A stretch of DNA of 64,000 nt from Helianthus annuus (taxonomy: Eukaryota > Streptophyta > Magnoliopsida > Asterales > Asteraceae), in the NCBI RefSeq assembly GCF_002127325.2, contig NC_035433.2, positions 83,022,079-83,086,078 of the forward strand. Reading direction: 5' to 3'. Positions 1 through 64,000 of this stretch are shown one piece after another. Position 1 is the stretch's first letter. Each line of letters starts with the position of its first letter. The notes beneath the pieces were generated by a model. It searched no databases. It saw nothing but the letters and a program-made list of their open reading frames with translations, and had not been told where the DNA came from. Position numbers and translations under genes: made by a program.

Positions 1-276
1 CAGGCTCAGCTTGTATTCGAGGAACCGGCTCAGGAGGAGCAGGTCGAGGAGATCCCGATACCACCAGTTCAGCCAGCTCCTGAGCCGCCACAGTACCCGC
101 AGCACGCTTACGCTGAGCTGCCTCCGGCAGCGCGTGAGGTGGCTCGGGACTTCGACCGGCGCCTCAGACGTCAGGGCGCACGCATTGACTGGATCGTCGA
201 GACGCTCGTTGATCTGCGAGAGCTCGCTGGGTTGCCTCCACTTCCCCTCCTACCGTCCCCACCGCACGAGGATTAG
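1..276 (+). CDS. C-terminal end of a Pro/Glu-rich retrotransposon-like ORF (partial)
   Basis: Frame 1 is open from the window edge to the TAG at 274-276, so only the last 91 codons are visible. The visible part is a Gln/Glu/Pro-rich stretch (EEPAQEEQVEEIPIPPVQP) followed by a charged, probably helical segment (AREVARDFDRRLRRQGARID) and a Pro/Leu-rich tail. This low-complexity-then-coiled style resembles C-termini of gag-like ORF1 proteins of Athila/Tat-type plant gypsy elements, and element B at 20662-20874 ends in a comparable way. The family assignment is inference. Without the N-terminus it could also be another retroelement ORF or a plant hypothetical protein. The base composition (high GC) contrasts sharply with the AT-rich sequence that follows. 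Confidence 0.45.
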   Translation, partial: QAQLVFEEPAQEEQVEEIPIPPVQPAPEPPQYPQHAYAELPPAAREVARDFDRRLRRQGARIDWIVETLVDLRELAGLPPLPLLPSPPHED

Positions 277-670
277 TACCTTACTTTGTTTGTTTAGTGT
301 TTTGTTATGTATTATGTACTCAGTTGTACCTTTTTGTTTTGTATTGTATGTACAAACTGATATACATATATATATTGCAGTTAATCTTCTATTTACATCA
401 CGTTGGTTTTGGATTGTTTACGTTTAATTCTTATGGCTTTCTGTACATTTTATTTAACGTGTTCGTTTAATTTAACAAAATAAACAACGTTAAGAACTTA
501 TATTATATACATTCTATATAAATAATGACGTAATAACGTAATTATAAAACAACTATGAATTATATGTAATAAAACTCAAATAAAAATTTTTCCTCCAAAA
601 ATCCCTACCAAACTAATCTAACCAAAAATCCCTACTAAACTAACCCACATCCTATCTGTTTAAAAAAAAC
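277..670. other. AT-rich non-coding sequence
   Basis: No open frame, tRNA or repeat boundary is recognisable. It looks like a 3' untranslated region following the ORF that ends at 276. Short direct repeats of 'atccctac..aaactaa' occur near 600-645. Confidence 0.4.
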
Positions 671-1172
671 ATCCAAAGCGCCCCGCTTTGGCCATAGCGC
701 GGCGCTTTGGATGTGCAAAAAGATAAAAGGCGTGTGCGAATAGACCCACCCTTTTGAAAATCAAAATTTTGTTTTTAACAGTCTACTTTACATATTATGT
801 TTATCTATGTTGACGTCAAGTCATCATGCCCCTTATGCCCTGGACGACAAGCGCCCCGATTTGGCCATAGCGCGGCGCTTTGGATGTGCAAAAAGACAAA
901 AGGCGTGTGCGAATAGACCCACCCTTTTGAAAATCAAAATTTTGTTTTTAACAGTCTACTTTACATACTATGTTTATCTATGTTATTTTTTAAGGAGAAG
1001 TCAGTCCTTGTCTGTTGACTAAGACCAAAGCGCTCCGCTTTGGTCATAGCGCGGCGCTTTAAATGTGAAAAAAACAAAAGACGTGTACGAATAGACCCAC
1101 CCTTTTGAAAATCAAAATTTTGGTTTTAACAGTCTACTTTACATATTATGTTTATCTATGTTATTTTTTAAG
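671..1172. repeat. Three tandem copies (about 175 bp) with a CG-rich palindromic head
   Basis: Copies begin near 676, 849 and 1027, giving periods of 173 and 178 bp. Each starts with an imperfect palindrome around 'catagcgcggcgcttt', preceded by its complement 'aagcgccccgctttgg'. The first copy forms the inverted repeat atccaaagcgcc / ggcgctttggat at 671-712. A conserved body follows (gaatagacccaccctttt, then a T-rich end tttatctatgtt). The spacers between copies differ. The third copy is the most diverged. Confidence 0.8.
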
Positions 1173-2146
1173 GTTTTTAAATGAATTTTGGATAAATAAT
1201 TATAATTATTCCCCTTGTCTAGGGCCTCACTGATTGCGTGATGTTGACTTTTCACTGTCACATGTTATGGGATGGTACTACATTTACAGCAAATAGTACA
1301 ACACATTGCAGCACATACGTAGCATGTAATGCGTGAACCCAATATATTTTCTAAAGGGTGATTACACCTCAATTTTTCACTACTCAAGTACAAAAAATAA
1401 CTCAATGCAACAAGTTTTTTACAACTAGATCTTTAAAAACAAGTTTTTTTTTTCAACCAGATTTATAAAAATAACAAGCTTTTTACCGGAGTTCTTTCTT
1501 GTCTTTTCGCCGGAACCGTCTTAGTTTGCCGGAGTTTCTCTCTTTGATATGGCGGATGATGGCTGGTTTCTCCGATGAAGTCGCCGGAAAATTGAAACAA
1601 CTCGGTAATGATGGCTGGTTTCTCCGGTGACTTGTGTTTCTTTGGATCGTCGTGAAAGTGGTTTTGTCGATCTAGGTGATTAATTGTTTTGATGTTTGCA
1701 CGTTTACTTTTTTATTAGATGAACTTTTATTTATTTATGATGAATTTTTTTCATTTTCGTGTTTATAATAAAGTGTCTTGATTATTTATTTATTAATATT
1801 GATATTAATACTAATAATAGTATAAGAAAATATAAAAAAGTAACAAAAGTATTATAAAATAAAATAAGATAAAAAAACATAATTATTATTTTTGACTTTA
1901 TAATAAAACATAATTATTACTTTTAAGTTTATAATAAAATAATAGAATAAAGTAGTTAATCATTACTAAATCATTACTAATTTTGACTTTTGGGTATATT
2001 AATCTTTATCTTGGGTATATTTATCACACCCCTTTTTTTTTCATAGACATAGTATGAATCTACTTGGATGTTTGAAGCTAAAGCCTAAAGTCTCAAGTAT
2101 CAATTGATCATGTTTCCGTGCATCACAAACTCAACTTCAGAACCCA
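1173..2146. other. AT-rich intergenic sequence
   Basis: No coding frame is supported. A short block at 1490-1670 contains repeated 'gccgga' words and a duplicated 'gatgatggctggtttctccg'; it resembles a plant 5' UTR or promoter remnant but has no ORF. 1780-1970 is a very AT-rich tract. Confidence 0.4.
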
Positions 2147-2382
2147 TGCCTTTATAGCCTAGTGGTATATTGGGGGTGGGATAAGGCTTTGGGACCAATA
2201 GGTTCTCGGTTCGATTCCCACAAGGGGGGTTTTTCCCATATTTATTGGGTTTCCTCCTGAATTGGTGTATAGGCAATATGCCTAGTGGAGATGGATATGA
2301 TCGGGTGGTTCCGCTGGTGGCACGATGATACTCCAGTGGTCCGTCAGTGATCCAAAATTTGCCGTTCAAAAAAAAAAAAAAA
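2147..2382 (+). mobile_element. tRNA-derived SINE (SINE-1)
   Basis: Internal RNA polymerase III promoter elements are visible: a box A-like 'tagcctagtggt' at 2155-2166 and a box B-like 'ggttcgattcc' about 50 bp downstream. A non-tRNA body follows, then a poly(A) tail ending at 2382. A second copy of the same family lies in reverse at 4594-5264, which confirms a repeated unit. I could not define target-site duplications with confidence. Confidence 0.85.
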
Positions 2383-2738
2383 TATGTCAACATCAAAAAT
2401 AGGTACTGGCTTGATTGGTAAAGTATTGTTTTTGACACCCCAATTTATAAGACTAGAGGGTATGGAGGCTGGCTGAGGCCCGGTTTGCTCCGGCGCCGGT
2501 CCCTCACACCGTCCTCTCTGGGCTCGGCTCAGCAGATTCGGCTCCCACAAGACGGAGAGGACGGGCCTAAATTTAAAATATATAGCCGTTGGTAACGGCT
2601 AGTTCAATAAAAAAATCCCGCTTTTCTATAAAACACACTTATTTTATACCATTTTCTCCCCACTTTCAACCCAAAACACTCTCTTTTTTATACCATTTTC
2701 TCCCCACTTTTATAAAAAAAATTATCTTCTCATCCACA

Positions 2739-2907
2739 ATGCCATCTAATTCTTGGTGGTTCTCGTCTTCGGAGGAGGAAGAGGAGATGTTTTTCGCAAA
2801 CGTGTGCTAAGGGCGGTGCAGATTCTTATTGAGGAGGAAAAGGAAGAGGAAAACGTCTCCTCTGAAAGCGTTATTACCAGACGAATACGGATTAACAGAG
2901 ACCGCTA
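2739..2907 (+). pseudogene. Harbinger transposase N-terminal exon remnant
   Basis: An ATG at 2739 opens a short acidic frame (MPSNSWWFSSSEEEEEMFF) that stops at 2808-2810. Shifting frame near 2806 continues an acidic, basic-ended sequence (LRAVQILIEEEKEEEN, then ITRRIRINRDR) up to a TAA at 2905-2907. Harbinger transposases often have an acidic N-terminus ending in an Arg/Asp-rich stretch just before the conserved domain. A 'gg' at 2909-2910 followed by tttatc, and a pyrimidine-rich stretch ending in cag at 2971-2973, suggest an intron between this piece and the main domain. Exon status is inference, and the frameshift is seen directly. Confidence 0.55.
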
Positions 2908-2973
2908 AGGTTTATCATTAATAAATTTTATTATCCTTATTATTTCCTCGTATTTATATATTTTTTACGACAG

Positions 2974-4093
2974 GAGCGCACGAGAAATTGGTGAACGATT
3001 ATTTTTCGGATGCACCCCTTTACAATGCCGAGATTTTCAAACGCAGGTTCCGAATGAGTCGCCGGTTATTCACACGGATTGCTGATGATTTGGCGGGCCT
3101 AGACCCGTTTTTCACGCAACGACCCGATGCTCGAAATTATGAAGGGTTCACCACGTTACAAAAGTGTATTGCGGCCATTCGCCAACTGGCGTACGGGACA
3201 GTGGTCGACGCTTTGGACGAGTACTTACAGATGTCAGCAAGAACTATGCGGGAATGTTTGTATCGGTTTTGCCATAATGTTGTGAAACTGTATAGCAAAA
3301 AATATTTGCGGAAACCAAATGCGTATGATGTTCAACAGTTGTACCAAGCTCATGAAGCACGACACGGGTTTCCGGGAATGCTCGGTAGCATTGATTGTAT
3401 GCATTGGGCGTGGCAGAACTGCCCGAATGCGTGGCGAGGCCAATATACGCGAGGTGATCACGGCCATCCAACCTTAATACTTGAGGCAGTGGCGTCACAA
3501 GATTTGTGGATCTGGCATTCTTTCTTTGGTCTCCCTGGTTCACTCAACAACCTCAACGTGCTATACCAATCGGCGATCTTTAGCGATGTCGTTAATGGAA
3601 CCGGTCTGGACACCCGTTTTACAGTTCCTGGGGTTGAGTATAGACGCGGGTATTATCTTGCTGACGGAATATATTCGTCTTGGTCTACAATTGTCAAGAC
3701 TATTCCATATCCGAGGATGAAAAAAGGAAAAAATTCGCCAAGCGTCAAGAAGCTGCAAGAAAAGACATCGAACGTGCTTTTGGTGTTTTACAAAAAAAAT
3801 GGGCCATCCTTGAACAACCGGCACGTGCGTTCACACCGAAAAGGTTGCACCTTTGTATGTACGCTTGCATTTTGCTCCATAACATGATTATTGAAGACGA
3901 AGGTCGGGCGATTTGTGAGTATGATGAGAATGCATCTATCGGGAATACTGTCCCGGTAAATCCGGCACAACAGGATTTAAACTCGTTTTCGCTAACCAAC
4001 GACTTCACACATGCAAACCTTCAACAGGATTTGGTAGAACATATATGGAACAACGTAAACGGTGGGGACGGTGACGAAGACGAAGACAAGTAG
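2974..4093 (+). pseudogene. PIF/Harbinger transposase (DDE, Plant_tran type), one frameshift
   Basis: The main nuclease domain of the transposase, which would cut and join the element's terminal inverted repeats. The first open part runs to about 3710 and contains the N-terminal block (LVNDYFSDAPLYN), the first catalytic Asp in GSIDCMHW, and the second Asp in YYLADGIY. The third acidic residue lies in KDIERAFGVLQ, but that block is in another frame (3680-4093) which ends in an acidic tail (GGDGDEDEDK). The switch falls near 3709-3712 and corresponds to loss of one base. An in-frame ATG at 2988 can start the first open part, but homology continues upstream to an apparent splice acceptor at 2971-2973. 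All three catalytic positions are present, so apart from the shift and the N-terminal defect the domain is well preserved, which suggests recent inactivation. Confidence 0.9.
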
Positions 4094-4593
4094 TGTAATT
4101 TTTATTTTTAGGTTATGTAATTTTTTTTATAAATTTTAGGTAGTGTAATTTTTTTTTAGGTTATGTAATTTTTTTTATGTTATGTAATTTTTTTTATGTT
4201 ATGTAATGGATTTTATTATCTTCTTTTATGTCTTATTTTTATTTAAATTTTGAATTGTTTTTATAAAGTTAAACAAATAAAAAAGTTAAACAATAAAAAT
4301 TAAACAATAAAAGTAAAACAAATAAAATAAATTAAACAATAAAAGGGTAGCCCCATCCTCCACCCCCCCTCAAAATGCAAGGAGGCCCATCCTTCATGGG
4401 ATGGTGATGTGGCGCCTACGTGACGGCCCATCCTCACGAGGATGAGCCTCCTCAAACCCTCTAGTCTAACACTAACTCTGTTAGTATAATTATTACCTAG
4501 TACCAACAATATAATTATTATATATTTTTTTAACGGCAAAGTTTCTTTTTATTCCTATCGTTCGTGGGACTTAAACTCACCCCATTGGTTAAC

Positions 4594-5264
4594 ATATTTT
4601 TTTGAATGACAAATTTGGATCATTGACGGCCTACTGGAGTATCATCGTGTCACCAACGGAACCACCCGATCATATCCGTCCACTAGGTATACTGCATATA
4701 TACCAATTCAGGAGGAAACCCAATAAATATGAGAGAACTCCTCCTTGCGGAAATCGAACCTAGGGTATGTTTGGCAAAAGTAACTGGTGGCTGGTGGCTG
4801 AAAGCTGTTAGCTGTTGGCTGGAAGCTGGTAGATGGTAGCTGTAGCTGGAAGCTAGTAGCTGTAACTTTTTAGATATATTTGGTGTTTGGCAGAGTAGCT
4901 GTAGCTTTTAATAAAATGTATAAAATGACCAAAATGGAAATAACAAAAAATTTAAAAAGCTTGTGCATTAAAAAGTTCATTATTTTTAGAGGTTAAATTA
5001 GTCATTTTTTCCCTAAAAGCTTGTAGCTCCTTCTAAACGCTACTAGTAGTAGTTTTCAACCAAAAGCTTCAAGCTCCTAACCTAAAAGCTTGAAGCTCCT
5101 TCAACCAAACAAGACTTTTTATTGATTAGGAGCTTTTTCTTAAAAGCTTAAAGCTTGAAGCTCCTAAAAGCTCTTAAAAGCTCCATACCAAACATACCCC
5201 TAGTACCTATTGGTCTCAAATCCTTATCTCACCCCTAAAATGCCACTAGGCTGCTATAAAGTCA
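4594..5264 (-). mobile_element. SINE-2 of the same family, interrupted by a MITE
   Basis: Reverse-orientation copy of SINE-1. It starts with a T-run at 4596-4603 (its poly(A) tail), and box B and the body are readable in reverse at 4604-4762. The rest, including box A (ccactaggctgctataaa), resumes at 5200-5264. The gap is exactly the 437-bp MITE plus one 3-bp duplication. A further piece at 4526-4540 (ttttttaacggcaaa) matches the SINE 3' end, so an older SINE fragment may lie just outside. Confidence 0.82.
4763..5199. mobile_element. Tourist-like MITE
   Basis: Perfect 12-bp terminal inverted repeats gggtatgtttgg / ccaaacataccc, flanked by CTA duplications at 4760-4762 and 5200-5202. Removing the element and one CTA restores alignment with SINE-1, which fixes the ends exactly. 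The 3-bp duplication and the G-run plus GTTTGG end fit PIF/Harbinger-derived (Tourist) MITEs. An 8-bp hAT-type duplication is not present. The interior is non-coding and full of AGCT words (agctgt, aagcttgaagctcc). Confidence 0.85.
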
Positions 5265-5352
5265 TAGACATTATTACTTAATTATTAACCAATGCTTAAT
5301 TAATCTTTCTAAAGACATCCATAATATTTTTTGGGTCCTAATATTAATACAT

Positions 5353-5590
5353 GGCAAAAACTTATTCACACATGGTGTATACGGGCCGTATACAGTTATA
5401 CGGCCCGTATAGAATGAAATAAAACTAACAAAGTCTGTGCCTGCAGACTTTGTCAGTTATTTACATTCCATACGGGCCGTATAACTGTATATGGCCCGTA
5501 TACAGCATGTGTAAATAATTTGCCTGGTCGTATACAATGTATAAGAACGATGTATACGGGCCGTATAACCGTATACGACCCGTATGAAAC
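5353..5590. repeat. Foldback with tacgggccgtata palindromes
   Basis: 5353-5524 is a long inverted repeat with arms of about 80 bp around a centre at 5434-5445 (ctgtgcctgcag). The arms contain nested short palindromes (tatacgggccgtata, ttatacggcccgtat). A second small cluster follows at 5552-5585. The same words recur at 7200-7345, 8445-8640 and 32716-32958. Confidence 0.75.
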
Positions 5591-6072
5591 GAGAATTAGA
5601 TTTTACTCAAATTATTTAAGGGATTTAAGGTGTCAATCACACGAGACATTTTACAGTCGTTAGGTGGTCAAATCTTTCTAAAAGTAGAAAAAAATATAAC
5701 ATTAACAAGTAACAAAGATTGAAGAACAAAAAAACTTGTCGTATGACTGTAATAAAAAGGAAGGGTGTGGCATTTGATGAGAGTTGTAAGGAGAAGCGTT
5801 TTAATCACTTGTTTCGAATCATCATAGAAGACGTGTTGGGTTCTGCTAGAAGAGTATCAGGATTTTGTTGGTTTGTTTCCAGGTAGGGTTTAGAATGTTT
5901 GAAGTATTCTTGGTTCAATACCAACTCTTCTGAAAGACAAGAATACAACGTTCATGTATCACAAGGAATGACCGATCTAAGGCAGAGAACCTGATTTAGA
6001 TACACAAATTCATCACCGGTTTCTACAGCACAAGCACATACACAATTTGTTGGAAGAACCCGACACGTCTTC

Positions 6073-6180
6073 TGCTAGTTACCCTTTTCTCCGATTTCAA
6101 CAAATCTTTCAAGGTCTTAAGTAATGGACAATTGGTTAAAAGATGTAGAAGAGTTTGTGTAGATATCTTTACGTACAAAT
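6073..6180 (-). pseudogene. LRR-like fragment of an F-box/LRR protein
   Basis: The minus-strand frame at 6107-6154 reads LLHLLTNCPLLKTLK, a typical leucine-rich repeat of plant F-box/FBD proteins (substrate adaptors of SCF ubiquitin ligases). It lies next to the F-box fragments at 6212-6478 on the same strand. It is only a fragment, with no start, splice context or intact downstream frame. Confidence 0.6.
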
Positions 6181-6211
6181 TTGCATCATCCTTACGGTTA
6201 CAAATGAAGTA

Positions 6212-6345
6212 TTAAAAGATGTTAGTTTCTTGACAATATGGTTTCTCGACAAATGAAGTATTATCTGTCCTTGCTGCCTCTTCGGTTGGTAAAAGACATA
6301 TGATGGTTTCTAATACAGGCTCTTTTAGAGAACCGTTGGGATTCA
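6212..6345 (-). pseudogene. F-box domain fragment, copy 1
   Basis: The minus frame contains EPVLETIICLLPTEEAART, the hallmark of the F-box in plant F-box/FBD/LRR proteins, which would bind SKP1. After AART the sequence diverges into an unrelated tail (DNTSFVEKPYCQETNIF) and stops. A true gene would continue, so this is a truncated, rearranged piece. Confidence 0.72.
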
Positions 6346-6375
6346 AGGGTTTATGAGTAAAAGATGTTAGCTTCT

Positions 6376-6478
6376 TGACAGTATGGTTTCTCGACAAATG
6401 AAGTATTATCTGTCCTTGCTGCCTCTTCGGTTGGTAAAAGACATAGGATGGTTTCTAATACAGGCTCTTTGTCAGTTG
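6376..6478 (-). pseudogene. F-box domain fragment, copy 2
   Basis: About 100 bp nearly identical to copy 1, again giving EPVLETILCLLPTEEAART on the minus strand. The two copies are direct repeats about 140 bp apart, showing local duplication after capture. Confidence 0.7.
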
Positions 6479-7163
6479 TGGTTGATTTATAGGAGGAGGT
6501 TATGAAACGAATATATGTTTATGCGAATTCCCAACATCCTTTCTTTATTCTCTTTAATCTATTAGAACGATCCTTGTTTTGTCACGTAAATGCGTTTAAT
6601 TCCCAACATCCTTATTGTATCAGACTCTCTCCCTTCCTTTTCTCTCTCTGACAACCTTAGACCCAAACCACCGCAATCCACCATGTTATGCGAAAAAACA
6701 TCATCTGTTCATCATTGTTCTTGAAGATGAAGATGAAGAAACGAGGGTTTATTCTCTTTAATCTATTAGAACGATCCTTGACTTGAATTTGTGGATTTCG
6801 GTTGGGTCAGAAACTTAACAATTTTCACAGTGGTACCAATGTCCTACTACTACAATCCTTCCAACGCCTGATTCCGATACAACCCTTGATGTTGAAACTG
6901 GTTTTACCTCATGAAAAGGAAAGAAAGAATTTTTTTTTAGAGAAGCGTTGGGATTAACGGTTTATGACTCAAAGTTAACATTCTGATTCAGATTCAGGAA
7001 GCAGATGATTAGTAATGTTTGAGAAACTAACAAGGTAAACCTGAATTTTCAAAATTTTAGACACTTACTTGAACCGTTAGTAATGCTAGATGTCATTTTG
7101 GCTGAACCACAACCTATTATAGCACTGTATGAACCTGTGTTTTGAAGATAGGATTTGTTCTTC

Positions 7164-7395
7164 GTTATTGGATCGTTCTAATAGATTAAAGAGGTTTTTA
7201 CCATTTTTACCATATGTATACGGGTCGTATACGGTTTATACGGCTGTATACTCTTGGTAAAAAATATTTTTACCGATCGTATACAATGTATACGATGTTT
7301 GTATACGGGCCGTATATTGTTATACGGCTCGTATACAATGGGTAAAAAATGGTAAAAAAAAGGGTTTATTCTCTTTAATCTATTAGAACGATCCT
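7164..7395. repeat. Foldback flanked by taatagattaaagag ends
   Basis: The left arm begins ggatcgttctaatagatta and the right arm ends with its complement (taatctattagaacgatcc). Inside, 'tttttacc' / 'ggtaaaaa' words pair, and the centre holds several tatacgg(g/c)c(c/g)gtata palindromes. Confidence 0.72.
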
Positions 7396-7477
7396 TGTCT
7401 TGAGAACCTGATTCTGATTTAAACAATGGAATTTGTGGATCAACAAAAATAACTGAAAATAACTCGCCATTCTCTTG

Positions 7478-7537
7478 CACCTGTATACGTTGATTGTGGA
7501 TTTAACTTGCAAGAATTGTGTCCGTCGCATGATAGAA
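7478..7537 (+). pseudogene. Possible heavy-metal-associated (HMA)-like fragment
   Basis: The plus frame reads LYTLIVDLTCKNCVRRMIEE. The VDLxCxxCxxxM pattern is compatible with a metal-binding HMA loop. It is very short and on the opposite strand from the other HMA piece, so this could be chance. A partial repeat occurs at 8770-8825, where a stop replaces the second Cys region. Confidence 0.3.
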
Positions 7538-7744
7538 GAACCCGACACGTCTTCTGTGATGATTCGAAACATTCACGAACCACAATGGACTCAGACTCAT
7601 ACTACTAGCAGAAGAACCCGACACGTCTTCTGTGATGATTCGAAACATTCCGAATAACTAGCAGAAGAACCCGACACGTTGATACATATCGTCCGTTCAA
7701 GTTGAGCTTCCCGATACATATCGTTCGTAAGAAACTTTTCATGC

Positions 7745-7833
7745 ATTGAACCTTCAGTTGTGTACCCTTCAATCTTCTTGAGTATTTTTCTAACTTTATG
7801 CTTGCATCCACCATAGTGAATATTAACTTTGAG
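7745..7833 (-). pseudogene. HMA-domain fragment (isoprenylated HIPP-like protein)
   Basis: The minus frame reads LKVNIHYGGCKHKVRKILKK, then IEG. This matches the first strand, metal loop and helix of plant HMA domains, where the loop is normally CxxC. Here the first Cys is Tyr, so metal binding would be lost. No start or C-terminal CaaX box is visible nearby, so it is a gene fragment. Confidence 0.65.
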
Positions 7834-8405
7834 TGAAAGAGTTAGGAAACCGGATGGAATCTACAAAGAAACTGTTGGAATTTGTGGATTTCGGTTGGTT
7901 CAGAAACTTAACAAGAGAAGCAACTAAAAAAATACAATTGATTTCTCTTCCGGTTACCAGGCCTATCATCTCCGTCTACGTTTGGTTTCCTCAACGAAGA
8001 ACCATCAGCCATTATCAGATGTCGATTGTTGAAAGTTTGAACTGATTATTTGTTATCAGGTGAGTTTCTGCTTATAGTTCTTTCTCGGCACTTTTATATT
8101 TAATTTGATTTCTTGAAGTTAAACAACATGAATTTATAATGGCCAATAATCCATTCATAATCGTCGACGACGTCACTGCGGTTTTTTCTCTTCCGGTAAC
8201 CAGGCCTATCATCTCTGTCTACGTTTGGTTTCCTCAACGAAGAACCATCAGCCATTATCAGCCCTTTTTCCTTTGGTTTCTGGTTGATTTTGAGGGTGAG
8301 GGTTTTGAATTGATTCCTGCGCTCAAGTTTCAACTACTGGAGTGAAATATTTGTTGGAATTTGTGGATCAACAGAAATAACTGAATACAACCGGTCAAAT
8401 CACAC

Positions 8406-8692
8406 ACTAGATTAAAGAGAATAAACCATTTTTTACCCTGAGAATACGGGCCGTATACTATTATACGACCCGTATACACCGTGTGAAAAAAATTTACCGG
8501 GTCATTTTTTACCCTTTAAATACGGGTCGTATACTATTATACGGCCGTATACAGCATGTGAAAATTGTTTTACCGATCGTATACTATGTATACGATGATT
8601 GTATACAGGCCGTATATTGTTATACAGCCCGTATACTATGGGTAAAAAATGGTAAAAAATGGTGTATTCTCTCTTTAATCTATTAGAACGAT
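8406..8692. repeat. Foldback related to the 7164-7395 copy
   Basis: The left arm ctagattaaagagaataaac pairs with the right arm ending ctctctttaatctattag. The interior carries at least five tatac-gg-c-gtata palindromes and 'attttttaccc' / 'gggtaaaaaat' words. It is longer than the 7164 copy through extra palindrome units. Confidence 0.72.
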
Positions 8693-8959
8693 CGTTTGGC
8701 TGCTTTCATTTGAATATGAAGATGAAGATGAAGATCAACAGAAATAACTGAAATAACTCGCCATTGTCTTGCACCTGTATACGTTGATTGTGGATTTAAC
8801 TTGCAAGAATTAGGTCCTTTGCATGATAGAAGATACATATCGTCCGTTCAAGTTGAGCTTCCTGATGCAATTTGTTGGAATTTGTGGATTTCGGTTGGTT
8901 CAGATCTCGGAAGTACTGAACAACAGAAATAACAACTTCGGTTTCATCAACCGGTTTTT

Positions 8960-9229
8960 TTACAAATCATCTGTTTCCTGAATCTGAATCTGAAAGTTAA
9001 CTAGTCCCCTCAAGTTGTCATCAACCGGTGATTTACTCCCGAACAAACCATACCCACCTTGACCAGAATAGATAAGCGTATCACTCGATCCACTTACATT
9101 CGAATAACGCTGAGAATCCACAACGCTTATGGCCAGATTCTTTCCTTCAATCTTGGCAAAATCAATGCATGCTTGTTTTATTATCACGAAAGTACTGAAC
9201 AACTGAGATATGCACAATAACAACAACAA
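8960..9229 (-). pseudogene. SRA/YDG-domain fragment (SUVH-like), copy 1
   Basis: The minus frame reads IDFAKIEGKNLAISVVDSQ, then SNVSGSSDTLIYSGQGG and YGLFGSKSPVDDNLRGLVN. The order 'ID..-G-LA.S(I/V)V-S..Y.-.-SD.LIY(T/S)GQGG' is characteristic of the SRA (YDG) domain, which binds methylated cytosine in plant SUVH histone H3K9 methyltransferases. The pre-SET, SET and post-SET parts are not seen. The frame then runs into FQIQIQETDDL, shared with pieces near 7000 and 10010, and stops. It is a captured or decayed fragment. Confidence 0.68.
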
Positions 9230-10289
9230 CTTTTCTAATCAAAGGATTCCAAATAACAAGGACCTGCAATGAGTGATGGAATTGGAGCTATCGATGAGAG
9301 ATTTCCATAATTTGGAGACTGATCAGAATCGAATCAGTGATTTTACTGGAAACCATTTGATTATTTCCTCTTGTATCTCGAAAGTTAAACAACATGAATT
9401 TATAATGGCCAATAATCCGTTCATAATCGTCGACGACGTCACTAGGGTTTTTTCTCTTCTGGTTACCAGGCCTATCATTTCCGTCTACGTTTGGTTTCCT
9501 CAACGAAGAACCATCAGCCATTATCTGCCCTTTTTCCTTTGGTTTCTGGTTGATTTTGAGGGTGAGGGTTTTGCATTGATTCCTGCGCTCAAGTTTCAAC
9601 TACTGGAGTGAAATATTTGTTGGAATTTATGGATCAACAGAAATAACTGAATACAACCGGTCAAATCACACACTATATAAAGTGTAAACTTATCGTGTGT
9701 TGTAGGGGGGAAAGATGACCGAATCGCCTCGGAATAGTTTTTAGTAGATACCTTTGGCAGCTTTCATTTGAAATAACTGAATATAACTCGCCATTCTCTT
9801 GCACCTTCAACTATGTTGGTTCGGTTTAGTTATTTTCCGACTGTTTCAGTTATGATTCAATAAATAATATCTGATTGAGAAGCACTAAAACGGATGCGGT
9901 TGTTCTTGAAGATGAAGATGAAGATGAAGAAACGAGGGTTGGTGTAAAAGCTCACATTTTTACTACGTTGACCATGTTTTTTAACAAATCATTTGCTTCC
10001 TGAATCTGAATCTGAAAGTTAACTAGACCCCTCAAGTTGTCATTCGTAACAACTAAGCGTCTGGAGAAGAGTATGTTGATATAGGAGAGTTGATGCAATT
10101 TTCCAAGCATTTTATCGTGTGTTGTAATTTTAATGAAGCAATGAGGATTGAATATGCAAACCGCATCCGTCTTCTATTATGATTCGAAAAATTCCAAATA
10201 ACTAGCAGAACCCGACACGTCTTCTGTGATGATTCGAAACATTCTGAATAACTAGCAGAACCCGACACGTCTTCATAGACATATTCCTA

Positions 10290-10489
10290 CTCACAAGTTG
10301 TTGATCTTTGGGTGGTGATTTACTCCCGAACAAACCATGCCCACCTTGACTAGAATAGATAAGCGTATCACTTGATCCACTTACATTCGAATAACGCTGA
10401 GAATCCACAACGCTTATGGCCAGATTCTTTCCTTCAATCTTGGCAAAATCAATGCCTACTTGTTTTATTATTACGAAAGTACTGAACAA
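10290..10489 (-). pseudogene. SRA/YDG-domain fragment (SUVH-like), copy 2
   Basis: A near-identical copy of the 8960-9229 block. It continues differently after the Gly-rich loop (SKSPPKDQQLVSRNMSMK), which is closer to the SRA pattern 'DQKL..GN.ALK' than copy 1. It then passes into the repeated 'cgacacgtcttc' motif. The two copies together suggest one ancestral SRA exon that was duplicated and differentially truncated. Confidence 0.65.
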
Positions 10490-11252
10490 CCGAGATAACA
10501 GCTCCGGTATTTATCACGACGGTCTCTTTGCTTCGTCCACTAGAACTATTTGTGTATGCATTCTTTTGGTAGTTAACAACGCTAATTAGAAAAAAAATCT
10601 GTAAAATTAATCATATCGATTACTATAACAGGATGGATGTGACACACACAGATAGATAAGCTGTCACAGTTGTCAAGACTGTTTGTCCGGTTTCCAATGC
10701 TCACACAGGGTGATAAACAACGCTGATACAAACACATGTGTTTCGAAATAGGTTTTGTTCTTGGTTTAATGAAGTTACACGTAACATCTAGTCATATTCA
10801 GATTTAAACAATGCCCGCCTAAACTGAGATAACGGACATCCATCAAGCTCAAAAAGAAAACTTATGTTTCCCATAGTCACAAAAGATTGCGGTTTGTATT
10901 TCGCATAGCCACCGTTTCCGTAGTAAAAAATGGTTGGGTTTGCACATTCAATCTTCAATACTTCATTAAACTACCACTAGTAGAAGAACCCGACACGTCT
11001 TCATGTTACGGAGATTGTTCTAGAAATTGAAGGAAAAGGAAAAGGAAAAGATTTGTTGAAATCGAATTTGACAACTGTAAACTTCAATCATTTCCTGGTC
11101 AAATCACACACTATAAACTTCAAAGTTATCGTGTGTTGTAGTTTGGAAAGATGACCGAATAGAGATATGAATAACAAACTATGGAGAACTTGTTTGTGTC
11201 GGGTTCTTCTGCTAGTTACTCGATCAACGGACTGATCGGTAACGTTACTCTA

Positions 11253-14200
11253 TGTCACACCCCGATTTCCACACGTTTCACCGGTGGGCCCGGTGGGGGA
11301 TTACCGTGACGTAGTTGGCAACAACATAGTCAAACCACACAATAATTAAACGCACAGCGGAAGCATAAAGATAGATATATTTCAACTATCGAATGTAATA
11401 TCCAAGTATCACAAGTAGTCGAAATAAATCCACAGGGGATCAAAATAAAAATAGAAATATTGTTCAATAGATAGTGGCATCCCAAGCTTGCGAGACTCTA
11501 ACGATGCTAAGGAGTGGCCAGCCTATTTCGTACAGAACCTGCATTTAATCTTTTTGGGGAAAATACGTCAGTTTACACTGGTAAATACATTCAACCGACA
11601 CTTTTGTAAAAATGTTTAATAAAATTGATTTGAATGCACAAGGCACAAACTCTTTATAACTTGGGATAATTTATAAATTAAATCTTGTAAAAGAATTACA
11701 TGTTCACTATGCGTTCAGTCGCCCGGGTCGTGCCGGGTTTAAGGTTAATAGACACGCCACAAAGCATAAATCCGTGGCGGGAAAACCAACGGTTATACCT
11801 TTATAAATATAGACACATTGTCGGGTGTACACCTACACCCGCGTGTCGAGGTCGTGGCCATTTCGTAAAATGATGCCAAGGATATCCGGGACATGGTCAT
11901 TAAGCTCCCAAAGGCGTAAAGCCAACAAAACAAATTTTTAAACGGGTCACATTGATAATACCCAACTACTAATGAGTTAGGGTCAATTGCCCGACCAAGC
12001 GGTATTTTATATACCGTAACCCAAGCCCGTATAACGGAAAATAAGTTAAAAGTATTTACCTGAGCAAGTAATAACCTCAATAAACAAATGCAAGTATCTT
12101 TTACTGGTCTCTTATTCTGGAACGAAGGTTTATAAAAACCTATTAGAATCCTAACGAGTCTTTAATTTAGCCTTAGCTTAGACCGGTCAGTTTCAAAAGA
12201 TAATTACGGTTTAATCGCGTGAAAGGCGAAAACCGGGAATGGAATGTGGCTTGGACCCAACAAGTTTGAAGACTTGTTTTATATGGGTATAATAAGCACA
12301 CTCTGGATTTTGAAGTGAAAACGATAAGGTTTGATCCGTTTCGGCTAGTTTATGTGAACTAGTTACGTAAACTGAACCGTGCGCGCAAATGGCGTAACGG
12401 GTAACCGTAAGAGTCCTACACAGGCTTCCTAAGTTAATATGCTCCAAAGAGGTTGTGGTATCAGTAGGATACCTTCCATTATGCCCATAACGAGTTTAAA
12501 TCCAATATACGCCCTGTAGGGGTATTTTGGTCATTGTAAAGATTATAAAAGAGGTTTCCGAGTTCTACAGGAAATCTGAGTTTTCCGAATAGTTTATTAA
12601 GTTCAAAATACTTTATTTATTATTTAAAATCAGTAGAAACTGGAATCGGGTCAAAATACTATGTAGAACTCAAGTTATGTCTGAAAGGGTATATTCAGTA
12701 TTTACCGAATCAATGCCATAACCGCAGGTTATGAGCAGGTTAAAAATAATTAAAAATCTTTAAAAATCCCAAAATATTATTTTACATCAGTATGTAAAAG
12801 GTTTGGTGTCGAAATTTGGGTTTAGATAGGTTTTATGCTAATTGCGCCTTTTAATTACTAAAGTTTCCGTAATTGCGCTATTTAGCATAACTCCTATTCT
12901 AGACCTCGGATTGACGTGAAATTTTAGAGACATGCTTAGAAATCAGTAACTAAGGTTATTGTCCTTTCACATATCCAAAATTCTCGTTTTAAAGTAAAAA
13001 GGGCGTGATGGTCAACTTTTAAGCATTTAACGGAAATGTGCAAAAGACTCGGACAAACAATGAACCGGTCACAGAGGGTTATACCATCATGTAACCTGGT
13101 CCTAAGAGAGTCCTAAGGCATATCTAAATCATACTATATCGGGTCAGAACTGAAGTCAAAGCAAAAGTCAAAGTTTTGCGAGTTTCGGTTCCAAACCGGG
13201 TCAAAACAGTAAATGGTCGGATCAAACAAGCTTAGACCAATTATAATACTTATTATCATGTTTTATGAGTGTCAAAACAGGTTATACGCCATCTTCATTA
13301 CTGATTATGCATAAAATCGAAAGTTAGCATTCTGTTGACTTTTTCTAAGCAAGTTTGACTCGACATTTGGACTAGTTAGAGTGGGAATCAGAGAGTGCTC
13401 TTTTAGGGGTTTAATGCCCACATAATTACCAACATATAACTACCTTTGATTCGACAAATCACTGGACCATTAGTGATTAATCGTCAAGTCAATCGTTAAT
13501 TACGAAGGATTGACTTTTAAGCTATAACGAAGCAAAACTAAACCAAGAAAGGGTGGAGCACACTTACAAGAGTCCTATGCACAACCAGGGATGAGTATTG
13601 AAGGCACTTGAGCTCCAGAAGTGATCAAGAAAGCAGATTGAAGGTGTGAAGTTCATTGTTGCACAAGGTGGCCTTTTATAGTAAACTACGCACCTTAGAT
13701 CCTTGACAACTAAGGCTACAAGTGTTCTTGGATGATCACCAAGTGTCCCTGAGTGCTAGGAGACGTTTAGGGGGCGCCCATGCCCTCATTATTGCTCAAT
13801 AAGTCGGTTAAAACACCAAACAGTGCTTCTGTCCGACTTTTCTGCATCTGGGAGGCTGACGCGGCCCGCGTTAATGATCAGGTAACCTTTACGTGGGTCG
13901 CCTGAATCTCAATGTCAGAGCCCATATCTATACTGTCAGCGCGGCCCGCGTAAGATCCCTTATTACATTTACGCGGCCCGCCTGAGACCTAAAAGTAAGA
14001 TTTTTCAAATCTTTTCAATTATTACTGCTGGCCTTTGGCGATTCGAAGGGGTAACTTTGCGTTTTGGGCCTCGTTAATTTACGTATAAGGGCCTCGTGAC
14101 TTTTACCCTCGCCGTTAAATCCTCGGTTAACTTATTATTACCCGAAAAGTCCTAACTTTCAAAGTTGACGCTTTTAGCTCCTCACATACGAATTCAATCA

Positions 14201-14585
14201 TAACTTTCTCGTTTCCAAACGGAACCTTGCGAAATTTATATCGTACATTCTAGTGAGCGTAATTTACTGTTACAAAGTCTTGGGTTCGCTAAAGGGTCAC
14301 TCAGAGGTATATCTTAAACATGTTGACACATTTAGCCCCTTAGTTTGTAATCTCCCACTTTCTCCCGCATTTCGTTCCGTACGATCCATGATTTATTCGT
14401 TTGAAGGTACGAGCATCATTTAGGGTTACTGTACAGTATATTTATCCCTCGTTGACACTTTGAACCCTCGGATTCACATACTTTCAATGTTTGTCAACTT
14501 TAGTCCTTCTTTAGTATTTATTACCACGTGTAAACCTATGACACGTGTCAATACATTATTGGACGCAAAATTTCGAGGTGTTACA
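11253..14585 (-). repeat. 3' LTR of element A (3333 bp)
   Basis: TG..CA ended. It pairs with 29307-32600. The copies differ by scattered substitutions and an indel of about 40 bp (a segment near 12335-12378 is absent from the other copy near 30390), so A is clearly older than B. It contains the GC-rich palindrome set at 13858-13990 and a TATA-like signal at 13673-13681 (reverse). Confidence 0.95.
13673..13990 (-). promoter_or_regulatory. LTR core promoter region of A: TATA and upstream gcggcccgcg cluster
   Basis: On the minus strand 'tactataaaagg' lies at 13672-13683. 180-310 bp upstream are four related words: gcggcccgcgtt (13861), acgtgggtcgcctga (13890), gcgcggcccgcgtaa (13941) and acgcggcccgcctgag (13971). 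The same arrangement is in the other LTR (TATA at 31687-31695, words at 31873-31998). Confidence 0.55.
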
Positions 14586-14602
14586 TCCTCACCCCCTTAA
14601 AA
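14586..14602 (-). other. Polypurine tract of A
   Basis: The minus strand reads ttaagggggtgagga directly before the LTR TGTAACACC, the expected plus-strand DNA priming site. Confidence 0.8.
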
Positions 14603-14621
14603 GAAATCTCGACCTCGAGAT

Positions 14622-16687
14622 TTATTGAAACAAATGAGGGTATTTTTCTTTCATCGTGGACTCTACCTCCCACGTGTACTCGGGACCTCTACGAGCATCC
14701 CATTTTACCTTCACAATCGGTATATACTTCCTGCGAAGCTTCTTAACCTGTCGATCCTCGATCGACACAGGTTTTTCAACGAACTTTAAGCTCTCATCGA
14801 TGTGTACATCTGTATGCGGTATAACCAGTGATTCGTCAGCGAAACACTTCTTCAGGTTACAGATGTGGAACACATTGTGGATACCACTGAGCTCTTCCGG
14901 TAAGTTTAATTTGTAGGCAACCGATCCGACACGTTCGATTACCTCGAAGGGTCCAATATATCTCGGGCTTAACTTGCCTTTCTTACCGAATCGCATCACC
15001 CCCTTCCAGGGTGATACCTTAAGCAATACCTTGTCGCCTACTTCGAAATTGAAAGGCTTACGCTTCAAATCTACGTAGCTTTTCTGCCTATCTCGGGCAG
15101 CTTTCAATCGATCGCGAATTTGGACAATCTTGTCCGTTGTTTCAAATATTATATCAGGTCCTGTCATCTGGACATCTCCAACTTCTGCCCAACAAACGGG
15201 CGTTCTACACTTTCTACCATATAGGGCTTCAAAAGGTGTAGCCTTAATGCTCGTATGGTAGCTGTTGTTATAGGAGAACTCGACCAAGGGTAGGTGGTTA
15301 TCCCAACTACCACCTAAGTCGATCGCACATGCACGAAGCATGTCTTCCAACGTTTGGAATGTACGCTCACTCTGTCCATCTGTCTGAGGGTGGTAAGCCG
15401 TACTGAAATTCAGACGTATGCCCAAAGATTGTTGGAAACTTTTCCAAAAGTGTGACGTGTATCTGGTATCTCTATCAGAGATGATAGACACAGGCACGCC
15501 ATGAAGGGCTACAATATTATCTACAAACAACTGGGCTAGTATATCGGAGCTATGAGTCTCCTTTATGGGTAGGAAATGTGCTGACTTGGTCAGTCTATCA
15601 ACTATTACCCATATTGTATCATTTCCCTTCTTTGTCTTTGGCAACTTGGTGATGAAGTCCATCGTCACCATTTCCCACTTCCACTCGGGAAGTTCAGGCT
15701 GTTGTAGCAAGCCTGACGGCTTTTGATGTTCAGCTTTTACTTGCGCACAAGTCAAACACTTTGCTACGTAGGTGGCTATAGACTTTTTCAAGCCTATCCA
15801 CCAAAAGTTTGCCTTCAAGTCCTGGTACATTTTATCAGCTCCAGGATGAACGGAATATCGGGAACTGTGAGCTTCCTGAAGGATAACGTCTCGAAGACCT
15901 CCATAAACAGGAACCCATATCCTTCCATTCAATCTCAGAATTCCATCTTTGCCATAGGATAACTGTTCTTCAGTTACTCCTAGCTTTTCGTTAGGATAGT
16001 TAGCTTCTGACACAGCTTCTTTCTGTGCAGCTAACAATCTCTCATTCAGGCTGTTCTTGATTTCAATGCTCTTGGCATTGATCCTTATTGGTTTCACTCT
16101 TTCTTTCCTGCTTAAGGCATCTGCGACTACGTTGGCCTTGCCTGGATGGTATCTTATTTCACAGTCATAATCGTTCAGAGTTTCCATCCAACGTCGCTGC
16201 CTCATATTCAAATCTTTCTGATTGAACAGATGCTGAAGGCTTTTGTGATCAGAATAGATCACAAATTTAATGCCATACAAATAGTGCCTCCAAAGCTTTA
16301 GTGCAAATACAACGGCACCTAACTCGAAGTCTTGGGTGGTGTAATTCTTTTCATGCACCTTTAATTGTCGTGAAGCATAGGCAATCACCTTGCCCCTCTG
16401 CATAAGCACACAACCCATCCCGGTGTGCGATGCGTCACAATACACTACAAATTCTTCCATTCCTTCCGGCAATGTCAATACAGGAGCATTGCTTAGCTTC
16501 TGTTTGAGGATGTCAAAAGCTTCTTGCTGCTTAGGGCCCCAATTAAACTTTATATTCTTTCTAGTTAAAGACGTTAGGGGTGCAGCAATTCTTGAGAAAT
16601 TTTCGATGAAGCGTCTGTAGTATCCTGCCAGACCTAGGAAACTACGAATCTCCGTAGGCGTCTTCGGCTCCTGCCAATTCATGACGG
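14622..16687 (-). pseudogene. Element A pol, 3' part: RT thumb end, RNase H, integrase, chromodomain
   Basis: An uninterrupted frame from the insertion point of B to the stop at 14622-14624. In order: the RT/RNase H connection ([20 protein letters not shown]), RNase H (VVYCDASHTGMGCVL.., [26 protein letters not shown]), the integrase zinc-binding region (HSSRYSVHPG..., CLTCAQVKAEHQ), and the integrase core with its acidic residues in VTMDFITKLP, IISDRDTRY and GQSERTFQTLEDML. A C-terminal binding domain ([20 protein letters not shown]) and a chromodomain-like tail ending KEKYPHLFQ follow. The rest of pol is at 24427-25983. Removing B and one GACGG copy restores the frame exactly, so this half decayed only by B's insertion. 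Confidence 0.95.
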
Positions 16688-18590
16688 TGATATTCGCTAA
16701 TTTACACATATTTTAGTCCCCCATTTTATCCCCATTTTATGCGTTTTCGGCCGTAAAACCGTCATGCGGATACTTAATCATGTATACTTTTGTTTACAGG
16801 CCTAAAACAACATACCAGACGAGATGATACCAAAAACGAGGACTTTCCGGACAAAACGATGAAGCCGCGAAGATTCTGTGGAAAAAGACTGACCTGGGCG
16901 TTTGGCACGGTCATGCGGCCATATGCACGACCGTGCATATCCGACAAACAAGAAAGTCCCGGCGATGAACCAGGCGTGCAACTCACCGTGCAAGGCAATG
17001 AAGGCAAACCCGAAAATGCACGGTCGTTCCTCATGGAGAACGGTCGTGCGGATCCGAGATCAAACAACATCTCGGAGTGGAACGACCACAAGTCAAGGCG
17101 TGCAAGCCAAATGCCGGAAAGGAACGGTCGTGCCAAGCCAAGAACGACCGTGCGTGACCGAAGACCAGTCAACGATCTGTGACGTCACGCAGTATGGTGG
17201 CCCACCACCAATAATGCTTAAAGTGCACGGTCGTGCGATCGGAAGAACGGCCGTGCGACTTCGAAAAAGCATTTAAACAGAACAGCACCATTTTAGACGT
17301 AACTCTGGAATTTTGGAGAGCTTTGCAGGCGATTTTGAGGCTCCGAAGGCTTCTGCTTTCACTCGGATTCAAGCCACATTGCCCGGTTTTGCTCGTTTAC
17401 TATCCGGATTCTTAATCTTGTGCTTGTTTATGGTTGGGTTTTCTAATCTTTCCATGTTTTTGTTAATCTTTCAAGCATTTAGATTAATATTTATGTATTA
17501 TTGTAGCATTTGGGCAAAAACACAACAATCCCTTGCTTGATTATAACCATTAGTATGTTAATCTATGTTTGTAATGAAATTTGGAAGTGTTTATGATTAT
17601 CTTTGATGATTAGTTTGCAACCTTGTTATTGATATTGATTTCTTGATTATAAGTAATTGTGTTGGATGATTGGTGCTTGGTTAGGTAAGATAGTTGAAAA
17701 ATGAAGCTTATTTAATCATGTATTAGTAAACTTTTAATTTGGTTAACTAGCTTAACTTGGTTAAAATGTGGGCACCATGATACTCTAACGGGTTAGTGGT
17801 TTAATAAAATGTAATTATTGTTAATCAAGAAAGCTTGCCTTCACGGAAGGACTCTAACGGGTTAGATGGTGTTGTTATGAATTCTTGCCATGATTTGTTA
17901 GCTTAGTTAGTAGTTTCGGCCAAAATTGCTATCTTGGTGAATTTATGCGCAAGCTTTGTAAAATGAACTCGGTTGTGATTTAATCTAGTCTATGCTTGTC
18001 TCGGTGGTTGCATTGTGTTTATCGGTGTTGCTTTCCTTGATTAAGTGAGGTTAGAAAACTCCTAACGGATGACTAACTTATTTTTAGGAGATTTTTGTAG
18101 ACATTAATCAATTGCACGTTAAAGAACAATTTTAGGTGGTTAAAGTGTGTTTATCGTTTTAACTTTCCGAATGATTGTCATTTTAGGATTCCCGAAAGGG
18201 ATACTAATTGTCTCAAAATGGAAAATTGACCGAATTCTTCTAGGGCCAAAACTGACTTAGTTGACATGTTGTGGTTGTATATTAAGCAAGGCTATTTATA
18301 TATAATCTACTATGTTTTATAAGTTTTTATTTATGCTTACTTTAGTTTAATTTAAAACCAATACAACTTATGTTTTTACCGGTAATTTAGTGACAAAGGT
18401 CTAGTATTATTTCTCCGCCCATTTCCGTGGATCGATACTTGGTTCTTACCGATACTTTACTACATATATGACGGGGTACACTTGCCCTTTCGTGTGTGTT
18501 TTGATGTAAAAGTAATAATCACTTTTATAAATTTAAAACCAATTCGTGTGTAATTTCATTGTAAAAAAATGTGTAGTCGCGCACGTACCA
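16688..18590 (+). repeat. 5' LTR of element B
   Basis: 1903 bp, same length as 22524-24426. 16902-17265 is dense in gcacggtcgtgcg / gcacgaccgtgc words. ORF-like frames across this region (for example 16790-17182) are by-products of LTR sequence and occur identically in both LTRs. Confidence 0.95.
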
Positions 18591-18596
18591 AGTTTT

Positions 18597-18614
18597 TGGC
18601 GCCGTTGCCGGGGA
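18597..18614 (+). other. Primer-binding site of B (tRNA-Asp type)
   Basis: tggcgccgttgccgggga, 6 bp after the LTR end. This primer site is typical of Athila/Tat-clade gypsy elements. Confidence 0.85.
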
Positions 18615-19117
18615 AGTGGCGAGTTTTAGGAACGACCCGAGTCATTGTGTTATCGGTGTATATACTTGTTAATATTTGTGTATATTTTCGTGATTATTTA
18701 TTTGTTGATTTATTTGTTAATATTTCTTGCTTTTAATTCAATTTATTCATTTTCGTGATTCTTTTGTACACTTGTAAATTTTTATTCTATTTATTTGTTC
18801 TAATCCGGACTTATTATTCATTTATTCTTTGAGTTTTCGGCTTTGAAAAATTAATTTTAAACTAGCTGATTCGATTATTTCACTTGTTTTGGTTTTTATA
18901 AAATTTTGGGCCCATTTATGATTTGTTATTAAATTTTCAGCCCATTTTTACAATATTCTGTTTCATTTCAGCAAAAAAAAAAAAACAGCCTTATTATAAT
19001 AATAATATAATATTCTTGTCGATCAATTTTTCGTGTCCTCAACCCCCGCTCCCGACGCTGCTGAGCCTTCAGACGAACCCGAGCGTGTTCTGAGGAGACG
19101 TCTTCATTAGAGACCCC
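18615..19117 (+). other. Leader of element B
   Basis: AT-rich, non-coding. Near 19035 it passes into GC-richer, formerly coding sequence (an open stretch encoding EPSDEPERVLRRRLH before a stop) that precedes the integrase tail. The missing gag-pol would have been removed around here. Confidence 0.5.
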
Positions 19118-19423
19118 GTGCGGTTGCGCTGCAACTCGCAACAGCTATGGACGAGCAGGTGGTATCCGCTGAGACAGAGGGCCCAGCCGACGAAGGACAC
19201 ATCATCATGGCTGACGGCAAGAAGCGTGTTTACGAAAAAGCTTCATTCACGTTGGACAGGACCATACACAGTAAAAGAGGTATTTCCTTATGGGACTGTT
19301 GCAATAGAGAACGCGGACGGCGTTATTTTCAAGGTAAATGGGCATCGGTTGAAGGTTTACGTTGGAGGGCCGATCGAGTCGGCGGTGGAGGTTATCGAGC
19401 TCCACACCCCGCATACAGCTTAA
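19118..19423 (+). pseudogene. Integrase C-terminal remnant in element B
   Basis: The frame includes HSRWTGPYTVKEVFPYGTV, then FKVNGHRLKVYVGG, the usual C-terminal end of Athila/Tat-type integrases, and stops at TAA 19421-19423. Everything catalytic upstream is absent and the first part of the frame is not homologous-looking. It is the only recognisable pol piece in B. Confidence 0.75.
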
Positions 19424-19433
19424 GTGTGGGGAA

Positions 19434-19661
19434 ATGAGTCTTGCTATCGACTCGCCAACAAAAATTTAGCATGAGTCTTGCTATCGACTCGCCGACAAAA
19501 ATTTAGCATGAGTCTAGCTATCGACTCGCCGACAAAAATTTAGCATGAGTCTTGCTATCGACTCGCCGACAAAAATTAGCATGAGTCTTGCTATCGACTC
19601 GCCGACAAAAATTTAGCATGAGTCTACGCTACTGACTCGCGGATTAAAAATGTAGCAAGAG
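19434..19661 (+). repeat. Six 37-bp tandem repeats in the B 3' region
   Basis: The unit begins atgagtcttgctatcgactc at 19434, 19471, 19508, 19545, 19581 and 19618 (one copy is 36 bp, the last is diverged). It lies directly after the integrase stop. Tandem repeats in the long 3' untranslated region are a known feature of Tat-clade elements. Confidence 0.92.
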
Positions 19662-19895
19662 CGCCAAAAGCGCTTTAGGGGTAGTATCGTCTTTTTATGT
19701 GTTTTTCTAGTTTTAGCGTAATTTAGGAGTGTTTGGTAGTTTCCGTTTGTTTGTACAGTTTTTATACGTGCCGAGTGAAGGGTCTACATGGGAATATTGT
19801 TAAAACATGTTGCGGATGGTAAAAATGGCGAAAAACGGCCAAAAAGAGTGCTGAAACTGGTTTCTGCAGCAAACAGACACATCTGCAGATTTGGC

Positions 19896-20080
19896 ATGGC
19901 CGTGCCAGGGGTCGCACGCCCGTGCGATTTCGGGCTGGCCTGCACCTCGAGTCGCACCCCCGTGCATTACCGAGGTCAACGTGCAAGAATGAGTCAACAT
20001 CGGATCCGCACGCCCGTGCGAATATCCGCATGACCGTGCGCATGGTCAGGGGCATTTTTTCATTGTTCCATATAAAAGCC
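19896..20080 (+). promoter_or_regulatory. Internal LTR-like promoter segment: gcacgcccgtgcg cluster and TATA
   Basis: Words such as ggccgtgcc, cgcacgcccgtgcg (twice) and catgaccgtgcgcatgg occupy 19896-20045. A TATA-like catataaaag follows at 20069-20078, then a pyrimidine-rich leader. It resembles a U3/R of a related element inside the B interior, possibly an older LTR piece. Confidence 0.45.
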
Positions 20081-20661
20081 CTCATCTGCATCCACTTCTC
20101 ACATTCGCGAAACCCTACTGCACTCTCGTTCCTGGCCGATTTTTCCCTAAAATCGCACCATTTTTCGCACGGTTTCTCAAATCTTCTCGCACGGTTTGTT
20201 TTTTTTTCTTGTCAATTTCCTGTTTTTATCGCTTTCTAGGGTTAGATTCTCCGATTCCTTCAAGGCTTTTTAGGGTTCCCTTCATAAACAAATCGAAACC
20301 CTAGCCCTTGCAAGAACTTCACAAATCATGAACACCCGGCTGATTTCCTAACCCCCTGTCACTAGAAACTTGAAAAATTTCGAAAAGATTTGACTGTTCT
20401 GATTCGGGGTTAAGAATCTGCAGAAAACGGGATCGCACGGTCGTTCTGTACATGGAATGGTCGTGCGTACGCGGGTCGTTCATGATTTTTAACTGTGGTG
20501 CTGGATGTGCACGGTGATGCGACCAGTCGCATGTCCGTGCAATCCTGTCATGTTCCGATAATCAAGACCGCACCACCACTGATCTCTGTGACACATTACC
20601 ATGTGTCCATTCGCACGCCCGTGCGAAACACCCAGATCAGTTTGACAGAATCTTCATAACT

Positions 20662-20874
20662 GTGTGTTCGGCTGAGCATGAAGAGGAGGAGCAGAATCAG
20701 CCACCACCCACACCACCACACCAGCAGTTCCAGCAGCACCAAGACTGGCCACCCGGCGTCCCATCTTATCCTGATTTGTACCAGCAATTTCAACAAATGC
20801 AGCTGAACCAGGAGCAGCTGCGAGTCAACCAGGAGGTGGTGCTGACGGTGATGATGAGTAGCTGGTGGTGGTAG
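20662..20874 (+). pseudogene. Gln/Pro-rich ORF end in element B
   Basis: A short frame with the order acidic (EHEEEEQNQ), Pro-rich (PPPTPPHQQ), Gln-rich (YQQFQQMQLNQEQLRVNQE), then a stop. This style matches C-termini of gag-like ORF1 proteins in Athila/Tat elements and the ORF at 1-276. A short start-like 'MNTRLIS' at 20327 stops at once, so the rest of the ORF appears deleted. Confidence 0.4.
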
Positions 20875-22507
20875 TAGCATTTCAGTACTTTATATTTCGG
20901 GTGTTCATTTTGGTTGTTATTTCAACACCCCCGGTTATGTACTCTTTATTTTCAGACACTTTAGTTTATTTGTCTTGTCTTTGTTTGGATTTTAGTACTT
21001 CTGTTTATGTATATTATGGTTTATTTGGTTTATTTGTTTCTGTTCTGTTTTGCTGCACCATGTGACATACTTGCAGATCCGACATATCTTGGACCGGAGC
21101 ATATGACAGACACAGCTTTGGAAGTCTCGTTTCATCAGATATCATCTTGAGGGGAGTACTATTATCCTTTTTCTCTATATTTCGGTTTCGCATTGGGGAC
21201 AATGCGAAGTTCAAGTGTGGGGAGGGGGTTAACTTTGTTTGTCCTCTAAAAAAAATCCAGAAAATTCATACAAAAATATATGTTTTCTGTATATATTTTA
21301 GTAAATAAACCGGTTGGTTGTGTTTTAGAAAGCTTCGGACTTGATAAAAACTCGACAAGCAAAATATTTTTGAAAAAGGAAACCGGAAAGCGTGACAAAC
21401 AAAGAAAGACTTGCATGATAGTTTTCACACTTTTACCCATTCCTTCCGTTACGTGAGCATATTTGAGCCTATTGTTATATATTTGTTCATTTCGGAGTAG
21501 GAGTGAGCCGGATGTCATGTGTAATTTAGAACTTGTCACTAGCATGCTTGTTAAGACCATGAACTTGCGGAATTATGTAAAAGTGATAGAGGCACTTAGA
21601 TTACCCCTTTGTTGTTAGCCTTGTTCTTTGTGTTGTGTTTCCCGTAAACCTTAAATTACCTTTAGGATTAACCATGTCGAGCCTTCCCGTTTACCTTTGT
21701 TTACCCAACATAATCGCCCACTTAGCCAACTTTAGCCTTTTTATGTTTTAAACCTTTTAGTGTTGAAACTCGGTCAAAATAATCGTTTAACTAGCGCTTG
21801 TTATAGTTTATTATTCATTGTATAAATCCATTAGTTTGCAAAAAAAAAAAAAACAAAAAAAAAAAAAAAAAAAAAAAAACAGAAAATAAAACACCCTAAA
21901 ATAGGGTGAAGTAGACAAAATTCGAGCAATTTTGATTAATAAAATGATGAAATCTTGTTTATGAGCTCGTTGTCGCATAAGTCGCCTTTTTAAGGCATTT
22001 GTATGTATAGTTTTGTTGTATTGCGCTTGTTAAACGTAACTACCGAGTTTTAACCGTTTCACCACTTTAAATATCCCTTTCCATACCCTTCGCCCAAGCC
22101 TAACGTTACACCCCGTAAAGACCTCTTGATTTACACTTTTTCACATGTTAGTTGGTGGAGACGAGATCTTATGACAAGCTTATGATATTGCACATTTCAT
22201 TGACAAGGCATTGAGTGTTTACACGTACACATTGTATGTATGTTTCACAAAGAAAACCGAGTGTGTGTGAACATTGTGAGTTGTGTGAAGATTAGCATGT
22301 TAAGTCAATTGAAAGTGAGTCACGAATTTTTGGTTATCACCATATATTTGCATATGCTTGTTTGGGTTTGATTCATTTGATGTTGTCTTTCGAAAAACTG
22401 GCTAACCGTTTGTAGTTATTTCAATAAATAATGTGTAAATTATCGTTCTTGTTTGATTTTATCTTTTATTGCATTTTAGTTTAGCTTGCTTGAGGACAAG
22501 CAAGGTT
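20875..22507 (+). other. 3' untranslated region of element B
   Basis: Non-coding, AT-rich. It includes an A-rich tract at 21839-21882 and an internal polypurine-like motif caagtgtggggaggggg near 21211-21228 that resembles the functional one at 22508-22523. Confidence 0.6.
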
Positions 22508-22523
22508 CAAGTGTGGGGAGATT
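22508..22523 (+). other. Polypurine tract of B
   Basis: aagtgtggggagatt immediately before the 3' LTR start TGATATTCG. Confidence 0.8.
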
Positions 22524-24426
22524 TGATATTCGCTAATTTACACATATTTTAGTCCCCCATTTTATCCCCATTTTATGCGTTTTCGGCCGTAAAACCGTCA
22601 TGCGGATACTTAATCATGTATACTTTTGTTTACAGGCCTAAAACAACATACCAGACGAGATGATACCAAAAACGAGGACTTTCCGGACAAAACGATGAAG
22701 CCGCGAAGATTCTGTGGAAAAAGACTGACCTGGGCGTTTGGCACGGTCATGCGGCCATATGCACGACCGTGCATATCCGACAAACAAGAAAGTCCCGGCG
22801 ATGAACCAGGCGTGCAACTCACCGTGCAAGGCAATGAAGGCAAACCCGAAAATGCACGGTCGTTCCTCATGGAGAACGGTCGTGCGGATCCGAGATCAAA
22901 CAACATCTCGGAGTGGAACGACCACAAGTCAAGGCGTGCAAGCCAAATGCCGGAAAGGAACGGTCGTGCCAAGCCAAGAACGACCGTGCGTGACCGAAGA
23001 CCAGTCAACGATCTGTGACGTCACGCAGTATGGTGGCCCACCACCAATAATGCTTAAAGTGCACGGTCGTGCGATCGGAAGAACGGCCGTGCGACTTCGA
23101 AAAAGCATTTAAACAGAACAGCACCATTTTAGACGTAACTCTGGAATTTTGGAGAGCTTTGCAGGCGATTTTGAGGCTCCGAAGGCTTCTGCTTTCACTC
23201 GGATTCAAGCCACATTGCCCGGTTTTGCTCGTTTACTATCCGGATTCTTAATCTTGTGCTTGTTTATGGTTGGGTTTTCTAATCTTTCCATGTTTTTGTT
23301 AATCTTTCAAGCATTTAGATTAATATTTATGTATTATTGTAGCATTTGGGCAAAAACACAACAATCCCTTGCTTGATTATAACCATTAGTATGTTAATCT
23401 ATGTTTGTAATGAAATTTGGAAGTGTTTATGATTATCTTTGATGATTAGTTTGCAACCTTGTTATTGATATTGATTTCTTGATTATAAGTAATTGTGTTG
23501 GATGATTGGTGCTTGGTTAGGTAAGATAGTTGAAAAATGAAGCTTATTTAATCATGTATTAGTAAACTTTTAATTTGGTTAACTAGCTTAACTTGGTTAA
23601 AATGTGGGCACCATGATACTCTAACGGGTTAGTGGTTTAATAAAATGTAATTATTGTTAATCAAGAAAGCTTGCCTTCACGGAAGGACTCTAACGGGTTA
23701 GATGGTGTTGTTATGAATTCTTGCCATGATTTGTTAGCTTAGTTAGTAGTTTCGGCCAAAATTGCTATCTTGGTGAATTTATGCGCAAGCTTTGTAAAAT
23801 GAACTCGGTTGTGATTTAATCTAGTCTATGCTTGTCTCGGTGGTTGCATTGTGTTTATCGGTGTTGCTTTCCTTGATTAAGTGAGGTTAGAAAACTCCTA
23901 ACGGATGACTAACTTATTTTTAGGAGATTTTTGTAGACATTAATCAATTGCACGTTAAAGAACAATTTTAGGTGGTTAAAGTGTGTTTATCGTTTTAACT
24001 TTCCGAATGATTGTCATTTTAGGATTCCCGAAAGGGATACTAATTGTCTCAAAATGGAAAATTGACCGAATTCTTCTAGGGCCAAAACTGACTTAGTTGA
24101 CATGTTGTGGTTGTATATTAAGCAAGGCTATTTATATATAATCTACTATGTTTTATAAGTTTTTATTTATGCTTACTTTAGTTTAATTTAAAACCAATAC
24201 AACTTATGTTTTTACCGGTAATTTAGTGACAAAGGTCTAGTATTATTTCTCCGCCCATTTCCGTGGATCGATACTTGGTTCTTACCGATACTTTACTACA
24301 TATATGACGGGGTACACTTGCCCTTTCGTGTGTGTTTTGATGTAAAAGTAATAATCACTTTTATAAATTTAAAACCAATTCGTGTGTAATTTCATTGTAA
24401 AAAAATGTGTAGTCGCGCACGTACCA
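22524..24426 (+). repeat. 3' LTR of element B
   Basis: 1903 bp, offset 5836 from the 5' LTR. All translated frames inside the two copies are the same, so I see no difference between them. Confidence 0.95.
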
Positions 24427-25983
24427 GACGGCTTCAACCTTGGCGGGATCCACTTGGATACCATGCTCACTGACTACGTGTCCAAGGAATTGAACTTCTC
24501 GTAGCCAAAATTCACATTTAGAGAATTTGGCATAAAGCTTTTCTTGATGAAGCAATTTAAGAATACATCGAAGATGCTTCTCGTGGTCAGCTTGACTTTT
24601 TGAGTAGATGAGGATGTCATCGATGAAGACAATGACAAACTTATCCAAATACGGCTTGCAGACGCGATTCATGAGATCCATGAATGCGGCAGGTGCATTA
24701 GTGAGCCCAAAAGGCATCACTAGGAACTCGAAATGACCATAGCGAGTCCTAAATGCGGTCTTGTGCACATCTTCGTCTTTGACCTTTAATTAATGGTAGC
24801 CTGACCTTAGATCAATCTTGGAAAAGTAGCTTGCTCCTTGCAACTGATCGAACAAATCGTCGATCCTGGGCAAAGGATACCTATTCTTGATTGTAACTTT
24901 ATTCAGCTCACGGTAATCGATGCATAGACACATCGAACCATCTTTCTTCTTGACGAACAGGATTGGTGCTCCCCAAGGAGATGAACTTGGTCTAACAAAA
25001 CCTTTGGCTAGCAGATCATCTAGCTGTGTCCTCAATTCTTTCATTTCCGTGGGTGCCAATCTATAAGGTGCTCTTGCAATAGGCGCGACTCCTGGAATAA
25101 TGTCGATACTGAATTCCACTTGCCTATCTGGTGGCAAACCAGGCAGTTCTTCCGGGAAAACTTCAGGATAGTCAGAGATGACTGGGATGTCCTCAATCTT
25201 GGGTTTCTCCTCACCGATAGTCACCTGTGCCATATAAATGACACATCCCTTCTTCAAACATCTGGATGCCTTTAGCATAGACACTTGCGCAGGCAATCCA
25301 TGCCGAGTATCTCCCTGAATGGTAAGTGGTTCTCCAGACGGAGTCTTGATTACCACTTGCTTCTTGTTGCACACAATTTGGGCTTGGTTATGTGATAACC
25401 AATCCATACCCAATACTACGTCGAAACCAACGAGTTTAAAGGGTAACAGGGATAAAGGAAATGAGTGATTCCTAATGGATATAACACATCCATCTAAAAC
25501 AGTTGAGACTGTTTCCATAGTCCCATCAGCTAACTCTACCTCAAAATTCACCTTCAAGGTTTTAACAAGCAATTTTAACAACTCACAAAACTTATCATCC
25601 ACAAAGGATTTATCTGCTCCAGAATCAAATAATACTCTTGCGAATACATCATTGATAAGAAACGTACCGGTTATGACGTTGTCGTTCTGGATAGCCTCTT
25701 TAACATTCATCTGAAAGACCCTCGCATTGGTCTTTTTCCCTTCTTCAGCCTTCTTCGGCAGTTTCGGGCAGTTAGTCTTGATGTGCCCTTTTTCGTTGCA
25801 ACTATAATAGGTTGTATCTTTGAGTTTCTTGCACTCAAGAGTCCTATGCTCAGAGGACTTGCAAATCCCACATGCTTTCAGCTGGGATTTCTGTTCATAC
25901 CTGCACCTTCCGAAATGGTGCTTCTTGCAAACATTGCACTTGGGCCTATCGCCCGACGGTCGGTCATTTTTCTTGGTCTCTGA
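24427..25983 (-). pseudogene. Element A pol, 5' part: zinc knuckles, protease, RT
   Basis: On the minus strand, Cys/His-rich knuckles come first ([42 protein letters not shown]). The last lacks its first Cys (Tyr instead). The aspartic protease active site [10 protein letters not shown] and [15 protein letters not shown] follow, then RT with [34 protein letters not shown] and [20 protein letters not shown]. The frame is broken only by a TAA at 24787-24789, right after SGYH, and by B at 24426. The stop sits where the family usually has Gln, so it fits a single substitution. Confidence 0.93.
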
Positions 25984-26017
25984 TCCCTTCTTGTGGTCAT
26001 GATTTCCCCGGTGCTTC

Positions 26018-26926
26018 TTGCTTGACCTACGTGAATCATCATCTTCACGTTTCCTCTTCTCGGTGTCAGCATTTCTCAGAGATCTCTATCTCACTGCATC
26101 CAGTGTGAGAGACAGAGATATATCTGCCATGGATCTAAATGTAGCAGGCCTAGAAGCCTTCACGCTAGCTTTGATATCTGGGGCCAGACCCCCGATGAAA
26201 CGTGCGATCCGTTTAGGTTCTGGGGTCACAAGGTACGGAACCAATCTTGACAGGGTGTTGAAACTTGTGAGATAAGCCTGGTAGTCCAGGTTAGGAAATC
26301 AGACTCTATCTTCTCAACCTCGTGCTGAGGGCAGTAGTTTTCCTTAATGAGAGCAATAAATTCCTCCCATGACATGCTGTACAAAACAGCCTTCCCTGAG
26401 GCTTGAACCAATGATCTCCACCATGCTAGGGCTTCACCCTTAAATGACTGGGATACAAACTTCACCACATCCCTCTCAGCACAACCACTAATGTCCACCA
26501 TGGTGTCCATTTCGTCCAGCCAAGTCATGCAATCCACCGCGCCTTTTTCCCCAGTAAAATCTCGGGGCTTGTAGGAAACGAAATACTTATACGTGCAACC
26601 CCTGGCGCGAGGCGAGGTGCATCATCGACCACTATTTTCTTAGGACGGACACTATTCTCATTCGATGAGTGCCGATCGTCGTCCTTCTTAGGCTTAGACT
26701 GGGTCGAGGGTGGTTTGCTGTGATGTTCAGAATGGGTTCTTGGCTTTGAGTGTGGTGCAGATCGGGTCCGGCTTCGAGACTCGCTATATTCTTCGTACTG
26801 CCGATCTAAGGCCGCCTTAACAGCGCCGTCTACTAAAGCTTTCAATTCAAGGCCCGTTATATTAATTTGGGCGTTATCATTGTTATCCCCCTTTGATTGA
26901 CTATTAACTCCATTTGGGTCAGCCAT
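26018..26926 (-). pseudogene. Element A gag (capsid region), frameshifted
   Basis: Starts MADPNGVNSQSKGDN at 26926 with a Ser/Arg/Lys-rich N-terminal part. The capsid core is in another frame: DCMTWLDEMDTMVDISGCAE, SFKGEALAWWRSLVQ and WEEFIALIKENYCPQHEVEK, the Retrotrans_gag signature (WW and Y.P). Frame changes occur near 26600 and near 26280, and an in-frame stop lies near 26082-26087, before the knuckle region. Gag is therefore more damaged than pol. Confidence 0.9.
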
Positions 26927-27900
26927 TGAGATCTTGATCTGCTACAAGGAATATGACAGAATTTTTATTTAGGAGTTTATTATGGAATTGTCTTTTATGG
27001 CAATTCATTAACCATGGTAAACATAGACCACATTTGGTTAATTTGTTACTCACTTTTATTCAGGATTCGAGTAATACTTATCCTAATTACATACAATATT
27101 GTTTGTGGCACAAAAGCCTAGTCACAAGGACGTTTTATATATTATCAGTCAGGATTTCAGAGAATCAAGGCATGAAGGTTTGAACCATAGTTCTTTTACC
27201 TTTTCTGACAGGGAGTCATAGACTACAACTGTCTTTTGTCTTATATGAAAATAAATATGGCTCGTAGGCACTACATCACTAATGGATGTTTGACAAGTGA
27301 TCATCTTAATTGATGATTTAACCCATGATTTATAAATCATTAATTTAGGTCTTGGAATCCTTTGAAGGATTCTTATATACGAATGACGCGTGTGATTTTA
27401 ACGAATCACATCTGCCAAGAATGTTAACATGTTTACAGAGGTTAATAGGAAACTGAATCTTTTACTCAGGTCTCACCATCTTGGTCGGGTCTTACAATGG
27501 CACCAGGCTAGGTCTCACCATTTAAGATTCTTTATTTAGGCAGACTTAATTAAAAAGAATGATTTTTAATTTATTTCATATAATAATGTATTAAAATGAC
27601 AAAAATGAAATTTATAAACTTAACATTCCATTAATCATAATAATGATTACACACTGCCCTAAACGGGACTTTCATTTGACAAATACCTACGCAGAGGTTT
27701 ACAGAAAACAAGTCCACGCAGGGACCAAAATACAAGGATAGATGTCCGCACAGGGACAAAAAGATAAGTCCACGCAGGGACTGAAAGCAAATTGTCCACG
27801 CAGGGACTACACACTATAAATGTCCACGCAGGGACTAAACAAATAAATGTCCACATAGGGACTTGATTTAAAATAGGAATTACAATAGAACATATAAGGA
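26927..27900 (-). other. Spacer between the extra ORF and gag in element A
   Basis: Non-coding, AT-rich. It contains the array at 27707-27866 and two 'aggtctcaccat' words near 27469 and 27512. Nothing else is recognised. Confidence 0.5.
27707..27866 (-). repeat. Six spaced copies of gtccacgcagggac
   Basis: Near-identical 14-bp words at about 27711, 27744, 27768, 27797, 27822 and 27849, separated by 10-20 bp of unrelated AT-rich sequence. Only the word is conserved, not the spacers, which argues against a simple recent tandem duplication. Confidence 0.85.
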
Positions 27901-29133
27901 CTAATGATCTCGCTTCTTCTTCCCTTTTAACAGGTTTGCTAGGCCTTTAAGGAATCCACGATTGTTCTTGCGTTCTTGCTCAAAGTCTCGTTCTACCCTA
28001 TTTAAACGGTGAAGGATTTCTTCCTGCTCCGGTGGGGAAAAACGTGGTTGCTGCGACGGTTGTTGAACTGGAGTTCTAGTGGGTATTGGGTACCCGTGAG
28101 TTGAGTGTCCCCTTCCCCAAGGTGTTTCATAAGGTATTTCAGGATGAAGGGCGTAGTAATTTGCCACCGCTTCTATGTATGGGTCGCCACCCATATAGTT
28201 GTAGTGAGTGTGAGTTGGCTGCTCAAATGGATTGTACGCGGTGGAACCGGCGTACGCAGGTATTAGGTTATCATAGCCGAATGGTGGTGGAGGTGGTGCA
28301 ACTGGTGCAGAATTCACCTCTGCAGGGTGGCTCGAAGGTTCACCCATTTGTGGTTCTTCAGGCAATGGCGGAAAATGACTTGCACTCGAGTGGCGAGGGG
28401 TGCTAAAATGAAATTCCCCTCCTCGGGTGGACATCCGCGCCCCTGATCTCCTACGCCTTGGCGGATCTGGAGGTGCTTGTTGAACTGGTGGCGGTGGAGG
28501 CGGTGGCGTAACTGCCACGAAACGCGAATCCTCGGAAGGATCCTGCTGCTGCTGATGCTGCTGGTGAGGTGATGAATGGTGAGAGGGTGTAAAGTACCAC
28601 TCGCACTGGTTAAACCTCGCCTGGTAACTGTCTGGACCTTGATAGGGTGTTCCGTGAAAGGATGACCCATCGGAGATCTCGATAGGATGGTTGGGGGTAC
28701 CTCTTGCAGGTTCGATGGGATCCGTGTCCTCGTCCATATATACCGCATTATCTTCGGAGAAATGGTCTTCTGGTCCTAAAGGGTTATAACCTACTGGTTC
28801 TTGGACATAATCAGCCGGGTTGAACTGGCCTTGAAAGAAAGGAGTAGGGTCGCCATAGGAACGGTGCAAAACAGAACGCTGGAGAGGTATATATGAAGGC
28901 TGAGGGTTACTGGGCTCGTTCTCCGAATTTGGTCCAAAAGAGTGACGGTATGAAGGTGTCGAACTATGTTAGGTAGACCGTCTTGCGGGCTCAAAGAGGT
29001 TCCTCCTACGCCTCTGAGGTTCTTCGCTCCTTGTGCTGGAAGGAGCTCACATATGCGAAGGTCCGGCCTCGTGATCATTGTGAGTAGTGATCGGCCCTTT
29101 GCCTCTTCCTCCTCGTCTGATTGCTGGTGGCAT
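27901..29133 (-). pseudogene. Extra Pro-rich ORF between primer site and gag of element A
   Basis: The longest intact part is 322 codons (28869 to 27901). It has acidic segments (DNAVYMDEDTDPIEPARG), Pro-runs (VTPPPPPPPVQQAPPDPPRR), Gln/His-rich stretches, and a C-terminal basic coiled segment (EILHRLNRVERDFEQERKN, then LLKGKKKRDH). Upstream, an ATG at 29131-29133 starts MPPAIRRGGRGKGPITTHND in the region expected for the true start, but that frame meets a stop near 29049 and shifts occur before 28869. It is separated from gag by about 1 kb. No known domain is visible. It may be a split-off N-terminal gag region or an accessory protein. Confidence 0.65.
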
Positions 29134-29290
29134 GATTCCTGCTTAACAAATTTTTAAATCACAATAAACAATAAAAGACAAACTAGAATAATAATTCGAA
29201 TTTGTCCTATGTTCTTGTCTAGACTCGAGTATGTGCAATTGTGTCATTGAGATTAAACACATAAGGATAGTGTTTAATTCACTCAACGTT

Positions 29291-29303
29291 GGCTCTGATA
29301 CCA
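29291..29303 (-). other. Primer-binding site of A (initiator-Met tRNA)
   Basis: The minus strand reads tggtatcagagcc, 3 bases after the LTR end, complementary to the 3' end of plant initiator tRNA-Met. Confidence 0.9.
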
Positions 29304-29306
29304 ACT

Positions 29307-32300
29307 TGTCACACCCCGATTTCCACACGTTTCACCGGTGGGCCCGGTGGAGGATTACCGTGACGTAGTTGGCAACAATATAGTCAAACAACACAATAAT
29401 TAAATGCACAGCGGAAGCATAAAGATAGATATATTTCAACTATCGAATGTAATATCCAAGTATCACAAGTAGTTGAAATAAATCCACAGGTGATCAAAAT
29501 AAAAATAGAAATATTGTTCAACAGATAGTGGCATCCCAAGCTTGCGAGACTCTAACGATGCTAAGGAGTGGCCAGCCTATTTCGTACAGAACCTGCATTT
29601 AATCTTTTTGGGGAAAATACGTCAGTTTACACTGGTAAATACATTCAACCGACACTTTTGTAAAAAATGTTTAATAAAAATGATTTGAATGCAATAGGCA
29701 CAAACTCTTTATAACTTGGGATAATTTATAAATTAAATCTTGTAAAAGAATTACATGTTCACTATGCGTTCAGTCGCCCGGGTCGTGCCGGGTTTAAGGT
29801 TAATAGACACGCCACAAAGCATAAAGCCGTGGCGGGAAAACCAACGGTTATACCTTTATAAATATAGACACATTGTCGAGTGTACGCCTACACCCGCGTG
29901 TCGAGGTCGTGGCCATTTCGTAAAATGATGCCATGGATATCCGGGACATGGTCATTAAGCTCCCAAAGGCGTAAAGCCAACAAAACAAATTTTTAAACGG
30001 GTCACATTGATAATACCCAACTACTAATGAGTTAGGGTCAATTGCCCGACCAAGCGGTATTTTATATACCGTAACCCAAGCCCGTATAACGGAAAATAAG
30101 TTAAAAGTATTTACCTGAGCAAGTAATAACTTCAATAAACAAATGCAAGTATCTTTTACTGGTCTCCTATTCTGGAACGAAGGTTTATAACAACCTATTA
30201 GAATCCTAACGGGTCTTTAATTTAGCCTTAGCTTAGACCGGCCAGTTTCAAAGGATAATTACGGTTTAATCGCGTGAAAGGCGAAAACTGGGAATGGAAT
30301 ATGGTTTGGACCCAACAAGTTTGAAGACTTGTTTTATATGGGTATAATAACCACACTCTGGATTTTGAAGTGAAAACGATAAGGTTTGACCCGTGCGCGC
30401 AAATGGCGTAACGGGTAACCGTAAGAGTCCTACACATGTTTCCTAAGTTAATATGCTCCAAATAGGTTGTGGTATCAGTAGGATACCTTCCATTATGCCC
30501 ATAACGAGTTTAAATCCAATATACGCCCTGTAGGGGTATTTTGGTCATTTTAAAGATTATAAAAGAGGTTTCCGAGTTCTACAAGAAATATGAGTTTTCC
30601 GAACAGTTTATAAAGTTCAAAATATATTATTTATTATTTAAAATCAGTAGCAACTGGAATCGGGTCAAAATACTATGTAGAACTCAAGTTATGTCCGAAA
30701 AGGGTATATTCGGTATTTACCGAATCAATGCCATAACCGCAGGTGATGAGCAGGTTAAAAATAATTAAAAATCTTTAAAAATCCCAAAATATTATTTTAC
30801 ATCAGTGTGTAAAAGGTTTGGTGTCGAAATTTGGGTTTAGATAGGTTTTATGCTAATTGCGCCTTTTAATTACTAAAGTTTCCGTAATTGCGCTATTTAG
30901 CATAACTCCTATTCTAGACCTCGGATTGACGTGAAATTTTAGAGACATGCTTAGAAATCAGTAACTAAGGTTATTGTCCTTTCACATATCCAAAATTCTC
31001 GTTTTAAAGTAAAAAGGGCGTTATGGTCAACTTTTAAGCATTTAACGGAAATGTGCAAAAGACTCGGACAAACAATGAACCGGTCACAGAGGGTTATACC
31101 ATCATGTAACCTGGTCCTAAGAGAGTCCTAAGGCATATCTAAATCATACCATATCGGGTCAGAACTGAAGTCAAAGCAAAAGTCAAAGTTTTGCGACTTT
31201 CGGTTCCGAACCGGGTCAAAACAGTAAATGGTCGGATCAAACAAGATTAGACCAATTATAATACTTATTATCATGTTTTTTGAGTGTCAAAACAGGTTAT
31301 ACGCCATCTTCATTACTGATTATGCATAAAATCAAAAGTTAGCATTCTGTTGACTTTTTCTAAGCAAGTTTGACTCGACATTTGGACTAGTTAGAATGGG
31401 AATCAGAGAGTGCCCTTTTAGGGGTTTAATGTCCACATAATTACCAACATATAACTACCTTTGATTCGACAAATCACTGGACCATTAGTGATTAATCGTC
31501 AAGTCAATCGTTAATTACGAAGGATTGACTTTTAAGCTATAACTAAGCAAAACTAAACCAAGAAAGGATGGAGCACACTTACAAGAGTCCTATGCACGAC
31601 CAGGGATGAGTATTGAAGGCACTTGAGCTCAAGAAGTGATCAAGAAAGCAGATTGAAGGTGTTAAGTTCATTGTTGCACAAGGTGGCCTTTTATAGTAAT
31701 CTACGCACCTTAGATCCTTGACAACTAAGGCTACAAGTGTTCTTGGATGATCACCAAGTGTCCCTGAGTGCTAGGGGACGTTTAGGGGCCGCCCATGCCC
31801 TCATTATTGCTCAACAAGTCGGTTAAAACACCAAACAGTGCTTCTGTCCGATTTTCTACATCTGGGGGGCTGACGCGGCCCGCGTTAATGATCAGGTAAC
31901 CTTTACGCGGGTCGCCTGAATCTTAATGTCAGAGCCCATATCTATACTGTCAGCGCGGCCCGCGTAAGATCCCTTATTACATTTACGCGGCCCGCCTGAG
32001 ACCTAAAAGTAAGATTTTTCAAATCTTTTCAATTATTACTGCTGGCCTTTGGCGATTCGAAGGGGTAACTTTGCGTTTTGGGCCTTGTTAATTTACGTAT
32101 AAGGGCCTCGTGACTTTTACCCTCGCCGTTAAATCCTCAGTTAACTTATTACTACCCGAAAAGTCCTAACTTTCAAAGTTGACGCTTTTAGCCCCTCACA
32201 TACGAATTCGATCATAACTTTCTCGTTTCAAAACGGAACCTTGCGAAATTTATATCGTACATTCTAGTGAGCGTAATTTACTGTTACAAAGTCTCGGGTT

Positions 32301-32600
32301 CGCTAAAGGGTCACTCAGAGGTATATCTTAAACATGTTGACACATTTAGCCCCTGTAGTTTGTAATCTCTCACTTTCTCCCGCATTTCGTTCCGTACGAT
32401 CCATGATTTATCCGTTTGAAGGTACGAGCATCATTTAGGGTTACTGTACAGTATATTTATCCCTCGTTGACTCTTTGAACCCTCGGATTCACATACTTTC
32501 AATGTATGTCAACTTTAGTCCTTCTTTAGTATTTATTACCACGTGTAAACCTATGACACGTGTCAATACATTATTGGACGCAAAATTTCGAGGTGTTACA
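29307..32600 (-). repeat. 5' LTR of element A (3294 bp)
   Basis: Partner of 11253-14585, with the same ends. Differences include missing bases near 30390 and many single substitutions. It contains the palindrome cluster at 31873-31998 and a TATA-like signal at 31687-31695 (reverse). Confidence 0.95.
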
Positions 32601-32715
32601 CTCTACTTGTGCTCCGATTTAAGCGGCGTGTTCCGATCAACGTTGTTAAAGGTGATGAAGAGTTTAGAAACCCTAGAATGATGGTGTTTTTACGGGAAAA
32701 AACGTGATACTTGAA

Positions 32716-32958
32716 AAACATCCATATATACGGCCTGTATACATGTATACGGCCCGTATACATTTGGTAAACATCAAAAACCTCCCAAATTATCCATTGA
32801 GCCGTATAGTTTTTACAAATCGTATACACATGTATACGGCTCATATAACTATATACGGGCCGTATATAGTAAAATAAAAAAAAAACATTCTCTGCGCATT
32901 TTCCTATTCAAAAATATTCTATACGGGTCGTATATTTTGTATACGGCCCGTATACACT
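32716..32958. repeat. tatacggcccgtata palindrome array
   Basis: Repeated pairs such as atacggcctgtatacatgta, atacggcccgtatac, actatatacgggccgtat and gtatacggcccgtatac. They are related to the foldbacks at 5353-5590, 7164-7395 and 8406-8692. A TATA-like cttataaaagc follows at 33017-33027, so this may be the upstream part of another LTR or promoter. Confidence 0.7.
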
Positions 32959-33223
32959 AGGGATGTGAAAATAAGATATAGGGGGTGTGGGAACAAGGGG
33001 AGCCTAAATAAAAGGCCTTATAAAAGCTCTTAATTACACATTAACCCAAGCTCATATTAAAATTACATATTTCCCGCTTTTTTTAATAAAATGATTAAAT
33101 TGCCCCTTTTAAATCTAAAAGTTTTTATCAGATATTTTACCTTCACATAGGGAATTCAAGCGTCAAAATACCCAAATGACTACGTCCCCTTCTCTCTCAG
33201 CCGACGATTCCTTTAGTCAAGTG

Positions 33224-33395
33224 TGTTAGGATAGATAATTAGTAGAGGGTCTATCTTGTAATTGTCATATTGTCTAGGGTCTATTCCGTATCAATTTGTT
33301 ACCACGATAATTTGAGATAAACTTCTTCTACTTCTTCTTCTTCTTCTTTTGTGTTCTTCTTTCTCTTTAATCCATTAACACTTTGATACGTAACA
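33224..33395 (+). repeat. Short Copia/TRIM-type LTR
   Basis: A 172-bp TG..CA block (tgttaggatag...gatacgtaaca) with a pyrimidine-rich stretch (cttcttctacttcttcttc) and an iMet-type primer site directly downstream. No partner LTR is visible, so the element is truncated or its other end was lost. Confidence 0.75.
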
Positions 33396-33396
33396 A

Positions 33397-33408
33397 TGGT
33401 ATCAGAGC
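33397..33408 (+). other. Primer-binding site (initiator-Met tRNA) of the short LTR
   Basis: tggtatcagagc, one base after the LTR end. Confidence 0.8.
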
Positions 33409-33447
33409 TATCATTCCTCTTGATTGTGGGTTAAGGTCAGGTCAACA

Positions 33448-33618
33448 ATGAGTTTTATAACAACAAAGGAATTAGGGCAACAACGGGTTTTGCAACAAAA
33501 ATTAATGTTCTTGAACAATTTCAGTAGCGGTATCAACAAATCAACCATGGAAATCCCTATGGAAGAGATTATGTCAATAATACAAGAACATTTAGTTGTC
33601 TTTCAAACTCGACTTTAA
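33448..33618 (+). CDS. Small unassigned ORF after the short LTR
   Basis: A 56-codon frame beginning MSFITTKELGQQRVLQQKLM shortly after the primer site, ending TAA. The position is that of a Copia gag start, but it shows no capsid or knuckle motif and is too short. It may be chance or a degenerate gag N-terminus. Confidence 0.25.
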   Translation: MSFITTKELGQQRVLQQKLMFLNNFSSGINKSTMEIPMEEIMSIIQEHLVVFQTRL

Positions 33619-34507
33619 GACTCGTTTTCAGTTACTAACCCATTCCAAATGTATTTGATCATGATTCCTAATCACATTCCCAAGACTTAAACTCATTCAA
33701 ATATCATTTAATCCCCGTTATGAACCTACCTAATCAATTGGGGCTTTAATCATGAGTTTTAGACTTAATCACCTTTTTTACATCAATTTCGAAATCCGCT
33801 ACATCATTTCACACTTTCAGTTTCGTTTATTCTCTTCAAATTTTGAAGAACACGAATCTAGGGCTTCAATATTCTTTCAACCAATTCGAACTCAATTCTA
33901 AGTCGTTTGAGTTAATCTTGAGTCTATTCCACTTCTTTTTTCATGCTATACATAATCCCTTATATCAATTTCTATTGAAAGAAGGCAATTGTAGTTCGAT
34001 TTATAATTCCATGATTCTAGGGTTCTTAGCATTTTGTATTTTCATAATTTAAACCAATTAATTTGTTCCATGATAATCTTAGACATATGTTAAGATGTAA
34101 GTTTAGTAGACATAATATAAATCATGTTTGCCTATTTTTTCTAAGATTTATTTTGTCATAATCTAGAAATTAATCTTATTATTTTGTTAGAACAATTATG
34201 CTAGAAATTATGTTAATAATTTTAACATAAAAAAATTATAAATTTTCATAATGTATTGTTAGAATTTTGATGATAATTTTACTTATATAAGTGTTGCCCT
34301 TGCTATATTAATAATACGTTTCATACAAAATATATATAATACTAAAATCTATATTCTTGTTAATCTAAGTTAGTGCCTTTATATGTACACAATTTAGACA
34401 ATTTATTTTAATCTTCGACTTAATCAATTCAAGGTTAGACTTGAAAGTAATTTGTTAAGATAATAAATTAATTCATTTAGACATAAGTATTTCTTTAGAC
34501 AAATTGG

Positions 34508-34508
<1 letters not shown>
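33619..34508. other. AT-rich sequence without recognised features
   Basis: No supported coding frame. Several 'agggcttc' / 'gggttcttagc' words resemble plant leader sequence. Confidence 0.3.
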
Positions 34509-34556
<48 letters not shown>

Positions 34557-34680
34557 AAGTTCTTGCGAGAACCACCTTTATTGTGAAAACCGCGAAAACC
34601 AATAACCTAAACCCCCCCCCCCCCAAAAAAAAAAAAAAAAAAAAAACCTAACCATCCCCCACCCACCCACCCACCCAAGT
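34509..34680. repeat. (TA)n microsatellite followed by C- and A-homopolymers
   Basis: 34509-34551 is pure TA/AT. A block 'cttgcgagaaccacctttat / gtgaaaaccgcgaaaacc' follows, then about 14 C, about 24 A and (ccca)n. The block between may be the end of a small transposon next to a TA-rich insertion site, but I could not define ends. Confidence 0.7.
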
Positions 34681-34839
34681 TAAATGCTAAAAAACTAAAC
34701 CATAAAGCTAAGCACCTCAAATTTAGGTTTTGCAAAATATGACAGTAGGCAAAGTTTATAAATTAAACTAAAAAGGTTCATTTAAAACTAATAAAACTAG
34801 ATATAAGAATATAAAATAAAATAAATCTCAGTTTCTCAC

Positions 34840-35928
34840 TTGCCTCTATATCTTGGAGAGGTACTACTAAAGATTCATCAGCTAGGCACTTCCTTAAGTT
34901 GCATACATAAAACATATCATGAATACCTGCCATTTCTTCTAGAAACTTTAGTTGATAAGCTACCGATCCAATTTTCTTAATAATCTCAAATGGTTTAACA
35001 AATCTTAGGCTTAGTTTCCTTTATTGCCAAATCGAACGACTCCTTTCCAAGGAGCTACTTTTAATAGCACTTTGTCTCCAACTTGGAATTCTATTAGTTT
35101 GCGTTGATGATCAACATAGCTCTTTTGACGATCTCGTGATGTTTTCAGTCTTTCCTTGACTTGAATTATTTTGTCAGTCGTCTCTTGCATAATTTCAGGA
35201 CCTGATAGTTGTTTTTCTCCTATTTCTTCCCAACATACTGTGTTCGGTATTTTCGTTCGTAGAGTGCTTCAAATGAAGCAACATTAATGCTTGTATGATA
35301 ACTATTGTTATAAGAGAATTCCATCAATGGCAAATGTTCATCCCAGCTTCCTCCAAAATCTATCACACAGGCTCTTAACATGTCTTCCAAAGTCTGAATT
35401 GTCCTTTCACTTTGTCCATCAGTTTGAGGATGATAGGGTGTACTTAAATTTAGTCGTGTTCCCATAGCTTTCTGGAAACTTTCCCAAAAATGAGAAGTAA
35501 AACAACTATCTCTATCGGATACAATGGATAATGGGACTCCATGTAACGAGACTATTTCATTCATATATGGTTTAGTTAAACGCTCCATACTAAAGGTTTC
35601 CTTCATTGGCAAAAAATGTGCAGACTTAGTTAATTGATCCACAATCACCAAGATTGTGTCATTACCTTTTCTTATTTTGGGTAATTTGGTAACAAAATCC
35701 ATTGTTATCAATTCCCATTTCCAAACTAGCATCTCCAATTGCTGAAGTAAACCTAAGGGTTTTTTTGATGCTTGGCTTTAACTTGTGAAAAAGTCAAACA
35801 CTTAGAGATGTAACTTGCTATGTCCCTTATTCCTATCCATCAGAAATTCTTCTTTAAGTCTTGATACATCTTGTAACTTCCAGGATGCATCGTATACTTG
35901 GATTTATGAGCTTCTTCTTGTAACGCTC
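34840..35928 (-). pseudogene. Element G: worn Ty3/gypsy integrase fragment
   Basis: The minus-strand core ORF (35738 to 35220) shows [34 protein letters not shown] and [20 protein letters not shown], so all three integrase acidic positions are recognisable. Upstream (to about 35928) are the zinc-binding region pieces. Downstream, C-terminal sequence ([20 protein letters not shown]) is in other frames with stops. Higher AT content than A, D or E suggests an older, separate gypsy family. It ends abruptly on both sides. Confidence 0.8.
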
Positions 35929-36679
35929 CGTGTTTTCACATTTATTTAATTAAATGCATATTCATTATTTATTCATTTATCATTTATTTATTCAAACATT
36001 TATTAAATAGTGAATAAATAAAAAAGGTTTAACAATCATTAACTAACTTAGTTAAGGTTTAAATTGAGGGGGACCAAACGTGCATATAATGAAACTAAAG
36101 TGCATGGGCTGCTGTGTAAATTTTTGAAACTTAAAAATAACAAAAAACCAAACGAAAGGGCGCGCCAGGACTCGAACCCGTGAACCCCGCCCCAAACACA
36201 CGCGCATTACCCAGTCTGCCATAGGCCTCATGCAGTCATATTCATAAACCGATTAATATTTATACACGGTTCCCGTTTAAACCTGATTTTCAAGTTGCCG
36301 CCAAAACAACATATACGCGTAAACAACCTGTCTTCTTTCCTTCGTTCGATCAATCCCTGATATGTCGGGATTTCGATCACCCGAAACATTATAAATTATC
36401 GACACCCACACCTCATTTTGCTTACACCTTCATTCCTCACATCACTGTCGATCGCACACTCACACCTCTCTCCCTCTCTATTCCGATTAATACTCTCTCA
36501 GTCGCGGGAAAGAACGGAAATCCGGCGGAGAAACGTGCGTCGCTGGATAAGTCGTCAGAGAAGACGACTTACACGCCAGAATCTCGCCGCGTCCTCGTTC
36601 GGTATACTCCTACCTCCTGTTCAATTAAATCCGAAGTCCTTTTGGTTATGACTGCTGCAATATGTATTCATATACTTTA
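35929..36679 (+). repeat. LTR-like fragment H (left part)
   Basis: Starts TGTAACGCTCCG right where the integrase fragment G breaks, consistent with an inserted LTR. It has a TATA-like cattataaatta at 36388-36399. Element C then interrupts it (CTTTA duplication), and the sequence continues at 57579. The LTR identity is inference, as no partner is seen. Confidence 0.4.
36168..36235 (-). other. tRNA-like remnant (not a functional tRNA)
   Basis: The minus strand has a box A-like tggcagactgggtaatgcg and a box B-like gggttcgagtcc with near-normal spacing, but the 5' and 3' acceptor segments do not pair and the T-stem is imperfect. It may be a SINE head or pseudo-tRNA inside fragment H. Confidence 0.4.
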
Positions 36680-38902
36680 TGTCACACCCCAACTGATGGC
36701 GGAATCATCGAGGCGCTACACTAAGCGAACAGATTGCTCAAGAAATACCATAATGACTATTTAAATGACAATATTTAACGACGCTTAATTTCCCATACAA
36801 TCAAACTCATATTTCATTCAATAATCAAACGGTTTTCATATTCCAGAACAAAGCAGTTCGACAACTAGATTTTTATTACAAGTTTCTAAAGCATAAAACC
36901 TAAGTCCAGTTGCGGTGCGATCCAATCAACCTGTCACATACGTTAAAATACAAGTCAATACAATAAAGTAAAGGTGAGCATATAGGTTTGCGTAATAATA
37001 GCATGGTAGAGAAAAAGTGACGCGAAATACCATATACACAAACATGATACACAAAAAACACATAGCAAAACCAGGCAAATTTCACATGCTAAATTCCGTG
37101 AGAAGGCTGGCGCGTCCATCCTAGCTAGACCCCGTCGGGTGTCAGCCACACTATAGTACCATACTAGCTAAGGAGGAAGTGAACGAAAATATGTCCTAGT
37201 ATACATGTTTCTAGCATCACGTAAGAGCATATGTAGCAGATATTCGCGTGAGATAAACAGTTTAGTATGCGTGGTGTGATTTAATATATGTGGAACGTAT
37301 GTAACACCCAAAAGTGCGTTTAAAGCGAAAAAGGGTTCAAGTATACTCACCGTGGGTGCGTAACAGGAAACACGGTTGGTCTTGAGGGAGCGAGGAGAGT
37401 GTCGGGTCAGCCTGCGGGTGAGATCAGAAGTGCATCAGTCTTCCGGTGCGAAAAAACAGTTGAACAAAACATCGGGTGGGTGCTGGGTCACTTCGGCCGA
37501 ACTGATCCAAGCAACTTCGATCGAAGTTGTCTTGGTCAACTTCGGTCGAAGTTGACTGCATTGTTGTCTTGTGATGTTGAGTACTCCACTTCGGTCGAAC
37601 TGGCCAAGCTACTTCGGCCGAAGTCAACTTCGGTCGAAGTTGGCTGGCCAGTTTCGAGCGAAGTTGGTTGTTTGGTGTCCGATTTGGTGCGTTTTCGTGC
37701 TGTTTGTCGAGGAAATCGAGTGTCCAGCTCCAACCTTGAGCTACTGAGCAAAACATAGGCTGGAGAGGTCTTGTAGAGCGAGTTTCGCCATTTTACAGGA
37801 ACTTAGACTAATTCATGCGAACTTGGCGGTTCATATGAGTTAGTCTAGTTCGTATAAAGCGACTATATCGTTTTTGTGCTTCCGGGTCTGGGTTTCCCGC
37901 TTGAAACAGACGTAAAAGTCAGATCTATTTCAAGTTTGAGGTCGACAATGCCTCATTCCACTACTTAGTGAACAAGACACACGTCGGTTAGTCCGTTTTA
38001 AGTGAAAAATCAAAGCTTTATCTGTTTTCTCAGATCTAGCACCTTGTGAGCCAAAACCATCAAGATTTCTGACTTGGGTAGCCAATGCTAAGCCCAATAC
38101 CCACAAACAAGCGTAGATCTAAGTGAAAAGAAGAAGTTTTGTAGAAAAAGATGAAGTTTTAGTAAAAGAGAAGTTCGTAAATGAAATCGAAGGTAAAACC
38201 TTGTGAAAATCGTTGTATAAACGTTGTGTTGTGCTTAAAACAAAGGTTTCTTACTTGTAAAATCAGTGAAATGGGTGTAGGAGAGTTCTGGAGCGAAGTG
38301 GCAGCAAGGAATGAGCAAATAGGGGAGAGAGGTATTTATAGGAAGTGAGATTTAGAGCTGGTTCAGGGCTAGTTCGGTCGAAGGGGGTCCCTTGGAGCCC
38401 ACTTCGGTCGAACCTGGTAAACTGGTGGAAGGTTGCCCCACTTCGAGCGACGTGGGGAGTGCCTGGTTCGGCCGAACTTGGCCTGCGGGCCAAGTTTGGC
38501 GTTTCGTTTCGTGTTTTAGCTGATTGTTTGGCGTTTTATTCGTATAGGTTAGTTATATTCAGCATATTTAAGTGTTATTAAGCGTTTTAGGTACTTTAAG
38601 TACTTAAATTAATTTAATTTAAATCAAATAGATAAGCAAGGTAGTATGCGTCTTAGTTCCCAAGCCTTGCGAGAGTCGCGTTGTTGTTTAAGCGAGCAGA
38701 TAGTCTTGGAAACATCACGCAATAGTATTGTTGATTAGCGAGTGCGATATAAGTGTTGTGAGGTGCGATGCATTGATAAGATGAGCGATGTAAGGTGAAA
38801 ATATGCAATGTAGCGTAGTAAGCAATATAGTTTACATTATGATCTGAATCTCTGGACCTAGGCGTAACGGGAATAACGAGCACAAAAGTGCGGGTTGTTA
38901 CA
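36680..38902 (-). repeat. 3' LTR of element C (2223 bp)
   Basis: Pairs with 42992-43383 plus 55871-57573. About 100 bp near 37215-37310 are missing from the other copy. It contains acttcggtcgaagt-type palindromes at 37490-37690 and 38370-38480, and a TATA at 38333-38340 (reverse). Confidence 0.93.
38333..38490 (-). promoter_or_regulatory. LTR promoter region of C: TATA and upstream ttcggtcgaa cluster
   Basis: Reverse 'ctataaatacc' at 38332-38342. Immediately upstream on the minus strand are ttcggtcgaag, cttcggtcgaacc, cttcgagcgacg and ttcggccgaactt. The other LTR copy has the same layout at 57004-57150. Confidence 0.55.
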
Positions 38903-38917
38903 GTCTCCCCTGCTTTA
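38903..38917 (-). other. Polypurine tract of C
   Basis: The minus strand reads taaagcaggggagac directly before TGTAACAACC. Confidence 0.8.
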
Positions 38918-39399
38918 GGAAATTTCATCCCGAGATTTATTCGAAAGGGAGACCTTGAGGTTTCACATGAATAGATAACGATAAAAGCGTTAGGGTGCAC
39001 TGAGAATGAACGAGCGGTCGAACGAGGGTTGACATGTGAGGGCGTTTCGGTGGCATGAGGGATCGACTGAGCAAAAGAGGCTTGATTGACTAGAGGGTAG
39101 AAGCTCACGAGTTAACGATGCATAATGTTTTAGGTTTTCGAAAAGTTTTGTTAATTTATTGCAAAAGGTTTTAAGGAAAACTTGATTTATGAAAATTTTC
39201 TTACGACGCGGTGTTAAGCTGAATCGGGTTAAACCTGTGTTGTAAGAAAAGTTTTTATTTGTACAAAGGTTTTCAATAAAATCAAAAAAATTTAGAAAGT
39301 TTTGCCATTTATTTTTTAAATAAAGTAAAAGTTTTAACGGTATTAAAAACTTTAATTTGCGTCAAACCCATTATGGCATCTTTCTACGAAAGTTTGATA

Positions 39400-39462
39400 G
39401 TATGGCTAAAACACTTATATATAGGAAGTACCAGCGGCGTATCCACCATGTTTTAGCCATAC
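39400..39462 (-). other. Conserved-loop hairpin, copy 1 (element C)
   Basis: Stem gtatggctaaaaca (39400-39413) pairs with tgttttagccatac (39449-39462). The 35-nt loop between them contains, on the sense (minus) strand, ggtggatacgccgctgg followed by tacttcctatatataag. Confidence 0.85.
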
Positions 39463-39613
39463 CGCCTCCGGCCCGTGGATCGGTGTCATATGTGTTGACA
39501 TGATATGGATGGATTTCGGTATCCTCGGTCCATGTGGCGAAAGGTTGGACCAAGTATTTTCAAGGCTTAGATATTGTCGAGCCCCACATGGCACGTTTTC
39601 ACGGAAGGTTGTT

Positions 39614-39678
39614 GATATGGCTAAAACACTTATATATAGGAAGTACCAGCGGCGTATCCACCATATTTTAGCCATATC
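39614..39678 (-). other. Conserved-loop hairpin, copy 2 (element C)
   Basis: Stem gatatggctaaaaca with tattttagccatatc. The loop (39629-39663) is identical to copy 1. The outer stem differs from copy 1 but still pairs. Confidence 0.85.
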
Positions 39679-39790
39679 GCCTCCTTCCCGTGAGGCGATG
39701 TCATGCGTGTCAACGTAAATTGGATAGATTTTCGGTGCCCTTGGTCCAAACGGAAAAAGGGTTGGACCAAGTTTGAAAGAAAACCAAGTA

Positions 39791-40170
39791 AGCTTGAGCG
39801 AATAAGCGGATTGCAAACTTAGTTAGGGATAAGAGTGTGCGCGTATGGTTTAACGATTGGAGTTTCGAAGCGGCAAAAGCGGCATAAGCGATAAGCGTTA
39901 AAGCGTCGAGGGGGAGGAAAAGCGATAAGCGGAGTGATAGCGTTAAGCGTCGAGAGGGGAAAGCGATAAGCGATAACGATAAATACGCGATATGAATGCG
40001 ATACGCGAAAGCGACAAATATGCAATGAGAATGCGATAAGCGATGCGACGTAATTTTTATCAAAAGCGAGATTGCGTTGCTATAGATTGAGAAGCGATGA
40101 GAAGTTATGCCTTGCGAAGGAGTTTTGCGTGTGAAAATAGTTACCATAATATAAAAGGTCTGATAACGTT
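39791..40170 (-). repeat. aagcgata-rich low-complexity tract
   Basis: Many variants of 'aagcgataagcg' and 'gcgatacgcg' words at 39870-40060, non-coding. The pattern also appears more weakly around 38740-38830 and near the E LTR. Confidence 0.6.
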
Positions 40171-40206
40171 CAACTACACATGGCATTTCTCCACGAAAGT
40201 TTGATA

Positions 40207-40268
40207 GCATGGCAAAGCACTTATATATAGGAAGTACCAGCAGCGTATCCACCATGCTTTAACCACAC
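40207..40268 (-). other. Conserved-loop hairpin, copy 3 (element C)
   Basis: Stem gcatggcaaagca with tgctttaaccac, imperfect (a bulge). The loop (40220-40254) has one substitution relative to copy 1. Confidence 0.75.
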
Positions 40269-40304
40269 TGTCTCCGTCTCGTGAATAGATGCCACGCTTG
40301 TCGA

Positions 40305-40364
40305 CATGGTTAAGTCACTTATATATAGGAAGTACCAGCGGCGTATCCACCACGCTTAACCATG
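40305..40364 (-). other. Conserved-loop hairpin, copy 4 (element C)
   Basis: Stem catggttaag (40305-40314) with cttaaccatg (40355-40364). The loop (40318-40352) is identical to copy 1. Relative to copies 1 and 2, a C:G pair in the stem is replaced by T:A. Confidence 0.82.
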
Positions 40365-40647
40365 CTTTTAGCGTTATGGCACCATTAGAATTCACTACGA
40401 TCTCCCTGCACCTACCAAGAGTAATCCTGTGTGCACCCGTGATTAATGTGGTATTTGCAGGATTATCGTAACTTGATTTAAAGGCGCGTAGTAGTGATTG
40501 TAAAAACACATTATATCGTGATATATCATATAGTGCTAATAATAAGTTTAGTGTGTGAACCTAGACTAAGTGCGAGAGGGGAAGAGAGAGAGAGAGAGAG
40601 ATAGAGATGTCGTCGTGTGCATAGGCGACATCGATCTATAGAATCAA

Positions 40648-41884
40648 TTACAAAGTATAAAAGCTAACGTCGAGGAACATACCGTTAACATTGTCATTCT
40701 GTGTCAGGTTGGCATCAATGGCGAGAACTCCTGCTTGTTCTGCAGTTGCTGTTGGAGTTTCTGATGTCGCTGCGGTTGCTGGTGCGTCGGCTGCAGGGCC
40801 TGCGGGCTGTATCGGTGGTGCAGGAAGTGCAGGTACAACTTGCAAGCGTGGTCCTGTGCGGCAGTTGCGGGTAAAGTGACCGAAACAGTTGCAGTTGATG
40901 CAATAGCGGCAGCTGGCTCCGATCTGGTGGTGGTACGTACATTTCGGGCACTGAGGATGAGTCTCGATGTAGTTACGCCTTGGGTAAGATGGAATTGCCT
41001 GGAGAGGTTCAGGGTTGAGCGGTGCAGTTGCTGAATAGTTGAGGCTCGAGCTTTTTCTCTTGCGGCTAGGTTCGGCGGCGTCTTGCAACGGTGCATCATC
41101 GTCGGATAAGTCGATGGTAGCTTGATTAAGCTTCTTGGTGGTACCTTTGGAGAAGACTCCGTCCATGATTCGCTTGTCGTTGATTTCTGCGGCTAATTAA
41201 TAGGCTTCTTCGATGGTAGCCGGTCTTGGAGCTTCGACAAAATCGCCCACACACTCAGGCAAAGCACGAAGGTACTTTTTGATCGCCTTTTCAGGAGTGT
41301 CAACTTGGCTCGGGCAAATGACGCTCAGCTGTTTGAACCTTGCTATGAGGCCGGCGTTGTCACCTTCAACTTGTTTGATATCCCAAAATTTGCTTTTTAG
41401 CTTCTGGACTTCGTAGGGAGGGCAATATTCTTCCTTCATGAGCTCCTTCAGCTCATCCCAGGATAGCGCGTATGCTGCGTCGTTCTCGCGTTTGTTACGC
41501 TCGGCTGTCCACCAGTCGAGGGCTCTTGATTGAAATACTCCTGTGGCGCACGTGGTATGAAAGTGCTCGGGGCACCCACTCTGACGAAGGGTAACCTCGA
41601 TAGCATCGAACCACTGAAACATCTGAGATACGCCTTCTTCTCCTGTGAAGGCCATTGGTCCACAAGCTTTGAACTGCTTGTAGGAGAAAGTAGACTTCGG
41701 TGCATTGGCGTTAGAGTCTTCCTATGTCTGCGAGTTCTTCCTATGTCTGCGAGTTGCTGAGGGCTTGAACTTGTGAGACGATTTGAGGAATGACCTTGGC
41801 CATTTCCTTGGCCACGAGCGAGGCAATCCTCTTATCGGCGTTTCGTCGGGTTTGACGTCGCGAGTTGGAAGCGTTCGAAGACAT
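40648..41884 (-). pseudogene. Element C gag with zinc knuckle
   Basis: Starts MSSNASNSRRQTRRNADKR at 41884. A stop occurs near 41739 within a small duplication of 'aactcgcagacataggaag'. The capsid core follows (GEEGVSQMFQWFDAIEVTL, ALDWWTAER, MKEEYCPPYEVQKLKSKFW). A further stop falls just after IEEAY (41197). Then a Lys/Pro-rich linker and a Cys/His region (CPKCTYHHQIGASCRYC, CINCNCFGHFTRNC). The frame reads into the first residues expected of the protease region (NVNGMFL), then changes to unrelated sequence and stops at 40648. Gag could once have packaged the element's RNA, and pol has been lost. Confidence 0.9.
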
Positions 41885-42975
41885 CTACACAAAGGGATTT
41901 GGAATGAGATTCGATCATAATGATTTTGAGTTTTACGATGCGATTTAGCGCGTTTTAAAACTTGTTGTAGTTAATATAGTAATACGTATTCACATAGGAT
42001 TTCACATAGGAACCACGTATATCCTAGATCTTCACATATTCACATAAGCACGTATATTCACATACTATTTATACGTATATATATATATATGTATATATAT
42101 TTTTATATATATAGGTCTATATATAGAGAGAGAGCGCGAGGACGCGTTTAAGAGGGTTGTTATGATTTAGTTTTGTTGCGAGTATTAGCTTTTGTTTTGG
42201 ATTACGATGGCTGTGCGAGTTGTGCGCATAATCGTAAAGAGAAAAAGCGATAAAACGAGAAATCAAGAAAGCGATTTTCAATTGAAAACACATAAGAATA
42301 ATAAAATTCGATGATGCGTAAAATCGACGATTGCAGACTTGAAATTTAATGGAGCGTCCTGGGTTTCGAGACAGCGACTAGCCAAAGTGGTTCAATCGTT
42401 CTCCAAATTCGGACACGCCCTTTGGCCTAATAAGTGGATGCTCTCACCGCCTCGTGGCTAACGACATCACCCTTCCAGTTACTATGCGCTCCGAGTCGTC
42501 GAAACAACCGAGACTTTGGTGAGATTTGAAAATCGTTGAGTGGGACGCGTCTTCAAGATTCGGGTTTCACCCCTAACTTAATAACTTCGAATCCCTGATT
42601 GTGGTTTCCTTCCCGGACCCATCAGGAGGTTTTACACCAGATAGAATAGAATGGGAAATTCCCGTTAAGATGTGGATATCACTCCTAACTTAACAGAGAA
42701 TTTCGTGCCAAAATAGAATACGCAGAGTGAGGGATTCGTCAAGAGTTCACGCTCTTCACACCTAATCTCGCCAAATCGACTCGTTGGTGATGTATGAATA
42801 TCTTTGTGACTCCGTGTGTTGTGTCCAATTCTTAGGAAAGACTTCGTAAAGTATTTTAAGTCCAAAGATAAGAGATTAGAAAGCAATGCAAGGAGAATAA
42901 AGTTTTAATCAGATAAGGGATAAGCATATAGTTTCCTACTATAGACTAGGCAATCTACCTAATTCCCTATAGTTA
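41885..42975 (-). other. Leader of element C
   Basis: Non-coding. It contains a (TA)n tract at 42067-42118 and a (ga/gc) run just after. No ORF is supported. Confidence 0.6.
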
Positions 42976-42988
42976 TGGCTCTGATACC
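42976..42988 (-). other. Primer-binding site of C (initiator-Met tRNA)
   Basis: The minus strand reads tggtatcagagcc, 3 bases from the LTR end. Confidence 0.88.
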
Positions 42989-42991
42989 AAT

Positions 42992-43383
42992 CTGTCACAC
43001 CCCAACCGATGGTGGAATCATCAGGGCGTGGCACTAAGCGAACAGATTGCTCAAGAAATACCATAATGACTATTTAAATGACAACATTTAACGATGCTTA
43101 ATTTCCCATACAATCAAAGCAGTTCGACAACTAGATTTTTATTACATGTTTCTAAAGCATAAAACGTAAGTCCAGTTGCGGTGCGATCCAATCAACCTGT
43201 CACATACGTTATAATACAAGTCAATACAATAAAGTAAAGGAGAGCATACATGTTTGCGTAATAATAGCATGGTAGAGAAAAAGTGACGCGAAATACCATA
43301 TACACAAACATGATACACAAAAACACATAGCAAAACCAGGCAAATTTCACATGCTAAATTCCGTGAGAAGGTTGGTGCGTCCA
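42992..43383 (-). repeat. 5' LTR of element C, distal part before D
   Basis: Matches 36680-37100 of the 3' LTR, then is cut by D with the GTCCA duplication (43379-43383). Confidence 0.92.
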
Positions 43384-44221
43384 TGTAACATTTGTGCTTG
43401 TAATCATTATGAACAGTTCAATTATCAATAAAACAATTTTATTTTATCCCAATGATTGTTTGATTGTGTTTTACATTTTTCATGTTTTGATTTTCGTTCA
43501 ATTTCAAACTCTACATCGCTTTCTGGAGCATTATACGCAAACTGGTGCGTAAACGTACTCAGTTTAATGCGACAAATACTCCGGAACATCAACATATACT
43601 CAACATACCTTAAATAACCTTTACATAACTTAGAAATAAGTTTTAAAGGCTTTGGTGTGGCAAAAACAAGATAATTCGCTTACAGGGACTAAACTTGACA
43701 AACTGTAAAAGTATGCCAATTTGAACTGTAACGAACATTCCGGAACATGTCCATAAGTTAAACATACCATAAATATCCTTTACACAGCTTAGAAATAGGC
43801 TTTGAGGGGTTTGGTATGCTAAAATAAACTTTTGGGTCATTCAGGGACTAAAAGTGTCAAAAAGTGCACAAGTTTGCACTTTTGCGCATAACTTACGTTC
43901 TGAATACATCCGGACATCCAAAAATTTATGTAAGCATCCTTATATTATGCCTTAGTGTTTGGCATGAGAAAAATCCATTCGTCGCGTCATTTGGACCGTC
44001 TTTCGCGCTTATGCGCATTCCGTCGTAATTAAGCGAACACCGCGATCGTACGGCCAAACGAGCCAACATCCGGAACATTTTTGGGCATGTTCCATGTCCA
44101 CAATGTTTAGGCATCATTTTGGGGCCTTAAAGATGGCTTTACAGGTCTTAAAAGGGCTGGAAATAGCTTAAAAACGCAACAGGGGCCAAATATGTAAATT
44201 CTGCAAGTGGTGCAGATCAGA

Positions 44222-44468
44222 CGGGGCCAGGCGACCCGCGTAAGATCTGCACTCCCTTTCACGCGGGCCGCGTGAGGATGTCTGACAGAAAGATTTTGCA
44301 TTTAATGCAAAATCTGGCCTTTCGTTCGATCAAGAGGCGATGCCTTTTCACCCAATGAAGGGCCAAGGGCCAAGTTCAGTGAATTTAACCATTGGACACA
44401 TGTACGCACGAGATCAAGGCACGATATTCGATAAAACGATCCTAACGGTTCCACTTTTCCTATAAATA
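44222..44468 (+). promoter_or_regulatory. LTR promoter region of D: gcgggccgcg words and TATA
   Basis: gcgacccgcgtaagatctgc and cacgcgggccgcgtgagg lie at 44230-44277, about 190 bp before the TATA box tataaata (44461-44468). A C homopolymer follows TATA and differs in length between the two LTRs. The 3' LTR TATA is at 53295-53302. Confidence 0.6.
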
Positions 44469-45550
44469 CCCCCCCCCCCCTTGTGTAAAAATCACAACAA
44501 TCTGATCTTGAAGCTCTAAGTTGAAACCATTGTTTCATACCTGAGCTATTTGATCTAGATTAGCACTCGGGGACCCTCCGTAAGTCTTCTTTTGCTCTTT
44601 TATTCGCTTTTCGAGTCCGAAAGTCAACGTTTTGTTGACTTTCTGCATTGACCAGCTTATGGTCGATGCGAAGTTCATGGAACTTCATAACGTGAGCGTG
44701 ATCACGATGGTTATGGTCCATAGTGACCATACCTACTGATCACCACGTTATCTAGGCTCGGTGACGAGTCGTAGTTTCGGCCAAAATGTGCATTCTTGCA
44801 TATTTTGTAACCAAACTACTCGTGGGCATCAAAGCCGTTTGTTTTGATGTCAAACCTGTTTTCTAAACTTAGTTAAGCATGTTCTAACATGCTTAGCTCG
44901 TCACGTTTAGTATAGTGCTTATATAGGGTCGTAAGGTAAGCGATCTAAACCATCGCTTATACTTTCGAACCCGACCCATTTGGTCGATCTTTAGGATCCG
45001 ACCAAACATATTAGGTGACCATAGCTATAACCTTCCGAGGTTATACCTTGTGGTCGCAATGTTAGGCGTTCCATACGCGTTCTACGCGAATGACGCGTTA
45101 GGGTGGCATAAGCTACCTCAACGGGTCGTGATGGACCGTAAGCACTTAGGTTAAGTTTCATTTTAGTATTTAGGCTTTGTTAAACCATATTACACGAGTC
45201 TCCATACTCGTTTGGTTTTCGAACCCGCGTACTGTCCGATCCTTCCGATTTGGTCCGGTATATTAACATAAGCTACCTATTAGGTGCCGTTGATATTCCG
45301 TGATCTTTAGCATTATCTGGTTATTTTACAAGGAACTCAAAGCAATCTCAGGTGAGTACATAGAACCCCTCTTTTACTGTTTTCCAACTATTTTGGGGTG
45401 AAACACATGTGCCTATCTGTTACATTCATGCTTTCCATGTTTTCACATCATATGCCTGCTATGTTGTTAGTACATTATAGTACATGATTTCATTACATTT
45501 CATGCTATGTATGCCCATTGTGTGCGTACTTAGTACATTGTTTTACATTA

Positions 45551-45790
45551 CATTTCTGTTGCATATGTTTACTCAGCATATGGACACATTGATTTATATG
45601 AACATTTCTGTTGCATATGTTTACTCAGCATATGGACACATTGATTTACATGAACATTTCTGTTGCATATGTTTACTCAACATATGGACACATTGATTTA
45701 CATGAACAATTCTGCTGCATATGTTTACTCAGCATATGGGCACATTGATTTACATGAGCACTTCTGCTTCGTATGTTTACTTAGCATACT
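45551..45790 (+). repeat. 52-bp tandem repeats in the D 5' LTR
   Basis: Units begin catttctgttgcatatgttt at 45551, 45603, 45655, 45707 and 45759 (the last incomplete), period exactly 52. Each contains the inverted pair gcatatg...catatgg. They lie downstream of TATA, so they should be transcribed. Confidence 0.93.
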
Positions 45791-46389
45791 TAGTACAATT
45801 GTTTACATCACATGCCTTCATTTTGTTATGACATTTGGTTTGTTTAAACATGGGACAATACATTCATTAACATTGATCACGCCGTTCGTTAGTAGGTAGT
45901 GGTACCATAGGAATTGACAACTCCCATTCCTGAAGTCCTGGGTTTGATAGGACTGGAAGGAATGACCGAATTCGATATACATAACTTAGATAAACCTTTA
46001 ATTTGTTTAAGGGTTTATCGCCACAGTCTCAAGGCTTGGATGTATGCATAGTTTACAATACCGCATAAATGTTAATATCAATAGAGCATGCATTTTTCCA
46101 CAGAACATAACGTTGATTTAACCCACGTGTTACTTCAACGACTTGTTTTGTGCAGTTTACATATGGTTTAAGTTGATACATTTCGCTTACCATACATGAT
46201 ACATTTTGGGATACATATTACATGATTTACATTGAACATAAACACGTCGACATTGACATACACATTTGGTCGTTTACATTTGAACATAAACATTTGACAT
46301 GGTTTACAATAACACTTGACATTTGGTTTACACATGAACAATTTACACGGTGGATTGGTTTGGGTAAATGATTTAAGTAACGTGGCGTA

Positions 46390-46460
46390 TGTAATATGAT
46401 ACAAACATGGTGGATACGCCGCTGGTACTTCCTATATATAAATGTTTGTATAATATTACA
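46390..46460 (+). other. Conserved-loop hairpin, copy 5 (element D 5' LTR)
   Basis: Stem tgtaatatgatacaaaca (46390-46407) pairs with tgtttgtataatattaca (46443-46460), 17 of 18 pairs. The loop (46408-46442) matches the loops in element C at all but one position, while the stem sequence is unrelated to theirs. The orientation is the same relative to transcription. Confidence 0.88.
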
Positions 46461-47039
46461 TATCGTGGCGTTATCTAAGTCATTTCAGTTTAGACACATT
46501 ACATTTTACATAAATAACATATTCTTCACAAGACATTATCTTCATAAACAACTTATCTTATTCAACTCATTTTACTTGGTTATTCGTTTAACCTTGCACT
46601 TATCTATACATATCCTTTGATGTTATCGTTTTTCAAATGATTTACAAAGCAAAACAAATTACAAGGTTCATGACTGACTGTTATTAAACATTTCTTTAAG
46701 CTCAAGTCATGAATCCCATTTTCACAAAAACTATGTATCTCACAGGCATTTTTATGCTGACGTACCTACCTTCACATGTGTTTTCAGGAGCTATTCCATA
46801 GGACGATGATCATGATTCTAGGGCGGACCTGTGCCTTAGAGCCTAAAAATGAAGTTTGAACTAGCTTAATTATGTTTTGATTTCCGTACTCTCTTTCCAA
46901 GACAATGTAACACCTTTGTTTATAAATAAAATACAACTTGTATGCCATGGTTATGAAACAATTTAATTCTGTCCACAACACTCCCCGGCGTTTCCGCCGC
47001 GGTTGCATGTTATACGCGGCCGGGGTGTGACAGAAGAGT

Positions 47040-47052
47040 TGGTATCAGAGCC
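47040..47052 (+). other. Primer-binding site of D (initiator-Met tRNA)
   Basis: tggtatcagagcc, 7 bases after the LTR end. Confidence 0.9.
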
Positions 47053-47656
47053 AATGGTTATAAGGAACTAGGTTATTAGTAATGCTTTGACCTAGACTAT
47101 AACTTTAGGACCCTAACACAAGTTATCTTGTGTTTAGAGTTTAAAACATGCACATCACCTATCCTTAGGTGATAACCACAACGGGAACTTCGGTTCCGAA
47201 TCCGCTTTGAAAACTAATCATCTGTTCTAGGATGATTGATTACTAGGTTTTGAACCCTCTATTGTAAGGTTTTGAACCCTCTATTATAAGGTTTTGAACC
47301 CCTTTGGATTTTCAAAAATCCCGTCAAAGTGTTGGGTTAATAGTGTGAACACGTGCGAACTGGAAGGGTGAATGCCTGTACCCTGAGTTTTCTGTCTAAG
47401 GCTAGAGTGTTCGTACAAATCCACATAATCGGACCAGTCACTCTTACCTGGGAACTCTTGGGGTGAGTGTTCACTTATAGGCGAGCATGTCTTCGCGATA
47501 CACTAATTCTGACCCATTTACTTTGACTAGACATTTCATATCGCTTGTTTGCATTGCGATGCATAACCACCATCTTTGCTTTTATTGATTCTGTTTCATC
47601 TCGTTCTCTACACCCAATCATCTCACTCGTTTCCTTTCATGTTTTCCTCTTCCAGA
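47053..47656 (+). other. Leader of element D
   Basis: Untranslated region between primer site and gag. It has a short direct duplication of 'aaggttttgaaccctctatt' near 47246-47290. No ORF is supported. Confidence 0.6.
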
Positions 47657-48790
47657 ATGCCTCCTCGACGTGAACACCAAATAGCGACTGCTGAACTGGC
47701 AGAGATCATTGCGCAGCAGATGGCTGCTCAATTCCCGAATCTCTTTACTCAATGGAACCAGGCCAACAACAACAACAATGGTACATGCAAATACAAAGAT
47801 TTTAACTCGGCTAAGCCACTCAAGTTTAGTGGTTCTGAGGGAGCAACTGGGCTTCTTCAGTGGTTCGAGAGCATCGAGAACACTTTCCGTCATGTTCAGT
47901 GTCCTGACAATCGCAAGGTCGAGTTTTCTTCAAGCGTGTTTCAGAAGAGGGCTCTAACATGGTGGAATGGGGTTATGAGAGATCAAGGTGCAGAAGTTGC
48001 TCTAGCTCAATCATGGGCTGAACTAAGAGCCCTTATGATGAAGGAGTTTTGTCCTCGTCATGAACAGCGAGCGTTGGAGAAAGAATTTGATATTTTGAAG
48101 CAAGATAGTGGTGAGCACAGGGCTTATACAGATAGGTTTGAGGAGTTGAGTCTTCTTTGCCCAACTATGGTTACCCCACTCGATAAGGCTATCGAAAGGT
48201 ACATCGACGGCCTACCTGACTCAGTACAAGACATTCTCACTGGTAGCAACCCTACCACACTCCGTCAGGCAATCGAGTTATCAGCGACACTGACTGAGTC
48301 GCAGATTCGGAAGAATAAGCTACACAGGAAGGGCGACAAGGACAAGAAGCAGTCGGCTGACAAGGAGGATAGTAAGAAAGGTCAGAACAAGAAGGGAAAG
48401 GACTCTGGTTCCTCAAGGGGGTCAAGGAAGCGTAAGGCTTCCCAAAATTTTGCTGTGACTGCCCAAGCTAACCAGGCAGCTCCCAACCAGCCTCCAGCAA
48501 AGAAACCCTACTCAGGAAGTGCACCTTTGTGCAATCAATGCAACAGTCACCATCAGCCGCAATATCAGTGCCGTTTCTGTACTAACTGTGGGAAATCAGG
48601 TCATCTTGCCAATGTTTGTCGGTTTGCTCAGAACCGCGCAGTACAGAACCCTGCTCCACAAGTTGCTCAACAACAGGGTCAGGTTGCACGACCAAACTAC
48701 CCACCAGGTGCGTGTTATAATTGTGGGGATCTGACCCACTACAGAAATCGGTGTCCAAAACTAGTCAACCAGAACCAGAATGCAAACTAG
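47657..48790 (+). CDS. Element D gag
   Basis: Start chosen at MPPRREHQIATAELAEIIAQ (47657). The frame is open 27 codons further upstream, but MPPRR is the usual start of this group. The capsid core includes GATGLLQWFESIENTFRHVQ, RALTWWNGVM and MKEFCPRHEQRALEKEF. A Lys/Ser-rich linker and two zinc knuckles follow (CRFCTNCGKSGHLANVC and CYNCGDLTHYRNRC). It forms virus-like particles that package element RNA. The frame ends at a TAG (48788-48790) inside a linker that would normally run on into protease, so the stop looks like a mutation in a gag-pol fusion rather than a designed end. Confidence 0.93.
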   Translation: MPPRREHQIATAELAEIIAQQMAAQFPNLFTQWNQANNNNNGTCKYKDFNSAKPLKFSGSEGATGLLQWFESIENTFRHVQCPDNRKVEFSSSVFQKRALTWWNGVMRDQGAEVALAQSWAELRALMMKEFCPRHEQRALEKEFDILKQDSGEHRAYTDRFEELSLLCPTMVTPLDKAIERYIDGLPDSVQDILTGSNPTTLRQAIELSATLTESQIRKNKLHRKGDKDKKQSADKEDSKKGQNKKGKDSGSSRGSRKRKASQNFAVTAQANQAAPNQPPAKKPYSGSAPLCNQCNSHHQPQYQCRFCTNCGKSGHLANVCRFAQNRAVQNPAPQVAQQQGQVARPNYPPGACYNCGDLTHYRNRCPKLVNQNQNAN

Positions 48791-49732
48791 AATCCGGCAC
48801 CGGCTCGAGGACGAGTCTTCAACATGAATGCACAAGAAGCACAAGCAGACAACGAGGTGGTGAACGGTACGTTCTTTATTAATAATCAGCCAGCATCTGT
48901 TCTTTTTGATTCGGGTGCCGACAAGAGCTTTGTGTCATTGTCTTTTGAGACAATGCTTCGCGTGTCTAGAACGAAACTAGGTAAACCTTTGACAGTAGAG
49001 GTTGCCAATGGCGAACCCATTGTTCTTAATTCCGTTCTACGCAACTGCCAGTTAAACCTTAACGACCATATTTTTCCTATTGACCTCACGCCAATGCAAC
49101 TTGGAAGCTTCGACGTTATAGTGGGAATGGATTGGTTATCCAAGCATCATGCAGAGATAATTTGTTCTGAGAAGATTATTCGTGTACCACTGTCAACAGG
49201 CGAGATCCTACAGGTCCATGGTGAGAAACCTGCCGGTGGTCTCAAACTCATGTCCTGTTTTAAAGCACGGAAGTATCTGCGAAAGCACTATGTGGCTTTC
49301 TTAGCACATGTTACAGCGGATAAAGGCAAGGGTAAGTCTATTTCAGATATTCCTGTCGTTCGGGATTATTCCGAAGTATTCCCTGAAGACTTACCTGGTC
49401 TACCTCCAGCACGCCAAGTCGAGTTCCGTATTGATCTCGTACCTGGTGCAAATCCCGTTGCCAGAGCTCCATACCGTCTTGCACCGTCAGAGATGCAAGA
49501 ATTATCAAAACAGCTGCAGGAACTCTCCGACAAAGGTTTTATCCGTCCTAGCTTTTCACCTTGGGGTGCTCCCGTTCTCTTTGTAAAGAAGAAGGATGGA
49601 TCTTTTAGGATGTGTATCGATTATCGTGAGCTTAACAAGCTTACCATCAAGAATCGATATCCCCTACCTCGCATTGATGATCTCTTTGACCAATTGCAAG
49701 GTGCTTCATACTTTTCAAAGATTGATCTATGA
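48791..49732 (+). pseudogene. Element D protease and RT fingers
   Basis: Same frame as gag, past the TAG. Protease shows [10 protein letters not shown] and [18 protein letters not shown] begins with [15 protein letters not shown], then [20 protein letters not shown] and [22 protein letters not shown] at 49730-49732 follows YFSKIDL, just before the conserved SGYHQ. The stop sits at a CpG-type position. Confidence 0.93.
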
Positions 49733-50503
49733 TCTGGATATCATCAGCTCCGTGTGCATGAAGAAGATATTCCAAAGACAGCGTTCCGTACTCGTTATGG
49801 ACATTACGAGTTCACAGTCATGCCATTCGGTTTGACTAATGCTCCTGCTGTTTTCATGGACTTAATGAATAGGGTCTGCAAGCCTTATTTAGATAAGTTC
49901 ATCATTGTTTTCATTGACGACATTTTGATATATTCTAAGACGCGAGCTGATCATGAGCAACATCTCCGTCTTACTTTGGAACTCCTAAAGAAAGAACAAC
50001 TTTTCGCCAAATTCTCCAAGTGTGAATTCTGGCTTAAAGAGGTTCAATTCTTAGGACATATTGTCAACGAACAAGGTATTCAAGTAGATCCCTCCAAGAT
50101 CAGTGCGATTAGGGATTGGGATACACCTACTACTCCTACTGAAGTTCGTTCTTTTCTTGGTCTAGCGGGTTATTACCGCCGCTTCATAGAAAATTTCTCA
50201 AAGATCGCAGTTCCTCTAACTGCTCTAACTCAGAAGAACAAGCCATTTGATTGGGGAGTCAAACAAGAGGAAGCGTTTCAGACTTTGAAGCAAAAGCTTT
50301 GCGACGCGCCTATCCTAACATTGCCTGAGGGCAACGATGATTTTGTCGTTTATTGCGACGCATCTAAATTAGGTCTTGGCTGCGTCCTGATGCAAAGAAA
50401 CAAGGTCATAGCATACGCATCAAGACAGTTGAAGATACATGAGAGGAACTACACCACTCATGATCTTGAGTTGGGTGCAGTGGTCTTCGCTCTCAAAATC
50501 TAG
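49733..50503 (+). pseudogene. Element D RT palm to RNase H start
   Basis: Same frame continuing [12 protein letters not shown], then [20 protein letters not shown] and the RT active site [10 protein letters not shown]. The RT/RNase H connection ([15 protein letters not shown]) and RNase H start ([18 protein letters not shown]) follow. Ends at a TAG (50501-50503) after VVFALKI, where the family has Trp. Confidence 0.93.
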
Positions 50504-52183
50504 AGACACTATTTGTACGGCACAAAATGTGTGGTTTTCACAGACCACAAAAGTCTTCAGCATATCTTCAATCAAAAAGAGCTCAACATGAGACAACGAC
50601 GTTGGGTTGAACTTCTAAACGACTACGATTGCGAGATTCGCTACCATCCTGGTAAGGCGAATGTCGTAGCCGATGCATTGAGTCGCAAGGAACGTACTAA
50701 GCTTCATTGTGTACGTGTCCAATCTGTTATTCAAACCGATATACAAGCCCGTATTTCTCAGCCTCAACAAGCTTGTGTTTCACAAGGCTTGATGGATAAG
50801 GAATTTCCTTATCACATAACACCTGCTCTTGAACTGAAGGACAATGGATCATATTACTTCATGGACCGTTTGTGGGTCCCGAGCCAAGATAATCTTCGTA
50901 CCTTGCTTATGGATGAAGCCCATAAGTCTCGTTATTCTATTCATCCTGGCTCAGATAAGATGTATAAGGATCTTCGTATTCAGTATTGGTGGCCTGGTAT
51001 GAAGAAAGACATTGCCTTATACGTATCAAAATGCCTTACTTGTCTTAAGGTTAAGGCTGAACATCAGCGTCCTGCTGGCTTATTGGAACAACCAGAGATC
51101 CCAGTTTGGAAATGGGAAAACATTACTATGGATCTCATTACTAAACTCCCGCGCACAAAGAAAGGTCACGATGCCATCTGGGTAATCGTTGATCGTCTTA
51201 CCAAATCAGCGCATTTCTTGCCAATCCGTGAGGATTTTTCGGCTGACAAACTTGCTCAAATCTACGTGGATGAAATTGTAGCTAGACATGGTGTTCCTTT
51301 GAGCATCATTTCTGACAGAGATGCTCGTTTCACTTCTCACTTTTGGAGAACCATGCAATCTGCTATGGGGTCCCAACTTAATCTGAGCACAGCTTATCAT
51401 CCGCAAACGGATGGTCAATCTGAAAGAACAATCCAGACACTGGAGGATATGCTTAGAGCTTGTGTGATCGACTTTGGTGGTAGTTGGGATTCACATCTTC
51501 CATTGATTGAATTCTCCTACAACAACAGTTATCACTCCAGCATCAACATGGCTCCTTTCGAGGCTCTCTATGGTCGAAAATGTCGTTCACCAGTCTGCTG
51601 GAATGAGATTGGCGAGGCTCAACTTACTGGACCTGCCCTCATTTTAGAGACAACAGATAAGGTAAAGAAAGTTCGTGATAACCTTCAGACAGCTAGAAGT
51701 CGTCAGAAGAACTACGCGGATTTAAAACGCAAGCCCTTGGATTTTCAAGTCGGTGATCGTGTATTACTTAAGGTCTCACCTTGGAAGGGTGTGATCAGAT
51801 TCGGAAAGAAAGGAAAACTTGCACCTAGATACGTTGGACCATTTAAGATCGTCGAAAGAATCGGCAAGGTAGCCTACAGACTTGAGTTGCCTCCTGAACT
51901 TGGAAATGTTCATCCAACTTTTCACGTGTCCAATCTCAAGAGGTGTTTAGCTGATGAGAACCTCCACATACCGCTTGACGAAATTCGTGTTGATAAAACC
52001 CTGAAATTTGTCGAGAAACCAGTGGAAATCATGGAATGTGAAGTCAAGTGGCTTAAACGCAAGCGCATTCCTTTGGTCAAGGTTCGTTGGGAATCTAAGC
52101 GTGGACCCGAGTTTACTTGGGAACGTGAGGATCAAATGAAGGCAAAATATCCGCATCTTTTTCCACGAGTTTCCTCTAAATAA
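50504..52183 (+). pseudogene. Element D RNase H end, integrase and chromodomain
   Basis: Same frame again: [20 protein letters not shown] and [14 protein letters not shown] (RNase H); integrase zinc region [10 protein letters not shown] ... [12 protein letters not shown]; core acidic residues in [19 protein letters not shown] and [18 protein letters not shown]-type C-terminal domain ([20 protein letters not shown]); chromodomain-like tail ([30 protein letters not shown]). Stop TAA at 52181-52183. All catalytic positions are present. Confidence 0.95.
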
Positions 52184-52200
52184 ATTTCGGGACGAAATTT

Positions 52201-52217
52201 CCACAAGTAGGGGAGAC
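52201..52217 (+). other. Polypurine tract of D
   Basis: ccacaagtaggggagac directly before TGTAACATTT. Confidence 0.82.
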
Positions 52218-55200
52218 TGTAACATTTGTGCTTGTAATCATTATGAACAGTTCAATTATCAATAAAACAATTTTATTTTATCCCATCGATTGTTTGATTG
52301 TGTTTTACATTTTTCATGTTTTGACTTTCGTTCAATTTCAAACTCTACATCGCTTTCTGGAGCATTATACGCAAACTGGTGCGTAAACGTACTCAGTTTA
52401 ATGCGACAAATACTCCGGAACATCAACATATACTCAACATACCTTAAATAACCTTTACATAACTTAGAAATAAGTTTTAAAGGCTTTGGTGTGGCAAAAA
52501 CAAGATAATTCGCTTACAGGGACTAAACTTGACAAACTGTAAAAGTATGCCAATTTGAACTGTAACGAACATTCCGGAACATGTCCATAAGTTAAACATA
52601 CCATAAATATCCTTTACACAGCTTAGAAATAGGCTTTGAGGGGTTTGGTATGCTAAAATAAACTTTTGGGTCATTCAGGGACTAAAAGTGTCAAAAAGTG
52701 CACAAGTTTGCACTTTTGCGCATAACTTACGTTCTGAATACATCCGGACATCCAAAAATTTATGTAAGCATCCTTATATTATGCCTTAGTGTTTGGCATG
52801 AGAAAAATCCATTCGTCGCGTCATTTGGACCGTCTTTCGCGCTTATGCGCATTCCGTCGTAATTAAGCGAACACCGCGATCGTACGGCCAAACGAGCCAA
52901 CATCCGGAACATTTTTGGGCATGTTCCATGTCCACAATGTTTAGGCATCATTTTGGGGCCTTAAAGATGGCTTTACAGGTCTTAAAAGGGCTGGAAATAG
53001 CTTAAAAACGCAACAGGGGCCAAATATGTAAATTCTGCAAGTGGTGCAGATCAGACGGGGCCAGGCGACCCGCGTAAGATCTGCACTCCCTTTCACGCGG
53101 GCCGCGTGAGGATGTTTGACAGAAAGATTTTGCATTTAATGCAAAATCTGGCCTTTCGTTCGATCAAGAGGCGATGCCTTTTCACCCAATGAAGGGCCAA
53201 GGGCCAAGTTCAGTGAATTTAACCATTGGACACATGTACGCACGAGATCAAGGCACGATATTCGATAAAACGATCCTAACGGTTCCACTTTTCCTATAAA
53301 TACCCCCCCCCCTTTGTGTAAAAATCACAACAATCTGATCTTGAAGCTCTAAGTTGAAACCATTGTTTCATACCTGAGCTATTTGATCTAGATTAGCACT
53401 CGGGGACCCTCCGTAAGTCTTCTTTCGCTCTTTTATTCGCTTTTCGAGTCCGAAAGTCAACGTTTTGTTGACTTTCTGCATTGACCAGCTTATGGTCGAT
53501 GCGAAGTTCATGGAACTTCATAACGTGAGCGTGATCACGATGGTTATGGTCCATAGTGACCATACCTACTGATCACCACGTTATCTAGGCTCGGTGACGA
53601 GTCGTAGTTTCGGCCAAAATGTGCATTCTTGCATATTTTGTAACCAAACTACTCGTGGGCATCAAAGCCGTTTGTTTTGATGTCAAACCTGTTTTCTAAA
53701 CTTAGTTAAGCATGTTCTAACATGCTTAGCTCGTCACGTTTAGTATAGTGCTTATATAGGGTCGTAAGGTAAGCGATCTAAACCATCGCTTATACTTTCG
53801 AACCCGACCCATTTGGTCGATCTTTAGGATCCGACCAAACATATTAGGTGACCATAGCTATAACCTTCCGAGGTTATACCTTGTGGTCGCAATGTTAGGC
53901 GTTCCATACGCGTTCTACGCGAATGACGCGTTAGGGTGGCATAAGCTACCTCAACGGGTCGTGATGGACCGTAAGCACTTAGGTTAAGTTTCATTTTAGT
54001 ATGTAGGCTTTGTTAAACCATATTACACGAGTCTCCATACTCGTTTGGTTTTCGAACCCGCGTACTGTCCGATCCTTCCGATTTGGTCCGGTATATTAAC
54101 ATAAGCTACCTATTAGGTGCCGTTGATATTCCGTGATCTTTAGCATTATCTGGTTATTTTACAAGGAACTCAAAGCAATCTCAGGTGAGTACATAGAACC
54201 CCTCTTTTACTGTTTTCCAACTATTTTGGGGTGAAACACATGTGCCTATCTGTTACATTCATGCTTTCCATGTTTTCACATCATATGCCTGCTATGTTGT
54301 TAGTACATTATAGTACACGATTTCATTACATTTCATGCTATGTATGCCCATTGTGTGCGTACTTAGTACATTGTTTTACATTACATTTCTGTTGCATATG
54401 TTTACTCAGCATATGGACACATTGATTTATATGAACATTTCTGTTGCATATGTTTACTCAGCATATGGACACATTGATTTACATGAACATTTCTGTTGCA
54501 TATGTTTACTCAACATATGGACACATTGATTTACATGAACAATTCTGCTGCATATGTTTACTCAGCATATGGGCACATTGATTTACATGAGCACTTCTGC
54601 TTCGTATGTTTACTTAGCATACTTAGTACAATTGTTTACATCACATGCCTTCATTTTGTTATGACATTTGGTTTGTTTAAACATGGGACAATACATTCAT
54701 TAACATTGATCACGCCGTTCGTTAGTAGGTAGTGGTACCATAGGAATTGACAACTCCCATTCCTGAAGTCCTGGGTTTGATAGGACTGGAAGGAATGACC
54801 GAATTCGATATACATAACTTAGATAAACCTTTAATTTGTTTAAGGGTTTATCGCCACAGTCTCAAGGCTTGGATGTATGCATAGTTTACAATACCGCATA
54901 AATGTTAATATCAATAGAGCATGCATTTTTCCACAGAACATAACGTTGATTTAACCCACGTGTTACTTCAACGACTTGTTTTGTGCAGTTTACATATGGT
55001 TTAAGTTGATACATTTCGCTTACCATACATGATACATTTTGGGATACATATTACATGATTTACATTGAACATAAACACGTCGACATTGACATACACATTT
55101 GGTCGTTTACATTTGAACATAAACATTTGACATGGTTTACAATAACACTTGACATTTGGTTTACACATGAACAATTTACACGGTGGATTGGTTTGGGTAA

Positions 55201-55865
55201 ATGATTTAAGTAACGTGGCGTATGTAATATGATACAAACATGGTGGATACGCCGCTGGTACTTCCTATATATAAATGTTTGTATAATATTACATATCGTG
55301 GCGTTATCTAAGTCATTTCAGTTTAGACACATTACATTTTACATAAATAACATATTCTTCACAAGACATTATCTTCATAAACAACTTATCTTATTCAACT
55401 CATTTTACTTGGTTATTCGTTTAACCTTGCACTTATCTATACATATCGTTTGATGTTATCGTTTTTCAAATGATTTATAAAGCAAAACAAATTACAAGGT
55501 TCATGACTGACTGTTATTAAACATTTCTTTAAGCTCAAGTCATGAATCCCATTTTCACAAAAACTATGTATCTCACAGGCATTTTTATGCTGACGTACCT
55601 ACCTTCACATGTGTTTTCAGGAGCTATTCCATAGGACGATGATCATGATTCTAGGGCGGACCTGTGCCTTAGAGCCTAAAAATGAAGTTTGAACTAGCTT
55701 AATTATGTTTTGATTTCCGTACTCTCTTTCCAAGACAATGTAACACCTTTGTTTATAAATAAAATACAACTTGTATGCCATGGTTATGAAACAATTTAAT
55801 TCTGTCCACAACACTCCCCGGCGTTTCCGCCGCGGTTGCATGTTATACGCGGCCGGGGTGTGACA
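52218..55865 (+). repeat. 3' LTR of element D (3648 bp)
   Basis: Nearly identical to 43384-47032. It carries the 52-bp repeats at 54384-54623 and hairpin copy 6 at 55223-55293. Confidence 0.96.
55223..55293 (+). other. Conserved-loop hairpin, copy 6 (element D 3' LTR)
   Basis: Identical to copy 5, with its loop at 55241-55275. Confidence 0.88.
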
Positions 55866-55870
55866 GTCCA

Positions 55871-57573
55871 TCCTAGCTAGACCCCGTCGGGTGTCAGCCA
55901 CACTATAGTACCATACTAGCTAAGGAGGAAGTTAACGAAAATATGTCCTAGTATACATGTTTCTAGCATCACGTCCAAAAGTGCATTTAAAGCGAAAAAG
56001 GGTTCAAGTATACTCACCGTGGGTGCGTAACAGCAAACACGGCTGGTCTTGAGGGAGCGAGGAGAGTGTCGGGTCAGCCTGGGGGTGAGATCAGAAGTGC
56101 ATCAGTCTTCCGGTGTGAAAAACAGTTGAACGAAACATCGGGTGGGTGTTGGGTCACTTCGGCCGAACTGATCCAAGCAACTTCGATCGAAGTTGTCTTG
56201 GTCAACTTCGGTCTAAGTTGACTGCATTGTTGTCTTTTAATGTTGTGTACTCCACTTCGGTCGAACTGGCCAAGCTACTTCGGTCGAAGTCAACTTCGGT
56301 CGAAGTTAGCTGGTCAGTTTCGAGCGAAGTTGGCTGTTTGGGGTCTGATTTGGTGCGTTTTCGTGCCGTTTGTCGAGGAAATCGAGTGTCCAGCTTTCCA
56401 ACCTTGTGCTACTGAGCAAAACATAGGCTGGAGAGGTCTTGTAGAGCGAGTTTAGCCATTTTACAGGAACTTAGACTAATTCATGCGAACTCGGCGGTTC
56501 ATATGAGTTAGTCTAGTTCGTATAAAGCGACTGTATCGTCTTTGTGCTTCCGGATCTGGGTTTTCACGCTTGAAACAGACGTAAAAGTCAGATCTATTTC
56601 AGGTTTGAGGTCGACAATGCCTCGTTCCACTACTTAGTGAACAAGACACACGTCGGTTAGTCCGTTTTAAGTGTAAAAATTGAAGCTTTATCTGTTTTTC
56701 TCAGATCTAGCACCTTGTGACCCAAAACCATCAAGATTTCTGACTTGGGTATCCAAAGCTAAGCCCAATACACACAAACAAGCGTAGATCTAAGTGAAAA
56801 GAAGAAGTTTTGTAGAAAAAGATAAAGTTTTCGTAAAAGAGAAGTTCGTAAACGAAATTGAAGGTAAAACCTTGTGAAAATCGTTGTATAAACGTTGTGT
56901 TGTGCTTAAAACAAAGGTTTCTTACTTGTAAAATCAGTGAAATGGGTGTAGGAGAGTTCTGGAGCGAAGTGGCAGCAAGGAATGAACGAATGGGGGAGCG
57001 AGGTATTTATAGGAAGTGAGATTTAGAGCTGGTTCAAGGCTAGTTCGGTCGAAGGGGGTCCCTTGGAGCCCACTTCGGTCGAACCTGGTAAACTGGTGGA
57101 AGGCTGCCCCACTTCGAGCGACGTGGGGAGTGCCTAGTTCGGCCGAACTTGGCCTGCGGGCCAAGTTTGGGGTTTCGTTTCGTGTTTTAGCTGATTGTTT
57201 GGCGTTTTATTCGTATAGGTTAGCTATATTCAGCATTATTAAGTGTTATTAAGCGTTTTAGGTGCTTTAAGTGCTTAAATTTATTTAATTTAAATCAAAC
57301 AGATAAGCGAGGTAGTATGCGTCTTAGTTCCCAAGCCTTGCGAGATTCGTGTTGTTGTTTAAGCGAGCAGAGAGTCTTTTAAACGTCACGCAATAGTATT
57401 GTCGATTAACGAGTGCGATATAAGCGTTGTGAGGTGCGATGCATTGATAAGATGAGCGATGTAATGCAAAAATATGCGATGTAGCATAGTAAGCGATATA
57501 GTTTACATTATGATCCGAATCTCTGGTGCTAGGCGTAACGGGAGTAACGAGCACGATAGTGCGGGTTGTTACA
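55871..57573 (-). repeat. 5' LTR of element C, remainder after D
   Basis: Continues the LTR interrupted at 43383. It includes palindromes at 56155-56330 and 57040-57150 and a TATA at 57004-57011 (reverse). Compared with the 3' LTR it lacks about 100 bp near 55976. Confidence 0.92.
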
Positions 57574-57578
57574 CTTTA

Positions 57579-57941
57579 AGTAATCTGCAAATTTTTTTAC
57601 AAATGAAGGTGACAATCGAAACAAATATATATATCATTTGTAAACTATTAAACAACCACAAAACTTGGCATGGCCCAGTGGTGGTGGTGCGTGTTGCTTC
57701 GCGACAGACCCGGGTTCGAGACCCTCTTGTTCCGGTTTCTTCAGTGATAGTCAGTTCTGCTGTTGTTCAGGCCCTCCTATGGATCGGCCTAATTGGCCAT
57801 ATTCTTTTGATTCTTTTTATTCGAACTGGGCCATCCCTTTTGGGCCAGATCAGTCTTCTGGGCCGGACTGATGCTAGTCAAAACTTCCTGTTGGACTTGT
57901 TTTAACAATAATCAGTTATATTCTTACAAAGTATTATTACT
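57579..57941 (+). other. Continuation of fragment H with a SINE-like tRNA head
   Basis: Sequence that was joined to 36679 before C inserted. At 57671-57720 it has a box A-like tggcccagtggt and a box B-like gggttcgagacc, the head of a tRNA-derived SINE. The body (57725-57900) repeats 'gggcc' words and has no clear poly(A) tail. E begins at 57942. Confidence 0.45.
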
Positions 57942-60187
57942 TGTCACACCCCAACCAATGGCGGAATCATTGGGGCGCGGCACTAAGCGAATAGATTGCT
58001 CAAAAACTCCACAACAACTAATAACATAACAATATTTGAATACATCAAATTTCCCATACAATTAAACCAAATATTTATATTAAAAGTCATAACGATTACA
58101 TTGTTTCTAAGCAAAATTTGTCCGACAACTAGATTTTACTACAAAATTCTAAAGCGCTAATCTAGGTCCATAAGCAACATAATCCAAATCAACATGTTAC
58201 ATACGTTAAAATACAAGTCAATACAATTAAGTAAAGGTGAGCATACAGGTTTGCGTAATAATAGTAATAAAAGCGTTTAAGCATACACCGCATGACATAC
58301 GCAATAGTTGTGAACTTATGTAACTACTCAGATTCAAGTAAACCATCAAACCGCGATTGATCAAGGCACGTGAACAAGTGTCCACGTCCTAAAGAGAAAA
58401 TAAATGAGAAATAAAAATGTGAGCCTTAACAACCTCGGGCCTCCGAGTGGCGGGTCAACCTCTAGCAAGCTATCATGTTAAAGGTGGCGTACAAGCAATC
58501 AAGTAATACATACAATTCAGCAGATTTCACGTATGAGCATGTAAGTAGCAGGTAGCGATAAAGCGTTTGAGAGTTGTGTGATGTGATTTTGATATAAGGA
58601 ACGTATGTAACACCCAAAAGTGTGTTTAAGCGTAAAAAGGGATCAAGTATACTCACTGTGGGTGCATTTAACGGCAACACAGCAGATCCTTGGAGAGCGG
58701 GGAGAGTGCAGGGTCTGCCTGCGAGTGAGATCAGAAGCGCATCAGTCTTCCGAAGTGTTGAAGCGATCGAAGTATGGAGGAGCAGTGAACAAGTTCAGGC
58801 GAAGGTGTACCAAATCCCTTGGATTGGTACAAGTTCGGGCGAAGTTGACTGGTTTGCTTACTGACAGTACAAGTTTGGGTGAACTTGATTGATTTGCTTG
58901 AAAATTGAACAAGTTCGGGCGAAGTTGGTCACCAATCTGGTGACAACTTCGAGCAAACTTGATCATTTTGGAGCGAACTTGACTGTTTTGGTTACCAAAT
59001 CATGCGTTTTCGCATTGTTTGCTGAGGAAATCGAGTGTCCATCCCTCCAACCTCGAGCTACTGAGCAAAACATAGGTCGGAGAGGTCTTTTTGGAACGAG
59101 TTTAGCCGTTTAGCAGAAGATTAGACTAATCCGGATGAACTTGATGTTCGTTCGAGTTAGTCCGTATTGTGTAAAACGACAATACTGTCCATTGTGCTTC
59201 CGGATCTGATATCTTGTTTGACAACACTCCGTCCCACTTCAAAGTGAACAAAACACACGTCACTTAGTCCGTATTTTGTGTGAAAATCGAGGTTTTAAAT
59301 CTGTTTTCTCAGATCTAACACTCAGTGATCCGAAATCATCTAGATTTCTAGCTTGGAGAGCCAAAGCTACGTTCAGTAAACCCACTTGAGTGTAGATCTG
59401 ATTGAAAAGAAGAAGTTTTGTAAACCCACTTGAGTGTAGATCTGATTGAAAAGAAGAAGTTTTGTAAAAAAAAAAGATGAAGATTTTCATAAAAGAAGAA
59501 GTTTTGATAAAAATGAAGGTTAAACCTTGTGCAAAATCGTTGTAAAACGTTGTAGTATGCATAAAAACGGGTTGATTCTTACTTAGAACGCGAGGAGCAT
59601 AAATGGAGGAGCTGGGTATTTATAGAGTGTGAGAAATCCTGCTGCCAGACACCAAGTTCGGTCGAACTTGGCCCAGTTCGGTCGAACTTGTGCCAGGTTC
59701 GGCCGAACGTGGCCCAGTTCGAGCGAACTTAGCCCCGTTCGAGCGAACTTGGCCCAGTTTGTGCGAACTTGGCCCAGCCTGGCTCGGTTTTGTTTCCCAT
59801 TTGTTCGTTTGGTTCACCGTTGCACGTTTTGTTCGAATTAGTTAATTATGTTAAGCGTTTAAGCGAGGTGTTTAGCGTTGCGATGAAAACTCAAGCATTT
59901 AAGCGAGTTTTAAGTGCGAGAGCGAGGGCGAGTAATAACCATACAAAACACACATAATACATAAGTAACATAAACACATAATTAACATAAGATATCCGCG
60001 ATTTGAGTTTGCGATGCGATGAGCGTGTGAGTGTATTAGCGTTTAAATGCGATAAATAAGCGAAACATGATGCGTTTCTAATAGATTAAAACATAGTTCA
60101 CCATTATATCGAAATCTCCGAGTACGAGGACGGATTACAAGGAAAAATAAGCGATAACAGAGCGACTTGAAAAGTCGGGTTGTTACA
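57942..60187 (-). repeat. 3' LTR of element E (2246 bp)
   Basis: tgtcacaccccaacc ... cgggttgttaca. It has an upstream cluster of ttcggtcgaactt / gttcgagcgaactt words at 59650-59780 next to a reverse TATA (59617-59624), and further tcgggcgaagttg words at 58790-58990. A 45-bp direct duplication (cttgagtgtagatctgattg) lies at 59386-59465. Confidence 0.9.
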
Positions 60188-60204
60188 GTCTCCCCTCCTT
60201 TTGG
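60188..60204 (-). other. Polypurine tract of E
   Basis: The minus strand reads aaaaggaggggagac directly before TGTAACAACC. Confidence 0.8.
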
Positions 60205-60221
60205 GAATTTCGTCCCGAAAT

Positions 60222-61437
60222 TCAGGTAGCGGCCGTAACGAAGAGATGTGGATATTTAGCTTTCATATCACTTTCGAGTTCCCAAGTGAACTTGGCGCCG
60301 CGTTTGCCTTCCCATCGGACCTTCACGATCGGAATGCGAGAGCGTCGGAGTTTCTTAGTCTTTCGATCCATGATTTCTTCTGGCTTTTCCCTGAAATGTA
60401 ACGTCTCATTGATTTGCAGGTCTTCGAGAGGTACATGCAGATTTTCTTTAGCTAAGCACTTTCTGAGGTTTGAGACATGGAAGGTCGGATGTACGTTGCT
60501 GAGTTCCTCCGGTAATTCGAGTCGGTAGGCCACTTTGCCAATTCTTTCCAGAATCTTAAAGGGACCCACGTATCGTGGCACTAGTTTCCCTTTCTTTCCG
60601 AAGCGGACCACTCCTTTCCAAGGTGAAACCTTAAAGAGAACGTGATCACCCACTTCGAACTGTAGGGGATTGCGACGTTTATCAGCGTAACTCTTTTTTA
60701 CGACTGCGAGCTTTCAGGAGATTGTCTTTGATTTGGAGGATCTTGTCAGTCGTTTCTTGTATTAACTCAGGACCGGTGATTTGCGCTTCTCCGATCTCGT
60801 GCCAGACAATAGGAGATCGACATTTTCTTCCATACAATGCCTCAAATGGTGCCATTTTAATACTGGCATGATAACTATTATTGTACGAAAATTCGACTAA
60901 AGGTAAATGCGTATCCCAATTACCACCAAAATCTATAACACATGATCGAAGCATGTCTTCGAGGGTACGAATCGTGCGTTCGGTCTGACCGTCGGTTTGA
61001 GGATGAAAGGCAGTACTAAGGTTAAGCTTAGTACCGAGCGCGGTTTGGAAAGTCTCCCAGAGACGAGAAGTAAAGCGACGATCGCGGTCAGAGATGATGT
61101 CATGAGGCATCCCGTGTCGACAAATGGCTTTGTAGGTATAGATTTGTGCTAACCGTTCTACCTTAAAGTCTTCTCGTATGGCAATAGAGTGAGCGGATTT
61201 AGTAAGACTATCAACGATAACCCAAATGCTATCGTGACCAGAGGAAGTTTGAGGGTTTCGTAATAAAATCCATAGCTATACTCTCCCATTTCCACATCGG
61301 AATTTCGGGTTGTTCGATTAAGCCAGAGGGTCTTTGATGTTCGGCTTTAACTTTCGAACAAGTCAAACACTTCGAAACATACAGAGCGATATCCTTCTTC
61401 ATACTCGGCCACCAATACTTAGATCGAAGATCCTGGT
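60222..61437 (-). pseudogene. Element E integrase and chromodomain, frameshifted
   Basis: Three minus-strand frames line up. 61437-61229 has the zinc region and core start ([20 protein letters not shown], then [13 protein letters not shown]). 61110-60682 has IISDRDRRFTSRLW and GQTERTIRTLEDML. 60653-60222 has the DNA-binding end ([20 protein letters not shown]) and a chromodomain-like tail ([27 protein letters not shown]). Shifts occur near 61240-61260 and in an A-run near 60697-60702. It would join element cDNA to the genome if intact. The upstream part is lost to element F. Confidence 0.92.
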
Positions 61438-61543
61438 TGTAACGCATCGAAAATTCGTACCCAATAAAATAAAGACACGTGTTATGAGGGACAAACATGT
61501 CCGGAACCCGGATCAAATAAAGATGTATGGTAGGATTTGAAAA

Positions 61544-61617
61544 GGGCGTCATCTTATTAAAATACCTCTGAACGACCCAAGGGCGACATGTTATTAAAAT
61601 ACCTCTGAACGACCCAA
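61544..61617 (+). repeat. 36-bp direct duplication in the F LTR
   Basis: Two copies of gggcg.cat.ttattaaaat followed by acctctgaacgacccaa, at 61544 and 61580. Confidence 0.85.
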
Positions 61618-62004
61618 ATTATAAAATCCCAAGATCCTTAAATTGTTTGACAAACATCTGTTATATATTAACCGGTTGTTCCTAAATAAATGAAATTCCA
61701 TCTTTTATATGGAAATTGGGTCATTAAGGATATTACTACTAAAATCCTGATTAAATTCTTGTCTAAGAAAGATTGGAACTTACTTAATAAAACATGTTTA
61801 GCCTTTGTAAGAATCCAAGGTTTTAAACTTGGAAATTTTCCGTCACTTTAAGTTGTTACAAGATGCCAAGGATTTTAAAAGCATGCTAAGCATGCAATGG
61901 CTGAGCAAACTCGTCCCCCAACTGGAAAAGATGGCATGAGATTCGGAGTCCACGAAGTTGCATGGTCAAGGCTTGAAGTTTGTAAAAATTTTTGTCTTCT
62001 GGCC

Positions 62005-62341
62005 ACCGGTTACGGACCGCAAGGCCCTAGGCTTACGGTCCGTAAGATACATACCTGGGCGATTTCAGCAAAGGCGGTTACGGACCGTAACCATTCAAGC
62101 ATACGGTCCGCAAGAGGAGCATACGGACCGCAAGAGCTTAGGCTTACGGTCCGTAAGCCAGTCGCTGGCAGCAGAAAATGGACAGCTGCCTGTTCAGCCT
62201 GTTGCACCGCCTCTCATGAATGGTTTTCAAAACCAGGGACTTGCTAGGCAGTATTTAGCCTATTAGGGACACTTGGGTTGATCTTGTAACCATTCTAGGC
62301 TAGCTTGGCATGATCTTGGACCTTATAGTTCACTATATAAG
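62005..62341 (+). promoter_or_regulatory. LTR promoter region of F: ttacggtccgtaag cluster and TATA
   Basis: Six tacggaccg / cggtccgta words (62015, 62033, 62073, 62094, 62111, 62134) alternate in orientation, so neighbours can pair. The TATA-like signal is about 180 bp downstream at 62334-62341. Confidence 0.6.
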
Positions 62342-64000
62342 GACTTGTGTTGTAACCATATTCACTTGCTCACTTGGGACTTTAGTTCAAGGCTTCTCTG
62401 GAGCATTTCTGGACAGCAACAAGTTCTCATTAAGTCTCTAACCCTAATTAGAACCTTTGTAAGTGTCCTTAATCCTTTTTAATCCCTTTTAGCTTAGTTA
62501 TTTAGCTAAAAGTCAAACCGTCGTAATTAAGGTTTGACTTCGAGATTAGTCCATAATTACTCAGTCAAATCTCGAATTAAAAATACCTATAAGTAGGTAA
62601 ACATGTGGGTAACAAACCCTTAAAAGGGTATAATCAGATTCCCACTCTAACCATGTGAATTATCGAGTCAAACTACACTTTAAAAAGTCAACAGAATGCT
62701 TAAATCCAAATTAACGCATAATTAGCAATGTAGGATACATGCAACCTGTTTGATCATTAATATAACTTGGTAACTAATGTAAGAACATGTTCCAACATGT
62801 TCAACTCGACAATTTTCTGTTTAGACCCGGATTGGAACCGAAGGTCGCATAGTTTGACTTTCGCTTTGACTTTCAGTTCTGACCCGCTTTAGTCAAGTTT
62901 AAGATTGCCTTAGAGCTTCTTTTGGACCTAGTAACATGTTAGTATAACCTTCTGTGATTATACGGCTTAGTTCACTAGTTGTCTAATTATTATGCAAATT
63001 TCCGTTAAAATGCCCATATGTTGACCATTATGCCCAAATATTCATAAAATGTGATTTTTGAAAATATGAAAGGGTAAATATCTTGGTTACTAAATTATAA
63101 ACTTGTAACCAAAGTTTGACATCAGTTTGAGGCCTAGAATTAAAGTTATGCTCATTAGCGTAATTAGGAGCTTTCTTAATAATTAAATAACATAAATTGC
63201 ATATAGCCTATCTAAACCTAAACTTTTATACAAAACTTTATACCTACTGTTATAAAATAATATTTTGGGATTTTTAAATATTTTTATTCAATTTTAGGCT
63301 GAGTATAACTTAGTGTTCTAAACTTAATTCGGCTAATGCCGATTTTGCTCTTTTGGGATATAAAATGAGTTTTATAAACCCTTTTGACCTCAAACCTTTT
63401 TCTACTGATTTATTATGACAAATATATTATTTTGAGCCTTCTGGAATTTTAAAAGTATCAGCTTTTCTTTGAAAACCCGGAAATGGTTCCAAATCGCCTT
63501 TTTAGGCATTTTTACGACATAGTCTATGTCAAAACTAGTTTATATGTATAAGAGTCAATACCGACTGATATATTTAGTATAATTCTATATTATAACAGTA
63601 AACTAAAGTTTGAAACTCAGATTTCCAGTTTTGACCTTGTAGGCTTATGTGAAATTACCAAAAATGCCCTTTTGGTGCATAAGATTGTTATAATTAATAA
63701 TATTCACATATATTTGATACCCTACTATTATAACATGATAAACTAAGTATAATTACTGATTTATTCAGATATGTAACTCAGATTGCTAGTCTAACTTTTT
63801 TATATACCCTTTTAAATGACCAAAATGCCCTTATGAGGCGTAATTTGAGTTTAAAATCATTTGGGGCATAATAGGACATATCTTACTGATATCACAACAT
63901 ATTTGGTGCATATAATCTCAGGAAACTTGTATATGATTTATATGGTTACCCGTTACGCATTTTCGTGTTCGGATCGGCATATGTAACTAGTTTACGCATA

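Follow-up and report, generated by a model that had tools for sequence, protein, structure and literature searches.

Two covarying hairpins in sunflower Ty3/gypsy retrotransposons as candidate RNA packaging and dimerisation signals

Ty3/gypsy retrotransposons of sunflower (Helianthus annuus) harbor a hairpin of approximately 136 nt, here called HP1, that consists of an inner stem (P3, 17 bp), an outer stem (P2) and a nearly invariant apical loop. That this structure is kept by compensatory change is well supported, and from it we infer that HP1 acts in cis, as a structured element of the sense RNA, in one group of these retrotransposons. Inside the non-autonomous elements we also describe a second hairpin with a palindromic loop, HP2, which is new here and goes beyond the earlier observation of HP1. 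We propose that HP1 is a recognition element for the packaging of retrotransposon RNA in trans and that HP2 is a dimerisation site, an interpretation to which we give roughly even chances.

In the window (the whole stretch of 64,000 nt that was analysed), the 17-nt loop half GGTGGATACGCCGCTGG has six matches, five exact and one with a single mismatch, compared with 0.03 expected by chance; six were reached in none of 100 shuffles. All six hairpins of the original prediction are thus present, at the positions and in the orientation it gave, and its near-invariant loop, said to change at no more than one position, is seen in these loop halves. The minus-strand element C has four copies in its interior, likewise on the minus strand: 39362..39497 (the full 136-nt element; loop half 39431-39447; 120.0 bits with the covariance model), 39577..39712 (loop half 39646-39662; 125.1 bits) and 40169..40303 (the copy with the changed loop; loop half 40237-40253; 111.9 bits), all three of which are in the model, and 40305..40364, whose flank adjoins the third copy and which comprises the inner stem and loop only (63.2 bits, a partial match outside the model). 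The plus-strand element D carries one copy in each LTR, at 46358..46494 (left) and 55191..55327 (right), both on the plus strand; they are identical to each other (128.6 bits each) and to L028, a member of the model. The stems of C are as described, perfect in copy 1 and near-perfect in copies 2 and 4, with a one-base bulge and G.U pairs in copy 3, and the D stem has one mismatch in 20. The hairpin itself thus stands as predicted; its size does not, the element being about 136 nt long with P2 as a second helix. Nor does the additional mini-stem ggatac/gta-cu-tcc proposed within the loop agree with the folds, most of which predict GGTG/CGCC instead, a pairing with little variation.

These copies belong to a very large population. 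Across the 3.01 Gb genome, 36,372 places lie within two mismatches of the loop half, compared with 71 for a reversed control, and HP1 is in sense orientation in all 20 ten-kb loci and in both HP1-bearing elements of the window, so that the expectation of many more copies, in sense in LTR elements, is borne out. Five exact loops occur within 1.1 kb in an array at C1:12690298-12691385. As a separate count, the A-T combination at one HP1 stem pair is found at 3,341 genomic places, which is a single cell of a 2x2 count. A 24-nt piece of the loop has no exact match in GTDB contigs or viral contigs, as expected for a plant element, the loop letters gave no literature match, and among the publications listed for the topic none describes the HP1 hairpin in its title or the start of its abstract. 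We also considered that HP1 might be a MITE and rejected this reading: terminal inverted repeats are not conserved, the arms vary around a constant centre, and the CGTGGCG repeat flanking the D copy, a possible target duplication, was not seen in other families.

The loop has a mean pairwise identity of 98.6%, against 45% outside it and 68% in the P3 arms, and the conserved centre is therefore framed by variable arms. Long hairpins are Dicer substrates, and HP1 could accordingly be a source of small RNAs or a neutral palindrome that host silencing has picked up; since it is the loop and not the stem that is most conserved, while the stem sequences vary, we give this reading very little credence. 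For the covariation test and the model R1 we used 30 of 35 reference copies, leaving out L009 and L015 (one a near-duplicate, the other a loop variant, of families that were kept), two copies at array boundaries and the copy of D that equals L028. Among these 30 copies, 17 of the 30 pairs have changed on both sides, and the covariation score is 0.340, compared with 0.181 when shuffled (as high in 0 of 500) and at most 0.094 when slid. A single-pair test of the R-scape kind passed one of the 30 pairs, and no column pair passed once corrected for all pairs. With 47 copies we used whole-helix statistics on a tree-based null, in which P3 is paired in 92.4% of cells against a null of 68.4% (maximum 80.9; 0 of 300 as high); P2 is weaker, 3 of 300 tree nulls being as high. 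Over P3 and P2 together there are 24 same-branch double changes (null mean 3, maximum 10) and 45 pair-breaking single changes (null mean 65.9, minimum 52). The 71 pair-keeping single changes fall inside the null range (mean 55.1, maximum 73), which counts against our reading. Pairing thus exceeds the phylogenetic null, and the original view of a conserved loop on compensating stems as a structured nucleic acid is upheld. Its further claim, that this is the mark of structure and not of simple shared ancestry, needs correction: the D stem, described as wholly unrelated, is a diverged homologue that can be aligned with the stems of the other families, and it is not independent of them. The stems are homologous, and therefore ancestry and selection act together, rather than selection instead of ancestry.

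The same substitutions bear on whether HP1 acts as RNA or as DNA. The loop contains a TATA-like word (TATATATAAG) and could be a promoter or protein site whose arms form a cruciform or are kept alike by template switching, a process that can also maintain arm complementarity. On the RNA-sense strand, however, changes from Watson-Crick pairs to G.T (40 events) exceed those to A.C (20 events) two to one (p 0.013), where a process on double-stranded DNA should give one to one, and one P3 position holds G.G, G.A or A.G in 13 of 47 copies, mispairs that homogenisation of the arms would erase. Furthermore, each of the four LTRs examined has a separate TATAAATA box (at -1811 in F, -1661 in C, -2574 in D, that is, 2574 nt before the end of its left LTR, and -1238 in E), and HP1 lies outside the LTR in C and F. 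We have therefore rejected TATATATA of the loop as the LTR TATA box; the sequence of these LTRs makes a promoter role for HP1 unlikely, and a DNA-level element as a whole is very improbable.

The elements that carry HP1 differ in coding capacity. C is a gag-only element with its 3' LTR at 36680..38902 (minus strand), matching 42993-43384 and 55975-57573, the two parts of a 5' LTR into which D has inserted. Its gag (40648..41721, minus strand) consists of two ORFs in a broken frame, with PF03732 and PF19259 in the ORF at 41197-41721; its primer binding site is at 42977..42989 (TGGTATCAGAGCC, minus strand) and a block beside its polypurine tract at 38913..38931 (minus strand), both features being common to C, D, E and F. 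D is autonomous, with LTRs at 43384..47033 and 52218..55866 that are 99.7% identical and a gag-protease-RT-RNaseH-integrase region of Ty3/gypsy type in four ORF pieces at 47567..52183, all on the plus strand. F is non-coding, its longest stop-to-stop stretch being 138 aa; the LTRs of its member L032 are 99.91% identical, so this copy moved recently, and F is presumably mobilised by proteins made elsewhere. As expected of a packaging signal, HP1 is common to autonomous (D) and non-coding or gag-only (C, E, F and, as far as seen, G) families. The position of HP1 varies, in the LTR in D and E and internal in C, F and G, which counts against our reading. So may its absence, in a scan of the window, from element A and from as much of element B as is visible (57942-64000), a coding element whose LTR is related to that of C.

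A conserved core on variable stems, together with the tandem copies in C and G and the five-copy array, could also suggest a new self-cleaving ribozyme resembling retrozymes. Rfam, including its hammerhead and twister families, gave no match at gathering score for HP1 or HP2 in the window or in seven further loci (L032, L043, L044, L035, L036, L039 and L047), and a lax search of 39300-46600 returned sub-threshold miRNA and thermometer models only. The conserved part is moreover a single apical loop and the host elements are kilobases long, with primer binding site and polypurine tract, and we find a ribozyme scarcely credible. Contacts between RNA ends are reportedly needed by Ty1 and Ty3 (PMC4974528), and HP1 might by analogy act in reverse transcription, through first-strand transfer, contact between the 5' and 3' ends or primer placement. 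Complements to the loop do exist, but among the eight best per element in C, D, E, F and L044 we saw none whose location agrees across all families; we rejected cyclisation via loop pairing, and consider a role in reverse transcription improbable.

HP2 has, in predicted folds, arms of about 45 nt and an 8-nt loop composed of a G, a 6-nt palindrome and an A, the palindrome being GTGCAC in one class (HP2a) and ATGCAT, AGGCCT or ACGCGT in the other (HP2b). In C, HP2a is at 40371..40496 on the minus strand (inner stem and GTGCAC loop 40422-40445), on the 5' side of HP1 when the element is read along its sense strand. Genome-wide we found 4,408 places for HP2a (12 for the control) and 6,385 for HP2b (0 for the control). 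HP2a has 43 pairs, 14 of which have changed on both sides, and in the stretch compared an exact HP1 follows downstream, on the same strand, at 11 of the 12 places listed. Among 100 listed of the 6,385 HP2b places, 95 are self-complementary with three different cores (64 ATGCAT, 18 AGGCCT and 13 ACGCGT) and five are not. The copies compared have G before and A after the palindrome; one scan required purines there, and the pattern behind the HP2b genome count fixed both bases. A 6-nt self-complementary loop at the tip of a predicted hairpin, with self-complementarity kept in HP2b while the letters change, is the sequence pattern that marks kissing-loop dimer sites, and HP2 is probably a dimerisation site of retrotransposon RNA. 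Against this, HP2 is located in the interior, about 0.45 to 3.2 kb ahead of the 3' LTR in those copies that can be placed, and not in the 5' leader as a DIS should be; dimer sites of retroviruses and of Ty3 are at the 5' end. A further point against is that a search of autonomous D found no convincing HP2. Two candidates in the D LTR were discarded, namely GTGCAC at position 480, which lacks conservation and does not come to lie in a loop in the predicted fold, and a weak CACGTG hairpin whose palindrome is lost in D relatives. For UAUAUAUA in the HP1 loop there is no evidence of a dimer site, because it is broken in 4 of 68 copies and we saw no other palindrome in its stead.

Because HP2 neighbors HP1, packaging or dimerisation is now favored among the several functions listed in the original prediction. 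HP1 would lie within the region transcribed from the TATAAATA box of the LTR, and its invariant loop, held by the stem, would be bound by a trans factor, most likely the Gag/nucleocapsid of autonomous elements. Such binding would mark the RNA for packaging and allow non-autonomous elements to be mobilised in trans, with the companion HP2 of the latter starting RNA dimerisation through a kissing-loop contact. MPMV has an export element, the CTE. Structured RNA elements are also known in mouse LTR retroelements, the musD MTE and the IAP RTE (PMC12786077). HP1 resembles these in being a structured RNA element of LTR retroelements, and could similarly serve the export, stability or translation of RNA by binding a host protein. 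Where HP1 is internal, in C, F and G, it precedes the 3' LTR, often in several copies (four in C), and a host factor would also explain the sharing between families. Non-coding F, however, has nothing to gain from translation, D and E carry HP1 in the LTR, unlike the MTE, RTE and CTE, and the nearby HP2 suggests dimerisation; we regard export or a related role as rather unlikely. A point against our own reading is that in three of the 34 copies folded, all of F type (L016, L022, L023), the predicted minimum-energy structure pairs the loop with the 3' arm and does not form P3.

BARE1/BARE2 and the LARDs of barley have predicted packaging and dimer signals (PSI and DIS) common to non-autonomous partners, and LARDs have conserved non-coding interiors; like the hosts of HP1 they are plant LTR elements that share signals with non-autonomous partners, although BARE is of copia type. 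To our knowledge, neither covariation nor an invariant loop common to several families has been described for these signals. HP1 does not belong to the DIS kind. HP2 is similar to the HIV-1 DIS, as both have six self-complementary nucleotides with purine flanks in the apical loop, and GUGCAC, the HP2a core, is named for the DIS in PMC7357161. The two differ in location (5' leader versus interior) and in the predicted arms of HP2, which is known here from sequence and folds; HP2b, alike in kind, departs in one respect, as its core differs between copies yet stays self-complementary. In yeast, a short palindrome at a hairpin tip (Ty3 DS/PAL6, Ty1 palindromes) is proposed to start dimerisation (PMC11381356); Ty3 is of the same superfamily as the HP2 elements, but its site is at the 5' end, is CUGCAG, concerns one element and was tested in vitro. 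Sunflower TR-GAG elements resemble C in being gag-only between LTRs, and the available part of their description mentions no RNA element (PMC9784723).

In some plants up to 90% of the genome consists of LTR retrotransposons, and according to a review (PMC12786077) the export of their RNA has not been the subject of direct study. Very little is known about the cis-acting RNA signals of such plant elements. In the sunflower genome, covariation defines two structured RNAs, with about 36,000 places for HP1 and about 10,800 for HP2a and HP2b together. More tentatively, HP1 and HP2 may form a portable module of Gag recognition and kissing loop that has spread through several sunflower Ty3/gypsy families and by which non-autonomous elements get their RNA packaged by autonomous relatives; the palindromes GUGCAC, AUGCAU, AGGCCU and ACGCGU would be self-recognition codes deciding which RNAs pair and are packaged together. 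The alternative HP2 loops resemble natural compensatory mutants of a dimer site, and HP1 and HP2 are testable candidates for the choice and dimerisation of plant retrotransposon RNA and for its sharing between autonomous and non-autonomous elements.

A 17-nt half of the loop occurs six times in the window, against 0.03 occurrences expected by chance, and these matches place the six hairpin copies at the positions and on the strands assigned to them in the original prediction, whose account of the stem pairing was borne out when the stems were inspected and folded. We refer to this ~136-nt element as HP1; it has a nearly invariant 35-nt apical loop, an inner stem (P3) and an outer stem (P2). 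Four copies occupy the stretch that separates gag from the 3′ LTR in element C, a gag-only LTR element on the minus strand (3′ LTR 36680-38902, interior 38903-42992) whose 5′ LTR is the insertion site of element D. Element D is a plus-strand Ty3/gypsy element whose LTRs (43384-47033 and 52218-55866) are 99.7% identical and carry HP1 ~0.54-0.68 kb upstream of their ends; the named best database matches of its gag are from Helianthus. Its LTR also contains an array of 52-bp tandem repeats upstream of HP1 (45446-45840 and 54279-54673). The CGTGGCG direct repeats that flank its HP1 (46381-46470) resemble a target duplication; they were not seen in the other families and so are probably a coincidence. 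Scanning the window by loop match and covariance model, we found no HP1 in element A or in the visible part of element B. Element B (57942-61275, minus strand) is coding and has an LTR related to that of C, with a block next to the PPT that is likewise similar. Two direct repeats inside element A (16688-18590 and 22524-24426, each 1,903 bp and 100% identical) look like those of an LTR element inserted very recently.

Across the 3.01 Gb assembly, the 17-mer is found with up to two mismatches at 18,159 + 18,213 places, compared with 35 + 36 for its reversed sequence, these counts of repeats being lower bounds. Loci were fetched around listed places (30 of three kb, 20 of ten kb and 40 short), a local sample that lies wholly on one contig (C1, 149,502,186 bases) and, for all but three loci, within its first 14.3 Mb. 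Together with the window they gave 68 distinct copies; after removal of the truncated L079 and L089, filtering of near-duplicates at 96% (49 copies) and exclusion of two array-boundary copies with unalignable P2, 47 were used. One array (G000:C1:12690298-12691385) holds five exact loops in 1.1 kb on a single strand, and its three fetched copies (L066-L068) have stems unlike those of the main families.

Five HP1-bearing groups can be distinguished. HP1 is located in the LTR in the autonomous group D and in group E (L039, L047 and others), which is non-coding where its interior is seen, and is internal in the gag-only group C (window, L034, L044), in group F (L032 and six more loci) and in group G (L031, L043), which has two or three copies. 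L032 is non-coding and its LTRs are 99.91% identical. HP1 is in the sense orientation of the element in 20/20 ten-kb loci, with L031 oriented solely via L043, and in both window elements. Each of the four LTRs examined (C, D, E and F) has a TATAAATA box well ahead of its end, and HP1 should thus fall within the transcribed region, where the TATATATA of its loop need not be a promoter. In L044, one intact HP1 sits beside relics (3815-3921, 4405-4511 and about 4663-4738) that keep a partly paired stem and have lost the 35-nt loop.

Among 30 copies, loop variation is restricted to single positions in single copies, and both sides have changed in 17 of the 30 pairs. A homologous stem, comprising P3 (17 pairs) and P2 (‘AACGA/TCGTT’-like), is present in all 47 copies, and further outer pairing is predicted in many single-copy folds. 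The minimum-energy fold differs in 3 of 34 such folds, all F type (L016, L022, L023), in which the loop CATGGTG can pair with CACCATG of the 3′ arm; this predicted rival fold may be an error or a switch. The covariation score (30 copies) is 0.340 versus 0.181 (sd 0.010) for shuffled copies, a comparison that relatedness of the copies can inflate, and at most 0.094 with partners slid. Against a custom tree null, in which Fitch changes were re-dealt to branches and gaps filled by parsimony (47 copies), P3 pairing is 92.4% versus 68.4% (sd 4.4; none of 300 nulls as high) and P2 pairing 73.7% versus 61.0% (3/300 as high). P3 and P2 together show 24 same-branch double compensations (null mean 3.0, maximum 10) and 45 pair-breaking single changes (null 65.9, minimum 52); pair-keeping single changes, at 71, are inside the null range (mean 55.1, maximum 73). 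In a stricter single-pair test of 30 copies, one of 30 pairs passed and no column pair did after all-pairs correction, with total pairing above all 40 nulls (90.7% versus 75.4%, maximum 80.1). The in-loop mini-stem varies too little for a covariation test. Watson-Crick pairs changed to G.T 40 times and to A.C 20 times in the sense strand (p = 0.013); because a double-stranded DNA process predicts equal numbers, the structure is likely carried by the sense RNA.

Inverted repeats that precede HP1 in both C and F pointed to a second hairpin. This HP2a, with the tip TAATC..GG-GTGCAC-AC..GATTA, is present in 7/7 F loci, 3/3 C elements and 1/2 G loci, and in none of nine D/E ten-kb loci; 4,408 places genome-wide match its 18-mer with up to two mismatches (control, 12). 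Its arms covary when judged against shuffled copies (10 copies; both sides changed in 14/43 pairs, 87.3% paired versus 82.2%); of the five measures, further pair types alone was no better than shuffled. A related hairpin, HP2b (ATTATG-G[palindrome]A-CATAAT), lies inside 4/9 D/E loci, with the palindromes ATGCAT (L035), AGGCCT (L036, L047) and ACGCGT (L039), and at 6,385 places genome-wide (control, 0). The core is self-complementary in 95 of 100 listed places (64 ATGCAT, 18 AGGCCT, 13 ACGCGT) and not in 5; these are the first on C1 and related copies rather than independent events, and what gives HP2b weight as a candidate structure is that a single stem carries three self-complementary cores that differ from one another. 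An 8-nt loop G-N6-A with a closing G-C pair can be drawn for either class. In a C1 stretch with an HP1 list of exact loops, so that misses may be mutated copies, HP1 follows on the same strand, no more than 1.5 kb downstream, at 11/12 HP2a places; for HP2b it lies within 4 kb on either side on the same strand at 14/22 places and on the opposite strand only at 1/22. Just 3′ of HP2b in L039 (about 4649-5178), a 9-nt word recurs every ~106 nt (six matches listed), which suggests a tandem array. The 5′ part of F has further small inverted repeats (L032:2786-2838 and 2869-2919), possibly a third structured element, and nearby sequence (2984-3175) resembles the leader of C.

With its self-complementary 6-mer, flanking purines and sequence changes that keep self-complementarity, HP2 fits a kissing-loop dimer site. 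It resembles the HIV-1 site, for which PMC7357161 describes GUGCAC with flanking purines, in having a palindromic 6-mer with purines around it, and that of Ty3 (PMC11381356) in placing a palindrome at the tip of a hairpin. No prior description of the hairpins was found in searches of Rfam 15 and of an open-access paper library. Since F lacks a long protein yet L032 moved recently, HP1 probably serves the RNA itself rather than its translation. Our first choice of mechanism, to which we give roughly an even chance, is that Gag would package the RNA via HP1; against it stand the lack of HP1 in A and B in the window, the lack of HP2 in D and the varying position of HP1 between elements. Our second choice, that HP1 is an export or stability element acting via a host factor, seems rather unlikely. 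Given the nearly invariant loop, the best reading of HP1 is that it would be recognised by a factor common to autonomous and non-autonomous elements.
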